NCBI RefSeq assembly: GCF_000564855.1
Contig: NZ_AYXG01000118.1
Coordinates: forward strand, 1-51,663
Length of the DNA stretch: 51,663 nucleotides
Direction: 5' to 3'
From: Actinokineospora spheciospongiae
GTDB lineage: Bacteria; Actinomycetota; Actinomycetes; Mycobacteriales; Pseudonocardiaceae
Made by a program: the position numbers and the translations under genes. Shown in pieces: positions 1-51,663 of the stretch. Numbering within the stretch: the first letter of the stretch is position 1; the number at the start of each line of letters is the position of its first letter. The notes beneath the pieces are model-generated. The model saw only the letters and a list, made by a program, of their open reading frames with translations. It was not told the DNA's origin and did no database searches.

Positions 1-647
1 GGTGGAGCGTGATGGGCAGTCGGGCGAGTGGGTGAGTGAGTGGGTGAGGTGGATCGGGGCGGAGCTGAGGTCGGGCGGGGTGAGGTGAGGAGGGGTGAAG
101 TGTCCTTTGTGGCAATCGGCTGTTGCCGCACTGGGAATGATCTTGATGGGTGACCGTCCACCGGTGGGGCGTTGTTAACTGTGCGTTGCGATGTTCTCCG
201 GATCTATCGAATGGGTGAATGAGTGTGGAGGATTGAAGGGGCTTCCTCGACGGCGCGGGCGGGCTGTTGGCGTTCATTGGTCTGGTGCCCGCGATCGGGG
301 CTGGAGGGGGGTGTGCGGTTTGCCGGGATCGCTGTTCGGGATCGAGGACCGGGGTGCGACCTGGGCGGGTGGGGGTCGATTGGCCCAGTGGGTGGTCCTG
401 GTCGGGGCGCTGCGAGTGCTCTCAGTGGGTGGGATTGACGGGTGGGCGGGTGGGGTTGGTCTTGATGGGGGATGGCGTGAAAATTGTTCTCGTTTGGGGT
501 TGGTGAGTCTTCATGGCGGAAAGGGGGTGCGCTTTCGGGGAGTGCGTGCGGGGTATCAGGCAGTTGGTGACAACTTTCATGTTCCGGCCGTGGAATGGTT
601 CAGCGGTGGACCTGGGAAACGGGCGGTACCGGATCGGGGGATGACGC
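1..647. other. G/T-rich non-coding stretch upstream of the CocE-like hydrolase
   Basis: I see no supportable gene here. The plus strand is strongly G-rich and full of GTGAG/GTGGG runs. Open frames crossing it give low-complexity Gly/Arg/Trp-rich translations without domains, so they are treated as chance frames. It probably holds the promoter and leader of the next gene and perhaps the far end of an off-window gene. Confidence 0.5.
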
Positions 648-683
648 TTGTCGGACCAAGTGGTTGCGAGGTACAAACACCGA

Positions 684-2609
684 ATGCCCGCCCTCCCCGC
701 CTTCCTTTCCCGCTTTCTCGCCGTCGCCCTGCTGGCCGGGTTGTGCCTGGTCGGCTCCGGGCCGGTGGCCGTCGCCGACTGGACTCCCGCGCCCGCCTCC
801 TACGGGATGGGCGAGCAGCGGGAGGTGCCGGTCACCATGGCCGACGGCACCGTGCTGCGCGCCGACGTCTACTTCCCCACCAGACCTGACGGCACAGCCG
901 CCCCGGGGTCGTTCCCCGTGGTGCTGACCCAGACGCCCTACGGCGCGTTGATGAGTGCGGCGCCGGGGTTGACCGATCCGGATGCGGGGCTGACCCTGCT
1001 CGGTGGTGGGAACAAGTACCTGGTGCAGCGCGGGTACATCAACGTGATCGTCGACGTTCGGGGGACCGGGGGGTCGCAGGGGACCTGGGACTTCCTCGGG
1101 CAGCGGGAGGCCCAGGACGGGGCTGCGCTCGTCCGGTGGGCGGCCGCGCTGCCGAACTCCAGTGGGGTCGTGGGGCTGGATGGGGCCTCGTACATGGCCA
1201 TCAACCAGTTCTTCACCGTCGCCGAGTTGGGGCCGGGGTCGCCGGTGAAGGCGATGTTTCCGATGGTGCCCAGCATTGATCCCTACCGGGACATGGTTTT
1301 CCCCGGCGGGAACTTCGGGGCGGCGTCCAATGTGGTCTACCTGGCCCTCACCGGGTTCATGCAGTTGGTCAACGCCGTCACGGCGGGCAACCCGGACCTG
1401 CTGGTGGTGCTGTTGCAGCGGGTGGCGGGGCTGCTGACCTTCCACGTCAGCACGCTCCTCCAGGGCACGACCGACGGTGAACTCGTCTACGACGGGGCCT
1501 ACTGGCAGGCGCGCAGCCCGCGCGGTGTGCTCGACGACGTGGTCCGCTCCGGGGTGCCCATCCAGATGATGGGCGGGTGGGACGACGTGTTCGAGCGCGG
1601 CCAGCTCCACCTCTACAACGACCTCCAGTCGATCGCGGCGGGTGGGCGGGCCGGGCAGCCGATGCGGCCGGAGCAGGCCGTGGACCCCCGGTACCGGTTG
1701 ACGATGGGGCCGTGGCACCACGTCACCGTCGGGTCCGGGATCGACGTGGACCGGTTGCGGTTGCAGTGGTTCGACCACTACCTCAAGGGCCTCGACACCG
1801 GGATCGGCGGGCCGACGCTGCGGCTGAACGAGGTCGGCACCGACCGGTGGGTGGGGGCGACGCACTTCCCGTTCCCGCAGGCCACTCCGACCGCGCTCTA
1901 CCCGCGCGCCAACGGGGGGCTGTCCACCACCGCCTCGACCACGTCCGGCTCCGACACGATCATCTATACGCCCGCCGCCGTCCCGTGCAACCGGGGGTTG
2001 GACCAGGCGACCGCCGGTGGGCTGGTCGCGGTGTTCAACGCGTTGCGGATTCCGCCGCCGTGCGCGCACAACGACAACCTCACCCAGTTGCCGCTGCTGG
2101 GGCAGACCTACACGACCGAACCGTTCAGCACGCCGCAGGTGATCGCCGGGCCGATGTCGGCTTCGATCGTGGCCACGTCCAGCCGGGCGGACACGCAGTT
2201 CGCCGTGACCGTCTCCACCGTCGCGCCGAACGGGGTGTCCACGCCGGTGAGCAGCGGGTCGCTGCTGGGGTCGCAGCGGGCGGTCGACGAGGCGCAGAGC
2301 TGGCGGGCGCCGGACGGGAACTACCTGCTGCCCTACCACCCGTTCACCCGGGAGGCGGCGCAGCCGGTGCCGGTGTTCTCCCGGGTGCGCTACGACATCG
2401 AGGTGCCCACGACGGTGGCCCGGGTCGAAGCCGGGCACCGGCTGCGGGTGACCGTGTCCAGCGCCGACACGCCCCGGCTGCTGTCCACGCCGCTGGACCT
2501 GCTCAACCAGCTCGGCGGGGTCTACGGGATCAAGTGGGGGCCGGGCGGGTCGCTCGTGGAGATCCCGCTGGCACCCGTGGACGCGTTCGCGGAGGCCCCG
2601 CCCGCTTGA
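684..2609 (+). CDS. Secreted CocE/NonD-type alpha/beta hydrolase (X-Pro dipeptidyl-peptidase S15-like)
   Basis: Predicted 641-residue secreted serine hydrolase. The family cleaves esters, amides or X-Pro peptides. Residues 1-31 form a Sec signal peptide ending near AVA. The catalytic-core motif G-A-S-Y places the nucleophile at about Ser169. GGWDD (Asp300/301) and PWHH (His345/346) fit the acid and base of the CocE family, and the C-terminal third fits the jelly-roll PepX_C domain. I chose ATG 684 because it starts cleanly at the signal peptide; an in-frame TTG at 648 would add 12 residues. The gene converges on the adenylation gene at 2767 and is separated from it by a hairpin. A role in the cluster (for instance trimming a peptide outside the cell) is only a guess. 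Confidence 0.85.
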   Translation: MPALPAFLSRFLAVALLAGLCLVGSGPVAVADWTPAPASYGMGEQREVPVTMADGTVLRADVYFPTRPDGTAAPGSFPVVLTQTPYGALMSAAPGLTDPDAGLTLLGGGNKYLVQRGYINVIVDVRGTGGSQGTWDFLGQREAQDGAALVRWAAALPNSSGVVGLDGASYMAINQFFTVAELGPGSPVKAMFPMVPSIDPYRDMVFPGGNFGAASNVVYLALTGFMQLVNAVTAGNPDLLVVLLQRVAGLLTFHVSTLLQGTTDGELVYDGAYWQARSPRGVLDDVVRSGVPIQMMGGWDDVFERGQLHLYNDLQSIAAGGRAGQPMRPEQAVDPRYRLTMGPWHHVTVGSGIDVDRLRLQWFDHYLKGLDTGIGGPTLRLNEVGTDRWVGATHFPFPQATPTALYPRANGGLSTTASTTSGSDTIIYTPAAVPCNRGLDQATAGGLVAVFNALRIPPPCAHNDNLTQLPLLGQTYTTEPFSTPQVIAGPMSASIVATSSRADTQFAVTVSTVAPNGVSTPVSSGSLLGSQRAVDEAQSWRAPDGNYLLPYHPFTREAAQPVPVFSRVRYDIEVPTTVARVEAGHRLRVTVSSADTPRLLSTPLDLLNQLGGVYGIKWGPGGSLVEIPLAPVDAFAEAPPA

Positions 2610-2693
2610 GGTCTGCCGGTCTGGGGTTCGGCCTTCCGGGGGTCGGGCTGATGGGGCTCGACCGCCTGGATCGGGGGCTGGTCGGGTCCGGGC

Positions 2694-2726
2694 GGTCGCC
2701 CGCGGTGTTCGGGGCCGCGGGCGACC
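2694..2726. terminator. Bidirectional stem-loop terminator
   Basis: Perfect 12-bp inverted repeat (2694-2705 and 2715-2726) with a 9-base loop. It lies between the convergent hydrolase (stop at 2609) and adenylation gene (stop at 2767), where a shared terminator is expected. There is no U-tract, which is common in actinomycetes. Confidence 0.65.
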
Positions 2727-2766
2727 GGTCCGGTGGTCGGGAGCACCCACCTGCCGGGGTGGCGGG

Positions 2767-4563
2767 TCAGTCGGCGTGGTTGTGGGCTCGGTCTTGGGAG
2801 TGGGGTGCGGCGAGGGTGTGGGCGTCGACCTCGGCGGCGAGGGTGGCGATGGTGACCTCGTCGGGGTCGGCGGTGGTGGTGTCGGGGGGCAGGGTGATGC
2901 CGAAGTGGTGTTCGACCCTGGACAGCAGGTGGCGCAGGGATTCGCTGGTGCCGCCGAGGGTGGCGAAGTCGTCGGTGAGGGTGGGGGTGGTCTGGGTGTT
3001 GAGGGCTTCGCGCCAGAGTTGGGTGAGCAGGTGCTGGGTGGTGGTGCGGCCGGGGTTGGCGCGGTCGACCTCGCCGTCGCGGGTGCGGGGGAGTTCGGCG
3101 ACCGGGAGGTAGCGGTGGGGGCGCAGGTGGTGGGGGAGGGCTTCGGCCACCCGGCCCGCGACCTCCAGGCGCAGCCGCTCCCACCAGACCGGGTCGCCGG
3201 TCACGCCCGGTGGGGGGACCACGTAGGCGACCAGTTCCGGGTCGCCCGTGGTGGCGGTGGTGGTGACGAGGCAGGCCTCCACCTCGGGGTGCTGGTTGAC
3301 CACCGCCTCGACCTCCGCCGGTTCCACCCGGTGGCCGCGGACGTTGAGCTGGTCGTCGGCGCGGCCCAGCCAGGCGAAGCCGCCGTCGGGGAGGGGGCGG
3401 ACGCGGTCGCCGGTGCGGAAGGTGCGCTCGCCGTCTCGGACCACGAAGCGGCGGGCGGTGCGGGCGGCCCGGTTTAGGTAGCCGCGGGCCACGCCGGGGC
3501 CGCTGACGAACAGTTCCTCGCCCGCCAGGTGGAAGGTGACGCCCGGCAGCGGGCGGCCGATGGGGCTCACCGACGGGGCGTCCAGGTCGGCGGTGGTGAG
3601 CCGGTGGCAGGAGGCGTGGACGGTCGTCTCGGTGCTGCCGTACGTGGTGACGAGCTGGGGGCCGGTGTCGCCGTGCCGGGCGAACCAGGGGCGCAGGGTT
3701 TCCACGTCCACGTGTTCACCCGCCAGGACGACCGCGCGCAGGCTGGGTGGAGTCGGGCCTGCGGCCTGGAAGTGGCGGAACGCCGTGGGGGTCTGGTTGA
3801 GCACGGTCACGGACTCGGCGGTGACCAGCGCGTGCAGGCGCCGCGCGTCGCGGGTCACCGCGCGGGGGACGACGACGAGCCTGCCCCCGTGCAGCAGGGC
3901 GCCCCACAGCTCCCAGACCGAGAGGTCGAAGCCCACCGAGTGCAGCAGGGGCCAGACGTCGTCGGCGCCGAACCCGAACCGGTGGTCGGTGGCGGTGAAC
4001 AGGTGCAGCACGCTGCGGTGCTCGACCAGCACGCCCTCGGGGGCGCCGGTGGGGCCGGAGGTGTGCATGACGTAGGCGAGGTCGGTGCCCGCGACCGGGG
4101 CGGGCGGGGTGGGGGTCGCCACCTCGTCCGGGTCGTCGATGAGGACCGCGGGGACGTCGGGGGCGAAGCCCGCGGTGCGGGTGGTGGCCAGGACCACCGG
4201 GGCGGCGCAGTCGGCCACCAGCCAGCGGATGCGCAGCTCCGGGACGGCGGGGTCGACCGGCACGTACGCGCCGCCGGACAGCGTCGCCGCGACCAGGCCG
4301 ACCACCAGGTCCAGGCCCGGGTCGGCGATCAGCGGCACCGGCGTGTCCGCGCCGACACCCGCCGCGCGCAGGGCCGCCGCCACCCGCTCCGCCCTGGCGG
4401 CCAGGTCGCGGTAGGTCAGCTCGCCGTCGTCCGCCGTCACCGCGACGCGGTCGGGGTGCTCGGCGACCGCGAGCCGGAACGCCTCCGCCAGCGACCGCGC
4501 CCGCGCGGGCGGTGGCTGCGCCCGCCGGTCTGCCCGCTGGGCCGGGGGTTCGGCGTTCGGCAT
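2767..4563 (-). CDS. A-PCP didomain protein with degenerate adenylation motifs
   Basis: 598 residues: an adenylation domain (about 25-500) followed by a carrier domain whose GGTS motif supplies the phosphopantetheine serine (about Ser540). It is a clear paralogue of the A-PCP protein encoded at 9801-11543. ATG 4563 is chosen because the AGGAG site and leader match that paralogue. Three conserved positions are changed: the A3 loop reads SGPTGAPEG, not [10 protein letters not shown]8 reads LNVRG where Lys is usual; and A10 reads DGEVDR, so the catalytic Lys is Glu at about 498 (codon 3070-3072). The frame is open and the carrier looks intact. It may therefore serve as a carrier with an inactive or strongly altered activation domain. 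Specificity-pocket residues read by eye are D-L-W-N-V-A-T-V-H, which I cannot assign. Confidence 0.85.
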   Translation of the reverse strand: MPNAEPPAQRADRRAQPPPARARSLAEAFRLAVAEHPDRVAVTADDGELTYRDLAARAERVAAALRAAGVGADTPVPLIADPGLDLVVGLVAATLSGGAYVPVDPAVPELRIRWLVADCAAPVVLATTRTAGFAPDVPAVLIDDPDEVATPTPPAPVAGTDLAYVMHTSGPTGAPEGVLVEHRSVLHLFTATDHRFGFGADDVWPLLHSVGFDLSVWELWGALLHGGRLVVVPRAVTRDARRLHALVTAESVTVLNQTPTAFRHFQAAGPTPPSLRAVVLAGEHVDVETLRPWFARHGDTGPQLVTTYGSTETTVHASCHRLTTADLDAPSVSPIGRPLPGVTFHLAGEELFVSGPGVARGYLNRAARTARRFVVRDGERTFRTGDRVRPLPDGGFAWLGRADDQLNVRGHRVEPAEVEAVVNQHPEVEACLVTTTATTGDPELVAYVVPPPGVTGDPVWWERLRLEVAGRVAEALPHHLRPHRYLPVAELPRTRDGEVDRANPGRTTTQHLLTQLWREALNTQTTPTLTDDFATLGGTSESLRHLLSRVEHHFGITLPPDTTTADPDEVTIATLAAEVDAHTLAAPHSQDRAHNHAD

Positions 4564-4669
4564 CGGTTCTCCTGCGCTGGAGCGGAATCCGGGCGACCGG
4601 CCACGGATTCGCGCTGTGGCGGAAGGGTTTCCTCGACGGTCGAGCGAAGACGCGGTGTGGGACGGGTTC

Positions 4670-4715
4670 ATGGTGGCCGGGGGGTCGGTTGTCGTCAACC
4701 ACCGTTGGTGGTACG
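4670..4715 (-). promoter_or_regulatory. Promoter of the degenerate A-PCP gene, shared type with 11658-11703
   Basis: On the minus strand, TTGACG (4698-4693), a 17-base spacer, then CACCAT (4675-4670). The 23 bases 4693-4715 match 11681-11703 at 19 positions, and both lie about 130-138 bases before the start of an A-PCP gene. Here the element contains the perfect inverted repeat ACCACC-GTT-GGTGGT next to the -35, which could be an operator. Confidence 0.55.
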
Positions 4716-4747
4716 TCACTCGTGCACGTGCGGATGCCCGGGAAAGC

Positions 4748-4784
4748 GCGAAACCCCGCTCCACGGCCGGGAGCGGGGTTTCGC
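4748..4784 (-). terminator. Stem-loop terminator after the DUF1772 gene
   Basis: Perfect 15-bp stem (4748-4762 with 4770-4784) and a 7-base loop, 14 bases beyond the stop of the minus-strand DUF1772 gene and upstream of the A-PCP promoter. Confidence 0.8.
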
Positions 4785-4798
4785 GGCGATCCCGGTGC

Positions 4799-5287
4799 TC
4801 AGGCCGAGCCCGCCGCCAGCAGCGACCAGCACATGAACGCGACCGCGGCGATGTTGAACACCGAGCGGATGTGGTTCCAGCGCGTCCACGGGCCCTCGTA
4901 GCGGGTGCGGACCCCCGCCGGGTCGGTGATGTTGCCGCGCTTGACGGTCTTGTCCAGCATGTCGTTGAGCGGGACGTTGAAGCGGCCGGTGAGCATGAAC
5001 GAGATGAAGTACGCGCCGAAGGCCAGCACCAGCGGCAGCAGGACCGACCGCTCGCCCCAGTGCAGCGCGATCGCGGCGATTCCGAACAGGACGGAGCCGA
5101 CGTAGCAGAACATGAACCAGCCGTTGAGGATGGCGGAGTTGATCCGGGCCATCACGTCGATGAAGGTGCGGTCGTCGGTGCCGCGCAGCCCGATCATGAC
5201 CGAGATGGAGAAGCCGAAGAACAGCCCGGCGACGATTCCCATGGTGATCGTGGTGAGCACCAGCAACACCACTCGGACGGTTTCCAC
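4799..5287 (-). CDS. DUF1772 (anthrone-oxygenase-like) membrane protein
   Basis: 162-residue protein with four hydrophobic segments (about 5-30, 55-75, 82-100 and 140-160). A conserved-looking loop carries NVPLND and a W-x-R-W-N-H element, both typical of the DUF1772 family. Some members (anthrone oxygenases) act on aromatic polyketides; most have no known function. The GTG start at 5287 is preceded by a purine-rich stretch. The gene stands alone between the halogenase operon and the degenerate A-PCP gene, with its own terminator. Nothing in the sequence shows its substrate. Confidence 0.75.
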   Translation of the reverse strand: METVRVVLLVLTTITMGIVAGLFFGFSISVMIGLRGTDDRTFIDVMARINSAILNGWFMFCYVGSVLFGIAAIALHWGERSVLLPLVLAFGAYFISFMLTGRFNVPLNDMLDKTVKRGNITDPAGVRTRYEGPWTRWNHIRSVFNIAAVAFMCWSLLAAGSA

Positions 5288-5418
5288 GACTCAAGCACCC
5301 CCTGGGTGGCAAGAACAGATCGGACTTTCCACCCATATTCAACCGGTCGCCGCCACCGGGGTCCATACGCGACAAGCGCGGGTCTGTAAGCCTGCGTCTC
5401 GCGTTCACCCGACCGGGG

Positions 5419-6558
5419 TCAGGGGTGGTCGAGCAGGGCGGCGGCGATGAGGTCGCGCATCACCTCGCTCGGGCCCGCGGCCATGGTGGCGGCCCTGGCC
5501 TCGGCGTGCGCCCTGGCCACGGGGGAGTCGGCCGCGTAGCCGGGCGAGCCGTGCAGTTGCAGGCACCGGTCGGCGACCTCGCAGGCCAGTTCGGTGGTGA
5601 GCAGCTTGGCCATGGACGCCTCGGTCGCCGGGAGGTCGCCGCCCGCCAGCCGCCGGACCGCGTCGTAGGTCAGGTGGCGGGCGGCGTGCAGGCGGGTGGT
5701 CAGGTCGGCGATCGTGTGGCGGGGCGCCTGCCTGCTCGCCAGCGGGGCGCCGAAGGCGTGCCGGGTGCGCAGGTGGTCGCGGGTGGCGTCGAGGCAGTGC
5801 TCGATGCCGCCGAGGGCGAGGGTGGCGGCGACCAGGCGTTCGAGCTGGAAGCCGCGCATGAGGTAGTAGAAGCCGCTGTCGCGCTTGCCGATCACGTTCG
5901 AGGCGGGGACCCGGGCGGCGGTGAAGCGGAGTTCGGCCGTGGCCGCGCTGTGCCAGCCGGGTTTCTCCTGCGGGGTGGCCTCGACGCCGGGGGTGGCGGT
6001 CTCGACGACGACCAGGGACACGCCGGTGGGGCCGGTGCGGGCCTGCCCGGTGCGCGCGGCGACGACCAGGAAGTCCGCGGTGGTGCCGTTGGTGATCATG
6101 GACTTGGTGCCGTCGAGCAGGAGGTCGTCGCCGTCGGGGGTGGCGGTGACGGCGAGCGCGCCGAGGTCCGAGCCCGCCTGCGGTTCGGTGACGGCCAGCG
6201 CCGCGACCGCCGTGCCCGCGATGGCGGGGGTGAGGTACCGGTCCTTGAGCGCGGCCGACCCGTGCGCGGCGAGGTAGTGGGTGGCCATGTGGGAGTGCAC
6301 GGCCACCGCCGCCCGGAACCCGCTGTACCCGGTGCGGCCCAGTTCCTCCAGCAGCACCACCGAGCGGAACAGGTCGTCGGTGGTGTGCAGCAGCCCCAGG
6401 TAGCCCCACGACCCCAGCCGCTCCCAGGCGTCGCGGGGGATGGCGCGGGCGCGTTCCCAATCGGGCAGGTGCGGGAGGACGTGCGCGGCGAGGGTGGCCC
6501 GCACCCCGGCGCGGAACTCCTCGTGGGCCGGGGTCAGGTGCACCGAGCGCGGGGTCAT
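5419..6558 (-). CDS. Acyl-CoA-dehydrogenase-like flavoprotein of the halogenase operon
   Basis: 379 residues with the full acyl-CoA dehydrogenase fold: ALAVTEPQAGSD near 120-131, LDGTKSMITNG near 148-158, and a C-terminal helical domain. The usual C-terminal Glu (YEGTSE motif) is replaced by AAGPSE. A Glu at about 240 (QLERLV), 30 residues before AFG, sits where isovaleryl-CoA dehydrogenase carries its base. The ATG at 6558 overlaps the stop of the upstream FkbM-PCP gene, so the two are translationally coupled. In kutzneride biosynthesis a related flavoprotein (KtzA) cyclises a chlorinated aminoacyl-carrier to a cyclopropane. Here dehydrogenation or ring closure of a carrier-bound residue is a plausible inference, not shown. 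Confidence 0.85.
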   Translation of the reverse strand: MTPRSVHLTPAHEEFRAGVRATLAAHVLPHLPDWERARAIPRDAWERLGSWGYLGLLHTTDDLFRSVVLLEELGRTGYSGFRAAVAVHSHMATHYLAAHGSAALKDRYLTPAIAGTAVAALAVTEPQAGSDLGALAVTATPDGDDLLLDGTKSMITNGTTADFLVVAARTGQARTGPTGVSLVVVETATPGVEATPQEKPGWHSAATAELRFTAARVPASNVIGKRDSGFYYLMRGFQLERLVAATLALGGIEHCLDATRDHLRTRHAFGAPLASRQAPRHTIADLTTRLHAARHLTYDAVRRLAGGDLPATEASMAKLLTTELACEVADRCLQLHGSPGYAADSPVARAHAEARAATMAAGPSEVMRDLIAAALLDHP

Positions 6559-7775
6559 CGGACGGCGTCCTCCAGCGCCGCGGTCAGGTCGGCGAGGCGG
6601 GTGGCGGTGAACACCGTGTCCGGGGCCAGCACGTCCTCGCCGAGTCGGTCCTCGACCTGGGCGATGAGCCGGACGGCGGTGAGGGAGTTGCCGCCGAGGG
6701 CGAAGAAGTCGGCGTCGGGGTGCACGGCGTCGGGACCGAACAGCCCCGCCCACACCTCGGCCAGCACGGCCGCGGCCGGGGTCCGCGAACCCGCCTGCTC
6801 CTCGGGCACCTCGTCCAGGGAGCGGACGAACACGACCCGGTCGACGCCCAGTTCCGCCGCCAGGTCCGGCGGTGGCGCCCAGGTGACCCCGTTGCCGGGG
6901 CGGGCGTCGGGCCTGCGGCCGTAGACGGTGTGGCACGGGGTGTCGACCAGCCGGGGGTCCTGGTCGTGGGCGGTGGTGAACCCCTTGTCCGCCAGCAGGT
7001 CCAGGGTTCGCCGCAGGCGGCCGTCGAGGTCGTGAACCTCGACGGCGATCTGGCGGATGCGCGGCCACGTGGCGTCGTCGATGCCCGCCAGCGCCTCCTC
7101 CTCGGCCTTCTCCACGTCCAGCTTGAGCAGGTCCACGGTCCGTTCGCCGATCACCGCCGACAGTGTCGTGACCGGCACCCGCCGCACCACCGGGGCCATC
7201 CGGTCGGCGACGAGGCCGGTCAGGTCGGCGTCGGTGTCCCCGGTGACCAGGTAGGCGTGCAGCACCGCCTGGTCCTCCGCGGCGTCGGCGAAGCGGCCGG
7301 ACATGACGGTGTTGCCGGGGTAGAAGGTGAACTCCGCCTCGCCCGCCCGGTCGCCGACCGCGGCGGCGACCACGGTGACGTCGGCGCCGTGCAGCGCCGC
7401 GTTCGCCGCGACGGCAGCCGCGGCCTCCGGCAGCGGCTCCACGGCGATGATCGTCGCGCCGGGGCTGTGCGCGGCGGCGAACAGGCTGAACATCCCGATG
7501 TTGGCGCCCGCGTCGACCACCACGGCGCCGTCGGGCAGGGCGATCCCGTGCCGCAGGTAGGCGTTGTCCGCCCAGACCTCCCGGTGCAGGAACTCTGTCT
7601 CGGTGCGGTTGATCCCGGCGACCGGGAACCCCGGCACCGGCTCGTGCCAGGCCAGGGGGTCCGGCAGGGCGGTGTTCAGCGCCCGGTGCGGCAGCGGGGC
7701 GCGCACCGGGTCGGGGACGACGTAGGCGGTGCCGCCGCGGACGACGGCGGCGCTGACGGCGGGGTGCTCGGTCAT
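6555..7775 (-). CDS. FkbM-family methyltransferase fused to a carrier (PCP) domain
   Basis: 406 residues. Positions about 60-290 are an FkbM-type SAM methyltransferase (VVVDAGANIG motif at 86-95, acidic VEPL at about 112-115, and a DLLKLDVEKAE element). Residues about 325-406 form a carrier domain with LGGNSL, attachment site Ser364. FkbM enzymes usually methylate hydroxyl groups, and the built-in carrier suggests that the substrate is presented as a thioester. Start and stop overlap both neighbours by 4 bases, fixing its place in the halogenase operon. It gives this operon a second carrier besides that of the A-PCP protein, so a residue may be handed from one to the other by the acyltransferase encoded just upstream. 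Confidence 0.88.
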   Translation of the reverse strand: MTEHPAVSAAVVRGGTAYVVPDPVRAPLPHRALNTALPDPLAWHEPVPGFPVAGINRTETEFLHREVWADNAYLRHGIALPDGAVVVDAGANIGMFSLFAAAHSPGATIIAVEPLPEAAAAVAANAALHGADVTVVAAAVGDRAGEAEFTFYPGNTVMSGRFADAAEDQAVLHAYLVTGDTDADLTGLVADRMAPVVRRVPVTTLSAVIGERTVDLLKLDVEKAEEEALAGIDDATWPRIRQIAVEVHDLDGRLRRTLDLLADKGFTTAHDQDPRLVDTPCHTVYGRRPDARPGNGVTWAPPPDLAAELGVDRVVFVRSLDEVPEEQAGSRTPAAAVLAEVWAGLFGPDAVHPDADFFALGGNSLTAVRLIAQVEDRLGEDVLAPDTVFTATRLADLTAALEDAVR

Positions 7776-8866
7776 CTCGGCTCCGGGTCTGTCTGGTCGC
7801 TGTGGCGGCGGGGGTCGGGGTCGGCGATGAAGCCGGTGGCGAGGGTGAGCAGGTCCTCGCCCGCGTCGAAGGCGGACAGGTGGTCACCGGTGGGGAACTC
7901 GACCAGGGCGGCGTTCGGCAGGGCGGCGGCGACGTACCGCGACCCGGCCGGGTGCGCGGTGGTGTCGGCGCCGCTGGTGACCACCAGGGTCGGCTGCGCC
8001 GCGGCGGCGGCCAGCGGGCGGCAGTCGGTGGTCATGATCGCCCCGTTGAGGGCGCCGTAGCGGTACAGCAGCTCCGGGGTGGCGTACGGGTAGTAGAGGT
8101 GGTGGGCGATGTCCGCGCGCAGCGTCGCCAGGGCCTGCGGCCTGCGGAACAGCCCGTGCAGCGACGCCGCCTTCGCCCTGGACCGGCCCGCCATGGTCAT
8201 CAGCGCCTGGACGTCGCGCTGGTGGGCGGTCTTGGGCGCCGCCTCCCCCAGTTCGTAGTCGCCGTGCCACAGGCTCAGCGAGCCGACCCGGTCGGTGCGC
8301 GCGGCGGCGGCCAGCGCGATCGGCGCGCCCCCGCACAGGCCGACCAGGTGCGCGCCGGTCATGCCGTGCGCGTCGAGCAGGGTGAGCAGGTCGGCCGCCT
8401 GGGTGTCGACGCCGGTGGCGCCGTCGTCGAACTCCGGGGTGAACAGCCCGCGCGAGTCCCAGGTGAGCACCCGGTGCTCGCGGGAGAGCCGGTCGAGCCA
8501 GCGGGAGATGAGCCCCACCGGCATCCCGCACGCCGACACGACCACCACCGGCGGCCCGTCTGCGGGTCCGGACAGGTGGCAGCGCAGCGGCACGCCGTCG
8601 GCGGCGGGCACGACGGTGGGGACCGGCAGCGGTTCCACCGCCCCCACGGGCTCCGACCAGTCCACCCGGGACAGCCGGGCGGTGATGACCAGTTCCGCCG
8701 CCGACAGCCCCGTCACGTCCGGCACCACCGACACCCCGGGCAGGCCCAGGGTGTCGGTGAGCGCGGAGAGCACCGGCGCGGCGGCGGCGGGCAGCGCCGC
8801 CCGCTGCGGCGGGTCCAGGGCCAGCAGCAGCGGGGCGACGTCCGCGACCGCCGCGCGGGCCGTCAC
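7772..8866 (-). CDS. SyrC/CmaE-like aminoacyltransferase (alpha/beta-hydrolase fold, Cys nucleophile)
   Basis: 364 residues; the GTG start at 8866 overlaps the halogenase stop by 4 bases. About 80 N-terminal residues are unassigned. An alpha/beta-hydrolase domain follows with elbow G-L-C-G-G, so the nucleophile is Cys178 and not Ser. Asp301 and His329 fit the triad. A Cys elbow is the hallmark of SyrC and CmaE, which shuttle aminoacyl groups between carrier domains in syringomycin and coronatine biosynthesis. Next to a SyrB1/SyrB2-like pair, the natural reading is transfer of a chlorinated aminoacyl group from one carrier to another, here possibly the FkbM-PCP protein. A simple hydrolase is the alternative. 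Confidence 0.82.
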
Positions 8867-9798
8867 CGGCGGCGGGTGGGGAACGGGTGGCCCAGGGTCG
8901 TCTCGGTGGCGATCCGGTTGTGGTCGAAGGCGTTCTCCCCGCTGACCAGCACCGCCCCGTAGCGCTCCAGGCTGACCTGCCCGCCGTACTCCTCGATCCG
9001 CTCGGTGTCGGGGTAGATCCGCACCGAGGTCGGCACGTACCGGGCGGCGAAGCCCAGCCGCATCTGCTTGCTCAGGCCGCTGTGCGGGTGCGAGGCGTGC
9101 ATCAGCGTCGACCAGAACACGATGAACTGGCCCGCGGGCATCTCCATCGACCGCGCCTGCGACTCGTCGGGCTTCCAGTCCGGGTCGATCTGGAGTTCGC
9201 GGTAGTCGTAGCCGAAGAAACCGCGCCGCACACCGTCCTTCTCCACGTTCGTGGCCTGCTCGGGGTCGTAGTGCATCCGCTTGGTCTCGTCGTAGTTCAT
9301 GCTCTGGTGGGTGCCGGGGATGAACTGGAGGCACCCGGTGTCGACCATCGCGTCGGTGAAGGCGCACCACACGGTGATCGTGCCGCCGAAGTCGGACCCG
9401 TTGGGCCACAGGATCTGCGGGGTGCCCGAGGCGTTGGCGAAGGTGTCGGCCTGGTGCCAGTCGGTGCCCTCGTCGCCGGGGTACTTGGGGAAGAACTCGG
9501 TGCGCCAGCACAGCACGTCCGGGCCGAGGATGCTGCTGACCCGGTCGACGATCTGCGGGGAGCAGATGTGGTCGGCCAGGAACGCGTTGTCCAGGTGCCG
9601 GTCGTAGTTGGCGATGTTCGTGGCGCCGGACTTGGCCGCCTCGTCCTGGTAGACCGCGTCGGAGCGGTCCATCAGCCGGATGCGCTCGCGGCGCCAGGCC
9701 TGGGTGATGTCGTCGTGCTCGTAGAGCGGGAACGGGCCCGCGAAGCCGTTCTTCTGGAACCCGGCCAGTTCGTCGGGGGTGAGGGAGAAATCGGTCAC
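8863..9798 (-). CDS. SyrB2-type Fe(II)/2-oxoglutarate halogenase acting on carrier-bound amino acid
   Basis: 311 residues, near-collinear with the threonyl-carrier chlorinase SyrB2 (about 310 residues) as I remember its sequence. The metal motif reads D-W-H-Q-A-D: His115 and His234 (TLMHAS) are the iron ligands, and Ala117 takes the place of the Asp/Glu found in hydroxylases, which opens the site for chloride. Arg247 (QMRLGF) fits 2-oxoglutarate binding. Expected role: chlorination of the C4 methyl of L-threonyl-S-PCP. The GTG start at 9798 lies 2 bases after the A-PCP stop and is preceded by AAAGG. The adjacent Thr-type A-PCP protein is the likely substrate carrier. Phytanoyl-CoA hydroxylase is the family-level name but does not fit the Ala. 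Confidence 0.92.
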
Positions 9799-9800
9799 GG

Positions 9801-11543
9801 TCAGCCTTTCGTCGCTGTGGTGGCGCGCTCGACCGCCGCGGCCAGGGAGGACACGGTGACGCCGTCGAGCAGCACCGCCAGGTCGAGTTCGGTGCCGAAG
9901 TGCTCGTTGACCCTGGTGAACATGCGCAGCAGGCTCAGCGAGGTGCCGCCGAGGTCGAAGAAGTCCAGGTCGTGGTCGACCGCGTCGGCGCCGAGCACCT
10001 CCCGCCAGATCCGGTCGACCTCGCCCTCGGTGCCCTCGGCCACCTCGCCGCCGGTCAGCACCGCGGCCCGGTCGAGCTTGCCGTTGCGGGTCAGCGGGAG
10101 CGCCGCCACCGGGAAGTACGCCGAGGGCCGCAGGTGCCGGGGCAGCGCCTCGGTGACCAGCGCGGCCAACTGCGAGCGCAGGCGTTCCCAGCGCACCGGG
10201 TCGTCGCCGACCCCCGGCGGCGCCACCACGTGCGCGACCAGCCGCACGTCGCCGTCGCCGTGGTCGCGGGCGCCGACCAGGCAGCCCGCCACCTCGGGGT
10301 GCCCGCCGAGGACCGCCTCCACCTCCGCGGGCTCGATCCGGTAGCCGCGCACCTTGAGCTGGTCGTCGACGCGGCCCAGGTACTCGTACTCGCCGTCGTC
10401 GCGGCGGCGGACCCGGTCGCCGGTGCGGTAGGCGCGCTCGCCGTCGAGGTCGACGAACCGCTCGGCGGTCAGCTCCGGGCGGTCGAGGTAGCCGCGGGCC
10501 ACGCCGACCCCGGTGACGTACAGCTCGTCGCCGCGCAGGTGGAAGTCCAGGCCGGGCAGCGGGACCCCGATCGGGCTGACCCTCGGGTCGGCCAGGTCGG
10601 CCGGGGTGATGCGGCGCAGCGAGGCGTGCACGGTGGTCTCGGTGATGCCGTACATGTTCACCACCTCCGGGCCGTCGTCGGCCTGCCGGTCGAACCACGG
10701 GCGCAGCAGGCCGACGTCCAGCCGCTCCCCGCCGAGCACGACCAGGCGCAGCTTGTCCGGTGGCGCGCCGGTGCCGACGAACTGCCGCAGCGCCGACGGG
10801 GTCTGGCTCAGCACCGTGACCCCCTCGGCCCCGACCAGCGCGCGGAAGCGGCCCGGGTTGCGCGAGACCTCGTGCGGCACCACGACCAGCCTGCCGCCGT
10901 GCAGCAGGGCGCCCCAGACCTCCCACACGGAGAAGTCGAAGGCCACCGAGTGGAACATCGTCCACACGTCGTTCTCGTCGAAGCCGAACCGGGACCCGGT
11001 GCCGCGGAACAGGTTCAGCACGCTGCGGTGCTCGACCAGCACGCCCTTCGGGGTGCCCGTCGAGCCGGAGGTGTGGATCACGTACGCCAGGTCGGTGTCG
11101 CGGACCGGCTCGCCACCGGGGTCGCCCTCGACGTCACCGGGGTCGTCGAGCAGGACGGTGGTCGCCCCCGGCACCAGGGCCGCCGTGGCGGTCGTCGCGA
11201 GCACCGCGGGCGCGTCGAGGCCGTCGAGCAGCAGCCGGACCCGCTTGGGCGGGGTGTCCGGGTCGACGGGCAGGTAGGCGCCGCCCGCGGTCACCGCCGC
11301 GACCAACCCGACGACGAGGTCCAGCGAGGGTTCGGCGAGCAGCGGGACCACGGTGTCGGCGCGCACGCCCGCGGCGCGCAGCCCGGCGGCGACCGCGCCC
11401 GCGCGCTCGCGCAGTTCGCTGTAGGTCAGCTCGCCGTCCGGCGCGGTCACCGCCACCCGCCGGGGATGGCGGTCGGCCATGCGGGAGAATTGTTCGGGAA
11501 GTGATTGTGCCTGCCGTTCCACGGGGTGAGCGGTGTGTGGCAT
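9801..11543 (-). CDS. Thr-type A-PCP didomain protein (SyrB1-like)
   Basis: 580 residues: adenylation domain (about 20-495) with intact A3 ([10 protein letters not shown]), A5 (YGITETT), A7 (YRTGDR), A8 (LKVRGYRIE) and A10 (NGKLDR, Lys489), then a carrier domain with GGTS (Ser535). Pocket residues read by eye are D-F-W-S-V-G-M-V-H-K, close to the known Thr code DFWNIGMVHK. It should activate and hold L-Thr (or a close analogue) for the halogenase encoded directly downstream. ATG 11543 has an AGGAG site 7 bases ahead. First gene of the five-gene operon; the divergent ATP-grasp ligase starts at 11739. There is no condensation domain, so the residue must leave by acyl transfer. Confidence 0.9.
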
Positions 11544-11657
11544 CTGCTTCTCCTGCGGTGGGCGGAATCGTGGGCGCAGCGTGAACGGACACCCTGGGGC
11601 GTCGGTACTTCCGTGCGGATTCGGTGAACACCCTGCCGGGAGTGGGCAGGCACTTTC

Positions 11658-11703
11658 ATGTTGGTCTCGGGCCGGTGCTCCGTCAACCACTGATGGCAGT
11701 ACG
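11658..11703 (-). promoter_or_regulatory. Promoter of the halogenase operon
   Basis: Minus strand: TTGACG (11686-11681), 17-base spacer, CAACAT (11663-11658). The 23-base block 11681-11703 is shared (19 matches) with the promoter at 4693-4715. It lies in the 195-base divergent gap before the ATP-grasp gene, so both directions could be controlled here. Confidence 0.55.
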
Positions 11704-11738
11704 CTTCGCGTTCCATTCGGAGAGGGAGTCGGGAACGC

Positions 11739-13187
11739 ATGGTAATCGAAACCGACGATCGTGCCGCCTTTCGGGTGACGCAGCGGGACCTGGTGGACCC
11801 GTTCGGTTCCGCCCGTTCGCCGCGAACGGTGCTGGTCGTGCCCAGCATGACGCTCGACAGCGCCGGTCTGGTGAAGATCCCCGGGGTGAACCACTACGAG
11901 GAGCGGTTCCTTGTCTTCCTGCAATTGCTGCGGGACCCGGCCGTGCGCGTGGTGTTCGTCACCAGCGAACCGATTGCCGACGCGGTCGTCGATTATTCCC
12001 TTGGATTGTTCGGCTGCACCCGCGAGCGGCTGACAATGCTCGACTGCGGCAGCCGCGACCCCATTCCACTCACTGAGAAGGTGCTCCGGCGGCCGGACCT
12101 GCTGGCCGCGCTGCGGGCGCTCGACCCGTCGGTGCTGGTCGCGTTCAACGGCTCGCCGCAGGAGCGGGCGCTGGCCGTGCGGCTGGGCGTGCCGCTGTTC
12201 GCCGCCGACCCCGACCTGGCGGGCCTGGGCTCCAAGACCGGCTCGCGCAGGCTGTTCGCCGAGGCGGGGGTGCCGGTCGCACCGGGGTTCGACGGGCTGC
12301 GCGACACCGGTGACGTGGTGGCCGCGCTGGCCGACCTGCGCGCGGCCGACCCGACCGTCGGCTCGGCGATCGTCAAGCTCAACGACAGCTTCGGCGCAGG
12401 TGGCAACGTCGTGTTCAGCTTCGACGGCGCCCCGGGGACCGGCCTGGCCGACTGGGTGCGCCGCGAACTGCCCGGCCGCGCGGTGTTCGCCTCGCCGCCG
12501 GACTCGTGGGAGGACTACGCGGCCAAGGTCGACGAGATGGGCGCGGTGGTCGAGCGGTTCGTGACCGCCGACGAGACCACCTCGCCCTCGGCGCAGGTGC
12601 TGCTCGTCGACGGCGCGGCCCGGGTGCTCTCCACCCACGACCAGGTGCTCGCCGGGGCGGAGAAGCAGATCTTCGTCGGCTGCACCTTCCCCTCGCGCGC
12701 GGAATACCGCACGCAGGTGCAGGACATGGCGCTGCGGGCGGGAACGGCCTTGGCCCGGGCCGGGGTGAGCGGAATCGCCAGCGTCGACTTCGTCTCCGCC
12801 CGCACCGGGGACGCGTGGCGGCATTTCGGGTTGGAGGTCAACCTCCGGATGGGTGGTGGTACGGCACCGTTTCTCATGCTGCGCGGATTGGTTCCCGGCG
12901 AATACGACCCGAGCACGGCCGAGTTCCGCGCCGAGGACGGGACACCCCGTTCCTACTTCGCCACCGACCGGGTTCTCCGCCCGGAATACCGGGCGCTGCG
13001 ACCGGCGGACCTGATCGGCGTTCTCGACACCGAGCGGTTCGACCCGGAATCGCGCACCGGGGCGGCCGGTTACATGCTCAGCGCGGTGGAGATCGGCCGC
13101 TTCGGCGTCGTGTACGTCGACCGCGACACCGCCCTCGCCACCGCCGGGTACCGCAGGGTGGTCGCGGGCGTCGACGCGCTCGTCTGA
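11739..13187 (+). CDS. PGM1-like ATP-grasp peptide ligase
   Basis: 482 residues. The N-terminal 150 residues resemble the unusual first domain of PGM1-type ligases (LVVPSMTLD start). An ATP-grasp core follows, with the ATP-binding segment AIVKLNDSFGAGGN at about residues 209-222 and the metal-binding end LEVNLRMGGGT near 367-377. The pheganomycin ligase PGM1 joins a nonproteinogenic amino acid to a peptide with ATP, via an acyl phosphate. As the cluster has no condensation domain, this protein is the best candidate for making an amide bond with the residue built by the divergent halogenase operon. The ATG is preceded by GAGAGGGAG. The substrate pair cannot be read from the sequence. Confidence 0.82.
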   Translation: MVIETDDRAAFRVTQRDLVDPFGSARSPRTVLVVPSMTLDSAGLVKIPGVNHYEERFLVFLQLLRDPAVRVVFVTSEPIADAVVDYSLGLFGCTRERLTMLDCGSRDPIPLTEKVLRRPDLLAALRALDPSVLVAFNGSPQERALAVRLGVPLFAADPDLAGLGSKTGSRRLFAEAGVPVAPGFDGLRDTGDVVAALADLRAADPTVGSAIVKLNDSFGAGGNVVFSFDGAPGTGLADWVRRELPGRAVFASPPDSWEDYAAKVDEMGAVVERFVTADETTSPSAQVLLVDGAARVLSTHDQVLAGAEKQIFVGCTFPSRAEYRTQVQDMALRAGTALARAGVSGIASVDFVSARTGDAWRHFGLEVNLRMGGGTAPFLMLRGLVPGEYDPSTAEFRAEDGTPRSYFATDRVLRPEYRALRPADLIGVLDTERFDPESRTGAAGYMLSAVEIGRFGVVYVDRDTALATAGYRRVVAGVDALV

Positions 13188-13378
13188 CGGCGTGGGAGCC
13201 GAGGGGTTCGGGCTCCCCTCGGCTCCGCGACCGGACGACACCCACCGGTGTCGGGGCACCCGTGCGTCACCTGGACCGGTGATCGGGGTGGACGGCGGTG
13301 TGAACCGCGTTGTGCCCGCCCCGCGGATGTGACCAAGGTGGACGGACGCATGACCGACAGCCATCGGAGGACCGCACG

Positions 13379-13897
13379 ATGTTCCGTTCCACTGCCCGTG
13401 GTGCCGTGATGACCGCCCTCGCCGCCGCCGCGCTGGCGGCTCCGGCGATGACCGCCACCGCGACGACCGACCCCGGCCAGCACCAGATCGTCCCGGTGCA
13501 CAGCGGGAAGTGCCTCGACGTGCTGGGCGCGAACCCGGGTGACGACACCAACATCGTCCAGTCGACCTGCGACGGCCGCGTCAGCCAGCGCTTCTCCGCC
13601 AAGTCCGCGGGCAACGACACCTGGCTGATCTTGTCCGAGGCGACCCTGAAGTGCTTCCAGGCGACGCCCGCGGGCCAGGAGGGCGGGGACGTCGTGCAGC
13701 GCACCTGCGACGGCAGCCCCGTCCAGCGGTGGCGGGTGGAGGGCGAGGCCGCGCACGGGTACCAGGTCGTGTCCGGCCTCACCGGCCTGTGCCTTGAGGT
13801 GGCGTACGCCTCCCCGGAGGACGGGGCCGAGGTGCGCCAGTACCCCTGCCACGGCCAGGCCAACCAGCGCTTCTCCTTCGACGGCGTCCCCGCGTGA
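13379..13897 (+). CDS. Secreted ricin-type beta-trefoil lectin
   Basis: 172 residues: signal peptide 1-29 (FRSTARGAV then an Ala-rich core), then one beta-trefoil with three repeats marked by C-L/F and QRF/QRW ends (KCLDV..QRF, KCFQA..QRW, LCLEV..QRF). Six cysteines are arranged in pairs, as expected for an exported protein. Such domains bind galactose-type sugars. ATG 13379 follows GGAGG at 13366-13370. Probably a housekeeping or accessory secreted protein; no link to the cluster is visible. Confidence 0.85.
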   Translation: MFRSTARGAVMTALAAAALAAPAMTATATTDPGQHQIVPVHSGKCLDVLGANPGDDTNIVQSTCDGRVSQRFSAKSAGNDTWLILSEATLKCFQATPAGQEGGDVVQRTCDGSPVQRWRVEGEAAHGYQVVSGLTGLCLEVAYASPEDGAEVRQYPCHGQANQRFSFDGVPA

Positions 13898-13944
13898 CGT
13901 GAGGTCCGACCGGGGGTGACCGGTTCCCGGCCACCCCAGGACGC

Positions 13945-13983
13945 GGTGGTGCCCGGTCGGCGCACGGCCGACCGGGCACCACC
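13945..13983. terminator. Bidirectional terminator
   Basis: Perfect 16-bp stem (13945-13960 with 13968-13983), 7-base loop, between the lectin gene and the convergent SRPBCC-hydrolase gene. Confidence 0.85.
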
Positions 13984-14001
13984 ACCCGGCGAGGGCTCTG
14001 C

Positions 14002-15294
14002 TCAGCCCGCCAGCTCCAGGATGACCTGGGTGAGGCGCTCCGGCGCCTCCAGCGGCAGCATGTGCCCGCAGCGCGGCACGCTCTCGAACCGCGCGTTGGG
14101 CAGCGCGTCGGCGACGGCGGCACCCAGCTCGGGCTTGATCACGGTGTCGGCGTCGCCCGCCAGGACCACGGTCGGGACGGTGACCGCGGCGAGGGCGGCG
14201 CGGAAGTCCATGCCCCGACCGGCGGCGAAGAACGCGGCGCGGGTCTTGCGGTCGATGGCGGCGAACATCGCGCGGTTGGTCTCGCTCACCGACGGCAGCG
14301 GCTCCGGGCCCAGGGTCGAGCCGAGCATCTTGCGACCCAGCGGCGCGCGGCGCAGCGCCCAACTGAACACCGGGTTGCCCATCAGGCTGATCTCGCTGTC
14401 CGGGGCGTCCTGGTCGTGCGCGGCGGTGGCGAACAGGGCCAGCGCCTTCACCCGCACCCCGGCCTCGGCGGCCCGGTTGGTCACGTACCACTGGGCGGCG
14501 AACCCGCCACCGGAGTGGCCCGCCAGCACGGCGTCGCGGACATCGACCGCGGCGAGCACGTCCGCCAGGTCCAGGCCTAGGCGCTCGACGGTGATCGGCG
14601 CGGAGCCCAGCGTCGAGGCGCCGTGGCCGCGGTGGTCGTAGGAGACCACGGTGTGGCCCGCGTTCAGCAGGCGGCGCCGCACGCCCGCCCACGCCTCGCG
14701 GCCCGCGGCCCAGCCGTGGCTGAGCACGACCGTGCCCAGGGAGGGGCCCGCCGGGGTGGCGACGGTGACGGCGATCTCGGCGCCGTCGGAGGTGCGGACC
14801 GTGGAGTCGAGCGAGCCCGAGGTGGCCGTCTTGCCGCTGAGCAGGGCGTTGAGCCGGGTGAACGCGCCCTGCGCGCCCTCGGAGTGCTGCTGACCGACGT
14901 CCGACAGCTTCGAGATGACCTTCATGAAGCCCTGCGGGGCGGCGTTGAAGTGCATCGACAGCTTGGTGCGGTTCCCGGCGGCGGGCTCGACGAAGAACTC
15001 GCAGGAACCCAGGAACGAGCCGGAGACGTAGTCCGCGGCGATCCGCCTGCCCGGGTCCACGCTGGTGGTGCGGGCGATGAACTTGAACTTCGGGCCGCCC
15101 TGGTCGACGCCCTTGGCGTGCACGGTCACCTCGGTCTCGCCGAGGAGTTCCTGCGGCGGGCGGGCCCCGGCCTTGAAGGTGTTCTTCGGGGTCCACCACC
15201 TGCCGCCGCCGTTGAGTTCGCTGACCAGCTCGGCCCAGACCTTGTCCGGTGTGGACTCGATGTAGTGGGTGTCGATGATGTCGTACGTGGGCAT
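14002..15294 (-). CDS. SRPBCC (polyketide cyclase-like) / alpha/beta-hydrolase fusion
   Basis: 430 residues. Residues about 1-150 look like a START/SRPBCC polyketide-cyclase domain. Residues about 165-430 are an alpha/beta hydrolase with oxyanion HGW, nucleophile G-H-S-G-G (Ser261), acid GDAD near 382-385 and a C-terminal CGHM histidine. A binding domain joined to a hydrolase could release or cyclise a hydrophobic thioester or lactone, for example a Baeyer-Villiger product of the operon just upstream. That is inference. The ATG at 15294 has GGGAGG ahead. It follows the FAD-oxidase gene in the same direction, with a strong hairpin between, so it may be only partly cotranscribed. Confidence 0.8.
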   Translation of the reverse strand: MPTYDIIDTHYIESTPDKVWAELVSELNGGGRWWTPKNTFKAGARPPQELLGETEVTVHAKGVDQGGPKFKFIARTTSVDPGRRIAADYVSGSFLGSCEFFVEPAAGNRTKLSMHFNAAPQGFMKVISKLSDVGQQHSEGAQGAFTRLNALLSGKTATSGSLDSTVRTSDGAEIAVTVATPAGPSLGTVVLSHGWAAGREAWAGVRRRLLNAGHTVVSYDHRGHGASTLGSAPITVERLGLDLADVLAAVDVRDAVLAGHSGGGFAAQWYVTNRAAEAGVRVKALALFATAAHDQDAPDSEISLMGNPVFSWALRRAPLGRKMLGSTLGPEPLPSVSETNRAMFAAIDRKTRAAFFAAGRGMDFRAALAAVTVPTVVLAGDADTVIKPELGAAVADALPNARFESVPRCGHMLPLEAPERLTQVILELAG

Positions 15295-15352
15295 CGTGTG
15301 CCTCCCTTGAGCAGAAGGGTGAGTGCCTCCTTTCGGGGAGGCGGGGAACGGG

Positions 15353-15381
15353 GTCGGGGGCGCGGTGACCGCGCCCCCGAC
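15353..15381 (-). terminator. Hairpin between FAD oxidase and SRPBCC-hydrolase genes
   Basis: Perfect 13-bp GC-rich stem (15353-15365 with 15369-15381), 3-base loop, 8 bases past the FAD-oxidase stop. A second small stem (GCCTCC 15325-15330, GGAGGC 15337-15342) follows before the next start. Confidence 0.7.
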
Positions 15382-15388
15382 ACTGGGA

Positions 15389-16903
15389 TCAGCCGAAGAA
15401 GCCCTGACCCGGGGTGAGGACGTGGTCCGGGTCGTAGCGCCGCTTGGCCGCGAGCAGGCCGTCCCAGGCGGGGCCGAAGTGCCGCCGCCACTGCGCGCGG
15501 GTCATGCCCGGGATGGCGCCGACGAGGTACCGCTTGCCGCCCATCGCGACGGCCCGGTCGTAGAGCCTGCGGTTCTGCTCCAGCATCGCCGCGATCCGGG
15601 TCTCGCCCGGCGGCGGGAAGCGCAGCAGGTCGAACAGGTAGACGATCGGCTCGTCGGCCCGGGAGAACAGCGGCTGCCTGACCTTGGCGGTGTTGATCGG
15701 CGACAGCACCGAGAAGCCCGCGCCCAGGTCGGCGGGGGTCAGCTCGGGCACGACCGACTCGACGAACCGCTTGACCGTCGAGGCGGGCATGATCAGGCTC
15801 AGCCACGGGTGCGGCTGGGCCATGAAGTCGTTCTCCTTGAGGAAGTCCTCCCAGGCGTTGGCCCGGAAGACCCAGTCCAGGTACGGCAGGGGGTAGATGT
15901 CCGCGGCCGACCGCACGTCGCGCAGGCCGTTGAGCAGGGCGGCCTGGTCGGGGTTGACGGCGTAGGACACGGCCTCCAGCCGGTACCACCAGCCGGAGTC
16001 GTCCGGCTTGCGGGCGAGTTCCCCGGACTGGTGCTCGAAGCGGCCGTCGCGCAGCAGCTTCTCCTGGTCGGCCAGGAAGGTGCCCAGGTTGTCGTAGAAC
16101 AGGGAGAACACGAGCGCCGAGGTCGGCGCCGGGATCATCTTGACCTTGAGCCTGGTGATGATCCCGACCTGCCCGCCGCCCGCGAGCGCGGCGTGGAACA
16201 GGTCCGCGCGGGTGGTGGGGGTGGCGGTGAGGACGCGGCCGTCGCCGGTCACGACCTCGATCTCCTGGACGGTGTCGGCTTGCAGGCCGTACTTCGCGGT
16301 GCCGCCGCCGATGCCGCCGACACTGACCGTGCCGCCGATCGACAGGTGCAGGTAGTCGGTCAGCGCGGGCGGGGTCTTGCCCTTGGCGTAGCCCGCGGTG
16401 ACCAGCTCGCCCCAGGTGACCCCGGGGCCGACCACGGCGTGGTTGCTGCCGATGGTGTGGATGGTCGCCAGCGCCTTGGCGTCGATGGACACGCCGCCGC
16501 GGACCTGCGCCTGGCCGTAGCAGGAGTGCGACTCCACGTCGGCGTCGCGCCCGCCCTGCCCGTTCACCGCGACCTTGAGGCCGAGGCGGCGGGCGTACTG
16601 CACGACCTTGACGATGTCGGCCACCGAACCGGGCCGCAGCACGGCCTTGGGCAGGTCGTGCACCAGGCCGCCGAAGTCCTTGCCGAACGCGGCGAGCGCG
16701 CCGGGGCTGTACTCCAGCGTCCCCTCCAGGCGCGGGGCCGCCACCAGGCCCGGGGTCCGGGTCGCCGCGTCCGCGGTGACCCAGGAACCCGTGACCGTGC
16801 TGAACCCCGCCACCGCCGCCCCGACACCGAGGCCCTTGAGCAACCCGCGACGGCTCAACGCCGGCTTGCCCGCGTCGATCGTGTCTGCGTCGATCCTGCC
16901 CAT
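15389..16903 (-). CDS. Tat-exported FAD-linked oxidase, cytokinin-dehydrogenase-like
   Basis: 504 residues. Twin arginines at 18-19 (SRRGLLKG) followed by a hydrophobic stretch make a Tat signal. A PCMH-type FAD-binding domain follows, with glycine-rich GGTVSVGGIGG and an NGQGGRDADVESHS segment where the flavin pyrophosphate loop is expected. The C-terminal half fits the cytokinin-dehydrogenase cap. Such enzymes oxidise amines or alcohols to imines or ketones. ATG 16903 is preceded by AGGGG. Last of a three-gene operon (methyltransferase, monooxygenase, oxidase). Export suggests a late oxidation step outside the cytoplasm; the substrate is unknown. Confidence 0.83.
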   Translation of the reverse strand: MGRIDADTIDAGKPALSRRGLLKGLGVGAAVAGFSTVTGSWVTADAATRTPGLVAAPRLEGTLEYSPGALAAFGKDFGGLVHDLPKAVLRPGSVADIVKVVQYARRLGLKVAVNGQGGRDADVESHSCYGQAQVRGGVSIDAKALATIHTIGSNHAVVGPGVTWGELVTAGYAKGKTPPALTDYLHLSIGGTVSVGGIGGGTAKYGLQADTVQEIEVVTGDGRVLTATPTTRADLFHAALAGGGQVGIITRLKVKMIPAPTSALVFSLFYDNLGTFLADQEKLLRDGRFEHQSGELARKPDDSGWWYRLEAVSYAVNPDQAALLNGLRDVRSAADIYPLPYLDWVFRANAWEDFLKENDFMAQPHPWLSLIMPASTVKRFVESVVPELTPADLGAGFSVLSPINTAKVRQPLFSRADEPIVYLFDLLRFPPPGETRIAAMLEQNRRLYDRAVAMGGKRYLVGAIPGMTRAQWRRHFGPAWDGLLAAKRRYDPDHVLTPGQGFFG

Positions 16904-16917
16904 GTCCCCTGTTCCCC

Positions 16918-18480
16918 TTACGCCTGAGCCGTGATGGGGCTCTGCTCGCCGATGAGCGTGGTGACCTGGTAGGACTCCAGGTCGAACTTCTTCGTCTCCT
17001 TGCGGAACCGCCAGGTGTAGGTCGGCCAGATCGAGGGGTTGCGGCCGTGCGCGTCCTGGTACCACGAGGCGCAGCCGCCCGCGGTCCAGACCGTGCCCTC
17101 CTGGAGCTTGCCCAGCTTCTCGGTGAAGGCCGCCTGCGCCTGCGCGTGCACCTCGACCGAGGCCAGGCCGCGGGCGTCGATGACCTTCAGCGCGTCGAGC
17201 ACGTAGTTCAACTGCGCCTCGATCATGACCGTCTGCGACGAGTGCCCCAGCGTGGTCCCCGGGCCGAGCAGCATAAACAGGTTCGGGAACCCGCTCACGG
17301 TGGTGCCCCGGTACCCGGTCATCCCGTTCTCGGCCCACTCCTTGCCCAGGGTCAGGCCGTCCTTGCCGGTGATCCGGGCGGCGAACGGGCGCTCGGTGGC
17401 GGCGAAGCCGGTGGCCAGGATGATCGCGTCGACCTCGCGGGTGGTGCCGTCCGCGGTGGTGATCGAGTTCGGGCCCACCTGCGTGATGCCGTCGGTGATG
17501 AGCTGGGCGTTGTCGGCCTGGATCGCCGGGTAGTAGTAGTTCGAGAACAGCATCCGCTTGCAGCCGACGGTGTAGTCCGGGGTGAGCTTGGCGCGCAGCT
17601 CCGGGTCGGCCACCGACTTCGCCAGGTGCTTGGCGGTCATGCCGCCCAGGGTCTTCTCGGCGATCGGCGGGCGGGTCATCATGAACGCCAGGACCTCGCG
17701 GCCCCACTGGTTGAACCCGCGGCGGAAGCTCTGGTAGCCGGGGACCTTGCGGAACATCCAGCCCTTGAGCTTCGAGGTGGGCTTGTCGTTCTTCGGGCCG
17801 ATCCAGGCGGGGGTGCGCTGGTGGACGTGCAGCTCGCCGACCTTCGGCTGGATCTTCGGCACGAACTGCAGCGCCGAGGCGCCGGTGCCGATGACGGCGA
17901 CCTTCTTGCCCTCCAGGTCGTAGTCGTGGTCCCACCGAGAGGAGTGGAACATCGTGCCCTGGAAGTCGGTCAGACCGGCGATGTCCGGCACCACCGGTTC
18001 GGACAGGTAACCGGTGCCGGTCACCAGGACCTGCGAGGTGTAGTCCCCTGCGGTCGTGGCGATCCGCCAGACCTTGGCCTCGTCGTCCCAGTCGGCGGAG
18101 ACGACCTCGTGCCGGAACCGGATGTGCGGGCGCAGCCGGAAGCGGTCGGTCAGGTCCTTGAGGTAGGTGAACAGCTCGTCGCGGGTGCCGAAGGTCTTCG
18201 ACCAGCTCGGGTTCTGGGCGAAGGAGAACGAGTACAGCAGCGCCATCACGTCGCACTCGGCGCCGGGGTAGCTGTTGTCGCGCCAGGTCCCGCCGACCTC
18301 GTCGGCGCGGTCGAAGAGCAGGAAGTCGTCCACGCCGGACTGCTGGAGTCGGATCGCCATGCCCAGCCCGGAGAAACCGGTGCCGATGATCGCGACCTTC
18401 ACGTGGGGGGTGCGCTTTCCGTTGCCGCCACTGGAGGTCGGGCCGGCCGGAGAGTCGATCGTGGAGTCGGTGATAGTCAC
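16918..18480 (-). CDS. Type I Baeyer-Villiger monooxygenase 1
   Basis: 520 residues, FAD/NADPH flavoprotein. FAD Rossmann motif GTGFSG at about 33-38, EVGGTWRDNSYPG, the fingerprint F-x-G-x-x-x-H-x-x-x-W-D just before the NADPH Rossmann motif (VIGTGAS), and a C-terminal ATG(F)-type element. It should insert oxygen next to a ketone to give an ester or lactone. The GTG start at 18480 lies 13 bases after the methyltransferase stop; GAGG is upstream. It is a close paralogue of the monooxygenase encoded at 32194-33762 in the same putative regulon. Confidence 0.87.
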   Translation of the reverse strand: MTITDSTIDSPAGPTSSGGNGKRTPHVKVAIIGTGFSGLGMAIRLQQSGVDDFLLFDRADEVGGTWRDNSYPGAECDVMALLYSFSFAQNPSWSKTFGTRDELFTYLKDLTDRFRLRPHIRFRHEVVSADWDDEAKVWRIATTAGDYTSQVLVTGTGYLSEPVVPDIAGLTDFQGTMFHSSRWDHDYDLEGKKVAVIGTGASALQFVPKIQPKVGELHVHQRTPAWIGPKNDKPTSKLKGWMFRKVPGYQSFRRGFNQWGREVLAFMMTRPPIAEKTLGGMTAKHLAKSVADPELRAKLTPDYTVGCKRMLFSNYYYPAIQADNAQLITDGITQVGPNSITTADGTTREVDAIILATGFAATERPFAARITGKDGLTLGKEWAENGMTGYRGTTVSGFPNLFMLLGPGTTLGHSSQTVMIEAQLNYVLDALKVIDARGLASVEVHAQAQAAFTEKLGKLQEGTVWTAGGCASWYQDAHGRNPSIWPTYTWRFRKETKKFDLESYQVTTLIGEQSPITAQA

Positions 18481-18493
18481 GGCAGACCAGTCC

Positions 18494-19378
18494 TCAGGCG
18501 TTGCGGTGCAGGACGATGCGGAAGTTGTTGAAGACCTTGTCCTCGAGGGTGTACGCGAAGATGTCCAGGTAGCGCTCGAAGCGCTGCACGACCTCTTCAC
18601 CGACCATCCCGACGGCCTCGGGGCGGCGCTCGGCCAGGTTCTCCAGCCACGCCCGGCAGGCGCGGGAGAAGGTCTCGCGCTCGTTGCGCAGCTCGATGAT
18701 CTCGAACTTGCCCTCGAACGACTGCACCAGCTCGTTGGTGTGCGGGATGTAGCAGCCCTCGAACTCCTCGCGCTGGAGGAACTTCAGGTCGTCGATGAGC
18801 TGGCGGGTGATCCGCGGCGACTCGATGGTCATCATGTGCAGGACCAGGCGACCGCCCGGCTTGATCAGCGAGTGGCACTGGTTGAAGAAGGCGCGGAAGC
18901 GGTTCACGCGCTCCTTCGGGGTGAGGCTGGACAGGACGAAGTGCTCCAGGGCGTTGACGCAGAACGCGGCGTCGTAGGGCTCGTCGGTGCGGTGGTCCTC
19001 CCAGCTCTCCACCTTGATCTCGACCTTGTCGTTGCCGAGGGAGTCGACGTACTCCTTCTGGCTGCGGCTCAGGGTGACGCCGACGGCCTTCTGCACGCCG
19101 TGCTTGTCCACCGCCTGGGTGAGCATGGTGCCCCAACCTGAGCCGATGTCGAGGACCTTCTTGGCGCCCACGGCACCGGCGGCCTCGATGAAGGCGTCGA
19201 GCTTGCGGTACTGGGCCTCGTCGTGGGCCTCGCGCAGGTCCTCGCCCTCGTACCAGTAGCCGCCGGAGTACATCATCGCCGGGCCCAGGATCAGGCGGTA
19301 GAAGTCGTTGCTGACCTCGTAGTGGTGGCGGATCGCGTCGACCTCGGGGTTGATCTGCCGGGTTTCGAGGGTGGTCAT
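18494..19378 (-). CDS. CFA/mycolic-acid-type SAM methyltransferase
   Basis: 294 residues of the cyclopropane-fatty-acid synthase family. Features: a short N-terminal helical part, Y-S-G-G-Y-W near 37-43, and the SAM motif VLDIGSGWGT near 74-83. The catalytic cap is shorter than in true CFA synthases (about 380-420 residues), so C-methylation of a metabolite rather than of membrane lipid is likely. First gene of the minus operon. Its promoter at 19441-19473 carries the putative SARP boxes and faces the oxoamine-synthase operon. Confidence 0.82.
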   Translation of the reverse strand: MTTLETRQINPEVDAIRHHYEVSNDFYRLILGPAMMYSGGYWYEGEDLREAHDEAQYRKLDAFIEAAGAVGAKKVLDIGSGWGTMLTQAVDKHGVQKAVGVTLSRSQKEYVDSLGNDKVEIKVESWEDHRTDEPYDAAFCVNALEHFVLSSLTPKERVNRFRAFFNQCHSLIKPGGRLVLHMMTIESPRITRQLIDDLKFLQREEFEGCYIPHTNELVQSFEGKFEIIELRNERETFSRACRAWLENLAERRPEAVGMVGEEVVQRFERYLDIFAYTLEDKVFNNFRIVLHRNA

Positions 19379-19440
19379 GGTGGCCTTCTTCCTTGTCGTG
19401 GCTCCGGGGCGCGGCTGGCGGCCTCCTCAAACTGGGGATG

Positions 19441-19473
19441 AGGTAATCGCGGTGGGCGCAACAGCCGCGCAAG
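19441..19473 (-). promoter_or_regulatory. Putative SARP-type promoter of the methyltransferase operon
   Basis: Read on the minus strand: CTTGCG (19473-19468), 5 bases, GTTGCG (19462-19457), 10 bases, TTACCT (19446-19441). Boxes start 11 bp apart. The 18 bases 19455-19472 recur exactly, inverted, at 33857-33874. Confidence 0.65.
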
Positions 19474-19527
19474 TCCGGAAACCGCCCCCCGTTGCGCTCC
19501 TGCCAGTGGTGAGACGCGTGAACACGT

Positions 19528-19560
19528 CTTGCGTCGGACTTGCAGCCGGTGTCGTAGAAC
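19528..19560 (+). promoter_or_regulatory. Putative SARP-type promoter of the oxoamine-synthase operon
   Basis: CTTGCG (19528-19533), 5 bases, CTTGCA (19539-19544), 10 bases, TAGAAC (19555-19560), then about 50 bases to the GTG start. Same spacing as four other promoters in the window. Confidence 0.6.
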
Positions 19561-19614
19561 AAGCCTCGACGAGGTTTCAAGCGGTCTTGCGGAACCCACG
19601 GTGAGGAGAGGCAT

Positions 19615-20832
19615 GTGAACGACTCAGTTGCGTGGCGACACATCACGCCGAAGGTTGAGGCGATCAACCATCGGATCAGGGAGCTGGAGTGGGAGCCCGC
19701 CCGCCGCAACAACTTCGTGGCGTACACCCCGGAGGTGGGCACCCCGTACGTCCACCTCGACGGCGAGCGGTTCCTGATGATGTCCGGCTACGGCTACGTC
19801 GGCCTCAACGGCGACCCCCGGGTGCTGGAGGCGGCCAAGGCCGCGGTCGACACCTACGGCACCGGCACCCCCGGCGTCCGCGCGCTGGCGGGCACCGTCC
19901 CGCTGCACGAGGAGCTGGAGGGCGAGATCGCGAAGTTCTTCGGCCGCGAGGGCGCCCTGGTGTTCAGCTCCGGCTACGCCGCCAACGTCGGCACCATCGG
20001 CGCCCTGGTCGGCGCCGGGGACACCATCTTCCTGGACAAGCTCGACCACGCCAGCATCGTCGACGGCGCGCAGCTCAGCGGGGCGAAGCTGACCCGCTTC
20101 CGGCACAACGACCCCAAGCACCTCGACAGCCGCCTGGCCGCCGCCGACAAGTCCGGCACGCTGCTGGTCATCGTCGACAGCGTCTACTCCATGGACGGCG
20201 ACATCGCCCCGCTGCCGGAGCTGCGCGAGGTCTGCGACCGCCACGGCGCGCTGCTCATGGTCGACGAGGCGCACGCCCTCGGCACCATCGGCGCCACCGG
20301 CCGCGGCATCGAGGAGCACTTCAACTACGAGGTCAAGGCCGACATCAAGGTCGGCACGCTGTCCAAGGCGGTCCCGTCCAACGGCGGCTACCTGTGCGGC
20401 TCGGAGGCGTTCCTCCAGTACCTCAAGCGGCTGGCCCGGCCGTTCCTGTTCTCCGCCGCCCTCAACCCGGCGGCGGTCGGCGCGGCCCTGGAGACCATCC
20501 GCATCCTTGACCGGGAGCCGTGGCGGGTCACCCACGCGCAGACCGAGTCGGCGCGGTTCCGCTCGATCGTGCAGGAGGCGGGCTTCGACACCGGCCTGTC
20601 GCAGACCGCCGTGGTGCCGCTGATCGTCGGCTCCGACGAGAACGCCTGGGACTTCGCCACCGCCTCGCGCAAGGCGGGCGTCATCGGCCTGCCGGTGATG
20701 ACCCCGGCGGTGGAGAAGGGCCGGGCCCGGCTGCGCATCGCCATCACCGCGGCGCACTCGAAGGACGACGTGGACGCGGGCGCCGAGGCGTTCATCACCG
20801 CGGCCCGCCAGCTCCGGCTGATCGGCGGCTGA
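19615..20832 (+). CDS. PLP-dependent alpha-oxoamine synthase
   Basis: 405 residues of the KBL/BioF/ALAS/SPT family. Lys251 in GTLSKA holds PLP, the VDEAH element is at 216-220, and LDH near 143-145 fits the ring-stacking His. These enzymes condense an acyl thioester with an amino acid, losing CO2, to give an alpha-aminoketone. With KAS II and MaoC in the same operon and a free ACP nearby, it probably joins a carrier-bound acyl chain to an amino acid. The GTG start follows GAGGAGAGG. The substrate amino acid (Gly, Ala, Ser or other) cannot be told here. Confidence 0.88.
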   Translation: MNDSVAWRHITPKVEAINHRIRELEWEPARRNNFVAYTPEVGTPYVHLDGERFLMMSGYGYVGLNGDPRVLEAAKAAVDTYGTGTPGVRALAGTVPLHEELEGEIAKFFGREGALVFSSGYAANVGTIGALVGAGDTIFLDKLDHASIVDGAQLSGAKLTRFRHNDPKHLDSRLAAADKSGTLLVIVDSVYSMDGDIAPLPELREVCDRHGALLMVDEAHALGTIGATGRGIEEHFNYEVKADIKVGTLSKAVPSNGGYLCGSEAFLQYLKRLARPFLFSAALNPAAVGAALETIRILDREPWRVTHAQTESARFRSIVQEAGFDTGLSQTAVVPLIVGSDENAWDFATASRKAGVIGLPVMTPAVEKGRARLRIAITAAHSKDDVDAGAEAFITAARQLRLIGG

Positions 20833-20839
20833 GGCCACC

Positions 20840-22069
20840 ATGGGCGCGACCGAGATCGCGGTCACCGGCCTGGGTGTGGTCACCCCGGCGGGCTCGACCG
20901 TGGACGACTTCTGGACCAACGTGGTGGCGGGCAAGTCCATGGCCGCCGACCTGGTCACCGACGAGGACATGAGCAAGATCGGCACCCGCTTCGGCTGCGC
21001 GGTGCGCGGGTTCGACGAGGTCGGCATCCTCACCAAGAAGGAAGCCCGCCGGATGGACCCGTTCGCCCGGTTCGGCGTCACCGCCGCCCTGGCCGCCTAC
21101 CGCGACGCCGGTTCCCCGCAGCCCGACCCGGCCCGCACGGCCATCGTGGTCGGCAACGCCGTCGGCGGTCGCCAGACCACCGATGCCGAGGTCGGCAACT
21201 ACTTCCTGCACGGCCCGGCGAAGGTAAACCCGCTGCTGCCGCTGGTGTCGATGCCGAACGCGGCGGCGGCCCTGCTGGCCATGCGCCTTGGCTGGCACGG
21301 CCCGGCGCTGACCATCGCCACCACCTGCGCCAGCGGCGTCGACGCGATCGGCCACGCCATGCTCATGCTGCGCGACCGCCGCGTGGACGTGGTCATCGCC
21401 GGCGGCGCCGAGTCGACGCTGAGCCCGGTCACCCTGGCCGCGTTCAACAACCTCAACGCCGTCTCCTCCCGCAATGACGCCCCCGAGCTGGCCTCGCGCC
21501 CGTTCGACGTCGACCGCGACGGCTTCGTCATGGGCGAGGGCGCCGGTTTCGTGGTGCTGGAGCGCCTGGAGGACGCCAAGGCCCGCCAGGCCCACGTGTA
21601 CGGCCTGGTCTCCGGCTACGGCTCCAGCGCCGACGCGTACCACCTGGCCATGCCCCTGCCGGACGGCTCCGCCGCCATGGCCGCCATGCACGGCGCGATC
21701 ACCGACGCGGGCCTGTCGGTCTCCGACATCGTCCACGTCAACGCGCACGGCACCTCGACCCCGCTCAACGACCGCGCCGAGGCCCAGGCCCTGGCCAAGG
21801 TCTTCGGCCCGGCAGGCCCCCCGGTCACCTCCATCAAGGGCGTCATCGGCCACCTCATCGGTGCGGCGGGCGCGGTCGAGGCCATCGCCACCCTGCTGAC
21901 CCTGCGCGACGGCCTCATCCCGCCCACGGCCAACCACGAAACGACCGAACCCGGCCTGGAGATCGACGTGGTGCACAAGGCACCCCGGCAGATCACCCCC
22001 GGCCCCGCCCTGTCGAACTCGTTCGGGTTCGGCGGCCACAACGCCTGCCTGGTGGTGAGCCCCGCATGA
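20840..22069 (+). CDS. Beta-ketoacyl-ACP synthase II (FabF-like)
   Basis: 409 residues with a complete Cys-His-His set: Cys163 (TTCASG), His303 (NAHGTST), Lys333 and His338 (SIKGVIGHLIGAAG). It should elongate acyl-ACP by decarboxylative condensation with malonyl-ACP. No chain-length-factor partner is next to it, so it is not a minimal type II PKS pair. It starts 7 bases after the oxoamine synthase gene and ends in an ATGA overlap with the MaoC gene. Confidence 0.9.
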   Translation: MGATEIAVTGLGVVTPAGSTVDDFWTNVVAGKSMAADLVTDEDMSKIGTRFGCAVRGFDEVGILTKKEARRMDPFARFGVTAALAAYRDAGSPQPDPARTAIVVGNAVGGRQTTDAEVGNYFLHGPAKVNPLLPLVSMPNAAAALLAMRLGWHGPALTIATTCASGVDAIGHAMLMLRDRRVDVVIAGGAESTLSPVTLAAFNNLNAVSSRNDAPELASRPFDVDRDGFVMGEGAGFVVLERLEDAKARQAHVYGLVSGYGSSADAYHLAMPLPDGSAAMAAMHGAITDAGLSVSDIVHVNAHGTSTPLNDRAEAQALAKVFGPAGPPVTSIKGVIGHLIGAAGAVEAIATLLTLRDGLIPPTANHETTEPGLEIDVVHKAPRQITPGPALSNSFGFGGHNACLVVSPA

Positions 22070-22857
22070 GCCTGGAATCCAGCTTCGAGCACGAGGTCTC
22101 GGCTGCTGAACTGACCGAGTTCCGCTCGGTGGTCCGGTCGCCGTTGGGCTCCGGTGCCGAGGGTGCGTCGCCGCTGCACGCGTTCGTGCTGGCGCACCGG
22201 GGTTTCGACCTGACCTTCGACAAGCTGGCGGTCACCGGGGACGTCTCCCGGGTCCACGTCAGCCAGGAGATCACCGTGCACCGGCCGCTGGTCGCCGGGG
22301 AACGGGTGACGGTCACGACCGGGGCCCTGGGCGGCAAGCCCGAGGGGGCCGGGGTCCGGATCGCGTTGCGGGGCGTCATCGTGGCCGAGGACGGCACGGT
22401 GGTCGCCTCCCTGGTGACCGGCGCGATGCTCTCCGGCGCCACCGGCCCGGAGGCGTTCGGCGAACTGCCCCGCTACCCGATGCACCGGGGGACAGGGGAA
22501 GCCGTCACGGTCACCCTGACCATCCCGGAGGACATGGTCCCGCGCTACGCGGTCGTCGCCCACGACGAGAACCCCATCCACCTGGACCCGGAAGCCGCTG
22601 CGGCGGCGGGGTTCCCGGGGGTGATCGCGCACGGGATGAGCGTGCTGGCGGTGGTGACGGAGGAACTGGTCGACCGCTTCGCCGATGGGGACGCGTCGGC
22701 GCTGAAGGGGATCGGAACGCGGTTCTCGAACCCGGTCCGGCCGGGGGTGCCGCTGGAGGTGACGTTCCAGCCCGGGGAGAACGGGGTGGTGGCGTTCACC
22801 GTGCGCACGCCGGAGGGCATCGCGCTCAAGGCCGGGTGGGCGCAACTGGCTGTGTAG
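22066..22857 (+). CDS. MaoC-type hot-dog (R)-hydratase/dehydratase 1
   Basis: 263 residues made of two hot-dog halves. The C-terminal half carries the hydratase-2 motif HDENPIHLD (166-174, catalytic Asp167 and His172), followed by AAGFPG and IAHGM. The N-terminal half is FAS1-like and lacks it. Expected role: dehydration of a 3-hydroxyacyl thioester made by the ketoreductase. Overlaps the KAS II stop by 4 bases. A paralogue with a changed motif is encoded at 43968-44900. Confidence 0.87.
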   Translation: MSLESSFEHEVSAAELTEFRSVVRSPLGSGAEGASPLHAFVLAHRGFDLTFDKLAVTGDVSRVHVSQEITVHRPLVAGERVTVTTGALGGKPEGAGVRIALRGVIVAEDGTVVASLVTGAMLSGATGPEAFGELPRYPMHRGTGEAVTVTLTIPEDMVPRYAVVAHDENPIHLDPEAAAAAGFPGVIAHGMSVLAVVTEELVDRFADGDASALKGIGTRFSNPVRPGVPLEVTFQPGENGVVAFTVRTPEGIALKAGWAQLAV

Positions 22858-22920
22858 CGCGGAACCGACGATGACACCGGACGGCCTGGCGGCTGTTCGG
22901 TGTTGTTGTCGTCCCCGGGG

Positions 22921-23733
22921 TCAGCGGTATTCGGTGGGGGTGCAGCCGGTGAGAGCGCGGAAGTCGCGGTTGAGGTGGGGCTGGTCGGTGTAACCGCAGC
23001 GGTGGGCCACCTCGGCGAGCGGCGGGGCGGAGGGGTGGTTCAGGAGGGTGACGGCGCGGTGCAGGCGGGCGATCCGGGCCACCGCCTTCGGGGTGAGGCC
23101 GACCTGCTCGCGGAAGCGGGTGCTCAGGTGCTGCCGGGTCCAACCGATTTCGTCGGCGACCGCAGCCACCCGGGTGGGGGCTTTCGCGGTCAGGAGGTGG
23201 AGGGCGCCCCGGATGGGACGGCTGAACTCGGGGCCTGTTCGGAGGTGGGTGCCCAGGTGGGTGTCGAGGGTGGTGAAGCACGTTCGCCAGTCGGGGGCTT
23301 CGGCCAACTGCTCGGTGAGCAGTGCGGTGTTGCCCAGCAGGTCGGACAGGGGCAGGACGGCGTTGGCCAACTCCTTGAGGGGGAGGCCGAAGAGGGCGTG
23401 GGCGCCCGCGGGGGTCAGGGCGACGATGATGCCGCGGTTGGCGCCACCCTGCTCGATCACCAGGGGGCGGTCGCGTAGGCCCATGACGGGGGAGGCCGGG
23501 AAGTCCGCGCCGCCCGGGGTCCGGCGCAGTGGCGGGGCGGCCAGGTCGATCGTCACGGTGACGGCGCCCAAGGGGGCGATGCGCCAGGGAAACGCTTCCG
23601 AGTCCGGGAAGTCGTGGGCGGTGTAGGTGAGGACGTGGTCGGCGAGGCTCGGGTGCGGGGTGGCGAAGACGCGCTCGGCCGGAGCCCGCTCGACGTCCCG
23701 GCGGGCGACCACCAGCGACCAGCCCGCGTCCAC
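22921..23733 (-). CDS. AraC-family transcriptional regulator
   Basis: 270 residues. The C-terminal 100 residues carry two helix-turn-helix units (VAAVADEIGWTRQHLS and LAEVAHRCGYTDQPHL). The N-terminal domain has no sensor I can name. GTG start. It is divergent from the hydrolase gene at 23790 across only 56 bases, which makes that hydrolase its most likely target. Nothing ties it to the cluster operons. Confidence 0.85.
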   Translation of the reverse strand: MDAGWSLVVARRDVERAPAERVFATPHPSLADHVLTYTAHDFPDSEAFPWRIAPLGAVTVTIDLAAPPLRRTPGGADFPASPVMGLRDRPLVIEQGGANRGIIVALTPAGAHALFGLPLKELANAVLPLSDLLGNTALLTEQLAEAPDWRTCFTTLDTHLGTHLRTGPEFSRPIRGALHLLTAKAPTRVAAVADEIGWTRQHLSTRFREQVGLTPKAVARIARLHRAVTLLNHPSAPPLAEVAHRCGYTDQPHLNRDFRALTGCTPTEYR

Positions 23734-23789
23734 GGCCGCACCTTACCTTCGTCCAATACGGCGCACCGGGGATTTCGTAGGTTCCCCGC

Positions 23790-24656
23790 ATGAGAGGGAA
23801 TCGACTGGGGGAGTTCAGGTCCGCCCCGGGGCGGGATCGGTACTTCGCCGCCTACGACCTGGCGATGGCTCGGTGTCCGCAGCCGGACGAGGTGCACGAC
23901 GTGGTGACGGCGCACGGCAGCACGAGGGTGTACCGGTTCGGGAGCGGCGGGGCACCGGTGGTGCTGCTGCCCGGGATGATGGGGACGGCGGCCAGCCACG
24001 CGGAACTGATCCCCGCCTTGGGGCCGGTGTACGCGGTGGACACGCTGGGGGAAGCCGGGAGGAGCGTGCAGACCGCCCCGTTCGCGGACACCGCGGACCG
24101 GGCCCGGTGCTTGGACGCGGTGTTCGAGCGGCTGGGGTTGACCGGGGTGCACCTGGTCGGGGGGTCCACGGGCGGGTGGCACGCGGTGAACCAGGCGGTG
24201 CACGCACCGGGGCGGCTCGCGTCGATCAGCCTGCTCGACCCGACCACGGTGACCTCCGGGTTCGCCCCGGCCGCCCTCGGGTACGGGGTGCTCGGCGGTC
24301 TCGTCAACCGGGACTGGGTGTGGCGGCGGTTCCTGCGGTGGTCGGCCGGGGCTGACGTCCTGGACCGGGCGGACGTGCGGCTGGTGTTGGCCGGTATCCG
24401 GGAGTACCGCGTGCGGGTGCCGTTCCAGGTGCGGCCCGCGGCGGAGCAGATCAGCGCGCTGTCGGTGCCGGTGCTGGCGATGTTCGCCGCCCGCAGCGCT
24501 GTGCACGACGGGGTTGCCGCAGCTCGGTTGCTGGCGGAGCTGCTGCCTGGTGCGGACGTTGAAGTGCTGCCGGAGGCTGGGCACTTCGTGTACCTGCGGG
24601 CACCGGATCGGGACCGGATCGCGGAGCGGGTGCGGGGGTTCGTGGAGCGGGTGTAG
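23790..24656 (+). CDS. Alpha/beta hydrolase
   Basis: 288 residues. Oxyanion-region LLPGMMG, nucleophile elbow GGSTGG near residue 124-129 and a C-terminal EAGHF histidine make a standard hydrolase or esterase. Substrate unknown. Divergent from the AraC regulator and probably controlled by it. Confidence 0.82.
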   Translation: MRGNRLGEFRSAPGRDRYFAAYDLAMARCPQPDEVHDVVTAHGSTRVYRFGSGGAPVVLLPGMMGTAASHAELIPALGPVYAVDTLGEAGRSVQTAPFADTADRARCLDAVFERLGLTGVHLVGGSTGGWHAVNQAVHAPGRLASISLLDPTTVTSGFAPAALGYGVLGGLVNRDWVWRRFLRWSAGADVLDRADVRLVLAGIREYRVRVPFQVRPAAEQISALSVPVLAMFAARSAVHDGVAAARLLAELLPGADVEVLPEAGHFVYLRAPDRDRIAERVRGFVERV

Positions 24657-24747
24657 CGCGGTCGGGGGAATGTTTCGATGCCCGGGACGAGCTGTGGTTG
24701 CGGTGGCTATCGTGATGGCATCGGCACGGAGCGTGAGGGGGCTGGCG

Positions 24748-25131
24748 ATGTACATAGACGAGGGCGCGGGGGCACCGCTCGACGCCATCGGCAAGTCGAT
24801 CGACGCCTTCGCGGGCGCCGCCGCCGCAGGCCAGTTCGCCGTCAACCGGACAGGCGGCGACGCGCTGTTGGCGGCGATCAAGAAGATGAAGGACTGGATC
24901 AACGAAAAGCAGGGTGACCTGGGTGCCTTGGAGCAACAGCCGATGCTGGGCAGCAGCAACGCGGCACAGGTGATGAAGCCGTTCATGCAGCAGGTGGCCA
25001 CCGATGAGCGGGGCTTCATCACCCAACTCATGGCTTTTCGCGAGACCTTGCAGCAGGCCGAGGACGCGATCAAGCAGGCGATGGAAAACTACCGTGAGGC
25101 CGATGAGACGAGTGCGAGCAAGTTCGCGTGA
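24748..25131 (+). CDS. ESX/WXG100-like small helical protein
   Basis: 127 residues, almost all helical, with a W near the middle (KMKDWINEKQ) and no signal peptide, TM segment or Cys. Size, helicity and the following DUF3558 lipoprotein gene match a gene pair common in Pseudonocardiaceae, thought to be linked to ESX/type VII secretion. ATG 24748 follows GAGGGG. An in-frame ATG 36 bases upstream would give a longer N-terminus. Function not established. Confidence 0.6.
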   Translation: MYIDEGAGAPLDAIGKSIDAFAGAAAAGQFAVNRTGGDALLAAIKKMKDWINEKQGDLGALEQQPMLGSSNAAQVMKPFMQQVATDERGFITQLMAFRETLQQAEDAIKQAMENYREADETSASKFA

Positions 25132-25149
25132 GAGGGGCGTGGTCTTCCG

Positions 25150-25728
25150 GTGAGGCGTTCGCTGGCGGTTGTCACTTCCGCTGTTGTACTGCTGGGCGGT
25201 GTCGTGGGGTGCTCGCAGGAGACGCCGGGAAATCCTGTCGGGAATGCGAGCGCGACCGGTGCGCCCACCACTGGTGATTCCGGTGAGTCGAGCAGCCCGA
25301 GCACGACTTCCTCGGAATCGGGTGGTGGTTCGTTGGCTTCGCTCGACCCGTGCGAGATGCTGACCGATGCGCAGAAGCGCACGTTGGGGGTCACCGGGGA
25401 GCCGAAGCCGAACGAAACCACGTCCTCCAAGTACTGCCAGTGGCAGGTGGATGACAACCCGGCTGTTCCAGACGGCTATGCCCTGGGGGTGCTCGTGTTC
25501 CCGGAGTCGGGGATCGATCAGGTGAATGCCGTCGGGGAGAAGACGCCGGTGACGGTGGGGTCCCGGCGGGCGATCCAGTCTGTCCGCGCTGGTGGCAGCG
25601 TGTGTGCGATCTCGATCGAGGTGACGGCGACCTCGCGGGTGGACGTGCAGGCGTCCGGTGATGATGCGCCTGAGTTGTGCACTGCGGCTCTGGACGCCGC
25701 CAAGGTGGTCGAGCCCGAACTGCCGTGA
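25150..25728 (+). CDS. DUF3558-type lipoprotein
   Basis: 192 residues. A lipoprotein signal with lipobox V-V-G-C puts the lipidated Cys at 21. A Ser/Thr/Gly-rich linker (about 25-60) follows, then a DUF3558-like domain beginning LDPCEMLT with two further Cys likely forming a disulfide. Extracytoplasmic, function unknown. It starts 18 bases after the ESX-like gene and is probably cotranscribed with it. Confidence 0.75.
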
Positions 25729-25736
25729 AGCTCGAC

Positions 25737-25774
25737 GCGGTCCCGCGCCGGGAGGGTCACCGGCGCGGGACCGC
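25737..25774. terminator. Bidirectional terminator
   Basis: Perfect 15-bp stem (25737-25751 with 25760-25774), 8-base loop, 8 bases after the lipoprotein stop and before the convergent subtilase remnant. Confidence 0.82.
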
Positions 25775-25785
25775 GGTTCAGCGGG

Positions 25786-26140
<355 letters not shown>

Positions 26141-26179
26141 ACCCCGCGCTTGCGGCCGGACGGCGGTCCGGAACGCGAA

Positions 26180-26210
26180 ATCGCCCGCCCCCGGGACGGG
26201 GACGGGCGAT
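26180..26210. terminator. Imperfect hairpin after the AraC gene
   Basis: ATCGCCCG (26180-26187) pairs with CGGGCGAT (26203-26210), extended inward by CCCC/GGGG across one bulged base. It lies 14 bases past the stop of the minus-strand AraC gene. Confidence 0.6.
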
Positions 26211-26224
26211 CGGCGGCGGGGGGC

Positions 26225-27217
26225 TCAGCCGACGGCGGCCATGTTCTCCACGACGCCCGCGTTCTCCGCGGCCTGGCGCAGGTACTCCTGGGGGCTCATG
26301 CCGCGCACCCGCTTGAACGCGGTGCTCAGCGCGAACGAGCTGCCGTAGCCGACCTTGCGCGCCACCGACCCGATGGTGGCGTCCTGCTCGCGCAGCAGGT
26401 CCGCCGCGAGTGCCAGCCGCAGGCTGGTGAGGTAGTTCATCGGTGGTTCGCCGACCAGGGCGGTGAAGCGGCGGGCGAGGGCGGCGCGGGAGACGCCGGA
26501 GGCGGTGGCCAGGCCCGCGACCGTCCACGGGCGGGCCGGTTCGTTGTGCAGCATCCGCAGGGCCGCGCCGACCACCGGGTCGTGCTGGGCCCGGTACCAC
26601 GCCGGGGCGCCCTGGCCGGGTGCGGCGAGCCAGGCGCGCAGCACGCTGACCAGGACCAGGTCGAGGATGCGGTCGAGGACCAGTTCCTGGCCCGGGTCGG
26701 TCTTGCCCATCTCGGTTTCCAGCAGTTGCACCAGGGCGCTGTCGCCCGCCTCGATCGGGCGGACCAGGACCTGCGGCAGGGCGCCGAAGAGGCGTTGGCC
26801 GATCTCGCGCTGCATCTGGTAGGTGCCGCTGAGCATGACCGTCTCGCCGGTGCTGTTGTCGCCCCAGGTGCGGACGCCGAGGGACTTGGCGTCGCCGATG
26901 CCGCGGCCGTCGACCGTGGTGCAGATCTGCCCGGGGGAGATGATCACCTGGACGGGGGTGCCGGGCTTGTCGCTGATCGTGTAGGGGGTGGGGCCGCGCA
27001 GGATGGCGATCTCGCCGACGCTCAGCGGGACCGGCTCGCCCCCGTCCGGCATGATCCACGCGCTGCCCCGCACCAGGGTCACCAGCGACAGCGGGGCCCG
27101 GTCCTCGATGCGCATCGACCAGGGTTCGCTGAGGATCGAACGGAGCAGGAAGGCACCGCGAGCCCGGGGGCCGTCCAACAGCCCCGTCAGGGTCTCGTCC
27201 GCCAGCGTTTGCATCAC
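26225..27217 (-). CDS. AraC-family regulator with cupin sensor domain
   Basis: 330 residues: a cupin-like N-terminal domain (about 10-180, with [11 protein letters not shown]-like turns) and a C-terminal double helix-turn-helix ([16 protein letters not shown] and [16 protein letters not shown]) ending in the typical R-G-M-S-P-Q-E-Y. Such proteins often control a neighbouring oxidoreductase. Here the downstream DNA is the protease remnant, while upstream lies the multicopper-oxidase operon in the same orientation. The true start may be the ATG one codon later. Target unknown. Confidence 0.85.
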
Positions 27218-27377
27218 ACCATCCTAGACGGTCAGCCATTGCGCGAACCCCGGGCGCGGTCAGCGTCTCAAGGGGCCGCGAATGGGTCCAGCCACTGCAT
27301 ATCGATCATGTCGGTACCACTTTCAGAGTGCCCTGCCGGGGGCTCGCTAGGGAAGCCCCCCTATCACCGGGCGTGCC

Positions 27378-27397
27378 CGCCCACTCCGTTGTGGGCG
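27378..27397 (-). terminator. Probable terminator of the multicopper-oxidase operon
   Basis: CGCCCAC (27378-27384) and GTGGGCG (27391-27397) form a 7-bp stem with a 6-base loop, extendable outward by CCGGG/CCCGG across a bulge. It lies about 40 bases past the oxidase stop. The rest of 27218-27435 probably holds the AraC promoter. Confidence 0.5.
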
Positions 27398-27435
27398 CCC
27401 GGATCGCGGCGAACGGGTGACCGGGGTGCGCCCGT

Positions 27436-28869
27436 TCAGGGCACGATGCGCATCTGCGCCATCATCGCCACCGACGAGTGGTCGACGAAGTGGCAGTGGA
27501 ACGGGTAGACGCCGGTGTACTCGCTGTCAAACGTGGCCAGGATGCGGACCGTGCTGCCCGGGAGGACGCGGACGGTGTCCTTCGGGTAGGTCTCCCACTC
27601 CGGCACCTTCACCCCGTCGCGGTCGAGCACCTTGAACTGGATGAGGTGCAGGTGCAGCGAGTGCGGGATCTGGAACTGGGTGTCGGTGTTGGTGATCTCC
27701 CACAGCTCGGTGCTGCCGCGCTTCACGGTGAAGTCCACCCGTTCGGGGTCGAACTGCTTCCCGTTGATGAGGAAGACACCGTTGGCCGCGTCGAAGCTGA
27801 GCACGACCTTGCGGGTCACGGTGGGCTTGCGGTCGGCCGGGGCCGGGACGAGGGTGGCGGGCACGTAGCTGGTGTCCGCGTTGAACAGACCGGGGCCTTC
27901 GGCCACGTCGAAGCGCAGCAGTTGCTTGGCCGTGTCCACCTCGCCGTCGGCGTTCTCGAGCATGATCTGGGTACCGGCCTTGAACGGGGCGAAGTCCACC
28001 ACGACCTCGGCGCGCTCGGCGGGCCAGAGCACGACCTCGGTGCGGCTGACCGGCCTGGGCAGGAACCCGCCGTCGCTGGCGACCTGGAGGAACGACGCGC
28101 CGTTGCCCAGGGTGAAGCGCATCGAGCGCTCGTTGGAGCAGTTGAGCAGGCGCAGCCGGTAGCGGCGGCGCTGCACGGTCAGGTGCGGCTGGGCGACGCC
28201 GTTGACCAGGACCGTGGAGCGGTTGGGCTGGCCGAACAGCTCCCAGGTCATCGTGCCGTCGACGCCCAGGTTCACGTCGCGGAACATCAGCGGGATGTCG
28301 TGCTTGCCCGAGGGCAGGCGGAACCGCGACACCGCGTCCTCGACGATGTAGAGCCCGGACAGGCCGCGGTAGACCTGCTCGGCCTCCATGTGGTGGGCGT
28401 GGTCGTGGTACCAGAGCGTCGCCGCGGGCTGCCGGTTCGGGTACAGGTAGGTCCGCGACGCGCCGGGCTTGATCACGTCGAGCGGGTGGCCGTCGCTGGC
28501 CTGCGGGGTGTTGCCGCCGTGCAGGTGCACCGCGGTGTCGGCGGCGAGCCGGTTGTGCACGTTGACCTGCACCGTGCGGTTGCGCCTGGCCACGATCATC
28601 GGGCCGGGGAAGGTGCCGTTGTAGGACAGGATGGGCGTGCGCACCCCGGGCACGATCTCCGCGGTCGACTTGTCCACGGTCAGGTCGTAGACGTCGCGGT
28701 CCAGCCGCAGCCGCGAGGGGCGCATCGGGGTCGGGACGGGCAGCGGGCGGCTGAACGCCGCCGCCGACCAGGACGGGCCGAAGACGGTCGCGGCGACCTT
28801 CTCCAGGGGCAGGGCGACCACGGCGCCGGTCACCGCGCCGAGCTTGATCACGTCTCTACGCTTGAGCAT
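27436..28869 (-). CDS. Tat-exported multicopper oxidase (laccase/phenoxazinone-synthase-like)
   Basis: 477 residues with a Tat signal (KRRDVIKLG, Arg4-Arg5) and three cupredoxin domains. All four copper-binding motifs are present: HLHGG, WYHDHAHH, HSLHLHL and the C-terminal HCHFVDHSSVAMM with the type 1 Cys and an axial Met. It should oxidise phenols or aminophenols, or couple radicals, with O2. It is the last gene of a six-gene operon that also makes a PLP decarboxylase and a Baeyer-Villiger monooxygenase. Cotranscription suggests a late oxidative step on the product outside the cytoplasm. Confidence 0.9.
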   Translation of the reverse strand: MLKRRDVIKLGAVTGAVVALPLEKVAATVFGPSWSAAAFSRPLPVPTPMRPSRLRLDRDVYDLTVDKSTAEIVPGVRTPILSYNGTFPGPMIVARRNRTVQVNVHNRLAADTAVHLHGGNTPQASDGHPLDVIKPGASRTYLYPNRQPAATLWYHDHAHHMEAEQVYRGLSGLYIVEDAVSRFRLPSGKHDIPLMFRDVNLGVDGTMTWELFGQPNRSTVLVNGVAQPHLTVQRRRYRLRLLNCSNERSMRFTLGNGASFLQVASDGGFLPRPVSRTEVVLWPAERAEVVVDFAPFKAGTQIMLENADGEVDTAKQLLRFDVAEGPGLFNADTSYVPATLVPAPADRKPTVTRKVVLSFDAANGVFLINGKQFDPERVDFTVKRGSTELWEITNTDTQFQIPHSLHLHLIQFKVLDRDGVKVPEWETYPKDTVRVLPGSTVRILATFDSEYTGVYPFHCHFVDHSSVAMMAQMRIVP

Positions 28870-29461
28870 GGGTCAGGGTCCTTGGTCTTCCGGCCCGGTC
28901 ATCCGGTGCGGGGTGGTCGGCGGACACCTCGGGGACGGAGGTGCGCCACGGGGGGCCGAGGACGGCGGTGGCCAGGACGGCGCCCACGAACGTGGTGCGC
29001 AGCACCTGCACGGCCGACTCCAGCGAGTCGAGCGCCGTCACCGCGCTGCCCAGGGCGGCCCCGGCGACCGCGGCGGTCACCAGGGCCGCGGACAGCGCGG
29101 CGAGGGCGGCGAAGACCAGCCTCGGGGTCATCCCGAGAGCGGGCCGCCGCCCGGTGAACAGCCGCCGGGTGAGCGCGGCGGCGCAGGCGATCCCGGCGGC
29201 GGCGGGCAGGACCGCCAGCGCCACCAGGCCCACCTGGTTGGCCAGCGCGTCGCCGACCACGTCCGGCGGGGGGACGTACTGGCCCGGCACCGGGCCGTGG
29301 TGCGACACCGAACCGGCGAGCGCGTGCGCCTTCGCCGACCCGGAGACCAGGGGCCGCGCGTGCCCGCGCAGCTCCCACGCCGCCAGCGCGGCCACCAGGC
29401 CGGCGCCGAGCAGCACGGGCGTTTCCCGCACCCGCCCCAGGGCGTTCCCCCCGCCGCTCAC
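28856..29461 (-). CDS. Small multi-pass membrane protein, unknown function
   Basis: 201 residues with about four hydrophobic segments (near 16-32, 70-95, 108-135 and 140-160) and a polar C-tail. The GTG start overlaps the DUF6875 stop by 4 bases, and its TAG stop lies 14 bases inside the multicopper-oxidase gene, so it belongs to the operon. I recognise no family. A role in copper delivery or export of the intermediate to the exported oxidase is possible but unsupported by motifs. Confidence 0.7.
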   Translation of the reverse strand: MSGGGNALGRVRETPVLLGAGLVAALAAWELRGHARPLVSGSAKAHALAGSVSHHGPVPGQYVPPPDVVGDALANQVGLVALAVLPAAAGIACAAALTRRLFTGRRPALGMTPRLVFAALAALSAALVTAAVAGAALGSAVTALDSLESAVQVLRTTFVGAVLATAVLGPPWRTSVPEVSADHPAPDDRAGRPRTLTHAQA

Positions 29462-30120
29462 GCCGTCACCCCCACCGGGACGCCGGGCACGCCGGTGGGG
29501 CGCAGCCGCACGGTGAGCAGGTCGCGCACCCGCGACGGGATGGCCGGGGCGAACCGGCGCAGGTAGCTGTCCAGGTGCGCCTCGTCGTCGACGACGAACA
29601 GCAGGTCGAACACGAGCATCTGCCGGATGGCCAACAGCGGGACCGGTGACACCAGCGGCCGGAAGTCGTCGTTCCACAGCCCCGGTTCGGCGCACACCGG
29701 GTGGAACTGGCCGATCATCAGGCCCTCGGCGACGAACTCGTCCTTGGCCGCCCGCTGCACCGCGTCCAGCTCGGTGGAGTCGGTGTGGTCCAGGTGCGGC
29801 AGCGCCACCAGGATCGTCAGCAGCTCGCGGTCGGCGTCGGACAGGTCGGCGGCGAAGCGCTCGTACCAGGACCGCAGCGCGGCCACGGTCGCGCCCAGGT
29901 CGCCGGTGCGCGTCACGGCCAGGTGGTAGAGCCCCTTGCGCAGCGACGACTGGGTGTACGGGCACACCGGGCCGGTGCGGCCCAGGTCGGGGTGCGGGGA
30001 GACGAGGAACTCCTCGCTCCAGTCCAGGACCGTGCGCAGCACGGCCGCGTGCTCGGCGGGCACCTGCCCGCGGGCGACCTCCTCGGCGGAGAAGAGGAGG
30101 ACGTGCCGGTCGCCGTTCAC
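29458..30120 (-). CDS. DUF6875-like protein
   Basis: 220 residues. The segment L-D-W-S-E-E-F-L then S-P-H-P-D-L-G-R-T-G-P-V-C-P resembles the DUF6875 family found in natural-product clusters. No catalytic motif is known to me. No signal peptide or TM segment, so it is cytosolic. Overlaps both neighbours by 4 bases (GTG start in the GNAT stop; stop in the start of the membrane-protein gene). Confidence 0.65.
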   Translation of the reverse strand: MNGDRHVLLFSAEEVARGQVPAEHAAVLRTVLDWSEEFLVSPHPDLGRTGPVCPYTQSSLRKGLYHLAVTRTGDLGATVAALRSWYERFAADLSDADRELLTILVALPHLDHTDSTELDAVQRAAKDEFVAEGLMIGQFHPVCAEPGLWNDDFRPLVSPVPLLAIRQMLVFDLLFVVDDEAHLDSYLRRFAPAIPSRVRDLLTVRLRPTGVPGVPVGVTA

Positions 30121-30758
30121 GCCCCGGACCTCCGCGCCGGGCGCCACATCGGGCGCAGCACCGGGCCGTCGGGCAGCCGGATCTCCGTGCCCAGCGGCGC
30201 GAACCCGTTGCGCAGGCTCACCGCGTACCCGCCGGGGGAGCTGGCCTCGACGTAGGTGGGCACACCCTCGGCGTCGGCGCGGGCGACCAGCAGGCCCAGC
30301 ATCCCGGTCATCCACCCGCCCTGCTGCTCGCCGGGGCGCACCGCGCCGAAGGAGGCGTAGTACTGCGGTTCCTCCGACGGGTGGTGCGCGGCCTGCATCG
30401 CCAGGATGGTGAACAGCGCCGCGGTGCCGGAACCGACGGCCTCGGCGAGCCTGCGCTGCACGTCCTCGTCGCGCTCCTGCGCCTCCTCCCACCCGGCGGG
30501 GGACAGGTACAGCAGCGCCGCGGCGAAGTCCCCGCCGACCCCACCGACCAAGACCCCGCCGTGCGCCAGCGACAGGTCGACGAAGACCCGGAAGAACGCG
30601 GGCAGCGCCGCCGCCCGTTCGACCGGGTCGGGCAGAATCCACGCGGTCAGCGGGTCGTCCTGGAACGCCTCGGCCAGCAGTCCGCACAACCGGTCGGTGT
30701 CCTCCGGCCCGCCGGGCCGGATCGTCCGCGCCGCGGTCGCGGGCTCGGTGTAGGTCAT
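30117..30758 (-). CDS. GNAT-family N-acetyltransferase
   Basis: 213 residues. A GNAT fold is suggested by an N-terminal R-P-G-G-P-E-D strand, a central beta-bulge, the R-P-G-E-Q-Q-G-G-W acyl-CoA loop and the C-terminal S-L-R-N-G-F-A-P-L-G element. It probably acylates an amine, for example that made by the adjacent decarboxylase. I chose ATG 30758, which has a good GGAG-type site. ATG 30800, overlapping the decarboxylase stop as ATGA, would add 14 residues and is equally possible. Confidence 0.78.
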   Translation of the reverse strand: MTYTEPATAARTIRPGGPEDTDRLCGLLAEAFQDDPLTAWILPDPVERAAALPAFFRVFVDLSLAHGGVLVGGVGGDFAAALLYLSPAGWEEAQERDEDVQRRLAEAVGSGTAALFTILAMQAAHHPSEEPQYYASFGAVRPGEQQGGWMTGMLGLLVARADAEGVPTYVEASSPGGYAVSLRNGFAPLGTEIRLPDGPVLRPMWRPARRSGA

Positions 30759-30796
30759 GGGGGGATCTCCCTCCGCCTCGTCTGGGGTGCGCGCGG

Positions 30797-32197
30797 TCAT
30801 GGGGCCGGGGCCGCGAGCGCGCGGACCCGGTCGTGCAACCGGTCGAGGTGGTCCTCGGCCTCGGGTTTGATCAGCACGCTGCGCGCGATCCGGGCGGGTT
30901 CGCCGGGGCGCGCGGCGATGTCGGGGTGGCGGGCGCGCAGGTCGGCGCCGTCGACCCGGAGCACGCTGAGGTACACCGGGTCGTCGGCGGCCATGCCGTC
31001 GCGCAGCAGCCGGTCGGCCGCCGCGTCCACGGTGGTCGCGTCGGCGGGGGTGGGTTCCGGGAAGAAGGTGACGATGTCCAGCTCGGGCCGCTGGTACAGG
31101 CGCAGCTCGGTGCTCGCCTCGATCCGGTCGGCCCAGCCGGTGGCCGCGCGCCTGCACGCGGCCAGGATCTCGCCGAAACCACCGCGGTCCAACGGGAGCA
31201 GCCGCGTGGTTAGCCACAGCGCCGCCGCGGCGGCACCGGCCCGGGAGCACTCCAGGCTGATCTCGCCCAGGTGCAGGTCGCTGTCGGTGAAGTAGGTGTA
31301 GGGCGAGTCGTGCGCGAAGTGCCTGCCGATGCCGGGGTCGGCGAAGAGCACCGCGCCGCAGCCGTAGGGTTGCAGGCCGTGCTTGTGCGGGTCGACCACC
31401 ACCGAGTCCACCCCGGCGATCGCCCGGAACGGGCGGCCGTCAATCTCACCGGAGTCCTTCAACAGCGCGTAGAAACCGCCGTACGCGGCGTCCACGTGCA
31501 CCCGCACGCCGTACTCCCTGGCGATGGGCAGGACCTCGTGCACCGGGTCGACCGCGCCCAGACCGGTGGTCCCGGTCGTGAGCACGATCGTCCCGATCCG
31601 CCCGCCCGCCATCGCCTCCCGCGCCGCCTCGACGTCCAGGCGGCCGAGGTCGTCCACCGGCAGCCGGTGGCCCTCGACGCCCAGCACGTGGCACATCCGC
31701 TGGTGGGTGTAGTGGCACTCGCCGCTGTAGGCGATCCCCTTGCCCGGGTGCGCCTGGCGGGCGACGTAGAGCGCCTCCAGGTTGGCGATGGTGCCGCTGG
31801 TGGTCAGGTGCCCGACGTGCCGGGGCAGCCCGAACATCGCCGCGAGGTCGGCCACGACCTCCTTCTCCATCGCGGTGGTGGCCGGACCGCCCTCGGCGGC
31901 GTGGTTGTTGGGGTTGTGCAGCATCGCGGTCACGTAGCCCACGACCGCCGCCGGGTGCGGCGGCTTGACCATCTGACCCGCGTAGCGCGGGTGGAAGAAC
32001 GGGTAGTTGTCGGTCATCCGGGCCGCGAACACCTCGAACGCCTCGGCGAAGGCGGACTCGTCGACCCGGTTCGCGGGGTGCGCGGTGAACGGGCCGAACC
32101 GCTCGCCCCACGCGGCCACCACCTCGACCGCCCGCGGCAGCCAGTGGCGCAGGTCCACGCCGCTGCCGAGGGCGGGCCGCAGGTCGGTCGCGGTCAC
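30797..32197 (-). CDS. PLP-dependent group II amino acid decarboxylase
   Basis: 466 residues, DDC/glutamate-decarboxylase family. PLP Lys in D-P-H-K-H-G; HVDAAYGGFY holds the Asp that contacts the PLP nitrogen; TTSGTIANLEAL lies near the phosphate site. It should decarboxylate an aromatic or other amino acid to an amine. The GTG start at 32197 overlaps the monooxygenase stop by 4 bases; the GNAT gene follows at once, suggesting decarboxylation then acylation. Some family members instead run amine-oxidising aldehyde synthesis, so the outcome is not certain. Confidence 0.87.
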   Translation of the reverse strand: MTATDLRPALGSGVDLRHWLPRAVEVVAAWGERFGPFTAHPANRVDESAFAEAFEVFAARMTDNYPFFHPRYAGQMVKPPHPAAVVGYVTAMLHNPNNHAAEGGPATTAMEKEVVADLAAMFGLPRHVGHLTTSGTIANLEALYVARQAHPGKGIAYSGECHYTHQRMCHVLGVEGHRLPVDDLGRLDVEAAREAMAGGRIGTIVLTTGTTGLGAVDPVHEVLPIAREYGVRVHVDAAYGGFYALLKDSGEIDGRPFRAIAGVDSVVVDPHKHGLQPYGCGAVLFADPGIGRHFAHDSPYTYFTDSDLHLGEISLECSRAGAAAAALWLTTRLLPLDRGGFGEILAACRRAATGWADRIEASTELRLYQRPELDIVTFFPEPTPADATTVDAAADRLLRDGMAADDPVYLSVLRVDGADLRARHPDIAARPGEPARIARSVLIKPEAEDHLDRLHDRVRALAAPAP

Positions 32198-33762
32198 CGC
32201 GGGCCGGTGCCGGTGCTCCGGGCACCCACCACCGGGGTCGCCACGCCGGTGGTCGCGGTGTACGCGGTGAGGTCGACCTTCTTCGTCTGCTTGAGGAAGC
32301 GCCACGAGTAGGTCGGGAACACCGACGGGTTGGTCTCGTGCTCGCCGATGTACCAGCTCTGGCAGCCGCCCGGCGCCCACACGGTGCCGTCGAAGCGCTC
32401 CTGGAGCCTGGTGTTGTAGGCCGTCTGCGCCTCGGGCTTGACCTCCAGGGTGGACAGGCCGCGCTTGTCCATCGCCTTGAGCGCGTCGAGGGTGTGGTTG
32501 ATGCCGCCCTCGATGGTCAGGGTGACCGAGGAGTGCGCCAGCACGGTGTTCGGGCCCAGGATCAGGAACAGGTTCGGGAAGCCCGCGACGGTGGAGCCGA
32601 CGTAGGCGGTCATGCCTTCCTCCGCCCACGTCTGGGCCAGCGAAACCCCGCCGCGACCGCGGATGCGGTGGGCGATGGGGCGGTCGGTGGCGGAGAACCC
32701 GGTGGCGGCGACGATCACGTCGACCTCGCGGCGGGTGCCGTCGGCGGTCACCACGGTGTTGCCCTCGACCCGGGTGATGCCGTCGGTGACCAGCTCGACG
32801 TTGTCCTTCTCCAGCGTCGGGTACCAGTCGTTGGAGAACAGCATCCGCTTGCAGCCCACGGTGAAGTCCGGGGTGAGCCGGGCGCGCAGGGCCTCGTCCT
32901 TGACGTTCTTCCTGAGGTTCTTCTCCGCCATTCCCTGGAGGGTCTTGGTGGCGGCCTTCGGGCGGGCCAACCAGAACGCGACGATCTCGCGACCCCACTT
33001 GTTGAAACCCCGGCGGAACTTCTGGTAGCCGGGCACACCGCGGCGCAGCGCCAACTGGAGCTTGCCGATCACCTTGTCGTTCTTCGGCAGCACCCAGCCG
33101 GGCGTGCGCTGGTGCACGTGGAGCTGCCCCACCTCGGGCTGGATCGCCGGGACGATCTGGATGGCCGAGGAACCGGTGCCGATCACCGCGACCCGCTTGC
33201 CCCTGAGGTCGACGTCGTGGTTCCAGTTCGAGGAGTGGAACAGCTCGCCGGTGAAGGAGTCGAGACCGTCGATGTCGGGCAGCTTCGCGTCGCTGAGGTA
33301 GCCCGCGCCCGCCACCAGGACCTGCGCGGTGAAGGCGCGGCCCCCGGCTTGGACGTGCCAGCGGCCCTCGCGCTCGTCCCACTCCGCGCCGGTGACCTCG
33401 TGGTCGAACAGGATGTGCTCGCGCACCCCGTACCTCGCCGTGCAGTCCTTGAGGTAGGCCAGCAGCTCGTCGCGGGTGGCGAAGGTCGTCTTCCACTCGG
33501 TGTTCGGCGCGAAGGAGAACGAGTAGAGCAGCGACATGATGTCCCCGGCGCAACCGGGGTAGGAGTTGTCCCGCCAGGTGCCGCCGACCTCGCCCGCGCG
33601 CTCGAAGACGACGAAGTCGTCGATCCCCTGCTGCTTGAGGCGGATCGCCGTGCCCAGGCCGGAGAAGCCGGTGCCGATGACCGCGACCCGGAAGTGCGGG
33701 GTCGGCGCGCCCTGGCTGTCCGCGGGCGGTTCGACGCGCCCGGGATTGATGGTGCTCGTCAT
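32194..33762 (-). CDS. Type I Baeyer-Villiger monooxygenase 2
   Basis: 522 residues, same architecture as the enzyme at 16918-18480 and clearly paralogous: GTGFSG FAD motif, EVGGTWRDNSYPG, second Rossmann VIGTGSS. The family fingerprint reads F-x-G-x-x-x-H-x-x-x-W-N, so the last position is Asn, not Pro/Asp. ATG 33762 lies just downstream of a SARP-type promoter. First gene of the six-gene operon. Two such enzymes in one cluster suggest two oxygen insertions or two substrates. Confidence 0.85.
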   Translation of the reverse strand: MTSTINPGRVEPPADSQGAPTPHFRVAVIGTGFSGLGTAIRLKQQGIDDFVVFERAGEVGGTWRDNSYPGCAGDIMSLLYSFSFAPNTEWKTTFATRDELLAYLKDCTARYGVREHILFDHEVTGAEWDEREGRWHVQAGGRAFTAQVLVAGAGYLSDAKLPDIDGLDSFTGELFHSSNWNHDVDLRGKRVAVIGTGSSAIQIVPAIQPEVGQLHVHQRTPGWVLPKNDKVIGKLQLALRRGVPGYQKFRRGFNKWGREIVAFWLARPKAATKTLQGMAEKNLRKNVKDEALRARLTPDFTVGCKRMLFSNDWYPTLEKDNVELVTDGITRVEGNTVVTADGTRREVDVIVAATGFSATDRPIAHRIRGRGGVSLAQTWAEEGMTAYVGSTVAGFPNLFLILGPNTVLAHSSVTLTIEGGINHTLDALKAMDKRGLSTLEVKPEAQTAYNTRLQERFDGTVWAPGGCQSWYIGEHETNPSVFPTYSWRFLKQTKKVDLTAYTATTGVATPVVGARSTGTGPR

Positions 33763-33813
33763 GAGAGATCTCCACTCATCCTCGGCTCCACGGCGAAGCC
33801 GCCCATGAGCGAG

Positions 33814-33846
33814 AGCCAACCCCGGCGAACGCAACAGCCCCGCAAC
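33814..33846 (-). promoter_or_regulatory. Putative SARP-type promoter of the monooxygenase 2 operon
   Basis: Minus strand: GTTGCG (33846-33841), 5 bases, GTTGCG (33835-33830), 10 bases, TTGGCT (33819-33814), then about 50 bases to the start. The box pair is the left arm of a 17-bp inverted repeat (one mismatch, 9-base centre) with 33856-33872. Confidence 0.68.
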
Positions 33847-33855
33847 ACGGGCCGG

Positions 33856-33888
33856 GTTGCGCGGCTGTTGCGCCGCCCTGGGTTGTAT
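33856..33888 (+). promoter_or_regulatory. Putative SARP-type promoter of the ACP-KAS III-KR operon
   Basis: GTTGCG (33856-33861), 5 bases, GTTGCG (33867-33872), 10 bases, TTGTAT (33883-33888). Right arm of the inverted repeat, facing the opposite way from the promoter at 33814-33846. Confidence 0.68.
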
Positions 33889-33955
33889 TCGTCCCAAGCA
33901 CCGACAGCCGCAACGGAAGTCGGTCGGTCGGAACCAAACCCGAGGAGCGAAGTCA

Positions 33956-34215
33956 TGAGCGCAGAACTGCCCACCGTCGAGGAGCTCGCCACCCAGCTGC
34001 AGGCCGTGTCCGGCGCGGACGAGGTGGACGTGGACGCCGCCCTGCTCCAGCTCTCCGACGTCGACTCGCTGGACCTGATGGAGTGGCTCTACGGGTTCCA
34101 GAACCAGTACCCGCACATCCCCGCCGACGAGTCGCTGTTCAAGGACATCGACGACAGCACCACGCTGCGCACCGTGCACCAGCGCCTGCTGGACCTCGTC
34201 CCGGCCGCGGGCTGA
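33956..34215 (+). CDS. Acyl carrier protein
   Basis: 86 residues, four-helix ACP pattern, attachment motif D-S-L-D with Ser38, acidic overall. ATG follows GAGGAGCGAAG. It is the free carrier for the KAS III and ketoreductase encoded downstream, and probably also for KAS II, MaoC and the oxoamine synthase of the other operon, which has no carrier of its own. Confidence 0.9.
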
Positions 34216-34225
34216 GCGCACGGCC

Positions 34226-35212
34226 ATGAGTGGATTCGAGATCGCCGGCTGGGGCATCAGCGTCCCGGACCAGGTGCTCACCAGCACCGAGCTGGGCGAC
34301 CGGCTCGGTGTCGGTGAGGACTGGATCGTCAGCCGCTGCGGGATCAACGAGCGGCGGATCGTCGAGGACGGCCAGACCACGGCCTCCCTGGCCATCGAGG
34401 CCGGTCGGCGGGCGCTGGACAAGGCCGGTCTGACCGGCGCCGACATCGCCCACCTGATCGTCGCCACCGCCACGCCGGAGCAGCTGTCCCCGGCGACCTC
34501 GGCCTTCGTCCACACCGCGCTGGGGATCGCCGGGAGCGCCCACGACGTCAACTCCGAGTGCTCGGGCTTCGTGTACTCCCTGGTCACCGCGGCCGGGCTG
34601 ATGATGATGGACCCCAGGCCCATCCTGATCGTCGGGTCGGACACCCACTCGCTCACGGTGAACCCGGAGGACCGGGACCTGAGCATCCTGGTGGGCGACG
34701 GCGCGGGGGCGGTGGTGCTCACCCCGAGCCCGGACACCTGGATTCGGGCCTGGAACCTGGGCGCGGACGGCTCCAAGCACGACAGCCTCAAGGTGGTGGC
34801 GGGCGGCAGCCGGATGCCCACCACGGCGGAGACGGTCGCGCAGGGCCTGCACTACGCGAAGATCAACGGCAACGAGATCTACCTGAACGCCGTGCGGTTC
34901 ACCGTGCGGACGGTCAAGCAGACCCTGGAGCAGGCGAAGGTGACCGTCGACGACGTCGACCACATCATCCCGCACCAGGCCAACATCCGGATCATCAACT
35001 CGATCCTCAGCCACACCGGGCTCGACCCGGCGAAGCTGGTCACCAACCTGGACCGCTACGGCAACACCGCGTCCGCGTCGATCCCGATCGCGCTGGCCGA
35101 GGCGCTGGACGGCGGGCGCATCAACAACGGTGACCTGGTTCTGCTGGCCGGTTTCGGCGCGGGCATGACGTGGGGATCGGTACTGCTGGAATGGGGAGGG
35201 GTGTCCACATGA
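34226..35212 (+). CDS. Beta-ketoacyl-ACP synthase III (FabH-like)
   Basis: 328 residues with the complete Cys112 (SECSGF), His250 (IIPHQAN), Asn280 (YGNTAS) triad. It should start chain building by condensing an acyl-CoA with malonyl-ACP. It begins 10 bases after the ACP gene and overlaps the ketoreductase start (ATGA). Confidence 0.9.
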   Translation: MSGFEIAGWGISVPDQVLTSTELGDRLGVGEDWIVSRCGINERRIVEDGQTTASLAIEAGRRALDKAGLTGADIAHLIVATATPEQLSPATSAFVHTALGIAGSAHDVNSECSGFVYSLVTAAGLMMMDPRPILIVGSDTHSLTVNPEDRDLSILVGDGAGAVVLTPSPDTWIRAWNLGADGSKHDSLKVVAGGSRMPTTAETVAQGLHYAKINGNEIYLNAVRFTVRTVKQTLEQAKVTVDDVDHIIPHQANIRIINSILSHTGLDPAKLVTNLDRYGNTASASIPIALAEALDGGRINNGDLVLLAGFGAGMTWGSVLLEWGGVST

Positions 35213-35973
35213 GCGGCGCTGGGAACGGTGGGAAGGTTGGAACGCGGCCGGAGCAGCCGGTCGTGCTGGTCACCGGCGGGTCCGGCGGCCTCGGGCAGGC
35301 GCTGAGCGTCGAGCTGGACGCGCTGGGCTGCCGGGTGGTCGTGCACTACGCCAGCTCCCGGGAGAAGGCGCAGGCCGTCGCGGACAAGCTGGAGAACGAC
35401 TCGCTGGTGGTCGGCGGCGACGTCGCCGACTGGGAGCAGGTCCAGGCGATGTTCGCCGAGGTCGAGCAGAAGTTCGGCGGCGTGGACGTCCTGGTCAACA
35501 ACGGCGCGATCCGCTCGGACGCGCTGATGGCGATGCAGGACCCGGCCGACTGGCGGAGGGTCATCGAGACCAACCTCATCGGCAGCTTCCACACCTCGCG
35601 GGCGGCGATCGGCCACATGCTCCGCAAGCGCTGGGGCCGCATCGTCAACGTCGTGTCCCCGTCGGGCATCATCGCCACCTCGGGGCAGACCGCCTACGGC
35701 GCGTCGAAGACCGGCCTGATCGGCCTGACCCGCACCCTGGCGGCCGAGGTCGGCCGCCGCGGCGTCACGGTGAACGCCCTGTCCCCCGGCTTCATGATCA
35801 CCGAGATGACCAAGACGCTGTCCGACGGGGTGCAGGACGCGATCAAGGGCAAGTCCCCGATCCCGCGCTTCGGCACCACCGAGGAGGTCGCATCGGCGAT
35901 CCGGCTGTTCCTGGACGCGGACTACATGACCGGGCAGGTCATCAGCATCGACGGCGGCATCAGCGTCACCTGA
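35209..35973 (+). CDS. 3-oxoacyl-ACP reductase (FabG-like SDR)
   Basis: 254 residues. TGGSGGLG cofactor loop (22-29), NNGA in place of the usual NNAG (97-100), catalytic Ser (150-152 region), Tyr163 and Lys167 (YGASK), and C-terminal G-Q-V-I-S-I-D-G-G. It reduces the 3-keto group with NADPH; MaoC would then dehydrate. I chose ATG 35209, coupled to the KAS III stop. Confidence 0.88.
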   Translation: MSGAGNGGKVGTRPEQPVVLVTGGSGGLGQALSVELDALGCRVVVHYASSREKAQAVADKLENDSLVVGGDVADWEQVQAMFAEVEQKFGGVDVLVNNGAIRSDALMAMQDPADWRRVIETNLIGSFHTSRAAIGHMLRKRWGRIVNVVSPSGIIATSGQTAYGASKTGLIGLTRTLAAEVGRRGVTVNALSPGFMITEMTKTLSDGVQDAIKGKSPIPRFGTTEEVASAIRLFLDADYMTGQVISIDGGISVT

Positions 35974-36511
35974 GCCGCCGGCACGTCCCCGACCGGGGTG
36001 GTCCGCCGACGCGGACCACCCCGGTTCCGTTTGTGCGGCCAGCCGGTCGCGCGTTGTTCGGCAATTCGTTACGCCATTGCTGTGAATTAGGCCGATCGGC
36101 GTACCCGCTGCGACGGTGGATATCTGTTGGGGTGCAATTGCGGTGCTTTTGTCTCACCGCGCCCGCATCGCGGATGTGCGGCCTGACCTGTGGTTTGTTC
36201 TCGACCGGCAAAGCCTGGCGCGACAATGGGGTGGACCGGCACGTCCTGTTTGACTGTTTCGAGTGGAGACAGCTAGGATTCGTACCCAATACCGACGCGC
36301 ATTCACCCGGTGGACCGGGGACAGCCACCGCGGGAAACGCACGCGGTATTGTCCGGATCAGGGGTGGCGGGAGAGGTGGGGCGATGCGGTCGACTACGCG
36401 ACCCGCCCGCCCCGACGCGCTCGGGCCCCCGGTCGACCGCCGTCCGCCAGCACCCCTGGCCCGACTCCGCGACCACCGGGAACACCGGTCCGCGCGCGCG
36501 AGGAGACCCGC
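35974..36511. other. Intergenic region between the KR operon and the cyclase/ATPase-like gene
   Basis: About 540 bases with lower GC in its middle (36030-36300) and no supportable gene. It starts with a GC-rich inverted stretch after the ketoreductase stop (ACCGGGGTGGTCCG / CGGACCACCCCGGT around 35991-36026), a likely terminator, and holds the promoter at 36250-36279. Frames crossing it give domainless translations. Confidence 0.6.
36250..36279 (+). promoter_or_regulatory. Sigma-70-type promoter
   Basis: TTGACT (36250-36255), 18-base spacer, TAGGAT (36274-36279): a near-consensus actinomycete housekeeping promoter, about 230 bases before the ATG at 36512. The long leader is unexplained. Confidence 0.6.
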
Positions 36512-37855
36512 ATGTCCGTGACCCGCCGTCCCCCCGTACCCCCACCCGCCGACCCCGCCACCCACCGCGCCCACGAACTCGCCGCCTCGCTGCGCAGGCT
36601 GGTCGCCCAGCCGTGGCCGCGCGAGGACAGCTCCACCGGCCCCGGCCTGCTCACCGCCCTGGTCGTCGAGTTCGGCGCGGGCGACCCCGGGGTCGCCGTC
36701 CGGGTGAACGACATCGCCCTGCGCTTCGGCGGCCAGGACCTGGCCGTGCCGAGGGTCGGGGACAAGCGCGTGCTCAGCGCGCTGTTCCCCAGCGTGTGCG
36801 ACGCGACCAGGGCGGCGCTGGAGATCGCCAGCATGGTCGTGGTCGCCACCTCGACGGCCCGCGCCCCGGTGGCGCCCGCTGTGTCGATGCCCGCTGTGCC
36901 AACGCCCGCTGTGCCGACGTCCGCCGTGCCGATGGCGGCGGTGCGGGTCGTGCTGTGCACCGCCGCCGACTCCGGGGACACCGCCCCCGGGACCGCGGCG
37001 CTGCGGCACGCGGGCGCCCTGCTGCCCCGCGCCGCCGCCGGGCAGATCCTCACCACCGCCCCCACCGCGATGGTCGCCGGCCCCACCCTGCCCGCCGGGA
37101 TCGACCTGCTCGCCCGCGACCTGTGGACCCCGGTCGAGGGCGGCCCGGCCGAGCGGGTGTACGAGCTGCGCGTGGGAACCCAGGCGGTCGACGGGCTCGG
37201 GACGTCCAACCTGGACTGGGCCCGCCGCGCCGTGCACGCCGGGGTCACCCCACCCGGGGTCGACGGGGTGATGTCGGCGTGGACCCCGGTGCGCGCCAAC
37301 ACCGCCCGCCTGGTCCTCATCTCCGGCGGCGACGGCGCGTCCCGGATCGCGGTCGCCGCCGAGGCGGCACTGCGCCTGCACGCGGCGGGCGCGCTGGTGC
37401 TGCACGGGCGGTGGAGTTCCGGGTCGAGCTGGGGCGCCTTCCGCGAGGCCCTGGGCACCTACGCCGACGGCGTCGAAACCCGCCGCCTCGCCGCCGACCT
37501 CGAAGGCTGGGCGGACGAGATCTACCGCGTCCTCCCCGAGGTCGGCGCCCGCGTCGGCGGCCGGACGATGACCCGCACCACGGGCGACCCCGACCGCTCC
37601 GGCGTCGTGGAGGCCCTGTGCGCCTGGATCGGCGCCCTCACCAGGAGAACCCCCACGGTCCTCGTCCTGGCCGACGCCCACCGCGCGGACCCGGCGTCGG
37701 TGGCGCTGCTGTCGCAGCTCTGGCACGCGCTGCGCGGGCAGCCGCTGATGGTCGTGGCGACCACGGAGGGAACCCGACACCCGGTGACGGACCGGGTGGT
37801 GGACGTGGTGACCCACCCGGACCCGGCGGCACTGGTGCGCGTGCAGTTGGCGTGA
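36512..37855 (+). CDS. Degenerate class III cyclase-like/P-loop ATPase regulator fragment
   Basis: 447 residues. The N-terminal half has traces of a class III nucleotidyl cyclase: VAVRVNDIALRFGG near 68, and AGQILTTAPTAM with LPAGIDLLARDLW, the usual end of such domains in large regulators. A P-loop-NTPase-like part follows in which Walker A is degraded (LISGGDGASRIA, no Lys) and the Walker B region reads TVLVLADAHR. No helix-turn-helix or TPR part is present, although full-length relatives usually have them. The start ATG 36512 follows AGGAG. It may be a shortened, catalytically dead regulator. Four 15-bp tandem repeats lie inside (see 36875-36934). Confidence 0.6.
   Translation: MSVTRRPPVPPPADPATHRAHELAASLRRLVAQPWPREDSSTGPGLLTALVVEFGAGDPGVAVRVNDIALRFGGQDLAVPRVGDKRVLSALFPSVCDATRAALEIASMVVVATSTARAPVAPAVSMPAVPTPAVPTSAVPMAAVRVVLCTAADSGDTAPGTAALRHAGALLPRAAAGQILTTAPTAMVAGPTLPAGIDLLARDLWTPVEGGPAERVYELRVGTQAVDGLGTSNLDWARRAVHAGVTPPGVDGVMSAWTPVRANTARLVLISGGDGASRIAVAAEAALRLHAAGALVLHGRWSSGSSWGAFREALGTYADGVETRRLAADLEGWADEIYRVLPEVGARVGGRTMTRTTGDPDRSGVVEALCAWIGALTRRTPTVLVLADAHRADPASVALLSQLWHALRGQPLMVVATTEGTRHPVTDRVVDVVTHPDPAALVRVQLA
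36875..36934 (+). repeat. Four 15-bp tandem repeats inside the regulator-like gene
   Basis: Units at 36875, 36890, 36905 and 36920, each of the type CCCGCTGTGCCGACG with 1-4 changes, encode PAVSM-PAVPT-PAVPT-SAVPM. The array adds an Ala/Pro/Val linker where the cyclase-like domain would have a structured segment. Confidence 0.85.
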
Positions 37856-37897
37856 GCGGTCCGCGCGAGGACGGCGACTCGGGCGGGAGGAGTTCCG

Positions 37898-38296
37898 GTG
37901 TCGGAAGCAGGGTGCGTCGAGTTCGTGGCCGATGGCGTTCGAGCCCTCGTCCCGGGGGTGACCGTCGACGCGCGCGCGTCGGGCGGCCACGGGGGTCACC
38001 TGGTGGACGTTGAGGTGCCCGGCGGGCTCGACGCGCAGGTGCTGGTCGCCGACCGGAGCGCGTTCGGCACGGTGCTCTTCGGCAGGTACGTGTTCGACGC
38101 GGTGGCGATCGAGCGGCTCCCGGCAGTTGTGGCCAAGCTCGTCACCGGCGATCTGAGCCTGGTGGTCACCGGTCTGTCCAGGAGGACGCTCGAGCTGACC
38201 GTCGACGTTGCCGGGGAAGCGCACACGGTGTGGGGCAGCCGTTCGTTCCCGCCGTTGGAGGACTGGGAAGTCGAGGCCCTCGGCGAACAGCGGTAG
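37898..38296 (+). CDS. Hypothetical protein
   Basis: 132 residues, GTG start with AGGAG upstream, codon use typical of the region (GC at third positions). No signal peptide, TM segment or motif that I recognise. Probably a small soluble alpha/beta protein. It sits 42 bases after the ATPase-like gene in the same direction. Confidence 0.55.
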   Translation: MSEAGCVEFVADGVRALVPGVTVDARASGGHGGHLVDVEVPGGLDAQVLVADRSAFGTVLFGRYVFDAVAIERLPAVVAKLVTGDLSLVVTGLSRRTLELTVDVAGEAHTVWGSRSFPPLEDWEVEALGEQR

Positions 38297-38447
38297 TCCG
38301 ATGTCCGGGCCCGCCCGCCGGAGGTGTGGTGCGCCGGTATCGTGCCGTGTCGGCGACGATCTGCGCCGCCTTCCACGTGCAGTCCTTCGTCGACAAGAGG
38401 GAGTCGAAGTGATCCAGGCGACCCGGCGCGGATGGTGAGGAGAAGTC

Positions 38448-38702
38448 GTGGGGGGATCGCAGCATCCCGATGAGGTGTGGTCGTGGGTGGGACCCCGTGT
38501 TGTCGTTGCACTTCTGGTCATCTGCGGTCTGGTCTGCGCCGAGTTCCAGGTCCGGGTCTTCGTGGGGTGTGCCCTCGCGGTCATCGCGGTGTGCTGGGTC
38601 GGGTTCTGCTTCCGGACCTCCCGGCGGTGGCGGGAACTGGGTGGGCATTCCCGGTGGTACGTTTTCTGCGAGCGGTTCGGTCGCCCCTTCCACTCGGCCT
38701 GA
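38448..38702 (+). CDS. Small two-TM membrane protein
   Basis: 84 residues, GTG start with GAGGAGAAG upstream. Two hydrophobic segments (about 17-32 and 38-54), then a basic C-tail with R-R-W-R-E. No family recognised. It precedes another small membrane protein gene in the same orientation. Confidence 0.55.
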   Translation: MGGSQHPDEVWSWVGPRVVVALLVICGLVCAEFQVRVFVGCALAVIAVCWVGFCFRTSRRWRELGGHSRWYVFCERFGRPFHSA

Positions 38703-38770
38703 GCGGTGAACCGCTGTGCGATGGCGACGAAAGCGTTCTGGGGCAGTGACAACCGCTGGAGGGACCACCC

Positions 38771-39229
38771 GTGACCGGCCAGTCCTGCTCCGTGACGTCG
38801 AAGTGGCGGTGGCTCGTCCTCGTGATCGCCCTGCTGTTCCTCCTGCTCGCCGTCGCCCAGGTGGTGGCGGGGCGGGTGGGGGTGGCGGACGTCGTGCTGG
38901 CCGTGCTGTTCGCACTCGTGGCAGCGGGTGCGGGGTGGGCGGCCGTGCGGTCGAGGGTCGAGGCGGGGCCGGAGGGGCTGGTCGAGGTGCCGTTCTTCGG
39001 CCGCCGAACCCGGGTCGATTGGGCTGAGGTGGTCGGCATGGAGATCAGTGCGGGCGCTTCCGTCCTGCCGTCCCGGATGCCGGTCATCACCACGGTCCCG
39101 CACCGGGAGGACGTGTACCTCTCGGCGCTGTCGTTCTACACCTTCGGCACCGACCACGTGCCCGCGGGCGTTCGGAAGTTGAAGGCCACGGTCGAGGAGC
39201 TGGCGGCCGGGGTGGGCAACGGGAGCTGA
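38771..39229 (+). CDS. PH-domain (bPH-type) membrane protein
   Basis: 152 residues. Two TM segments (about 14-32 and 38-60) followed by a beta-rich domain (PEGLVEVPFFGRRTRVDWAEVVGMEI) that fits the bacterial PH-like family common in actinomycetes. Function unknown, facing the cytoplasm. GTG start; GGAGGG upstream. Confidence 0.7.
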   Translation: MTGQSCSVTSKWRWLVLVIALLFLLLAVAQVVAGRVGVADVVLAVLFALVAAGAGWAAVRSRVEAGPEGLVEVPFFGRRTRVDWAEVVGMEISAGASVLPSRMPVITTVPHREDVYLSALSFYTFGTDHVPAGVRKLKATVEELAAGVGNGS

Positions 39230-39261
39230 GTGCCGGGCTCGGGATTCCGGTTGACGGGGCG

Positions 39262-39849
39262 GTGGGGGGTCTGGACGATCGCGCCGTGAAAGCGGATTCG
39301 TCCAGGCGGCGGCTGGTCGAGCGGTTGCGGGGGTCGTTCGCGTGGCGGGGTGACCGGACGGACGACCGGAGCCGGGCGGACGTCACCGGGTGGTGGCGTG
39401 ATCCCGGGCTGCTCGCCGAGCTCGGGCCGGGGTTGGCGGACAGCTTCCGCGAGGAAGCCCCGACGGTGGTCATCGGTGTCGAGTCGAGGGGGAGTCTGCT
39501 GGGGCCGTTGGTCGCGCTGGACCTGGGCGTGGGTTTCGTCGAGGTTCGCAAGGACCACCCGCCGCTGGCCGACAGCGATGTGTGGTTGCGGCGGACCACG
39601 CCGCCGGACTACCGGGACCGGCACCTGGGCCTGGGCTTCCCCAGGAGGTTGCTGTCGGGTTCGGACCGGGTCCTGCTGGTCGACGACTGGATCGACACCG
39701 GCGGGCAGGCCCTGGGGGCGCTCGGCCTGGTCGAGGACTCCGGGGCTTCCTGGGTCGGCGCCTCGGTGATCGTCGACTCCTTGGAGAGCAGTGAGATCCG
39801 ACGGCGGTTGAACGTCCGGTCGCTGGTGCGGCAGAGGGATTTGCCGTAG
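39262..39849 (+). CDS. Type I phosphoribosyltransferase-like protein
   Basis: 195 residues. The PRPP-binding loop V-L-L-V-D-D-W-I-D-T-G-G is clear (about residues 136-147), preceded by a VIGVESRG element, as in adenine-type phosphoribosyltransferases. The acceptor is unknown. The start is uncertain (GTG 39262 or 39286). It may be a salvage or stress protein. Because the TrpD-like enzyme in this window would also use PRPP, a link is conceivable but unsupported. Confidence 0.75.
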   Translation: MGGLDDRAVKADSSRRRLVERLRGSFAWRGDRTDDRSRADVTGWWRDPGLLAELGPGLADSFREEAPTVVIGVESRGSLLGPLVALDLGVGFVEVRKDHPPLADSDVWLRRTTPPDYRDRHLGLGFPRRLLSGSDRVLLVDDWIDTGGQALGALGLVEDSGASWVGASVIVDSLESSEIRRRLNVRSLVRQRDLP

Positions 39850-39884
39850 CGGCGGGTGGGGATTTGTCCCTGGATGAGGCTTTG

Positions 39885-39901
39885 CCACCCGTTTCGGGTG
39901 G
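39885..39901. terminator. Small hairpin between convergent genes
   Basis: CCACCCG (39885-39891), TTT loop, CGGGTGG (39895-39901), between the phosphoribosyltransferase gene and the convergent SARP gene. The remaining 200-base gap shows nothing else. Confidence 0.5.
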
Positions 39902-40049
39902 TGGGTTGTCATGATCTTGCGGGTCGTTCGGTATTCAACCGAGGGGCTTGGTGGTGAATCCGGCACTCGGGTGTTGGTGGTCGAAGGGTTGGTGTGGGGG
40001 AAAGGGCTTTCGGATACGCGGGGGTGAGACCCTTGCTGCTGACACCGGG

Positions 40050-43000
40050 CTACGCGTACCTGCGGACCCCGAGGCTCGCCAGGGTCCAGCTCGCCTCCGT
40101 GCGCAGGGCCTCCGCGCACCGGCGGTCGCCGATCTGGTTGCGGTTCTCCAACGCCTGCGCCAACGCGTGCTGGGCCACCGCCATCCACGGCCGCGCCCGG
40201 CGGGCCGAGAGCTGTGACAGCGCCGAGGACAGGTGGCGCTCGGCCTCGTCCCACTCGCCGATGACCACCGCCAGCCTGCCCAGGTGGAACGACGAGGTGC
40301 CGACGAAGCTGCGGTAGCCGACGCCGCAGGTCAGGTCGGTGTGGGGGGTGAGCAGGGCGCGGACGGCCTCCGCCGTGTTGGGGTCGCCCAGTTCCACCGC
40401 GCACAGCGCCAGCACGCCGACCATGTGCGGCCACTCGTCGCCGGTGGGGAGGGCTTCGGCGCCGATGGCGAGGGCGCGGACGGTGAGGTGGGCGGCGCCC
40501 CGGTCGCCGCGCAGGATTGCCGCGAGGGCGCGTTCGGCGCTGCCGGGGGTGGTGGTGGCCTCGTCGACCCGGCCGCCGTTGACCAGCCAGCGGGCGATGA
40601 GCATCTGGCGCTGGGCCAGGCCGCCGGGGGCGAGTTGGCGGGCGGTGGCCGCCGCGTCGGTGAGCCTGCCCTGGGTGACCGCGAGGGCGACCGCGTGTTC
40701 GGCCAGCAGGTCCTCGCCGTCGTCGTCGCTGTCGGCGATGGCCGCGGCCAGGGCGGCCAGGGCGGTGTCGCGCCCGGTGAGGTCGCCGGTGAGGTCGGCG
40801 GTGGCGGCGCGGTGGTGCGCGGCGACGACCCTGGCGCCGGTGTCGCCCACGGCCTCGGCGACGGTGAGCGCCTCGGCGGCCAGCGTGGCCCGCCAGGTGA
40901 GGTGGTCTGGACCTTCCAGCAGGCGCAGTTCCCCCGTCATCGCGTGCAGTGCCCTGGTGACCGACGGGTCGGCGGTGACCCGGGTCAGGTCGCACTGCCG
41001 CGCCAGGAGCCTGCCCACCGTGACGTCGTCGACGGTGCCGCCGACGCTGGGGCCCTCGCCCCGGGACAGGGTGCGCAGCAGCAGGTCGATCAGGGCGGCG
41101 GCCTCCGGGCGCAGCCGGGGGCGGGTGCGCACCGCGTCGGCCAGGCCCAGGGCGGCCTGCGCGGCGATGGTGAGCCGGTGCCAGTGCAGGGCCTGGATGA
41201 AACCGTCGAGCAGGGTCTGGTCGCAGTCGCGGTGGCCCGCTGCCAACTGGGCCAGGCCCAGGCGGGTCAGGGCGTCGGCGTGCAGCTCGTTGTCGGCGGC
41301 CGGGACGTGGGCGAGGGCCTGCTCGAACAGGCGCACCGCCTCGTTCGGCGAACCCTGGCGGCCTGCCCAGGCCGCGGCGTGCCAGCTCGCCTGGACGGTG
41401 CGGGTGTCGCCGTCGGCCTCGGCGCTGGCGGCGCGGTGGTGGGCCAGGGCGCGGCTCTGCAAGCCGAGGTCGCCGGTGCGCCTGCGCTCGATGGCGTCGG
41501 CGAAGCGGGCGTGCAGCCACCGGCGCCGGGTCTCGCTGAGCTGCTCGTAGACCGCGCGGCGCACCACGTCGTGCTTGTAGCGGTACTTGGTGACCGGGCG
41601 GGAGCCGTAGCCGGTGGCGATCACCTCGGCCACCAGGCCCAGCTCCACCAGCACGTCCAGGGCGTCCATCGCCTCGTCCTGGTCGTGCCCGGCGGCGTCG
41701 GCGGCCAGGTCCAGCTCGAAGGCGAAGCCCGCCACGGCCGCGGCGCGCAGGAACCGGCGCGGACCGGGTTCGAGCGCGGCCAGGCACGCCTCGGCGTAGT
41801 CGTGCACCCCCGAGGGCAGCCGCCGCCCCGGCTCGGCGGGGCCCTCCTGGTACCAGCGCAGCAGTTCCACGGTCAGGTAGGCGTTGCCAGCGGTGTCGGC
41901 GATCAGCCGGTACGGCGGCGGCACGTCGGCGCCCGCCGCGGTGGGGACCAGCTTGCGCGACAGCGCCCGCACGTCCGACTCGTCCAGGCCCGCCAACGGG
42001 ACCCGGCGCAGCTTGCCGTACCGGTCGGCCTCCTGCACGAACTCGGCGAACGCCGCGCCGACCCGCGCGTCGGCCCGGCCCGCGGCCCGGCTGCCCGCGG
42101 TGGCCAGCAGCAGCACCGAGCCGTTCGTGGCCTCCGCCGCGCCCGCGGCCCGGTTGAGCGCCACCCGGCGCAGCACCGCAAAGGTGCCCTCGTCGGCCAG
42201 GTCCAGGTCGTCGACGACCAGGCACAGCGACTCCTGCCCGAGCGCGCCCAGCAGGTCGGCCAGCGCGGTGACCGCCTCGCCGCGGCGCGCGCCGAACCCC
42301 GGGTCGGCGGCCAGGGCGGCCAGCGTCTCGCGCGGGCCGGGCGGCAGCACCGGCAGCGAGTCCGGCGGGGTGGCCGCGACGTATTCGGCCAGCGCCTGGG
42401 TGATCGGCTGGAACGCGGTGGCGGCCCCGGGCTGGCAGCGGCCGTAGACGACCAGCCCGCCGTCGCGGCCGATCCGCCCGGCGGCCTCGGTGGCCAGCCG
42501 GGTCTTGCCGACCCCGGGTTCGCCGGTGACCAGGGCCAGGTGGCAGTCGCCGTCCTCGGCGCGCGACCAGGACTCGGCCAGCGCGGCCAGTTCCCCGCGC
42601 CTGCCGCTGAACGGCACGGCCGCGCCGGGGGCCGAGCGGGCCCGGTCGCGGCCGACGCGCACGCCGAGCAGTTCCACGTAGGCCGACTGGGTCTCCGGGG
42701 ACGGGTCGATGCCCAGCTCGTCGGCCAGCACCTGGCGCAGCCGCTGGTAGGCGCGCAGCGCCTCGGCGCGGTCGCCGCCGGTGCTGTGCGCGGTCATCAG
42801 GCAGCGGTGCGCGCCCTCGCTCAGCGGGGAGCGGCGCACGGCCTCCTCGGCCAGCCGCACCGCTTCCCGGTCGTCGCGCTCGGCCGCGGCGGCGGTGCTG
42901 GCCGCCTGCAACGCGGTCTGCAGCAGACCGTCCACGTGGTCGCGGACGCCCTGCACCCACTCGCCCTCGTGGTGCGGCAGGAACGGCTCGCGCAGGTGCT

Positions 43001-43412
43001 CCAGCGCGGACTGGGCCAGCCTGCGCGCCTCGGTGTGCGCGCCGTCGCCGAGCGCGCGGACCGCCTCGCCGACCGCCCGCTCGGCCAGCTCGACGTCGAC
43101 CTCGGCGGTGTCGGGGAGCTTGAGCACGTAGCGGCGGCCCTGGGCGACGAGCGGCGGTTCGCCGGTCTCGGTCGGCCCGACGGTGCCCGCCATGAACGCG
43201 CGCACCCGGCTCATCAGGCTGCGCAGAGCCGAGGCCCAGGTGTCGGGCAGCCCCTCGGGCCACACGGTGTCGGCGAGCTGGTCGCGCTCGGTGCCGCCCG
43301 CCCGCTCCATGATCAGCCGGGCGAAGGCGACCTGCGCCTGGGCGCTGGACATGTGCCGGGGCTGCCCGTCGTCGCCGGTGACCGACACCAGTCCGATGAG
43401 CCTGATCAGCAT
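40050..43412 (-). CDS. Large SARP-family regulator (winged helix-BTAD-ATPase-TPR, AfsR-like)
   Basis: 1120 residues. An OmpR-type winged helix (about 1-98), a bacterial transcriptional activation domain (about 100-250), an NTPase domain with intact Walker A GEPGVGKT (297-304) and Walker B-like LCLVVDDLDLAD, then a long TPR-like helical part. SARPs activate antibiotic clusters by binding direct repeats 11 bp apart just upstream of -10. ATG 43412 has GGAG ahead; a near-consensus promoter is at 43501-43528. It is the only SARP in the window and the obvious candidate to act on the five repeat-bearing promoters described here. Confidence 0.92.
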   Translation of the reverse strand: MLIRLIGLVSVTGDDGQPRHMSSAQAQVAFARLIMERAGGTERDQLADTVWPEGLPDTWASALRSLMSRVRAFMAGTVGPTETGEPPLVAQGRRYVLKLPDTAEVDVELAERAVGEAVRALGDGAHTEARRLAQSALEHLREPFLPHHEGEWVQGVRDHVDGLLQTALQAASTAAAAERDDREAVRLAEEAVRRSPLSEGAHRCLMTAHSTGGDRAEALRAYQRLRQVLADELGIDPSPETQSAYVELLGVRVGRDRARSAPGAAVPFSGRRGELAALAESWSRAEDGDCHLALVTGEPGVGKTRLATEAAGRIGRDGGLVVYGRCQPGAATAFQPITQALAEYVAATPPDSLPVLPPGPRETLAALAADPGFGARRGEAVTALADLLGALGQESLCLVVDDLDLADEGTFAVLRRVALNRAAGAAEATNGSVLLLATAGSRAAGRADARVGAAFAEFVQEADRYGKLRRVPLAGLDESDVRALSRKLVPTAAGADVPPPYRLIADTAGNAYLTVELLRWYQEGPAEPGRRLPSGVHDYAEACLAALEPGPRRFLRAAAVAGFAFELDLAADAAGHDQDEAMDALDVLVELGLVAEVIATGYGSRPVTKYRYKHDVVRRAVYEQLSETRRRWLHARFADAIERRRTGDLGLQSRALAHHRAASAEADGDTRTVQASWHAAAWAGRQGSPNEAVRLFEQALAHVPAADNELHADALTRLGLAQLAAGHRDCDQTLLDGFIQALHWHRLTIAAQAALGLADAVRTRPRLRPEAAALIDLLLRTLSRGEGPSVGGTVDDVTVGRLLARQCDLTRVTADPSVTRALHAMTGELRLLEGPDHLTWRATLAAEALTVAEAVGDTGARVVAAHHRAATADLTGDLTGRDTALAALAAAIADSDDDGEDLLAEHAVALAVTQGRLTDAAATARQLAPGGLAQRQMLIARWLVNGGRVDEATTTPGSAERALAAILRGDRGAAHLTVRALAIGAEALPTGDEWPHMVGVLALCAVELGDPNTAEAVRALLTPHTDLTCGVGYRSFVGTSSFHLGRLAVVIGEWDEAERHLSSALSQLSARRARPWMAVAQHALAQALENRNQIGDRRCAEALRTEASWTLASLGVRRYA

Positions 43413-43500
43413 GACCGCACTCCTCGGTGGTCTCGCCACTCCACGATTGTCCGTCGAATTCGCTCCGCGCCGAAATCGGTTCCGGATTCGCGGAGGAACC

Positions 43501-43528
43501 ATACAACCGGGCGGGATTGGCGTGTCAA
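43501..43528 (-). promoter_or_regulatory. Promoter of the SARP gene
   Basis: Minus strand TTGACA (43528-43523), 16-base spacer, TTGTAT (43506-43501), 88 bases before the ATG. It has consensus -35 sequence and no GTTGCG pair, so it need not depend on the SARP itself. Confidence 0.65.
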
Positions 43529-43589
43529 GTGTTGCCCCTGATGTCGTGTCGACTCTGGAACATCGACTGGGCGAACACCTCGTTAATGG

Positions 43590-43606
43590 CCCGCCACAAT
43601 GGCGGG
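43590..43606. repeat. Inverted repeat in the SARP/MaoC intergenic region
   Basis: CCCGCCA (43590-43596), CAA, TGGCGGG (43600-43606): a perfect 7-bp inverted repeat in the 555-base divergent gap, possibly an operator. No gene is supported in the gap. Confidence 0.45.
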
Positions 43607-43770
43607 ATGGAGTACCGCGTTGCGCCGAACAGTCGAACTGGCGAGACGCGGTCCCGTTTCGCGATCTTCCCTCGCCCTGGCACCGCTGCCTCGAAGGGGT
43701 CCGTCGTGGACGGTGTGCACCCGGTGTGAGCACCCATGTTCCAGCGTCTCACCCCGGGGGGCGGGCGCGT

Positions 43771-43803
43771 GTTGCGGTGCGCTTGCGCGCGGCCCCGTAG
43801 AAA
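43771..43803 (+). promoter_or_regulatory. Putative SARP-type promoter of the trp-like operon
   Basis: GTTGCG (43771-43776), 5 bases, CTTGCG (43782-43787), 10 bases, TAGAAA (43798-43803). Same box period and -10 distance as four other promoters. The leader to the GTG start is about 160 bases. Confidence 0.6.
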
Positions 43804-43967
43804 TGGTCCAACGAGGAGGCACCCGGCGACCACAGGGGTCGGAATGCGCGTCCTCCGGCATTGGTGGCACGGGCGATCGCGACTCGGCCGGATTGTGCGC
43901 CGCACGGTGATCCGGCCGAATCCGATTTTCGGGCTGTCGGGGCCAATACGAATTCGAGGAGACGCAC

Positions 43968-44900
43968 GTGAGCACAGTCGCCGCCCGGCCGGGCGAGGCA
44001 GCCGCGGGTCGGCACGCGGACCGGTACGCCACCACGGACATGCGGGTGGTCACCGCCGCCGAGATCAGCGACTTCCGCGGCCTGCTGCGCACCGCCATCG
44101 AGGCCAGGGCCGCGGCCGGGACGCCCAAGGCGTCGCCGGTGCACCCGTTCCTGCTCTCCTCGAACACCTACGAGCAGCTCGTCGGCCAGCTCACCCCGGC
44201 CGAGGGGCCGCGCCCGACCGCGGTGCACCTGGGCCAGCAACTGTGGCTGCGCGGCCTGGTCAAGCCGGGGGAGCGGGTGGCCATCGACCTGGAGGTGCTG
44301 GCCGCCCGGCGCGAACCGCGCGGGGTGCGGCTGGCCATCCGGTGCGTGCTGGTCGGCGGCGACGGGGCCACGCTCTCGGAGCTGCGCACCGCGGTCCTGC
44401 TGGTCGGGGCGACCGAGCCCGCGGCCTTCGGCGTGATGCCGGTGGCCGTGGTCCGCGACGCGGAGCCGGACCCGGGGCCGGTCGAGTCGACCGCGGTGAC
44501 CTGCGTGGTCACCCGGGAGACCGTCGACCGGTTCGCGGCCACCACCGGCGAGCGCAACCCGGTGCACAGCGACGACGGGGCCGCGGTCGCCGCCGGGTTC
44601 CCCGGCCGGGTGGTGCAGGGGATGTGCCTGGTGGCGCTGATCGTCGAGGACGTCATCGACCGGTTCGCGGGCGGTGACGCGGAGCGCATCGCCGGGGTGG
44701 GGGCGCGCTTCACCGCGCCCGCGTTCCCGGACGAGGCGCTGGAGATCTTGTACACCACCACCGAGAGCGGACCGCTCGTCGGCTTCACGTGCGCCTCGGC
44801 GCGCGGCCCGGTGGTCAAGGGCGGATGGGTGCGGATCACCGCCGAAGGAGGCGAGAGCGATGACAACCACGATCACCACGACAGCGGCACCGCTGCCTGA
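43968..44900 (+). CDS. MaoC-type hot-dog protein 2 with altered catalytic motif
   Basis: 310 residues, two hot-dog halves like the protein at 22066-22857. The hydratase motif reads G-E-R-N-P-V-H-S-D (about 194-202): His200 is kept, the usual Asp is Glu195, and VQGM replaces AHGM. Hydratase, dehydratase or thioesterase activity is possible. GTG start with GAGGAGA ahead. First gene of the trp-like operon; its 3' end overlaps the ligase gene by 41 bases. About 25 extra N-terminal residues have no counterpart in the first MaoC. Confidence 0.8.
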   Translation: MSTVAARPGEAAAGRHADRYATTDMRVVTAAEISDFRGLLRTAIEARAAAGTPKASPVHPFLLSSNTYEQLVGQLTPAEGPRPTAVHLGQQLWLRGLVKPGERVAIDLEVLAARREPRGVRLAIRCVLVGGDGATLSELRTAVLLVGATEPAAFGVMPVAVVRDAEPDPGPVESTAVTCVVTRETVDRFAATTGERNPVHSDDGAAVAAGFPGRVVQGMCLVALIVEDVIDRFAGGDAERIAGVGARFTAPAFPDEALEILYTTTESGPLVGFTCASARGPVVKGGWVRITAEGGESDDNHDHHDSGTAA

Positions 44901-46389
44901 GCCGGTCCTCCCGCACGACGGGCTGGTCGCCGGGTTCCTGCGCCAGGCCGAGAGCCGCCCGGACGCGGTGGCCCTGGTCTGGCACGACACCCGGATCGAC
45001 TACGGCGACCTGTACGACCTGGTGTGCGTCGAGCGCGACCGCATCGACGGCCTGGGCCTGGCCCCCGGTGTCCCGGTGGGGCTGCTGGCGGACAAGTCGC
45101 CGGAGGCGGTGGCGCTGGCGCTGGCCTGCCTGCTGGCCGGGCGGCCGTTCCTGCTGCCGTCCCCGGCGCTGGCCGACGGCGCGCTGGCCACCCTGTTCGC
45201 CCAGGCCGGGTGCGCCAGGGTGCTGGTCCCGCAGGGCCAGCCGCGGCGCGAGCTGCCCGCCCCGGCCGCGTTCGCCGCGGTGGAGCCCGCGCCCGCCGAC
45301 ACCGCGCTGATGCTGACCACCTCCGGTTCGACCGGGCTGCCGAAGGTCGTGCCGCTCTCGGGCGGCGCGGTGGACCGGTTCATCGCCTGGGCCGCCCCGG
45401 AGTTCGGCATCGGCCCGGGCACCGCGGTGCTCAACGTGGCGCCGCTCAACTTCGACCTGTGCCTGCTGGACGTGTGGACCACGCTGGCCGCGGGCGGGCG
45501 GGTCGTGCTGGTGGACCCGGCGCACGCCGCCAACGGCAGGCACCTGGTGGAGCTGCTGTCCACCCAGGACGTGCGGGTCGTGCAGGCGGTGCCGATGTTC
45601 TTCGGCCTCATCCTGCAAACCGTGGCCGATACCGACACCGCGTTCCCCTCGGTGGAGCACCTGATGTTCACCGGTGACGCGATGCCCGCGCACGTGCTCG
45701 CCGAGCTGCCCCGGTTGTTCCCCGGGGCCAGGCTGCGCAACATCTACGGCTGCACCGAGACCAACGACAGCTTCATCGCCGACGTCGCCCCGACCGACAA
45801 CCCCGTCCCGATCGGACACCCGCTGCCCGGTGTGCAGGCGTTGCTGGTCGACGATGGCGCGGTCGTGGACGGTCCCGGCACCGGGGAGCTGTTCGTGCAC
45901 ACGCCCTTCCAGACGGCGGGGTACCTCGACCGCTCCCGGCACGCCGACAAGTTCGGCGCGCACCCCACCGGCGCCGACGACCTGCGCTGGTTCCGCACCG
46001 GCGACCTGGTCCGCCGCGCCCCCGACGGCAGCCTGCTGCTCCTGGGCCGCGCCGACTTCCAGGTGAAGGTGCGCGGCGTCGCCGTCAACACCGCCGAGGT
46101 GGAGCGGGCGCTGCTGGCGCACCCGGACGTGCTGGAGGCCGCGGTGCTCGCGGTGCCGGACCCGGTCGCGGGCAGGCTGCTCGCCGCCGCGGTGCGCCGG
46201 GCGCCCGGCAGCGGCCTCAACAGCCTGACCCTGCGCGCGCACTGCTCACGGGAGCTGCCGCGCAACGCCATCCCGAAGACGTTGCACATCAGCGACGTCC
46301 CCCTGCCGAAGACGGCAACAGGCAAGGTCGACCGAAAGGCGGTCGGCACGCTCACCGAGCAATCCACAGTGGAGAGAAGGGTGTCATGA
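44860..46389 (+). CDS. Stand-alone AMP-forming ligase (adenylation domain) for carrier loading
   Basis: 509 residues. A3 LTTSGSTGLPK, A5 YGCTET, A7 FRTGDLV, A8 FQVKVRGVAVN and A10 TGKVDRK are intact, so it should activate a carboxylic or amino acid as AMP ester and load the carrier encoded immediately downstream. The A4 segment is unusual (NFDLCLLDVW). Pocket residues read by eye are D-L-L-Q-M-T-I-D-S-K. The D-L-L start recalls prolyl ligases of pyrrole pathways but the rest does not. ATG 44860 has GAAGGAGG ahead, inside the MaoC gene. Confidence 0.87.
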   Translation: MTTTITTTAAPLPEPVLPHDGLVAGFLRQAESRPDAVALVWHDTRIDYGDLYDLVCVERDRIDGLGLAPGVPVGLLADKSPEAVALALACLLAGRPFLLPSPALADGALATLFAQAGCARVLVPQGQPRRELPAPAAFAAVEPAPADTALMLTTSGSTGLPKVVPLSGGAVDRFIAWAAPEFGIGPGTAVLNVAPLNFDLCLLDVWTTLAAGGRVVLVDPAHAANGRHLVELLSTQDVRVVQAVPMFFGLILQTVADTDTAFPSVEHLMFTGDAMPAHVLAELPRLFPGARLRNIYGCTETNDSFIADVAPTDNPVPIGHPLPGVQALLVDDGAVVDGPGTGELFVHTPFQTAGYLDRSRHADKFGAHPTGADDLRWFRTGDLVRRAPDGSLLLLGRADFQVKVRGVAVNTAEVERALLAHPDVLEAAVLAVPDPVAGRLLAAAVRRAPGSGLNSLTLRAHCSRELPRNAIPKTLHISDVPLPKTATGKVDRKAVGTLTEQSTVERRVS

Positions 46390-46649
46390 GCAACGTCGAC
46401 ACGATCAAGTCGTTCATCATCGAGGAGTTCCTGCCGGACGTGGAGCCCGCCGCGCTGGCGGTCGACTACGACCTGCTGGCCAACGGCGTCATCGACAGCC
46501 TGGGCCTGCTCAAGCTGATCGCCTGGATCGAGGACCGCTTCGGCGCCCCGATCGCCGACGACGACCTCGACCCGGACAACTTCCGCAGCGTCACCGCCAT
46601 CGACACCTTCGTCGCCCGCGTGACCGCGGGTGCGGTGACCGGGAGCTGA
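46386..46649 (+). CDS. Free-standing carrier protein (PCP/ACP)
   Basis: 87 residues, helical, with G-V-I-D-S-L-G and attachment Ser38. ATGA overlap with the ligase gene argues that the ligase loads it. Probable substrate carrier for the acyl-CoA-dehydrogenase-like enzyme encoded later in the operon. Confidence 0.9.
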   Translation: MSNVDTIKSFIIEEFLPDVEPAALAVDYDLLANGVIDSLGLLKLIAWIEDRFGAPIADDDLDPDNFRSVTAIDTFVARVTAGAVTGS

Positions 46650-46650
46650 C

Positions 46651-47676
46651 ATGGACCAGGTGATCGCCGCCCTGCTGCGCGGCGGGGACGCGGCCGGGGG
46701 GATCGACCTGCCCGCCTGGCGGGCGCTGTGGGACCGGCTGGAGAGCGGCGCCCTCGACCGCGCCGAGGTCTCCGCGCTGCTGGCGACGCTGTCGACCCGC
46801 CTCCCGGCCCCGGCCCCGCTGGAGGCCCTGGTGGTCTCGCTGCGGGAGCGGCGGTCCGGTCCGGAGCACCCGGCCTGGCCGGGTGCGGTCAACATCGTCG
46901 GCACCGGTGGTGGGCCCCGCACGTTCAACGTCTCCACCGCCGCGGCGTTCGTCGCCGCGGCGATGGGGGTGCCGGTGGTGAAGACCGGGTCGCGCGCCCA
47001 CACCGGCTCCGTCGGGTCGATCGACCTGCTCGACCGGCTGGGGGTGCGGCTGACCCGCTCGGTGCCCGACACCGAGGACGCCCTGGGGGAGCACGGGATC
47101 GCCTTCGCGGGCCCGTTCGTCTACCCGGCCACGCTGACCAGGATGGCCCGCGCGCTGCTCCCGCTGGGGCTCAAGCCCTTCGGGCGGTTCCTCAACGCGC
47201 TCGGGCCGTTCCTGGCCGCGGTGCCGGTCTCCGCCCAGGTGACCGGGGTGTCCTCGGCCGCCCCGCTGGAGCCGCTGCGCCACCTGGCCGCGACCGCGAC
47301 CGACCGCACGGTCTGGTTGTGCGCCAACGACTTCGGCTGCGACGAACTCCTCGGCTTCGCCCACAACGTCGTCCACACCGGCGGTGACCCCGTCACCCTG
47401 TCGCCGGGCGACCTGGCCCCCGGGCACGGCTCGCTCGACGACCTGGCCGAGGCGCACCCCGACAGCCTCGTCCCGCACTTCCTGGACGTGCTCTCCGGCC
47501 GCGGCACCACCGCGGCCACCGAGGCCGTGTGCCTCAACGCCGCCGCGCTGGCGATGGCCGGTGGTCACGCCGCAACGTGGCCCGGGGCTTTCGCCGCCGC
47601 GACCGAAGCCGTGCACGGCGGTGCCGTGGTGGCCCTGGTCGACCGGGTGCGCGCGAAGGCGGTGGCCCGTGGCTAG
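46651..47676 (+). CDS. TrpD-like (anthranilate phosphoribosyltransferase family) enzyme, divergent
   Basis: 341 residues with the TrpD fold order: N-terminal helical domain, GTGGGPRTFNVST (84-96), KTGSRAHTGSVGS (111-123) and a C-terminal ATEAVCLNAAAL helix. In true TrpD these read GTGGDxxxTFNIST and KHGNR.., and an NxxHPA segment contacts anthranilate. Here Asp is Gly, His-Gly-Asn is Thr-Gly-Ser, and the HPA region is FVYPATL. PRPP may still be used, but anthranilate as acceptor is doubtful. It starts 1 base after the carrier gene and overlaps the TrpA-like gene by 8 bases. Confidence 0.85.
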   Translation: MDQVIAALLRGGDAAGGIDLPAWRALWDRLESGALDRAEVSALLATLSTRLPAPAPLEALVVSLRERRSGPEHPAWPGAVNIVGTGGGPRTFNVSTAAAFVAAAMGVPVVKTGSRAHTGSVGSIDLLDRLGVRLTRSVPDTEDALGEHGIAFAGPFVYPATLTRMARALLPLGLKPFGRFLNALGPFLAAVPVSAQVTGVSSAAPLEPLRHLAATATDRTVWLCANDFGCDELLGFAHNVVHTGGDPVTLSPGDLAPGHGSLDDLAEAHPDSLVPHFLDVLSGRGTTAATEAVCLNAAALAMAGGHAATWPGAFAAATEAVHGGAVVALVDRVRAKAVARG

Positions 47677-48496
47677 GTTCTTCGACCAGCTCACCCCGGA
47701 CCGCCCCGGGCTCGCGCTGTTCCTCAACGCCGGTGACCCGCCGCTGGACGTGCTGGCCGAGCTGCTGCCCGCGCTGGACGAGATCGGCGTGGACTGCCTG
47801 GAGCTGGCCGTGCCGTTCCCCGGTTCGGTCACCGACGGCAAGACCGTCCGCGACTCCGCGGACCGGGCCCTGGCCCAGGGGGTGGACCTGGACGTGACGT
47901 TGGAGTTCGTCGCGCGGGTCCGCCCCACCCTCAAGCGGCTCCGGATCGCCCTGCTGGCGGACTGGAGCCACTCCCTCAAGCGCCGGTCACTGGCAGCGGT
48001 GGCCGGGGAAGTGGTCGACAGCGGTGTCGACGGATTGCTGGTCCACGGCCTGCCACCGCGTCTGCGGGCCGAGTACCACCGGGTGACGACCGAAGCGCAG
48101 CTCCCGATCGTCACCACCTGCTACCACGGGGTCAGCACCCCCGAGGTGCAGCGGGAAGCCGCCGCGCACGCGACGGCCTACCTGTACCTGGTGGCCCACT
48201 ACGGGCGCAGCGGGACCGCGCCCGCGGCGGGCTACGCCGAACTGGCGGACACCGTGGTCCGCCTGAACGCGACGGCCACCGCGCCGATCGCGGTCGGCTT
48301 CGGCGTCAAGACGCGGCACGACGTCGAAGCGGTGCACCGGATCGGAGCCAACGCCGCAATCGTTGGCTCCGCCGGCGTCGGGGTGGTCGAGCGCGCCCTG
48401 CACAGGCGCACGGACCTGGTCGCCGAGTTCGGCGACTTCGCCCGCTCCCTCCTCCACCCCATCCACTACCCCCTCGCATCAGGGAGCACACCATGA
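47669..48496 (+). CDS. TrpA-like (tryptophan synthase alpha / indole-3-glycerol-phosphate lyase fold)
   Basis: 275 residues, TIM barrel. E45 in CLELAVPF and D56 in TDGKTV align with the catalytic Glu49 and Asp60 of TrpA; GFGVKTRHDV and IVGSA fit the phosphate-binding end. The retro-aldol step releasing glyceraldehyde 3-phosphate therefore looks possible. No TrpB is encoded, so it would act alone, like BX1 or TSG of plants, giving a free heterocycle. GTG 47669 lies inside the TrpD-like gene; the stop overlaps the EctC-like gene. Confidence 0.85.
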   Translation: MARFFDQLTPDRPGLALFLNAGDPPLDVLAELLPALDEIGVDCLELAVPFPGSVTDGKTVRDSADRALAQGVDLDVTLEFVARVRPTLKRLRIALLADWSHSLKRRSLAAVAGEVVDSGVDGLLVHGLPPRLRAEYHRVTTEAQLPIVTTCYHGVSTPEVQREAAAHATAYLYLVAHYGRSGTAPAAGYAELADTVVRLNATATAPIAVGFGVKTRHDVEAVHRIGANAAIVGSAGVGVVERALHRRTDLVAEFGDFARSLLHPIHYPLASGSTP

Positions 48497-48867
48497 TCAT
48501 CCGTGATCTCGGCACCGTCAAGACCGTCGACTGGGGCAACGGCACCAGCGCCCGCCTGCTCGTCGCGGCCGACGGCCTGGGTTACACCGTCTGCGACACC
48601 GTCGTCACCGCCGGGTCCAAGTCCAAGCTCCAGTACCGCAACCACCTGGAGGCCTGCTACTGCATCGGCGGCTCCGGCGAGGTGCAGGACATGGACGGCA
48701 ACTCCTTCCCGATCACCCCGGGCGTGCTCTACGCGCTCAACGAGCACGACGAGCACTGGCTCATCGCGAGCCCGGACGAGGACCTGCACCTGGTCTCGGT
48801 GTTCACCCCCGCCCTGCGCGGCGACGAGGTGCACAGCCTCGACGGCTCCGGCGCCTCCGCGTACTGA
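48493..48867 (+). CDS. Ectoine-synthase (EctC)-like cupin
   Basis: 124 residues, close in length and layout to EctC: H-L-E-A-C-Y-C-I-G-G-S-G-E-V, I-T-P-G-V-L-Y-A-L-N-E-H-D-E-H, V-F-T-P. Residues matching the Glu, Tyr and His iron ligands are present (E53, Y80, H88). EctC closes a ring by water loss between an N-acetyl group and an amine. There is no ectA, ectB or ectD, so it is probably recruited for a different cyclodehydration in this pathway. ATGA overlap with the TrpA-like gene. Confidence 0.87.
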   Translation: MIIRDLGTVKTVDWGNGTSARLLVAADGLGYTVCDTVVTAGSKSKLQYRNHLEACYCIGGSGEVQDMDGNSFPITPGVLYALNEHDEHWLIASPDEDLHLVSVFTPALRGDEVHSLDGSGASAY

Positions 48868-48942
48868 GCCCGTTCCCCGCTGGGCGGTTCCCCGCCCCGC
48901 CGCACCGGTGATCCCACACAAGACCAGGAAGGGCGTTTCGCC

Positions 48943-50082
48943 GTGATCGAGTGGACCGCTGATCAGGAAGACCTGCGCGCGGGCATCGCGCGCTGGTGCG
49001 AGGCATTCAGCGCCGACCATGTCGAGCGCGACGAGGAGGGCACCTTCTCCTGGGAGAAGTGGAAGCTGGTGCGGCGGGCGGGGCTGCTCGCGCTGCCGTT
49101 CGACGAGCGGTGGGGCGGCGACGGCCTCGACCTCATCACCGTCATGGGTGTGCTGGAAGCGCTCGGCGAGGGCAACCGCGACGCGGGCCTGACGTTCTCC
49201 GTGACCACCAGCATGTGCAGCACGGGCATCCCGCTGGAGGCCTTCGGGTCGCAGGCCCTCAAGGACCGGTACCTGCCCCTGATCACCTCGGGCGAGGCGA
49301 TCGGGGCGCACGCCATCACCGAGCCGTCGGGCGGGTCGGACGCGCTGAACATGCGCACCACCGCCCGCCGCGAGGGCGACGAGTTCGTCCTCAACGGCAG
49401 CAAGACCTTCGTCAGCAACGGCCCGGTCGCCGACCTGTTCGTGGTGTACGCGCTGACCCGCCCCGGCGCGGGCGCGCTCGGCACCACCGCGTTCCTCCTC
49501 CGCCGCGACACCCCCGGGCTGGTCGTCGGCAAGCCGATGAAGAAGATGGGCCTGCGCACCTCCCCGCTCTCGGAGCTGTTCTTCGACGACTGCCGGGTGC
49601 CCGCCGACCACGTCATCGGCCGGGTCGGCGCCGGGTTCATGGTGCTCGACCACGTGATGAAGCGGGAGATCCTGTTCTCCTTCATCACCAACGTCGGCGA
49701 GATGGCCCACCGGCTCGACCGGTGCGTGGCCTACGCCAAGGAGCGTACGGCGTTCGGCCGGCCGATCGGGTCCTACCAGGCGATCCAGCACAAGCTCGTC
49801 GACATGAAGATCAAGCTCGACACCGCGCGCAAGTGGCTCTACGACGTGGCCGAGCTGCTGGTCGCGGGCAAGAGCGTCACCACCGAGATGGCCATCGCCA
49901 AGCTGCTCACCAGCGAGGCGAACCTGGCGTCGAGCCTGGCCGCGGTGCAGGTCTTCGGCGGGCACGGCTACATGGCCGAGACCGGCCTGGAGAAGGACGT
50001 GCGCAACGCCGTCGCCGGGACCATCTACTCCGGGTCCACCGAGACCCAGTACAACCGCATCGCGTCGATGATGGGCCTGTGA
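48943..50082 (+). CDS. Acyl-CoA-dehydrogenase-like flavoprotein 2 (carrier-substrate type)
   Basis: 379 residues, full ACAD fold: HAITEPSGGSD (123-133), LNGSKTFVSNG (150-160), AFGRPIG. The C-terminal motif is IYSGSTETQ, so the medium-chain type Glu is Ser. Glu242 (KREILF) sits 30 residues before AFG, as in isovaleryl-CoA dehydrogenase and carrier-directed relatives. With a ligase and free carrier in the operon it resembles the ligase-carrier-dehydrogenase trio (RedM/RedO/RedW) that oxidises prolyl thioester to pyrrole. The actual substrate is unknown. GTG start 75 bases after the EctC-like gene, with GGAAGGG ahead. Confidence 0.85.
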   Translation: MIEWTADQEDLRAGIARWCEAFSADHVERDEEGTFSWEKWKLVRRAGLLALPFDERWGGDGLDLITVMGVLEALGEGNRDAGLTFSVTTSMCSTGIPLEAFGSQALKDRYLPLITSGEAIGAHAITEPSGGSDALNMRTTARREGDEFVLNGSKTFVSNGPVADLFVVYALTRPGAGALGTTAFLLRRDTPGLVVGKPMKKMGLRTSPLSELFFDDCRVPADHVIGRVGAGFMVLDHVMKREILFSFITNVGEMAHRLDRCVAYAKERTAFGRPIGSYQAIQHKLVDMKIKLDTARKWLYDVAELLVAGKSVTTEMAIAKLLTSEANLASSLAAVQVFGGHGYMAETGLEKDVRNAVAGTIYSGSTETQYNRIASMMGL

Positions 50083-50083
50083 G

Positions 50084-50851
50084 GTGACCGTGCGCTCCCT
50101 GCTGAACCCCCTGTTGAAGGTCTGCGGCGCGACCGCGGAAGCCGACATCGACCTGCTCGCCGCCGGTGGGGTCAACCTCGTCGGCCTCTGGCACGGCGTC
50201 CCCGGCGGCCCGGCCGAGCTGCCCCTCGACCGGCTCGCCGACCTGGCCGCCGCCGCCCGCTCGACCGGGCGGCTGCGGCCGGTGCTGGTGACCTTCCTGG
50301 CCGACGCCGACGCGATCGCCGACGCCATGGAGCACTCCGGCATCGAGTGGGTGCAACTGCACGCCTACCAGCCGCCCGCGCTGGTGAAGGCCCTGCGGCA
50401 GCGCAGGCCCGGGGCGCACATCCTCAAGGTGCTGCACGTCGCCGACGGGCAGTGCGTGGAGAAGCGGCTCATCCCCGCCTACGAGCGCGCCGGGGTCGAC
50501 ACGTTCCTGCTCGACCGGGTCGGGCTCAACGGCCAGGTCGGCAGCACCGGGCTGCGACTGGCCGAGTCCGACGTGGTCGACCTGGTGGCGGGCATGACGA
50601 TCCCGTTCGTCCTCGCGGGCGGGATCGACGCCGACAGCCGCCCGTCCTACCCGCGGCTCTCGGTGCACCCCGGGATGCTCGGCGTGGACGTCGACACCGC
50701 CGCCAGAGGCGGCGACGGCCGGTTCGACCGGCACGCCGTGGCCGCGCTCACCGCCTCCTGGGGCGGCGAGCCGGAAACGGAGGTCCTGGAGTTGACGGTG
50801 CCGACGGCGCGGCCGGTCGTGGTCGGCCAGGAAGGGGCGGTGGCACCGTGA
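50084..50851 (+). CDS. TrpF-like (phosphoribosylanthranilate isomerase fold) enzyme, divergent
   Basis: 255 residues. L-K-V-C-G-A-T near the N-terminus keeps the catalytic Cys (14), VQLHAYQ matches VQLHG, FLLDR the Asp strand, and LAGGID the phosphate end, so Amadori isomerisation is plausible. The S-x-R segment after strand 2, usual in TrpF, is replaced by a Pro/Gly-rich loop. A C-terminal extension of about 30 residues is unassigned. It overlaps the TrpC-like gene by 4 bases. Confidence 0.85.
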   Translation: MTVRSLLNPLLKVCGATAEADIDLLAAGGVNLVGLWHGVPGGPAELPLDRLADLAAAARSTGRLRPVLVTFLADADAIADAMEHSGIEWVQLHAYQPPALVKALRQRRPGAHILKVLHVADGQCVEKRLIPAYERAGVDTFLLDRVGLNGQVGSTGLRLAESDVVDLVAGMTIPFVLAGGIDADSRPSYPRLSVHPGMLGVDVDTAARGGDGRFDRHAVAALTASWGGEPETEVLELTVPTARPVVVGQEGAVAP

Positions 50852-51570
50852 GCGCCTTCGTCGACAGCCTGCTCGCCGGGCGCCCGCTGATCATGGAGGT
50901 CAAGCGGAAGTCCCCGCACGGCGAGGACCTGATGGCCGGGCGGCCGGTCGCCGAGGTCGTCGCCTCCTACGCGGCGGCGGGCGCGTCCTGCGTGTCCGTG
51001 GTGACCGGCCGCTGGTTCGGCGGCACCCCGGAGCTGCTGGCCGAGGTCGCCGCCGCCACCACGCTCCCGGTGCTGCAGAAGGACTTCCTGACCCGCCGCG
51101 ACCACCTGCACCGGGCCCGGGACCTGGGCGCCTCGGCGGTGCTGCTGACCGCCGGGCTGCTCACCCGCTCCAGCCTCACCACCCTGGTCGACGGGGCGCT
51201 GGCACTCGGGCTGACCCCGTTCGTCGAGGTCACCACCGAGGCAGAGGTGGCCGCGCTGCCCCTGGCGGAGCACTGCGTCATCGCGGTCAACAACAAGGAC
51301 ATCAAGACCGGCGAGAAGGACGCGGGCGACCTCGGCCGCAGCGAGCGGATGCTCCCGCACGTGCTCGCCGCGGGCACCCGCTGCCCGGTCAGCGCCAGCG
51401 GCATCGCCGACCCGGCGGTCGCCGCGCACCTGGTGCGCACCGGCTACAGAGGACTCCTGCTCGGCACCTCCCTGCTGCGCGCCGGGAACGTCGCCGACTG
51501 GGTGTCGGAATTCGACACCGCGCTGGGGCGGGTTCCTGCGGCCGAGATCCCCGTCGTGGTGCCCGGGTGA
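50848..51570 (+). CDS. TrpC-like (indole-3-glycerol-phosphate synthase fold) enzyme, divergent
   Basis: 240 residues, shorter than most TrpC (250-270). IMEVKRKSP keeps Glu17 and Lys19, VLQKDF keeps the general-acid Lys78, FVEVTT keeps Glu127, and VNNKD the Asn. SASGI replaces the usual SESGI or AESGI, so one catalytic-site Glu is Ala; VVTGRWFGG replaces VLTE..FFGG. The decarboxylative ring closure may act on a changed substrate. Last gene in the window on this strand; the operon may end here. Confidence 0.85.
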   Translation: MSAFVDSLLAGRPLIMEVKRKSPHGEDLMAGRPVAEVVASYAAAGASCVSVVTGRWFGGTPELLAEVAAATTLPVLQKDFLTRRDHLHRARDLGASAVLLTAGLLTRSSLTTLVDGALALGLTPFVEVTTEAEVAALPLAEHCVIAVNNKDIKTGEKDAGDLGRSERMLPHVLAAGTRCPVSASGIADPAVAAHLVRTGYRGLLLGTSLLRAGNVADWVSEFDTALGRVPAAEIPVVVPG

Positions 51571-51663
51571 GTGGATGTGCTCTGGTTTTGGAGCCCGGTT
51601 GTTTGTGGTGTGTGCCCGGCTGGGTGGATGTGTTTGGCCGGGGCCCCTATGGCGATCATGTGC

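Follow-up and report, generated by a model that had tools for sequence, protein, structure and literature searches.

Kosinostatin (quinocycline B) clusters are the closest described systems to the locus analyzed here. Both kst from Micromonospora sp. TP-A0468 and ksn from S. albidoflavus combine acid loading with Trp-type enzymes, as this locus does. The kstB and kstC genes were published as turning nicotinic acid and PRPP into a pyrrolopyrrole (PMC7918784); one group of genes is described as loading the acid and making a pyrrole, after which pyrrole and PRPP give the pyrrolopyrrole (PMC7918784 Table 5). Knockout of ksnC3, a TrpF homologue, abolished kosinostatin (PMC13099267). In a second producer, antiSMASH labeled a 158 kb region "T2PKS, ectoine, NRPS, T1PKS, other" with the "ectoine" gene left unnamed (PMC7918784). 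The ectoine synthase EctC, whose iron ligands are Glu57, Tyr85 and His93 (PMC4795551), reversibly interconverts glutamine and ADPC (PMC5924519; PMC6344544), a reaction also given as a condensation of two glutamines (PMC4795551). ADPC formation is a side activity of very low efficiency, and the equilibrium favored glutamine in the enzyme tested (PMC5924519). The role of orphan EctC proteins is called unclear in the ectoine literature (PMC6344544, PMC5924519).

The window analyzed here is the stretch of 51,663 nt from Actinokineospora spheciospongiae (GCF_000564855.1, NZ_AYXG01000118.1); it takes up contig C117 entirely, so the operon stops 93 bases short of the contig end. Eight genes, all on the forward strand and almost end to end, make up the cassette. 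They encode a stand-alone adenylation enzyme (AMP ligase, 44860..46389; Pfam AMP-binding, 2.6e-54), a free carrier protein (ACP/PCP, 46386..46649; Pfam PP-binding, 2.1e-05), a TrpD-like phosphoribosyltransferase (46651..47676), a TrpA-like lyase (47669..48496), an EctC-like cupin (48493..48867), an acyl-CoA dehydrogenase (ACAD) of the prolyl-carrier-protein dehydrogenase kind (48943..50082), a TrpF-like isomerase (50084..50851; Pfam PRAI, 5.4e-09) and a TrpC-like synthase (50848..51570; Pfam IGPS, 3.5e-40). The GTG start of the TrpA-like gene at 47669, inside the overlap with the TrpD stop, was picked by eye. A MaoC-like protein (43968..44900, forward strand; Pfam MaoC_dehydratas, 1.5e-15) heads the operon. 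Profile scans thus recovered all six genes that the first-pass annotation had placed at 46651-51570, and its AMP ligase with a carrier of its own lies directly upstream. All eight genes were present in 33/43 loci compared, and their order and strand were identical in all 33, so the gene set is not a chance assembly. Median intergenic spacings across the cassette, in order, were -4, 2, -8, 2, 52, -4 and -4 bases, and EctC, ACAD, TrpF and TrpC co-occurred in 33/35 scan loci.

The four Trp-type proteins resemble the enzymes of the tryptophan pathway in fold, in their sugar-side catalytic residues and in the presumed order of the steps, but the TrpD-, TrpA- and TrpC-like proteins are only 28-33% identical to the genome's own. 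The TrpD-like protein scored 144.9 bits with TIGR01245, below the trpD cut-off of 199, and the TrpA-like protein scored 132.5 bits with TIGR00262, above the cut-off of 102. The Pfam score of the TrpF-like protein was weak yet above the cut-off (36.5 vs 22.7), and a profile of eight relatives retrieved PRAI structures (best 1.2e-09). The TrpC-like protein reached 141 against NCBIfam cut-offs of at least 258; its N-terminus is shorter than in canonical IGPS, with the Pfam IGPS profile beginning at position 47. Using the residue numbers and catalytic roles that we assume for these alignment columns, Glu49 and Asp60 of TrpA were found in 37/38 rows (the remaining row was a gap), Cys7 and Asp126 of TrpF in 40/40, and Glu51, Lys53, Lys110 and Glu159 of TrpC in 40/40. 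The TrpD Asp/Glu motif was also retained in the alignment of 36 rows. On the acceptor side, 36/36 rows had K[TS]G[SA]R in place of the TrpD motif KHGNR, with both the His and the Asn substituted, and the Glu210 column of TrpC was Ala in 40/40 rows. Two adjacent columns, one of which we take to hold the TrpD Arg that contacts the anthranilate carboxylate, contained Arg in 0/36 and 1/36 rows. The sugar-side catalytic residues are therefore kept and the anthranilate-side residues lost, as the first-pass annotation had noticed for the TrpA-like Glu and Asp, the TrpF-like Cys, the TrpC-like Lys residues and the altered acceptor motifs. This loss argues against release of CO2 at the TrpC step and runs counter to the cyclization with decarboxylation of an anthranilate-like carboxylate that had been proposed.

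The AMP ligase matched TIGR01733 at 4.6e-71 (239.8 bits, below the cut-off of 317). Its pocket code, mapped onto GrsA positions by eye, is DLLMMTIDSK and was near-constant in 29 rows; we know of no substrate for this code. Asp235 of the ligase was present in 34/34 rows and the phosphopantetheine Ser of the carrier in 35/35. The nearest solved structure to the ACAD was the prolyl-ACP dehydrogenase 4irn (3.3e-86), which we take to be AnaB. At the base position of the IVD/prolyl type, read from the 4irn alignment, 39/40 rows had a Glu, presumably the catalytic base, and the remaining row was a fragment; Gly occupied the MCAD-type position in 40/40. Prolyl-carrier pathways to pyrrole (PigA/RedW, AnaB) likewise combine a ligase, a free carrier and an ACAD, and PigA, RedW and 4irn were the best matches to the ACAD of the cassette. 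It nevertheless fell below both NCBIfam equivalog cut-offs for L-prolyl-carrier dehydrogenases (349.7 vs 500 and 347.7 vs 650); in addition, the cassette includes EctC and Trp-type enzymes, and its ligase pocket code differs from the proline codes.

The EctC-like protein is a 124 aa cupin that scored 141.6 bits with NF009806, above the cut-off of 128. Like canonical EctC it has an intact iron site, with Glu57, Tyr85 and His93 in 38/38 rows, but it is only 39% identical to the canonical EctC of its own genome, and its neighbors are ligase, carrier and Trp-type genes rather than ectAB. The Trp21 column was Gly in 38/38 rows, with a Trp standing a few residues upstream; a shifted Trp has been described in some orphan EctCs (PMC6344544).

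In three loci (L075, L076 and L080) the cassette lies beside type II PKS KSalpha genes, which is how the kosinostatin cluster is laid out. The same eight genes occur there in the same order as in the window, with 46-65% identity gene by gene, and we infer that these loci make kosinostatin. A cassette of the kstB/kstC type should pair a free carrier protein with a stand-alone adenylation enzyme and hold Trp-type D, F, C and A together; both features were found. "Kosinostatin-type" is used here on the basis of architecture and published descriptions of kst (JN038178). Since three type II PKS loci share the cassette, the gene set is not undescribed: the first-pass annotation knew of no pathway with these genes, and kstB/kstC is the precedent (PMC7918784). 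The pocket codes of the type II PKS-linked loci equal that of the window save for small hydrophobic swaps, and the substrate is therefore probably common. Unlike the kosinostatin cluster, the window carries FabF-, MaoC- and BioF-type genes instead of a type II PKS.

Whether the window is itself a kosinostatin cluster was also considered. The scan of 39 window ORFs recognized neither a type II PKS nor genes for anthracycline tailoring or a (deoxy-)octose, and this candidate was rejected. A KSalpha query matched only the FabF-type ketosynthase in the window (35%), and the type II PKS found in the same genome sits on another contig (C60). UbiD and a transglutaminase-like gene were not found in the window.

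The best overall explanation, which we consider probable, is that the cassette is of the kosinostatin type and builds a glutamine-derived pyrrolopyrrole, a bicyclic amidine, on or next to the carrier. Gene content, order, breadth and the kept and lost residues were observed directly, as was the type II PKS link; every chemical step draws on homology and residue conservation. The EctC-like cupin would cyclize glutamine or glutaminyl-carrier to ADPC, a five-membered cyclic amidine. The ligase, with the Asp235 of amino acid activators, would put ADPC on the carrier and so pull an equilibrium otherwise on the glutamine side. Removal of two hydrogens by the ACAD would give 5-aminopyrrole-2-carboxyl-carrier, to whose exocyclic amine TrpD would join PRPP. 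Following an Amadori step by TrpF, TrpC would form the second ring at the free ortho carbon with loss of water and retention of CO2, and TrpA would remove glyceraldehyde 3-phosphate to leave pyrrolo[2,3-b]pyrrole-2-carboxyl-carrier. A kosinostatin-type ring as the product is highly probable, and EctC and the ACAD likely have a role in making the acceptor. The entry from glutamine through EctC appears evenly balanced. The low efficiency of ADPC formation by EctC, the changed Trp21 column, the pocket code with no substrate known to us, and one locus (L078, in G188) with a complete-looking cassette that has no EctC gene, a canonical EctC lying elsewhere in its genome, all count against the overall explanation. 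The full proposal may have slightly less than an even chance: a dedicated glutamine (or glutaminyl-carrier) cyclase makes ADPC, glutamine and PRPP give the pyrrolo[2,3-b]pyrrole acyl-carrier with both nitrogens from glutamine, kosinostatin included, and the block serves at least four assembly logics. These would be FabF/MaoC/BioF as in the window, type II PKS, TrpB2 with UbiD (for a tryptophan analogue) and NRPS.

Nicotinic acid and ribose, given as the kosinostatin precursors where PMC8400222 and PMC5321127 cite earlier work, conflict with glutamine entry. A doubtful alternative is that the same cassette makes the same bicycle from nicotinic acid, which is loaded and contracted to a pyrrole while bound, with EctC and the ACAD somehow serving the conversion. 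This precursor is stated in the passages citing the 2013 kosinostatin study (PMC8400222, PMC5321127, PMC7918784), and the essentially equal adenylation codes would extend it to the window. The eight core families, however, include no oxygenase able to open or contract a pyridine, and nicotinate has one nitrogen where the bicycle has two. The invariant Asp235 of the ligase also differs from the code PLPAQGVVNK of an aryl-acid enzyme that accepts nicotinate (PMC8400222), and the proposed deformylase KstB7 is missing from the second producer's cluster, its homologue being nearly 1 Mb away (PMC7918784). The glutamine-derived reading must also be weighed against ectoine as the loaded substrate, since the EctC score is above the NCBIfam cut-off, its iron site is intact and ectoine itself is a proline-like cyclic amidine. 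In that case the ligase would load the six-membered ring and a pyrimidine-type product would follow, not the pyrrolopyrrole that goes with the type II PKS class. Neither EctA nor EctB was recognized in the 39 window ORFs or among the relatives' annotated neighbors (ten and eight proteins), and an EctC search found none of canonical strength in 9/21 genomes, so the cassette kind is the sole EctC kind there. We regard ectoine loading as very improbable.

The version of the first-pass annotation, in which a free anthranilate-like enamine or amino-acid carboxylate receives PRPP and loses CO2 to give a carrier-free pyrrole or indole, is quite unlikely. Retention of the TrpD/F/C/A sugar-side residues agrees with it, and TrpB2 genes in 4/43 loci indicate that a free C3-unsubstituted ring can be the product. 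The lost TrpD residues and TrpC Glu210 do not, and this version leaves no job for EctC and the ACAD, which occur in every complete-region cassette except for the EctC of L078. Its PRPP-built ring survives as part of the best reading, without the CO2 loss at the TrpC step. Four Trp-type families within one operon could also suggest a second tryptophan or indole pathway boosting precursor supply, an idea already contradicted and with a negligible chance of being right. TrpE, TrpG and TrpB families had no match among the 39 window ORFs, and whole-genome searches with PF00425 and trpB gave none on this contig, in agreement with the anthranilate synthase and TrpB reported absent at first pass. C19 encodes canonical TrpE, TrpC, TrpB and TrpA, and a better match to TrpD lies on C110; because of these copies, the genome is not one lacking any other trpD/F/C/A, one of the two findings that together would have spoken against repurposing. 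Full-length canonical TrpC was kept in 21/21 genomes searched, and in a TrpC tree with long branches flagged the 39 cassette and 25 canonical proteins separated with 100/100 support. Together with the TrpD score below the trpD cut-off, these data bear out the earlier view of a repurposed set.

Returning to the pyrrolopyrrole reading, the product in the window could be taken as an acyl thioester by partner enzymes, namely a BioF-type alpha-oxoamine synthase (19615..20832; TIGR00858, 382 bits, below the cut-off of 426), a FabF-type ketosynthase (20840..22069; NF005589, 445.6 bits, above cut-off) and a MaoC-type dehydratase (22066..22857; Pfam MaoC, 9.1e-24), all on the forward strand. This use of the product is tentative and somewhat less likely than not. 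The partner genes, FabF/MaoC and mostly BioF, were not covered by the first-pass annotation. The FabF-type ketosynthase was found in 25/43 loci, window included; a MaoC-type gene adjoined it in 25/25, and a BioF-type synthase accompanied it in 20 (20/43 overall). Other loci pair the cassette with TrpB2/UbiD or an NRPS protein. Release and decarboxylation of the product before use (transglutaminase-like protein, UbiD) apparently take place in loci other than the window. On the reverse strand of the window are a SARP-like regulator (BTAD + AAA; 40050..43733; Pfam BTAD, 1.2e-23; start codon uncertain), divergent from the operon and with homologues in 18/43 loci that are often truncated where the locus ends, and a multicopper oxidase (27436..28869; Pfam), present in 15/43. 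Also there are a DUF6875 protein (29458..30687; Pfam DUF6875, 3.1e-60; real start probably further in) and the group II PLP-dependent decarboxylase that it accompanies in relatives (30797..32281; closest NCBIfam family tyr_de_CO2_Arch (MfnA), 137.7 bits, below the cut-off of 299). The decarboxylase count of 15/43 leaves out L025, where the match was a neighboring gene in the wrong frame. The cassette family spans Streptomyces, Kibdelosporangium, Lentzea, Actinoplanes and others.

We found no description of this cluster family in the literature, and the findings tie a broad actinobacterial family to the rare ring system of one antibiotic family. The EctC-like gene may mean that the starting material is glutamine instead of nicotinic acid, a proposal that contradicts the published precursor and offers orphan EctC proteins a candidate function. 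If true, the cassette would be a portable block for making fused pyrroles and tryptophan analogues.

The operon that carries the cassette lies on the plus strand from about 43,968 to 51,570 and encodes a MaoC-like protein, an AMP ligase, a carrier protein, TrpD-, TrpA-, and EctC-like proteins, an ACAD, and TrpF- and TrpC-like proteins. All the genes named in the first-pass annotation were found where it had placed them. The window contains the complete contig C117 (51,663 bases) of a 7.5 Mb genome in 262 contigs, and the contig ends 93 bases beyond the TrpC-like gene, the last of the operon. Scattered NRPS-like pieces occupy positions 2767-19378 of the window on the minus strand. They include two adenylation-carrier proteins (2767-4764 and 9801-13364) and hydrolases. 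Also present are a protein that joins an FkbM methyltransferase to a carrier domain (6555-7775) and, as a pair, a flavin monooxygenase (16918-18600) and a CMAS-type methyltransferase (18494-19378). The latter pair was also seen close to the cassette in two related loci, L025 and L035.

The cassette is not part of primary metabolism. The first-pass annotation had asked whether a trp set exists elsewhere in the genome, and TrpE, TrpC, TrpB, and TrpA were located on contig C19, with a better TrpD match on C110; the canonical EctC is on C86. Identity between the window copies and the genome's own is 32% for TrpD, 28% for TrpA, 33% for TrpC, and 39% for EctC. A full-length canonical TrpC was also present in 21/21 genomes, 20 of them with the cassette and one (G310) with a remnant. 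The phylogenetic comparison suggested earlier was carried through for TrpC: in a tree of 64 sequences, the 39 cassette copies were split from the 25 canonical copies at 100/100, on branches that the tool flags as long. For this tree, the remnant locus L079 was omitted, rows of at least 260 aa were cut to their last 245, and the canonical rows were the matched stretches. Several cassette-type EctC copies occur in each of two genomes, G399 and G410. One of the three in G399 lies on a contig without a TrpC match, and one in G410 is about 9 kb away from a TrpC that is full-length and long-branched and was counted as canonical.

The cassette is real and more widely spread than could be known from the window. 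A scan for TrpC relatives returned 35 loci, 33 of which carry EctC, ACAD, TrpF, and TrpC together; the other two are L033, with a TrpC-like gene only, and L038, with an ordinary TrpC. Gene spacing in the scan loci is operon-like, and the loci that lack upstream genes begin at or near contig ends. The core-gene table of these loci omits L001-L003, L033, L038, L039, and matches below 40% identity. A TrpF-like profile matched 45 of 397 genomes of the order at E values up to 0.001, and seven of the 397, including that of the window, matched strongly (5.3e-70 or better). The window, 34 scan loci (L038 excluded), six fetched loci, and two short pieces were pooled into 43 loci. All eight genes were found in 33/43, in one order and on one strand in every case (33/33). 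The 10 incomplete loci comprise five that end at or near contig ends (L014, L017, L021, L028, and L030), the short fetched pieces L110 and L111, L033, L078, which lacks EctC, and the remnant L079.

Several of these loci can be described further. L078 (7619-17000, genome G188), from the window's genus, is a TrpB2/UbiD/transglutaminase-type cassette and the only one that looks otherwise complete without an EctC-like gene; in G188, a canonical EctC lies on a different contig. The TrpC-like gene of L033 (10001-10567) has 65% identity to that of the window and matches residues 2-189 only. No further cassette gene was found within 20 kb, nor any masked bases, and this gene is a remnant or a stray. 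L079/L119 in G310 retains TrpF- and TrpC-like genes and the last quarter of the ACAD, the other core genes being absent, and is a decayed cassette. A second, more distant TrpF-like group in nine of the 397 genomes (E values of about 4e-18 to 2e-23) includes L081-L084 (G007, G293, G228, and G196). No other cassette gene was found at these four loci, two of which have an AMP-ligase-like match nearby. In IMG/VR, 28 contigs called viral (L149-L176) carry EctC relatives of 34-48% identity.

Conserved residues were compared using numbering and roles that we assume for the Trp enzymes. TrpA Glu49/Asp60 are kept in 37/38 (the remaining row is gapped), TrpF Cys7/Asp126 in 40/40, TrpC Glu51, Lys53, Lys110, and Glu159 in 40/40, and the TrpD Asp-Glu motif in 36/36, so that the retention of TrpA Glu/Asp, TrpF Cys, and TrpC Lys residues read from the window alone extends to the relatives. 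The altered acceptor side also holds across the loci: the His and Asn of the TrpD KHGNR motif are lost in 36/36, and TrpC Glu210 is Ala in 40/40. At two neighboring TrpD columns, on one of which Arg presumably contacts the anthranilate carboxylate, Arg occurs in 0/36 and 1/36 (L076). Cassette TrpC proteins are 225-254 aa long (one was called at 336) versus 269 for the genome's own. This pattern is consistent with an acceptor amine that lacks an ortho carboxylate, in which case the ring would close without CO2 loss, and it disfavors the decarboxylative cyclization proposed in the first-pass annotation. A single TrpF-like sequence matched no solved structure, and a profile of eight relatives did match solved structures.

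The three iron ligands of EctC are kept in 38/38. Nine other positions were compared, with roles taken from PMC4795551: seven are kept in 38/38 and Cys105 in 37/38 (Ser in the window), and the Trp21 column is Gly in 38/38. The ACAD is closest to the prolyl-ACP dehydrogenase 4irn, and its base occupies the prolyl-type position. The adenylation code reads DLLM-x-[TS]-[IVL]-DSK (one DLFM) in the window and relatives, those of the type II PKS class among them.

Partner genes divide the loci into classes, with counts that are lower bounds because several loci are short or cut by contig ends. A FabF-type ketosynthase and a MaoC gene were found in 25/43 loci, 20 of which also have a BioF-type synthase; in the window, about 22 kb separates the FabF/MaoC partners from the operon downstream. 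Type II PKS KSalpha was found in three of the 43 (L075, L076, and L080), TrpB2 with UbiD in four (L034, L036, L078, and L110), a condensation-domain protein in two (L016 and L032), and a PLP decarboxylase, using a trimmed query, in 15. Three of the four TrpB2/UbiD loci have a transglutaminase-like protein, and the fourth, L110, is just 3.7 kb long. On the type II PKS contig of G264, genes for a transglutaminase-like protein (67% to its Lentzea counterpart) and a UbiD (57%) lie about 26 kb away from the cassette; this contig also carries cyclase, SnoaL-like, and berberine-bridge-type genes. PF04673 was uninformative as a marker for kosinostatin-like loci, being present in 13/21 genomes, with the G047 copy about 0.5 Mb from the cassette. 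Joining the window to C60, the type II PKS contig of the same genome, was ruled out since the PKS genes are internal (about 11.6-14.1 kb of 57 kb), and is further disfavored by the FabF/MaoC/BioF-type partners already in the window.

Kosinostatin (quinocycline B) is the match for the type II PKS class, as judged from published descriptions of kst; its ring is termed a bicyclic amidine. PMC7918784 has kstB loading nicotinic acid and turning it into a pyrrole and kstC converting the pyrrole with PRPP to a pyrrolopyrrole, and its antiSMASH table labels a 158 kb region 'T2PKS, ectoine, NRPS, T1PKS, other'. Disruption of the TrpF homologue ksnC3 abolished production, according to PMC13099267. A PriA paper (PMC13055916) was dismissed as precedent, as it deals with other clusters. 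Among the papers listed by the searches, none reports a FabF/BioF-linked cassette or a glutamine route in its title or the opening of its abstract. None of the literature found placed ectoine synthase with phosphoribosyltransferase, IGPS, and ACAD in one cluster or joined ectoine synthase and anthelvencin. No description of the FabF/MaoC/BioF-type combination, the TrpB2/UbiD variant, or the glutamine/EctC entry was found in the literature searched.

A route from glutamine can be proposed. EctC converts glutamine to ADPC, a five-membered cyclic amidine, in a weak and reversible reaction (PMC5924519), which PMC4795551 puts as involving two glutamine molecules. ADPC is proline-like, and a single ACAD oxidation of its carrier-bound form would give an aminopyrrole, whose exocyclic amine could play the part that anthranilate's amine has in the TrpD/F/C/A sequence. 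The two nitrogens of the bicyclic amidine so formed would then both derive from glutamine, and the proposed route would use each cassette gene once, without ring contraction. ATP-driven loading may ease the equilibrium objection. Nicotinic acid has been reported as the origin, and this genuine conflict is the chief evidence against the glutamine route. UbiD and the transglutaminase-like hydrolase could act on the finished ring in the TrpB2 class and the type II PKS class, freeing and decarboxylating it. Neither was found in the window, where our guess is that the ring thioester is taken directly by the FabF/MaoC/BioF-type enzymes.

The window is no kosinostatin cluster. By analogy, it very probably holds the kosinostatin ring-building block, because the type II PKS class of the same cassette matches kosinostatin. 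The first-pass annotation knew of no described pathway with this gene set; since the ring-building logic is already published for kosinostatin (PMC7918784), the cassette is not categorically new.
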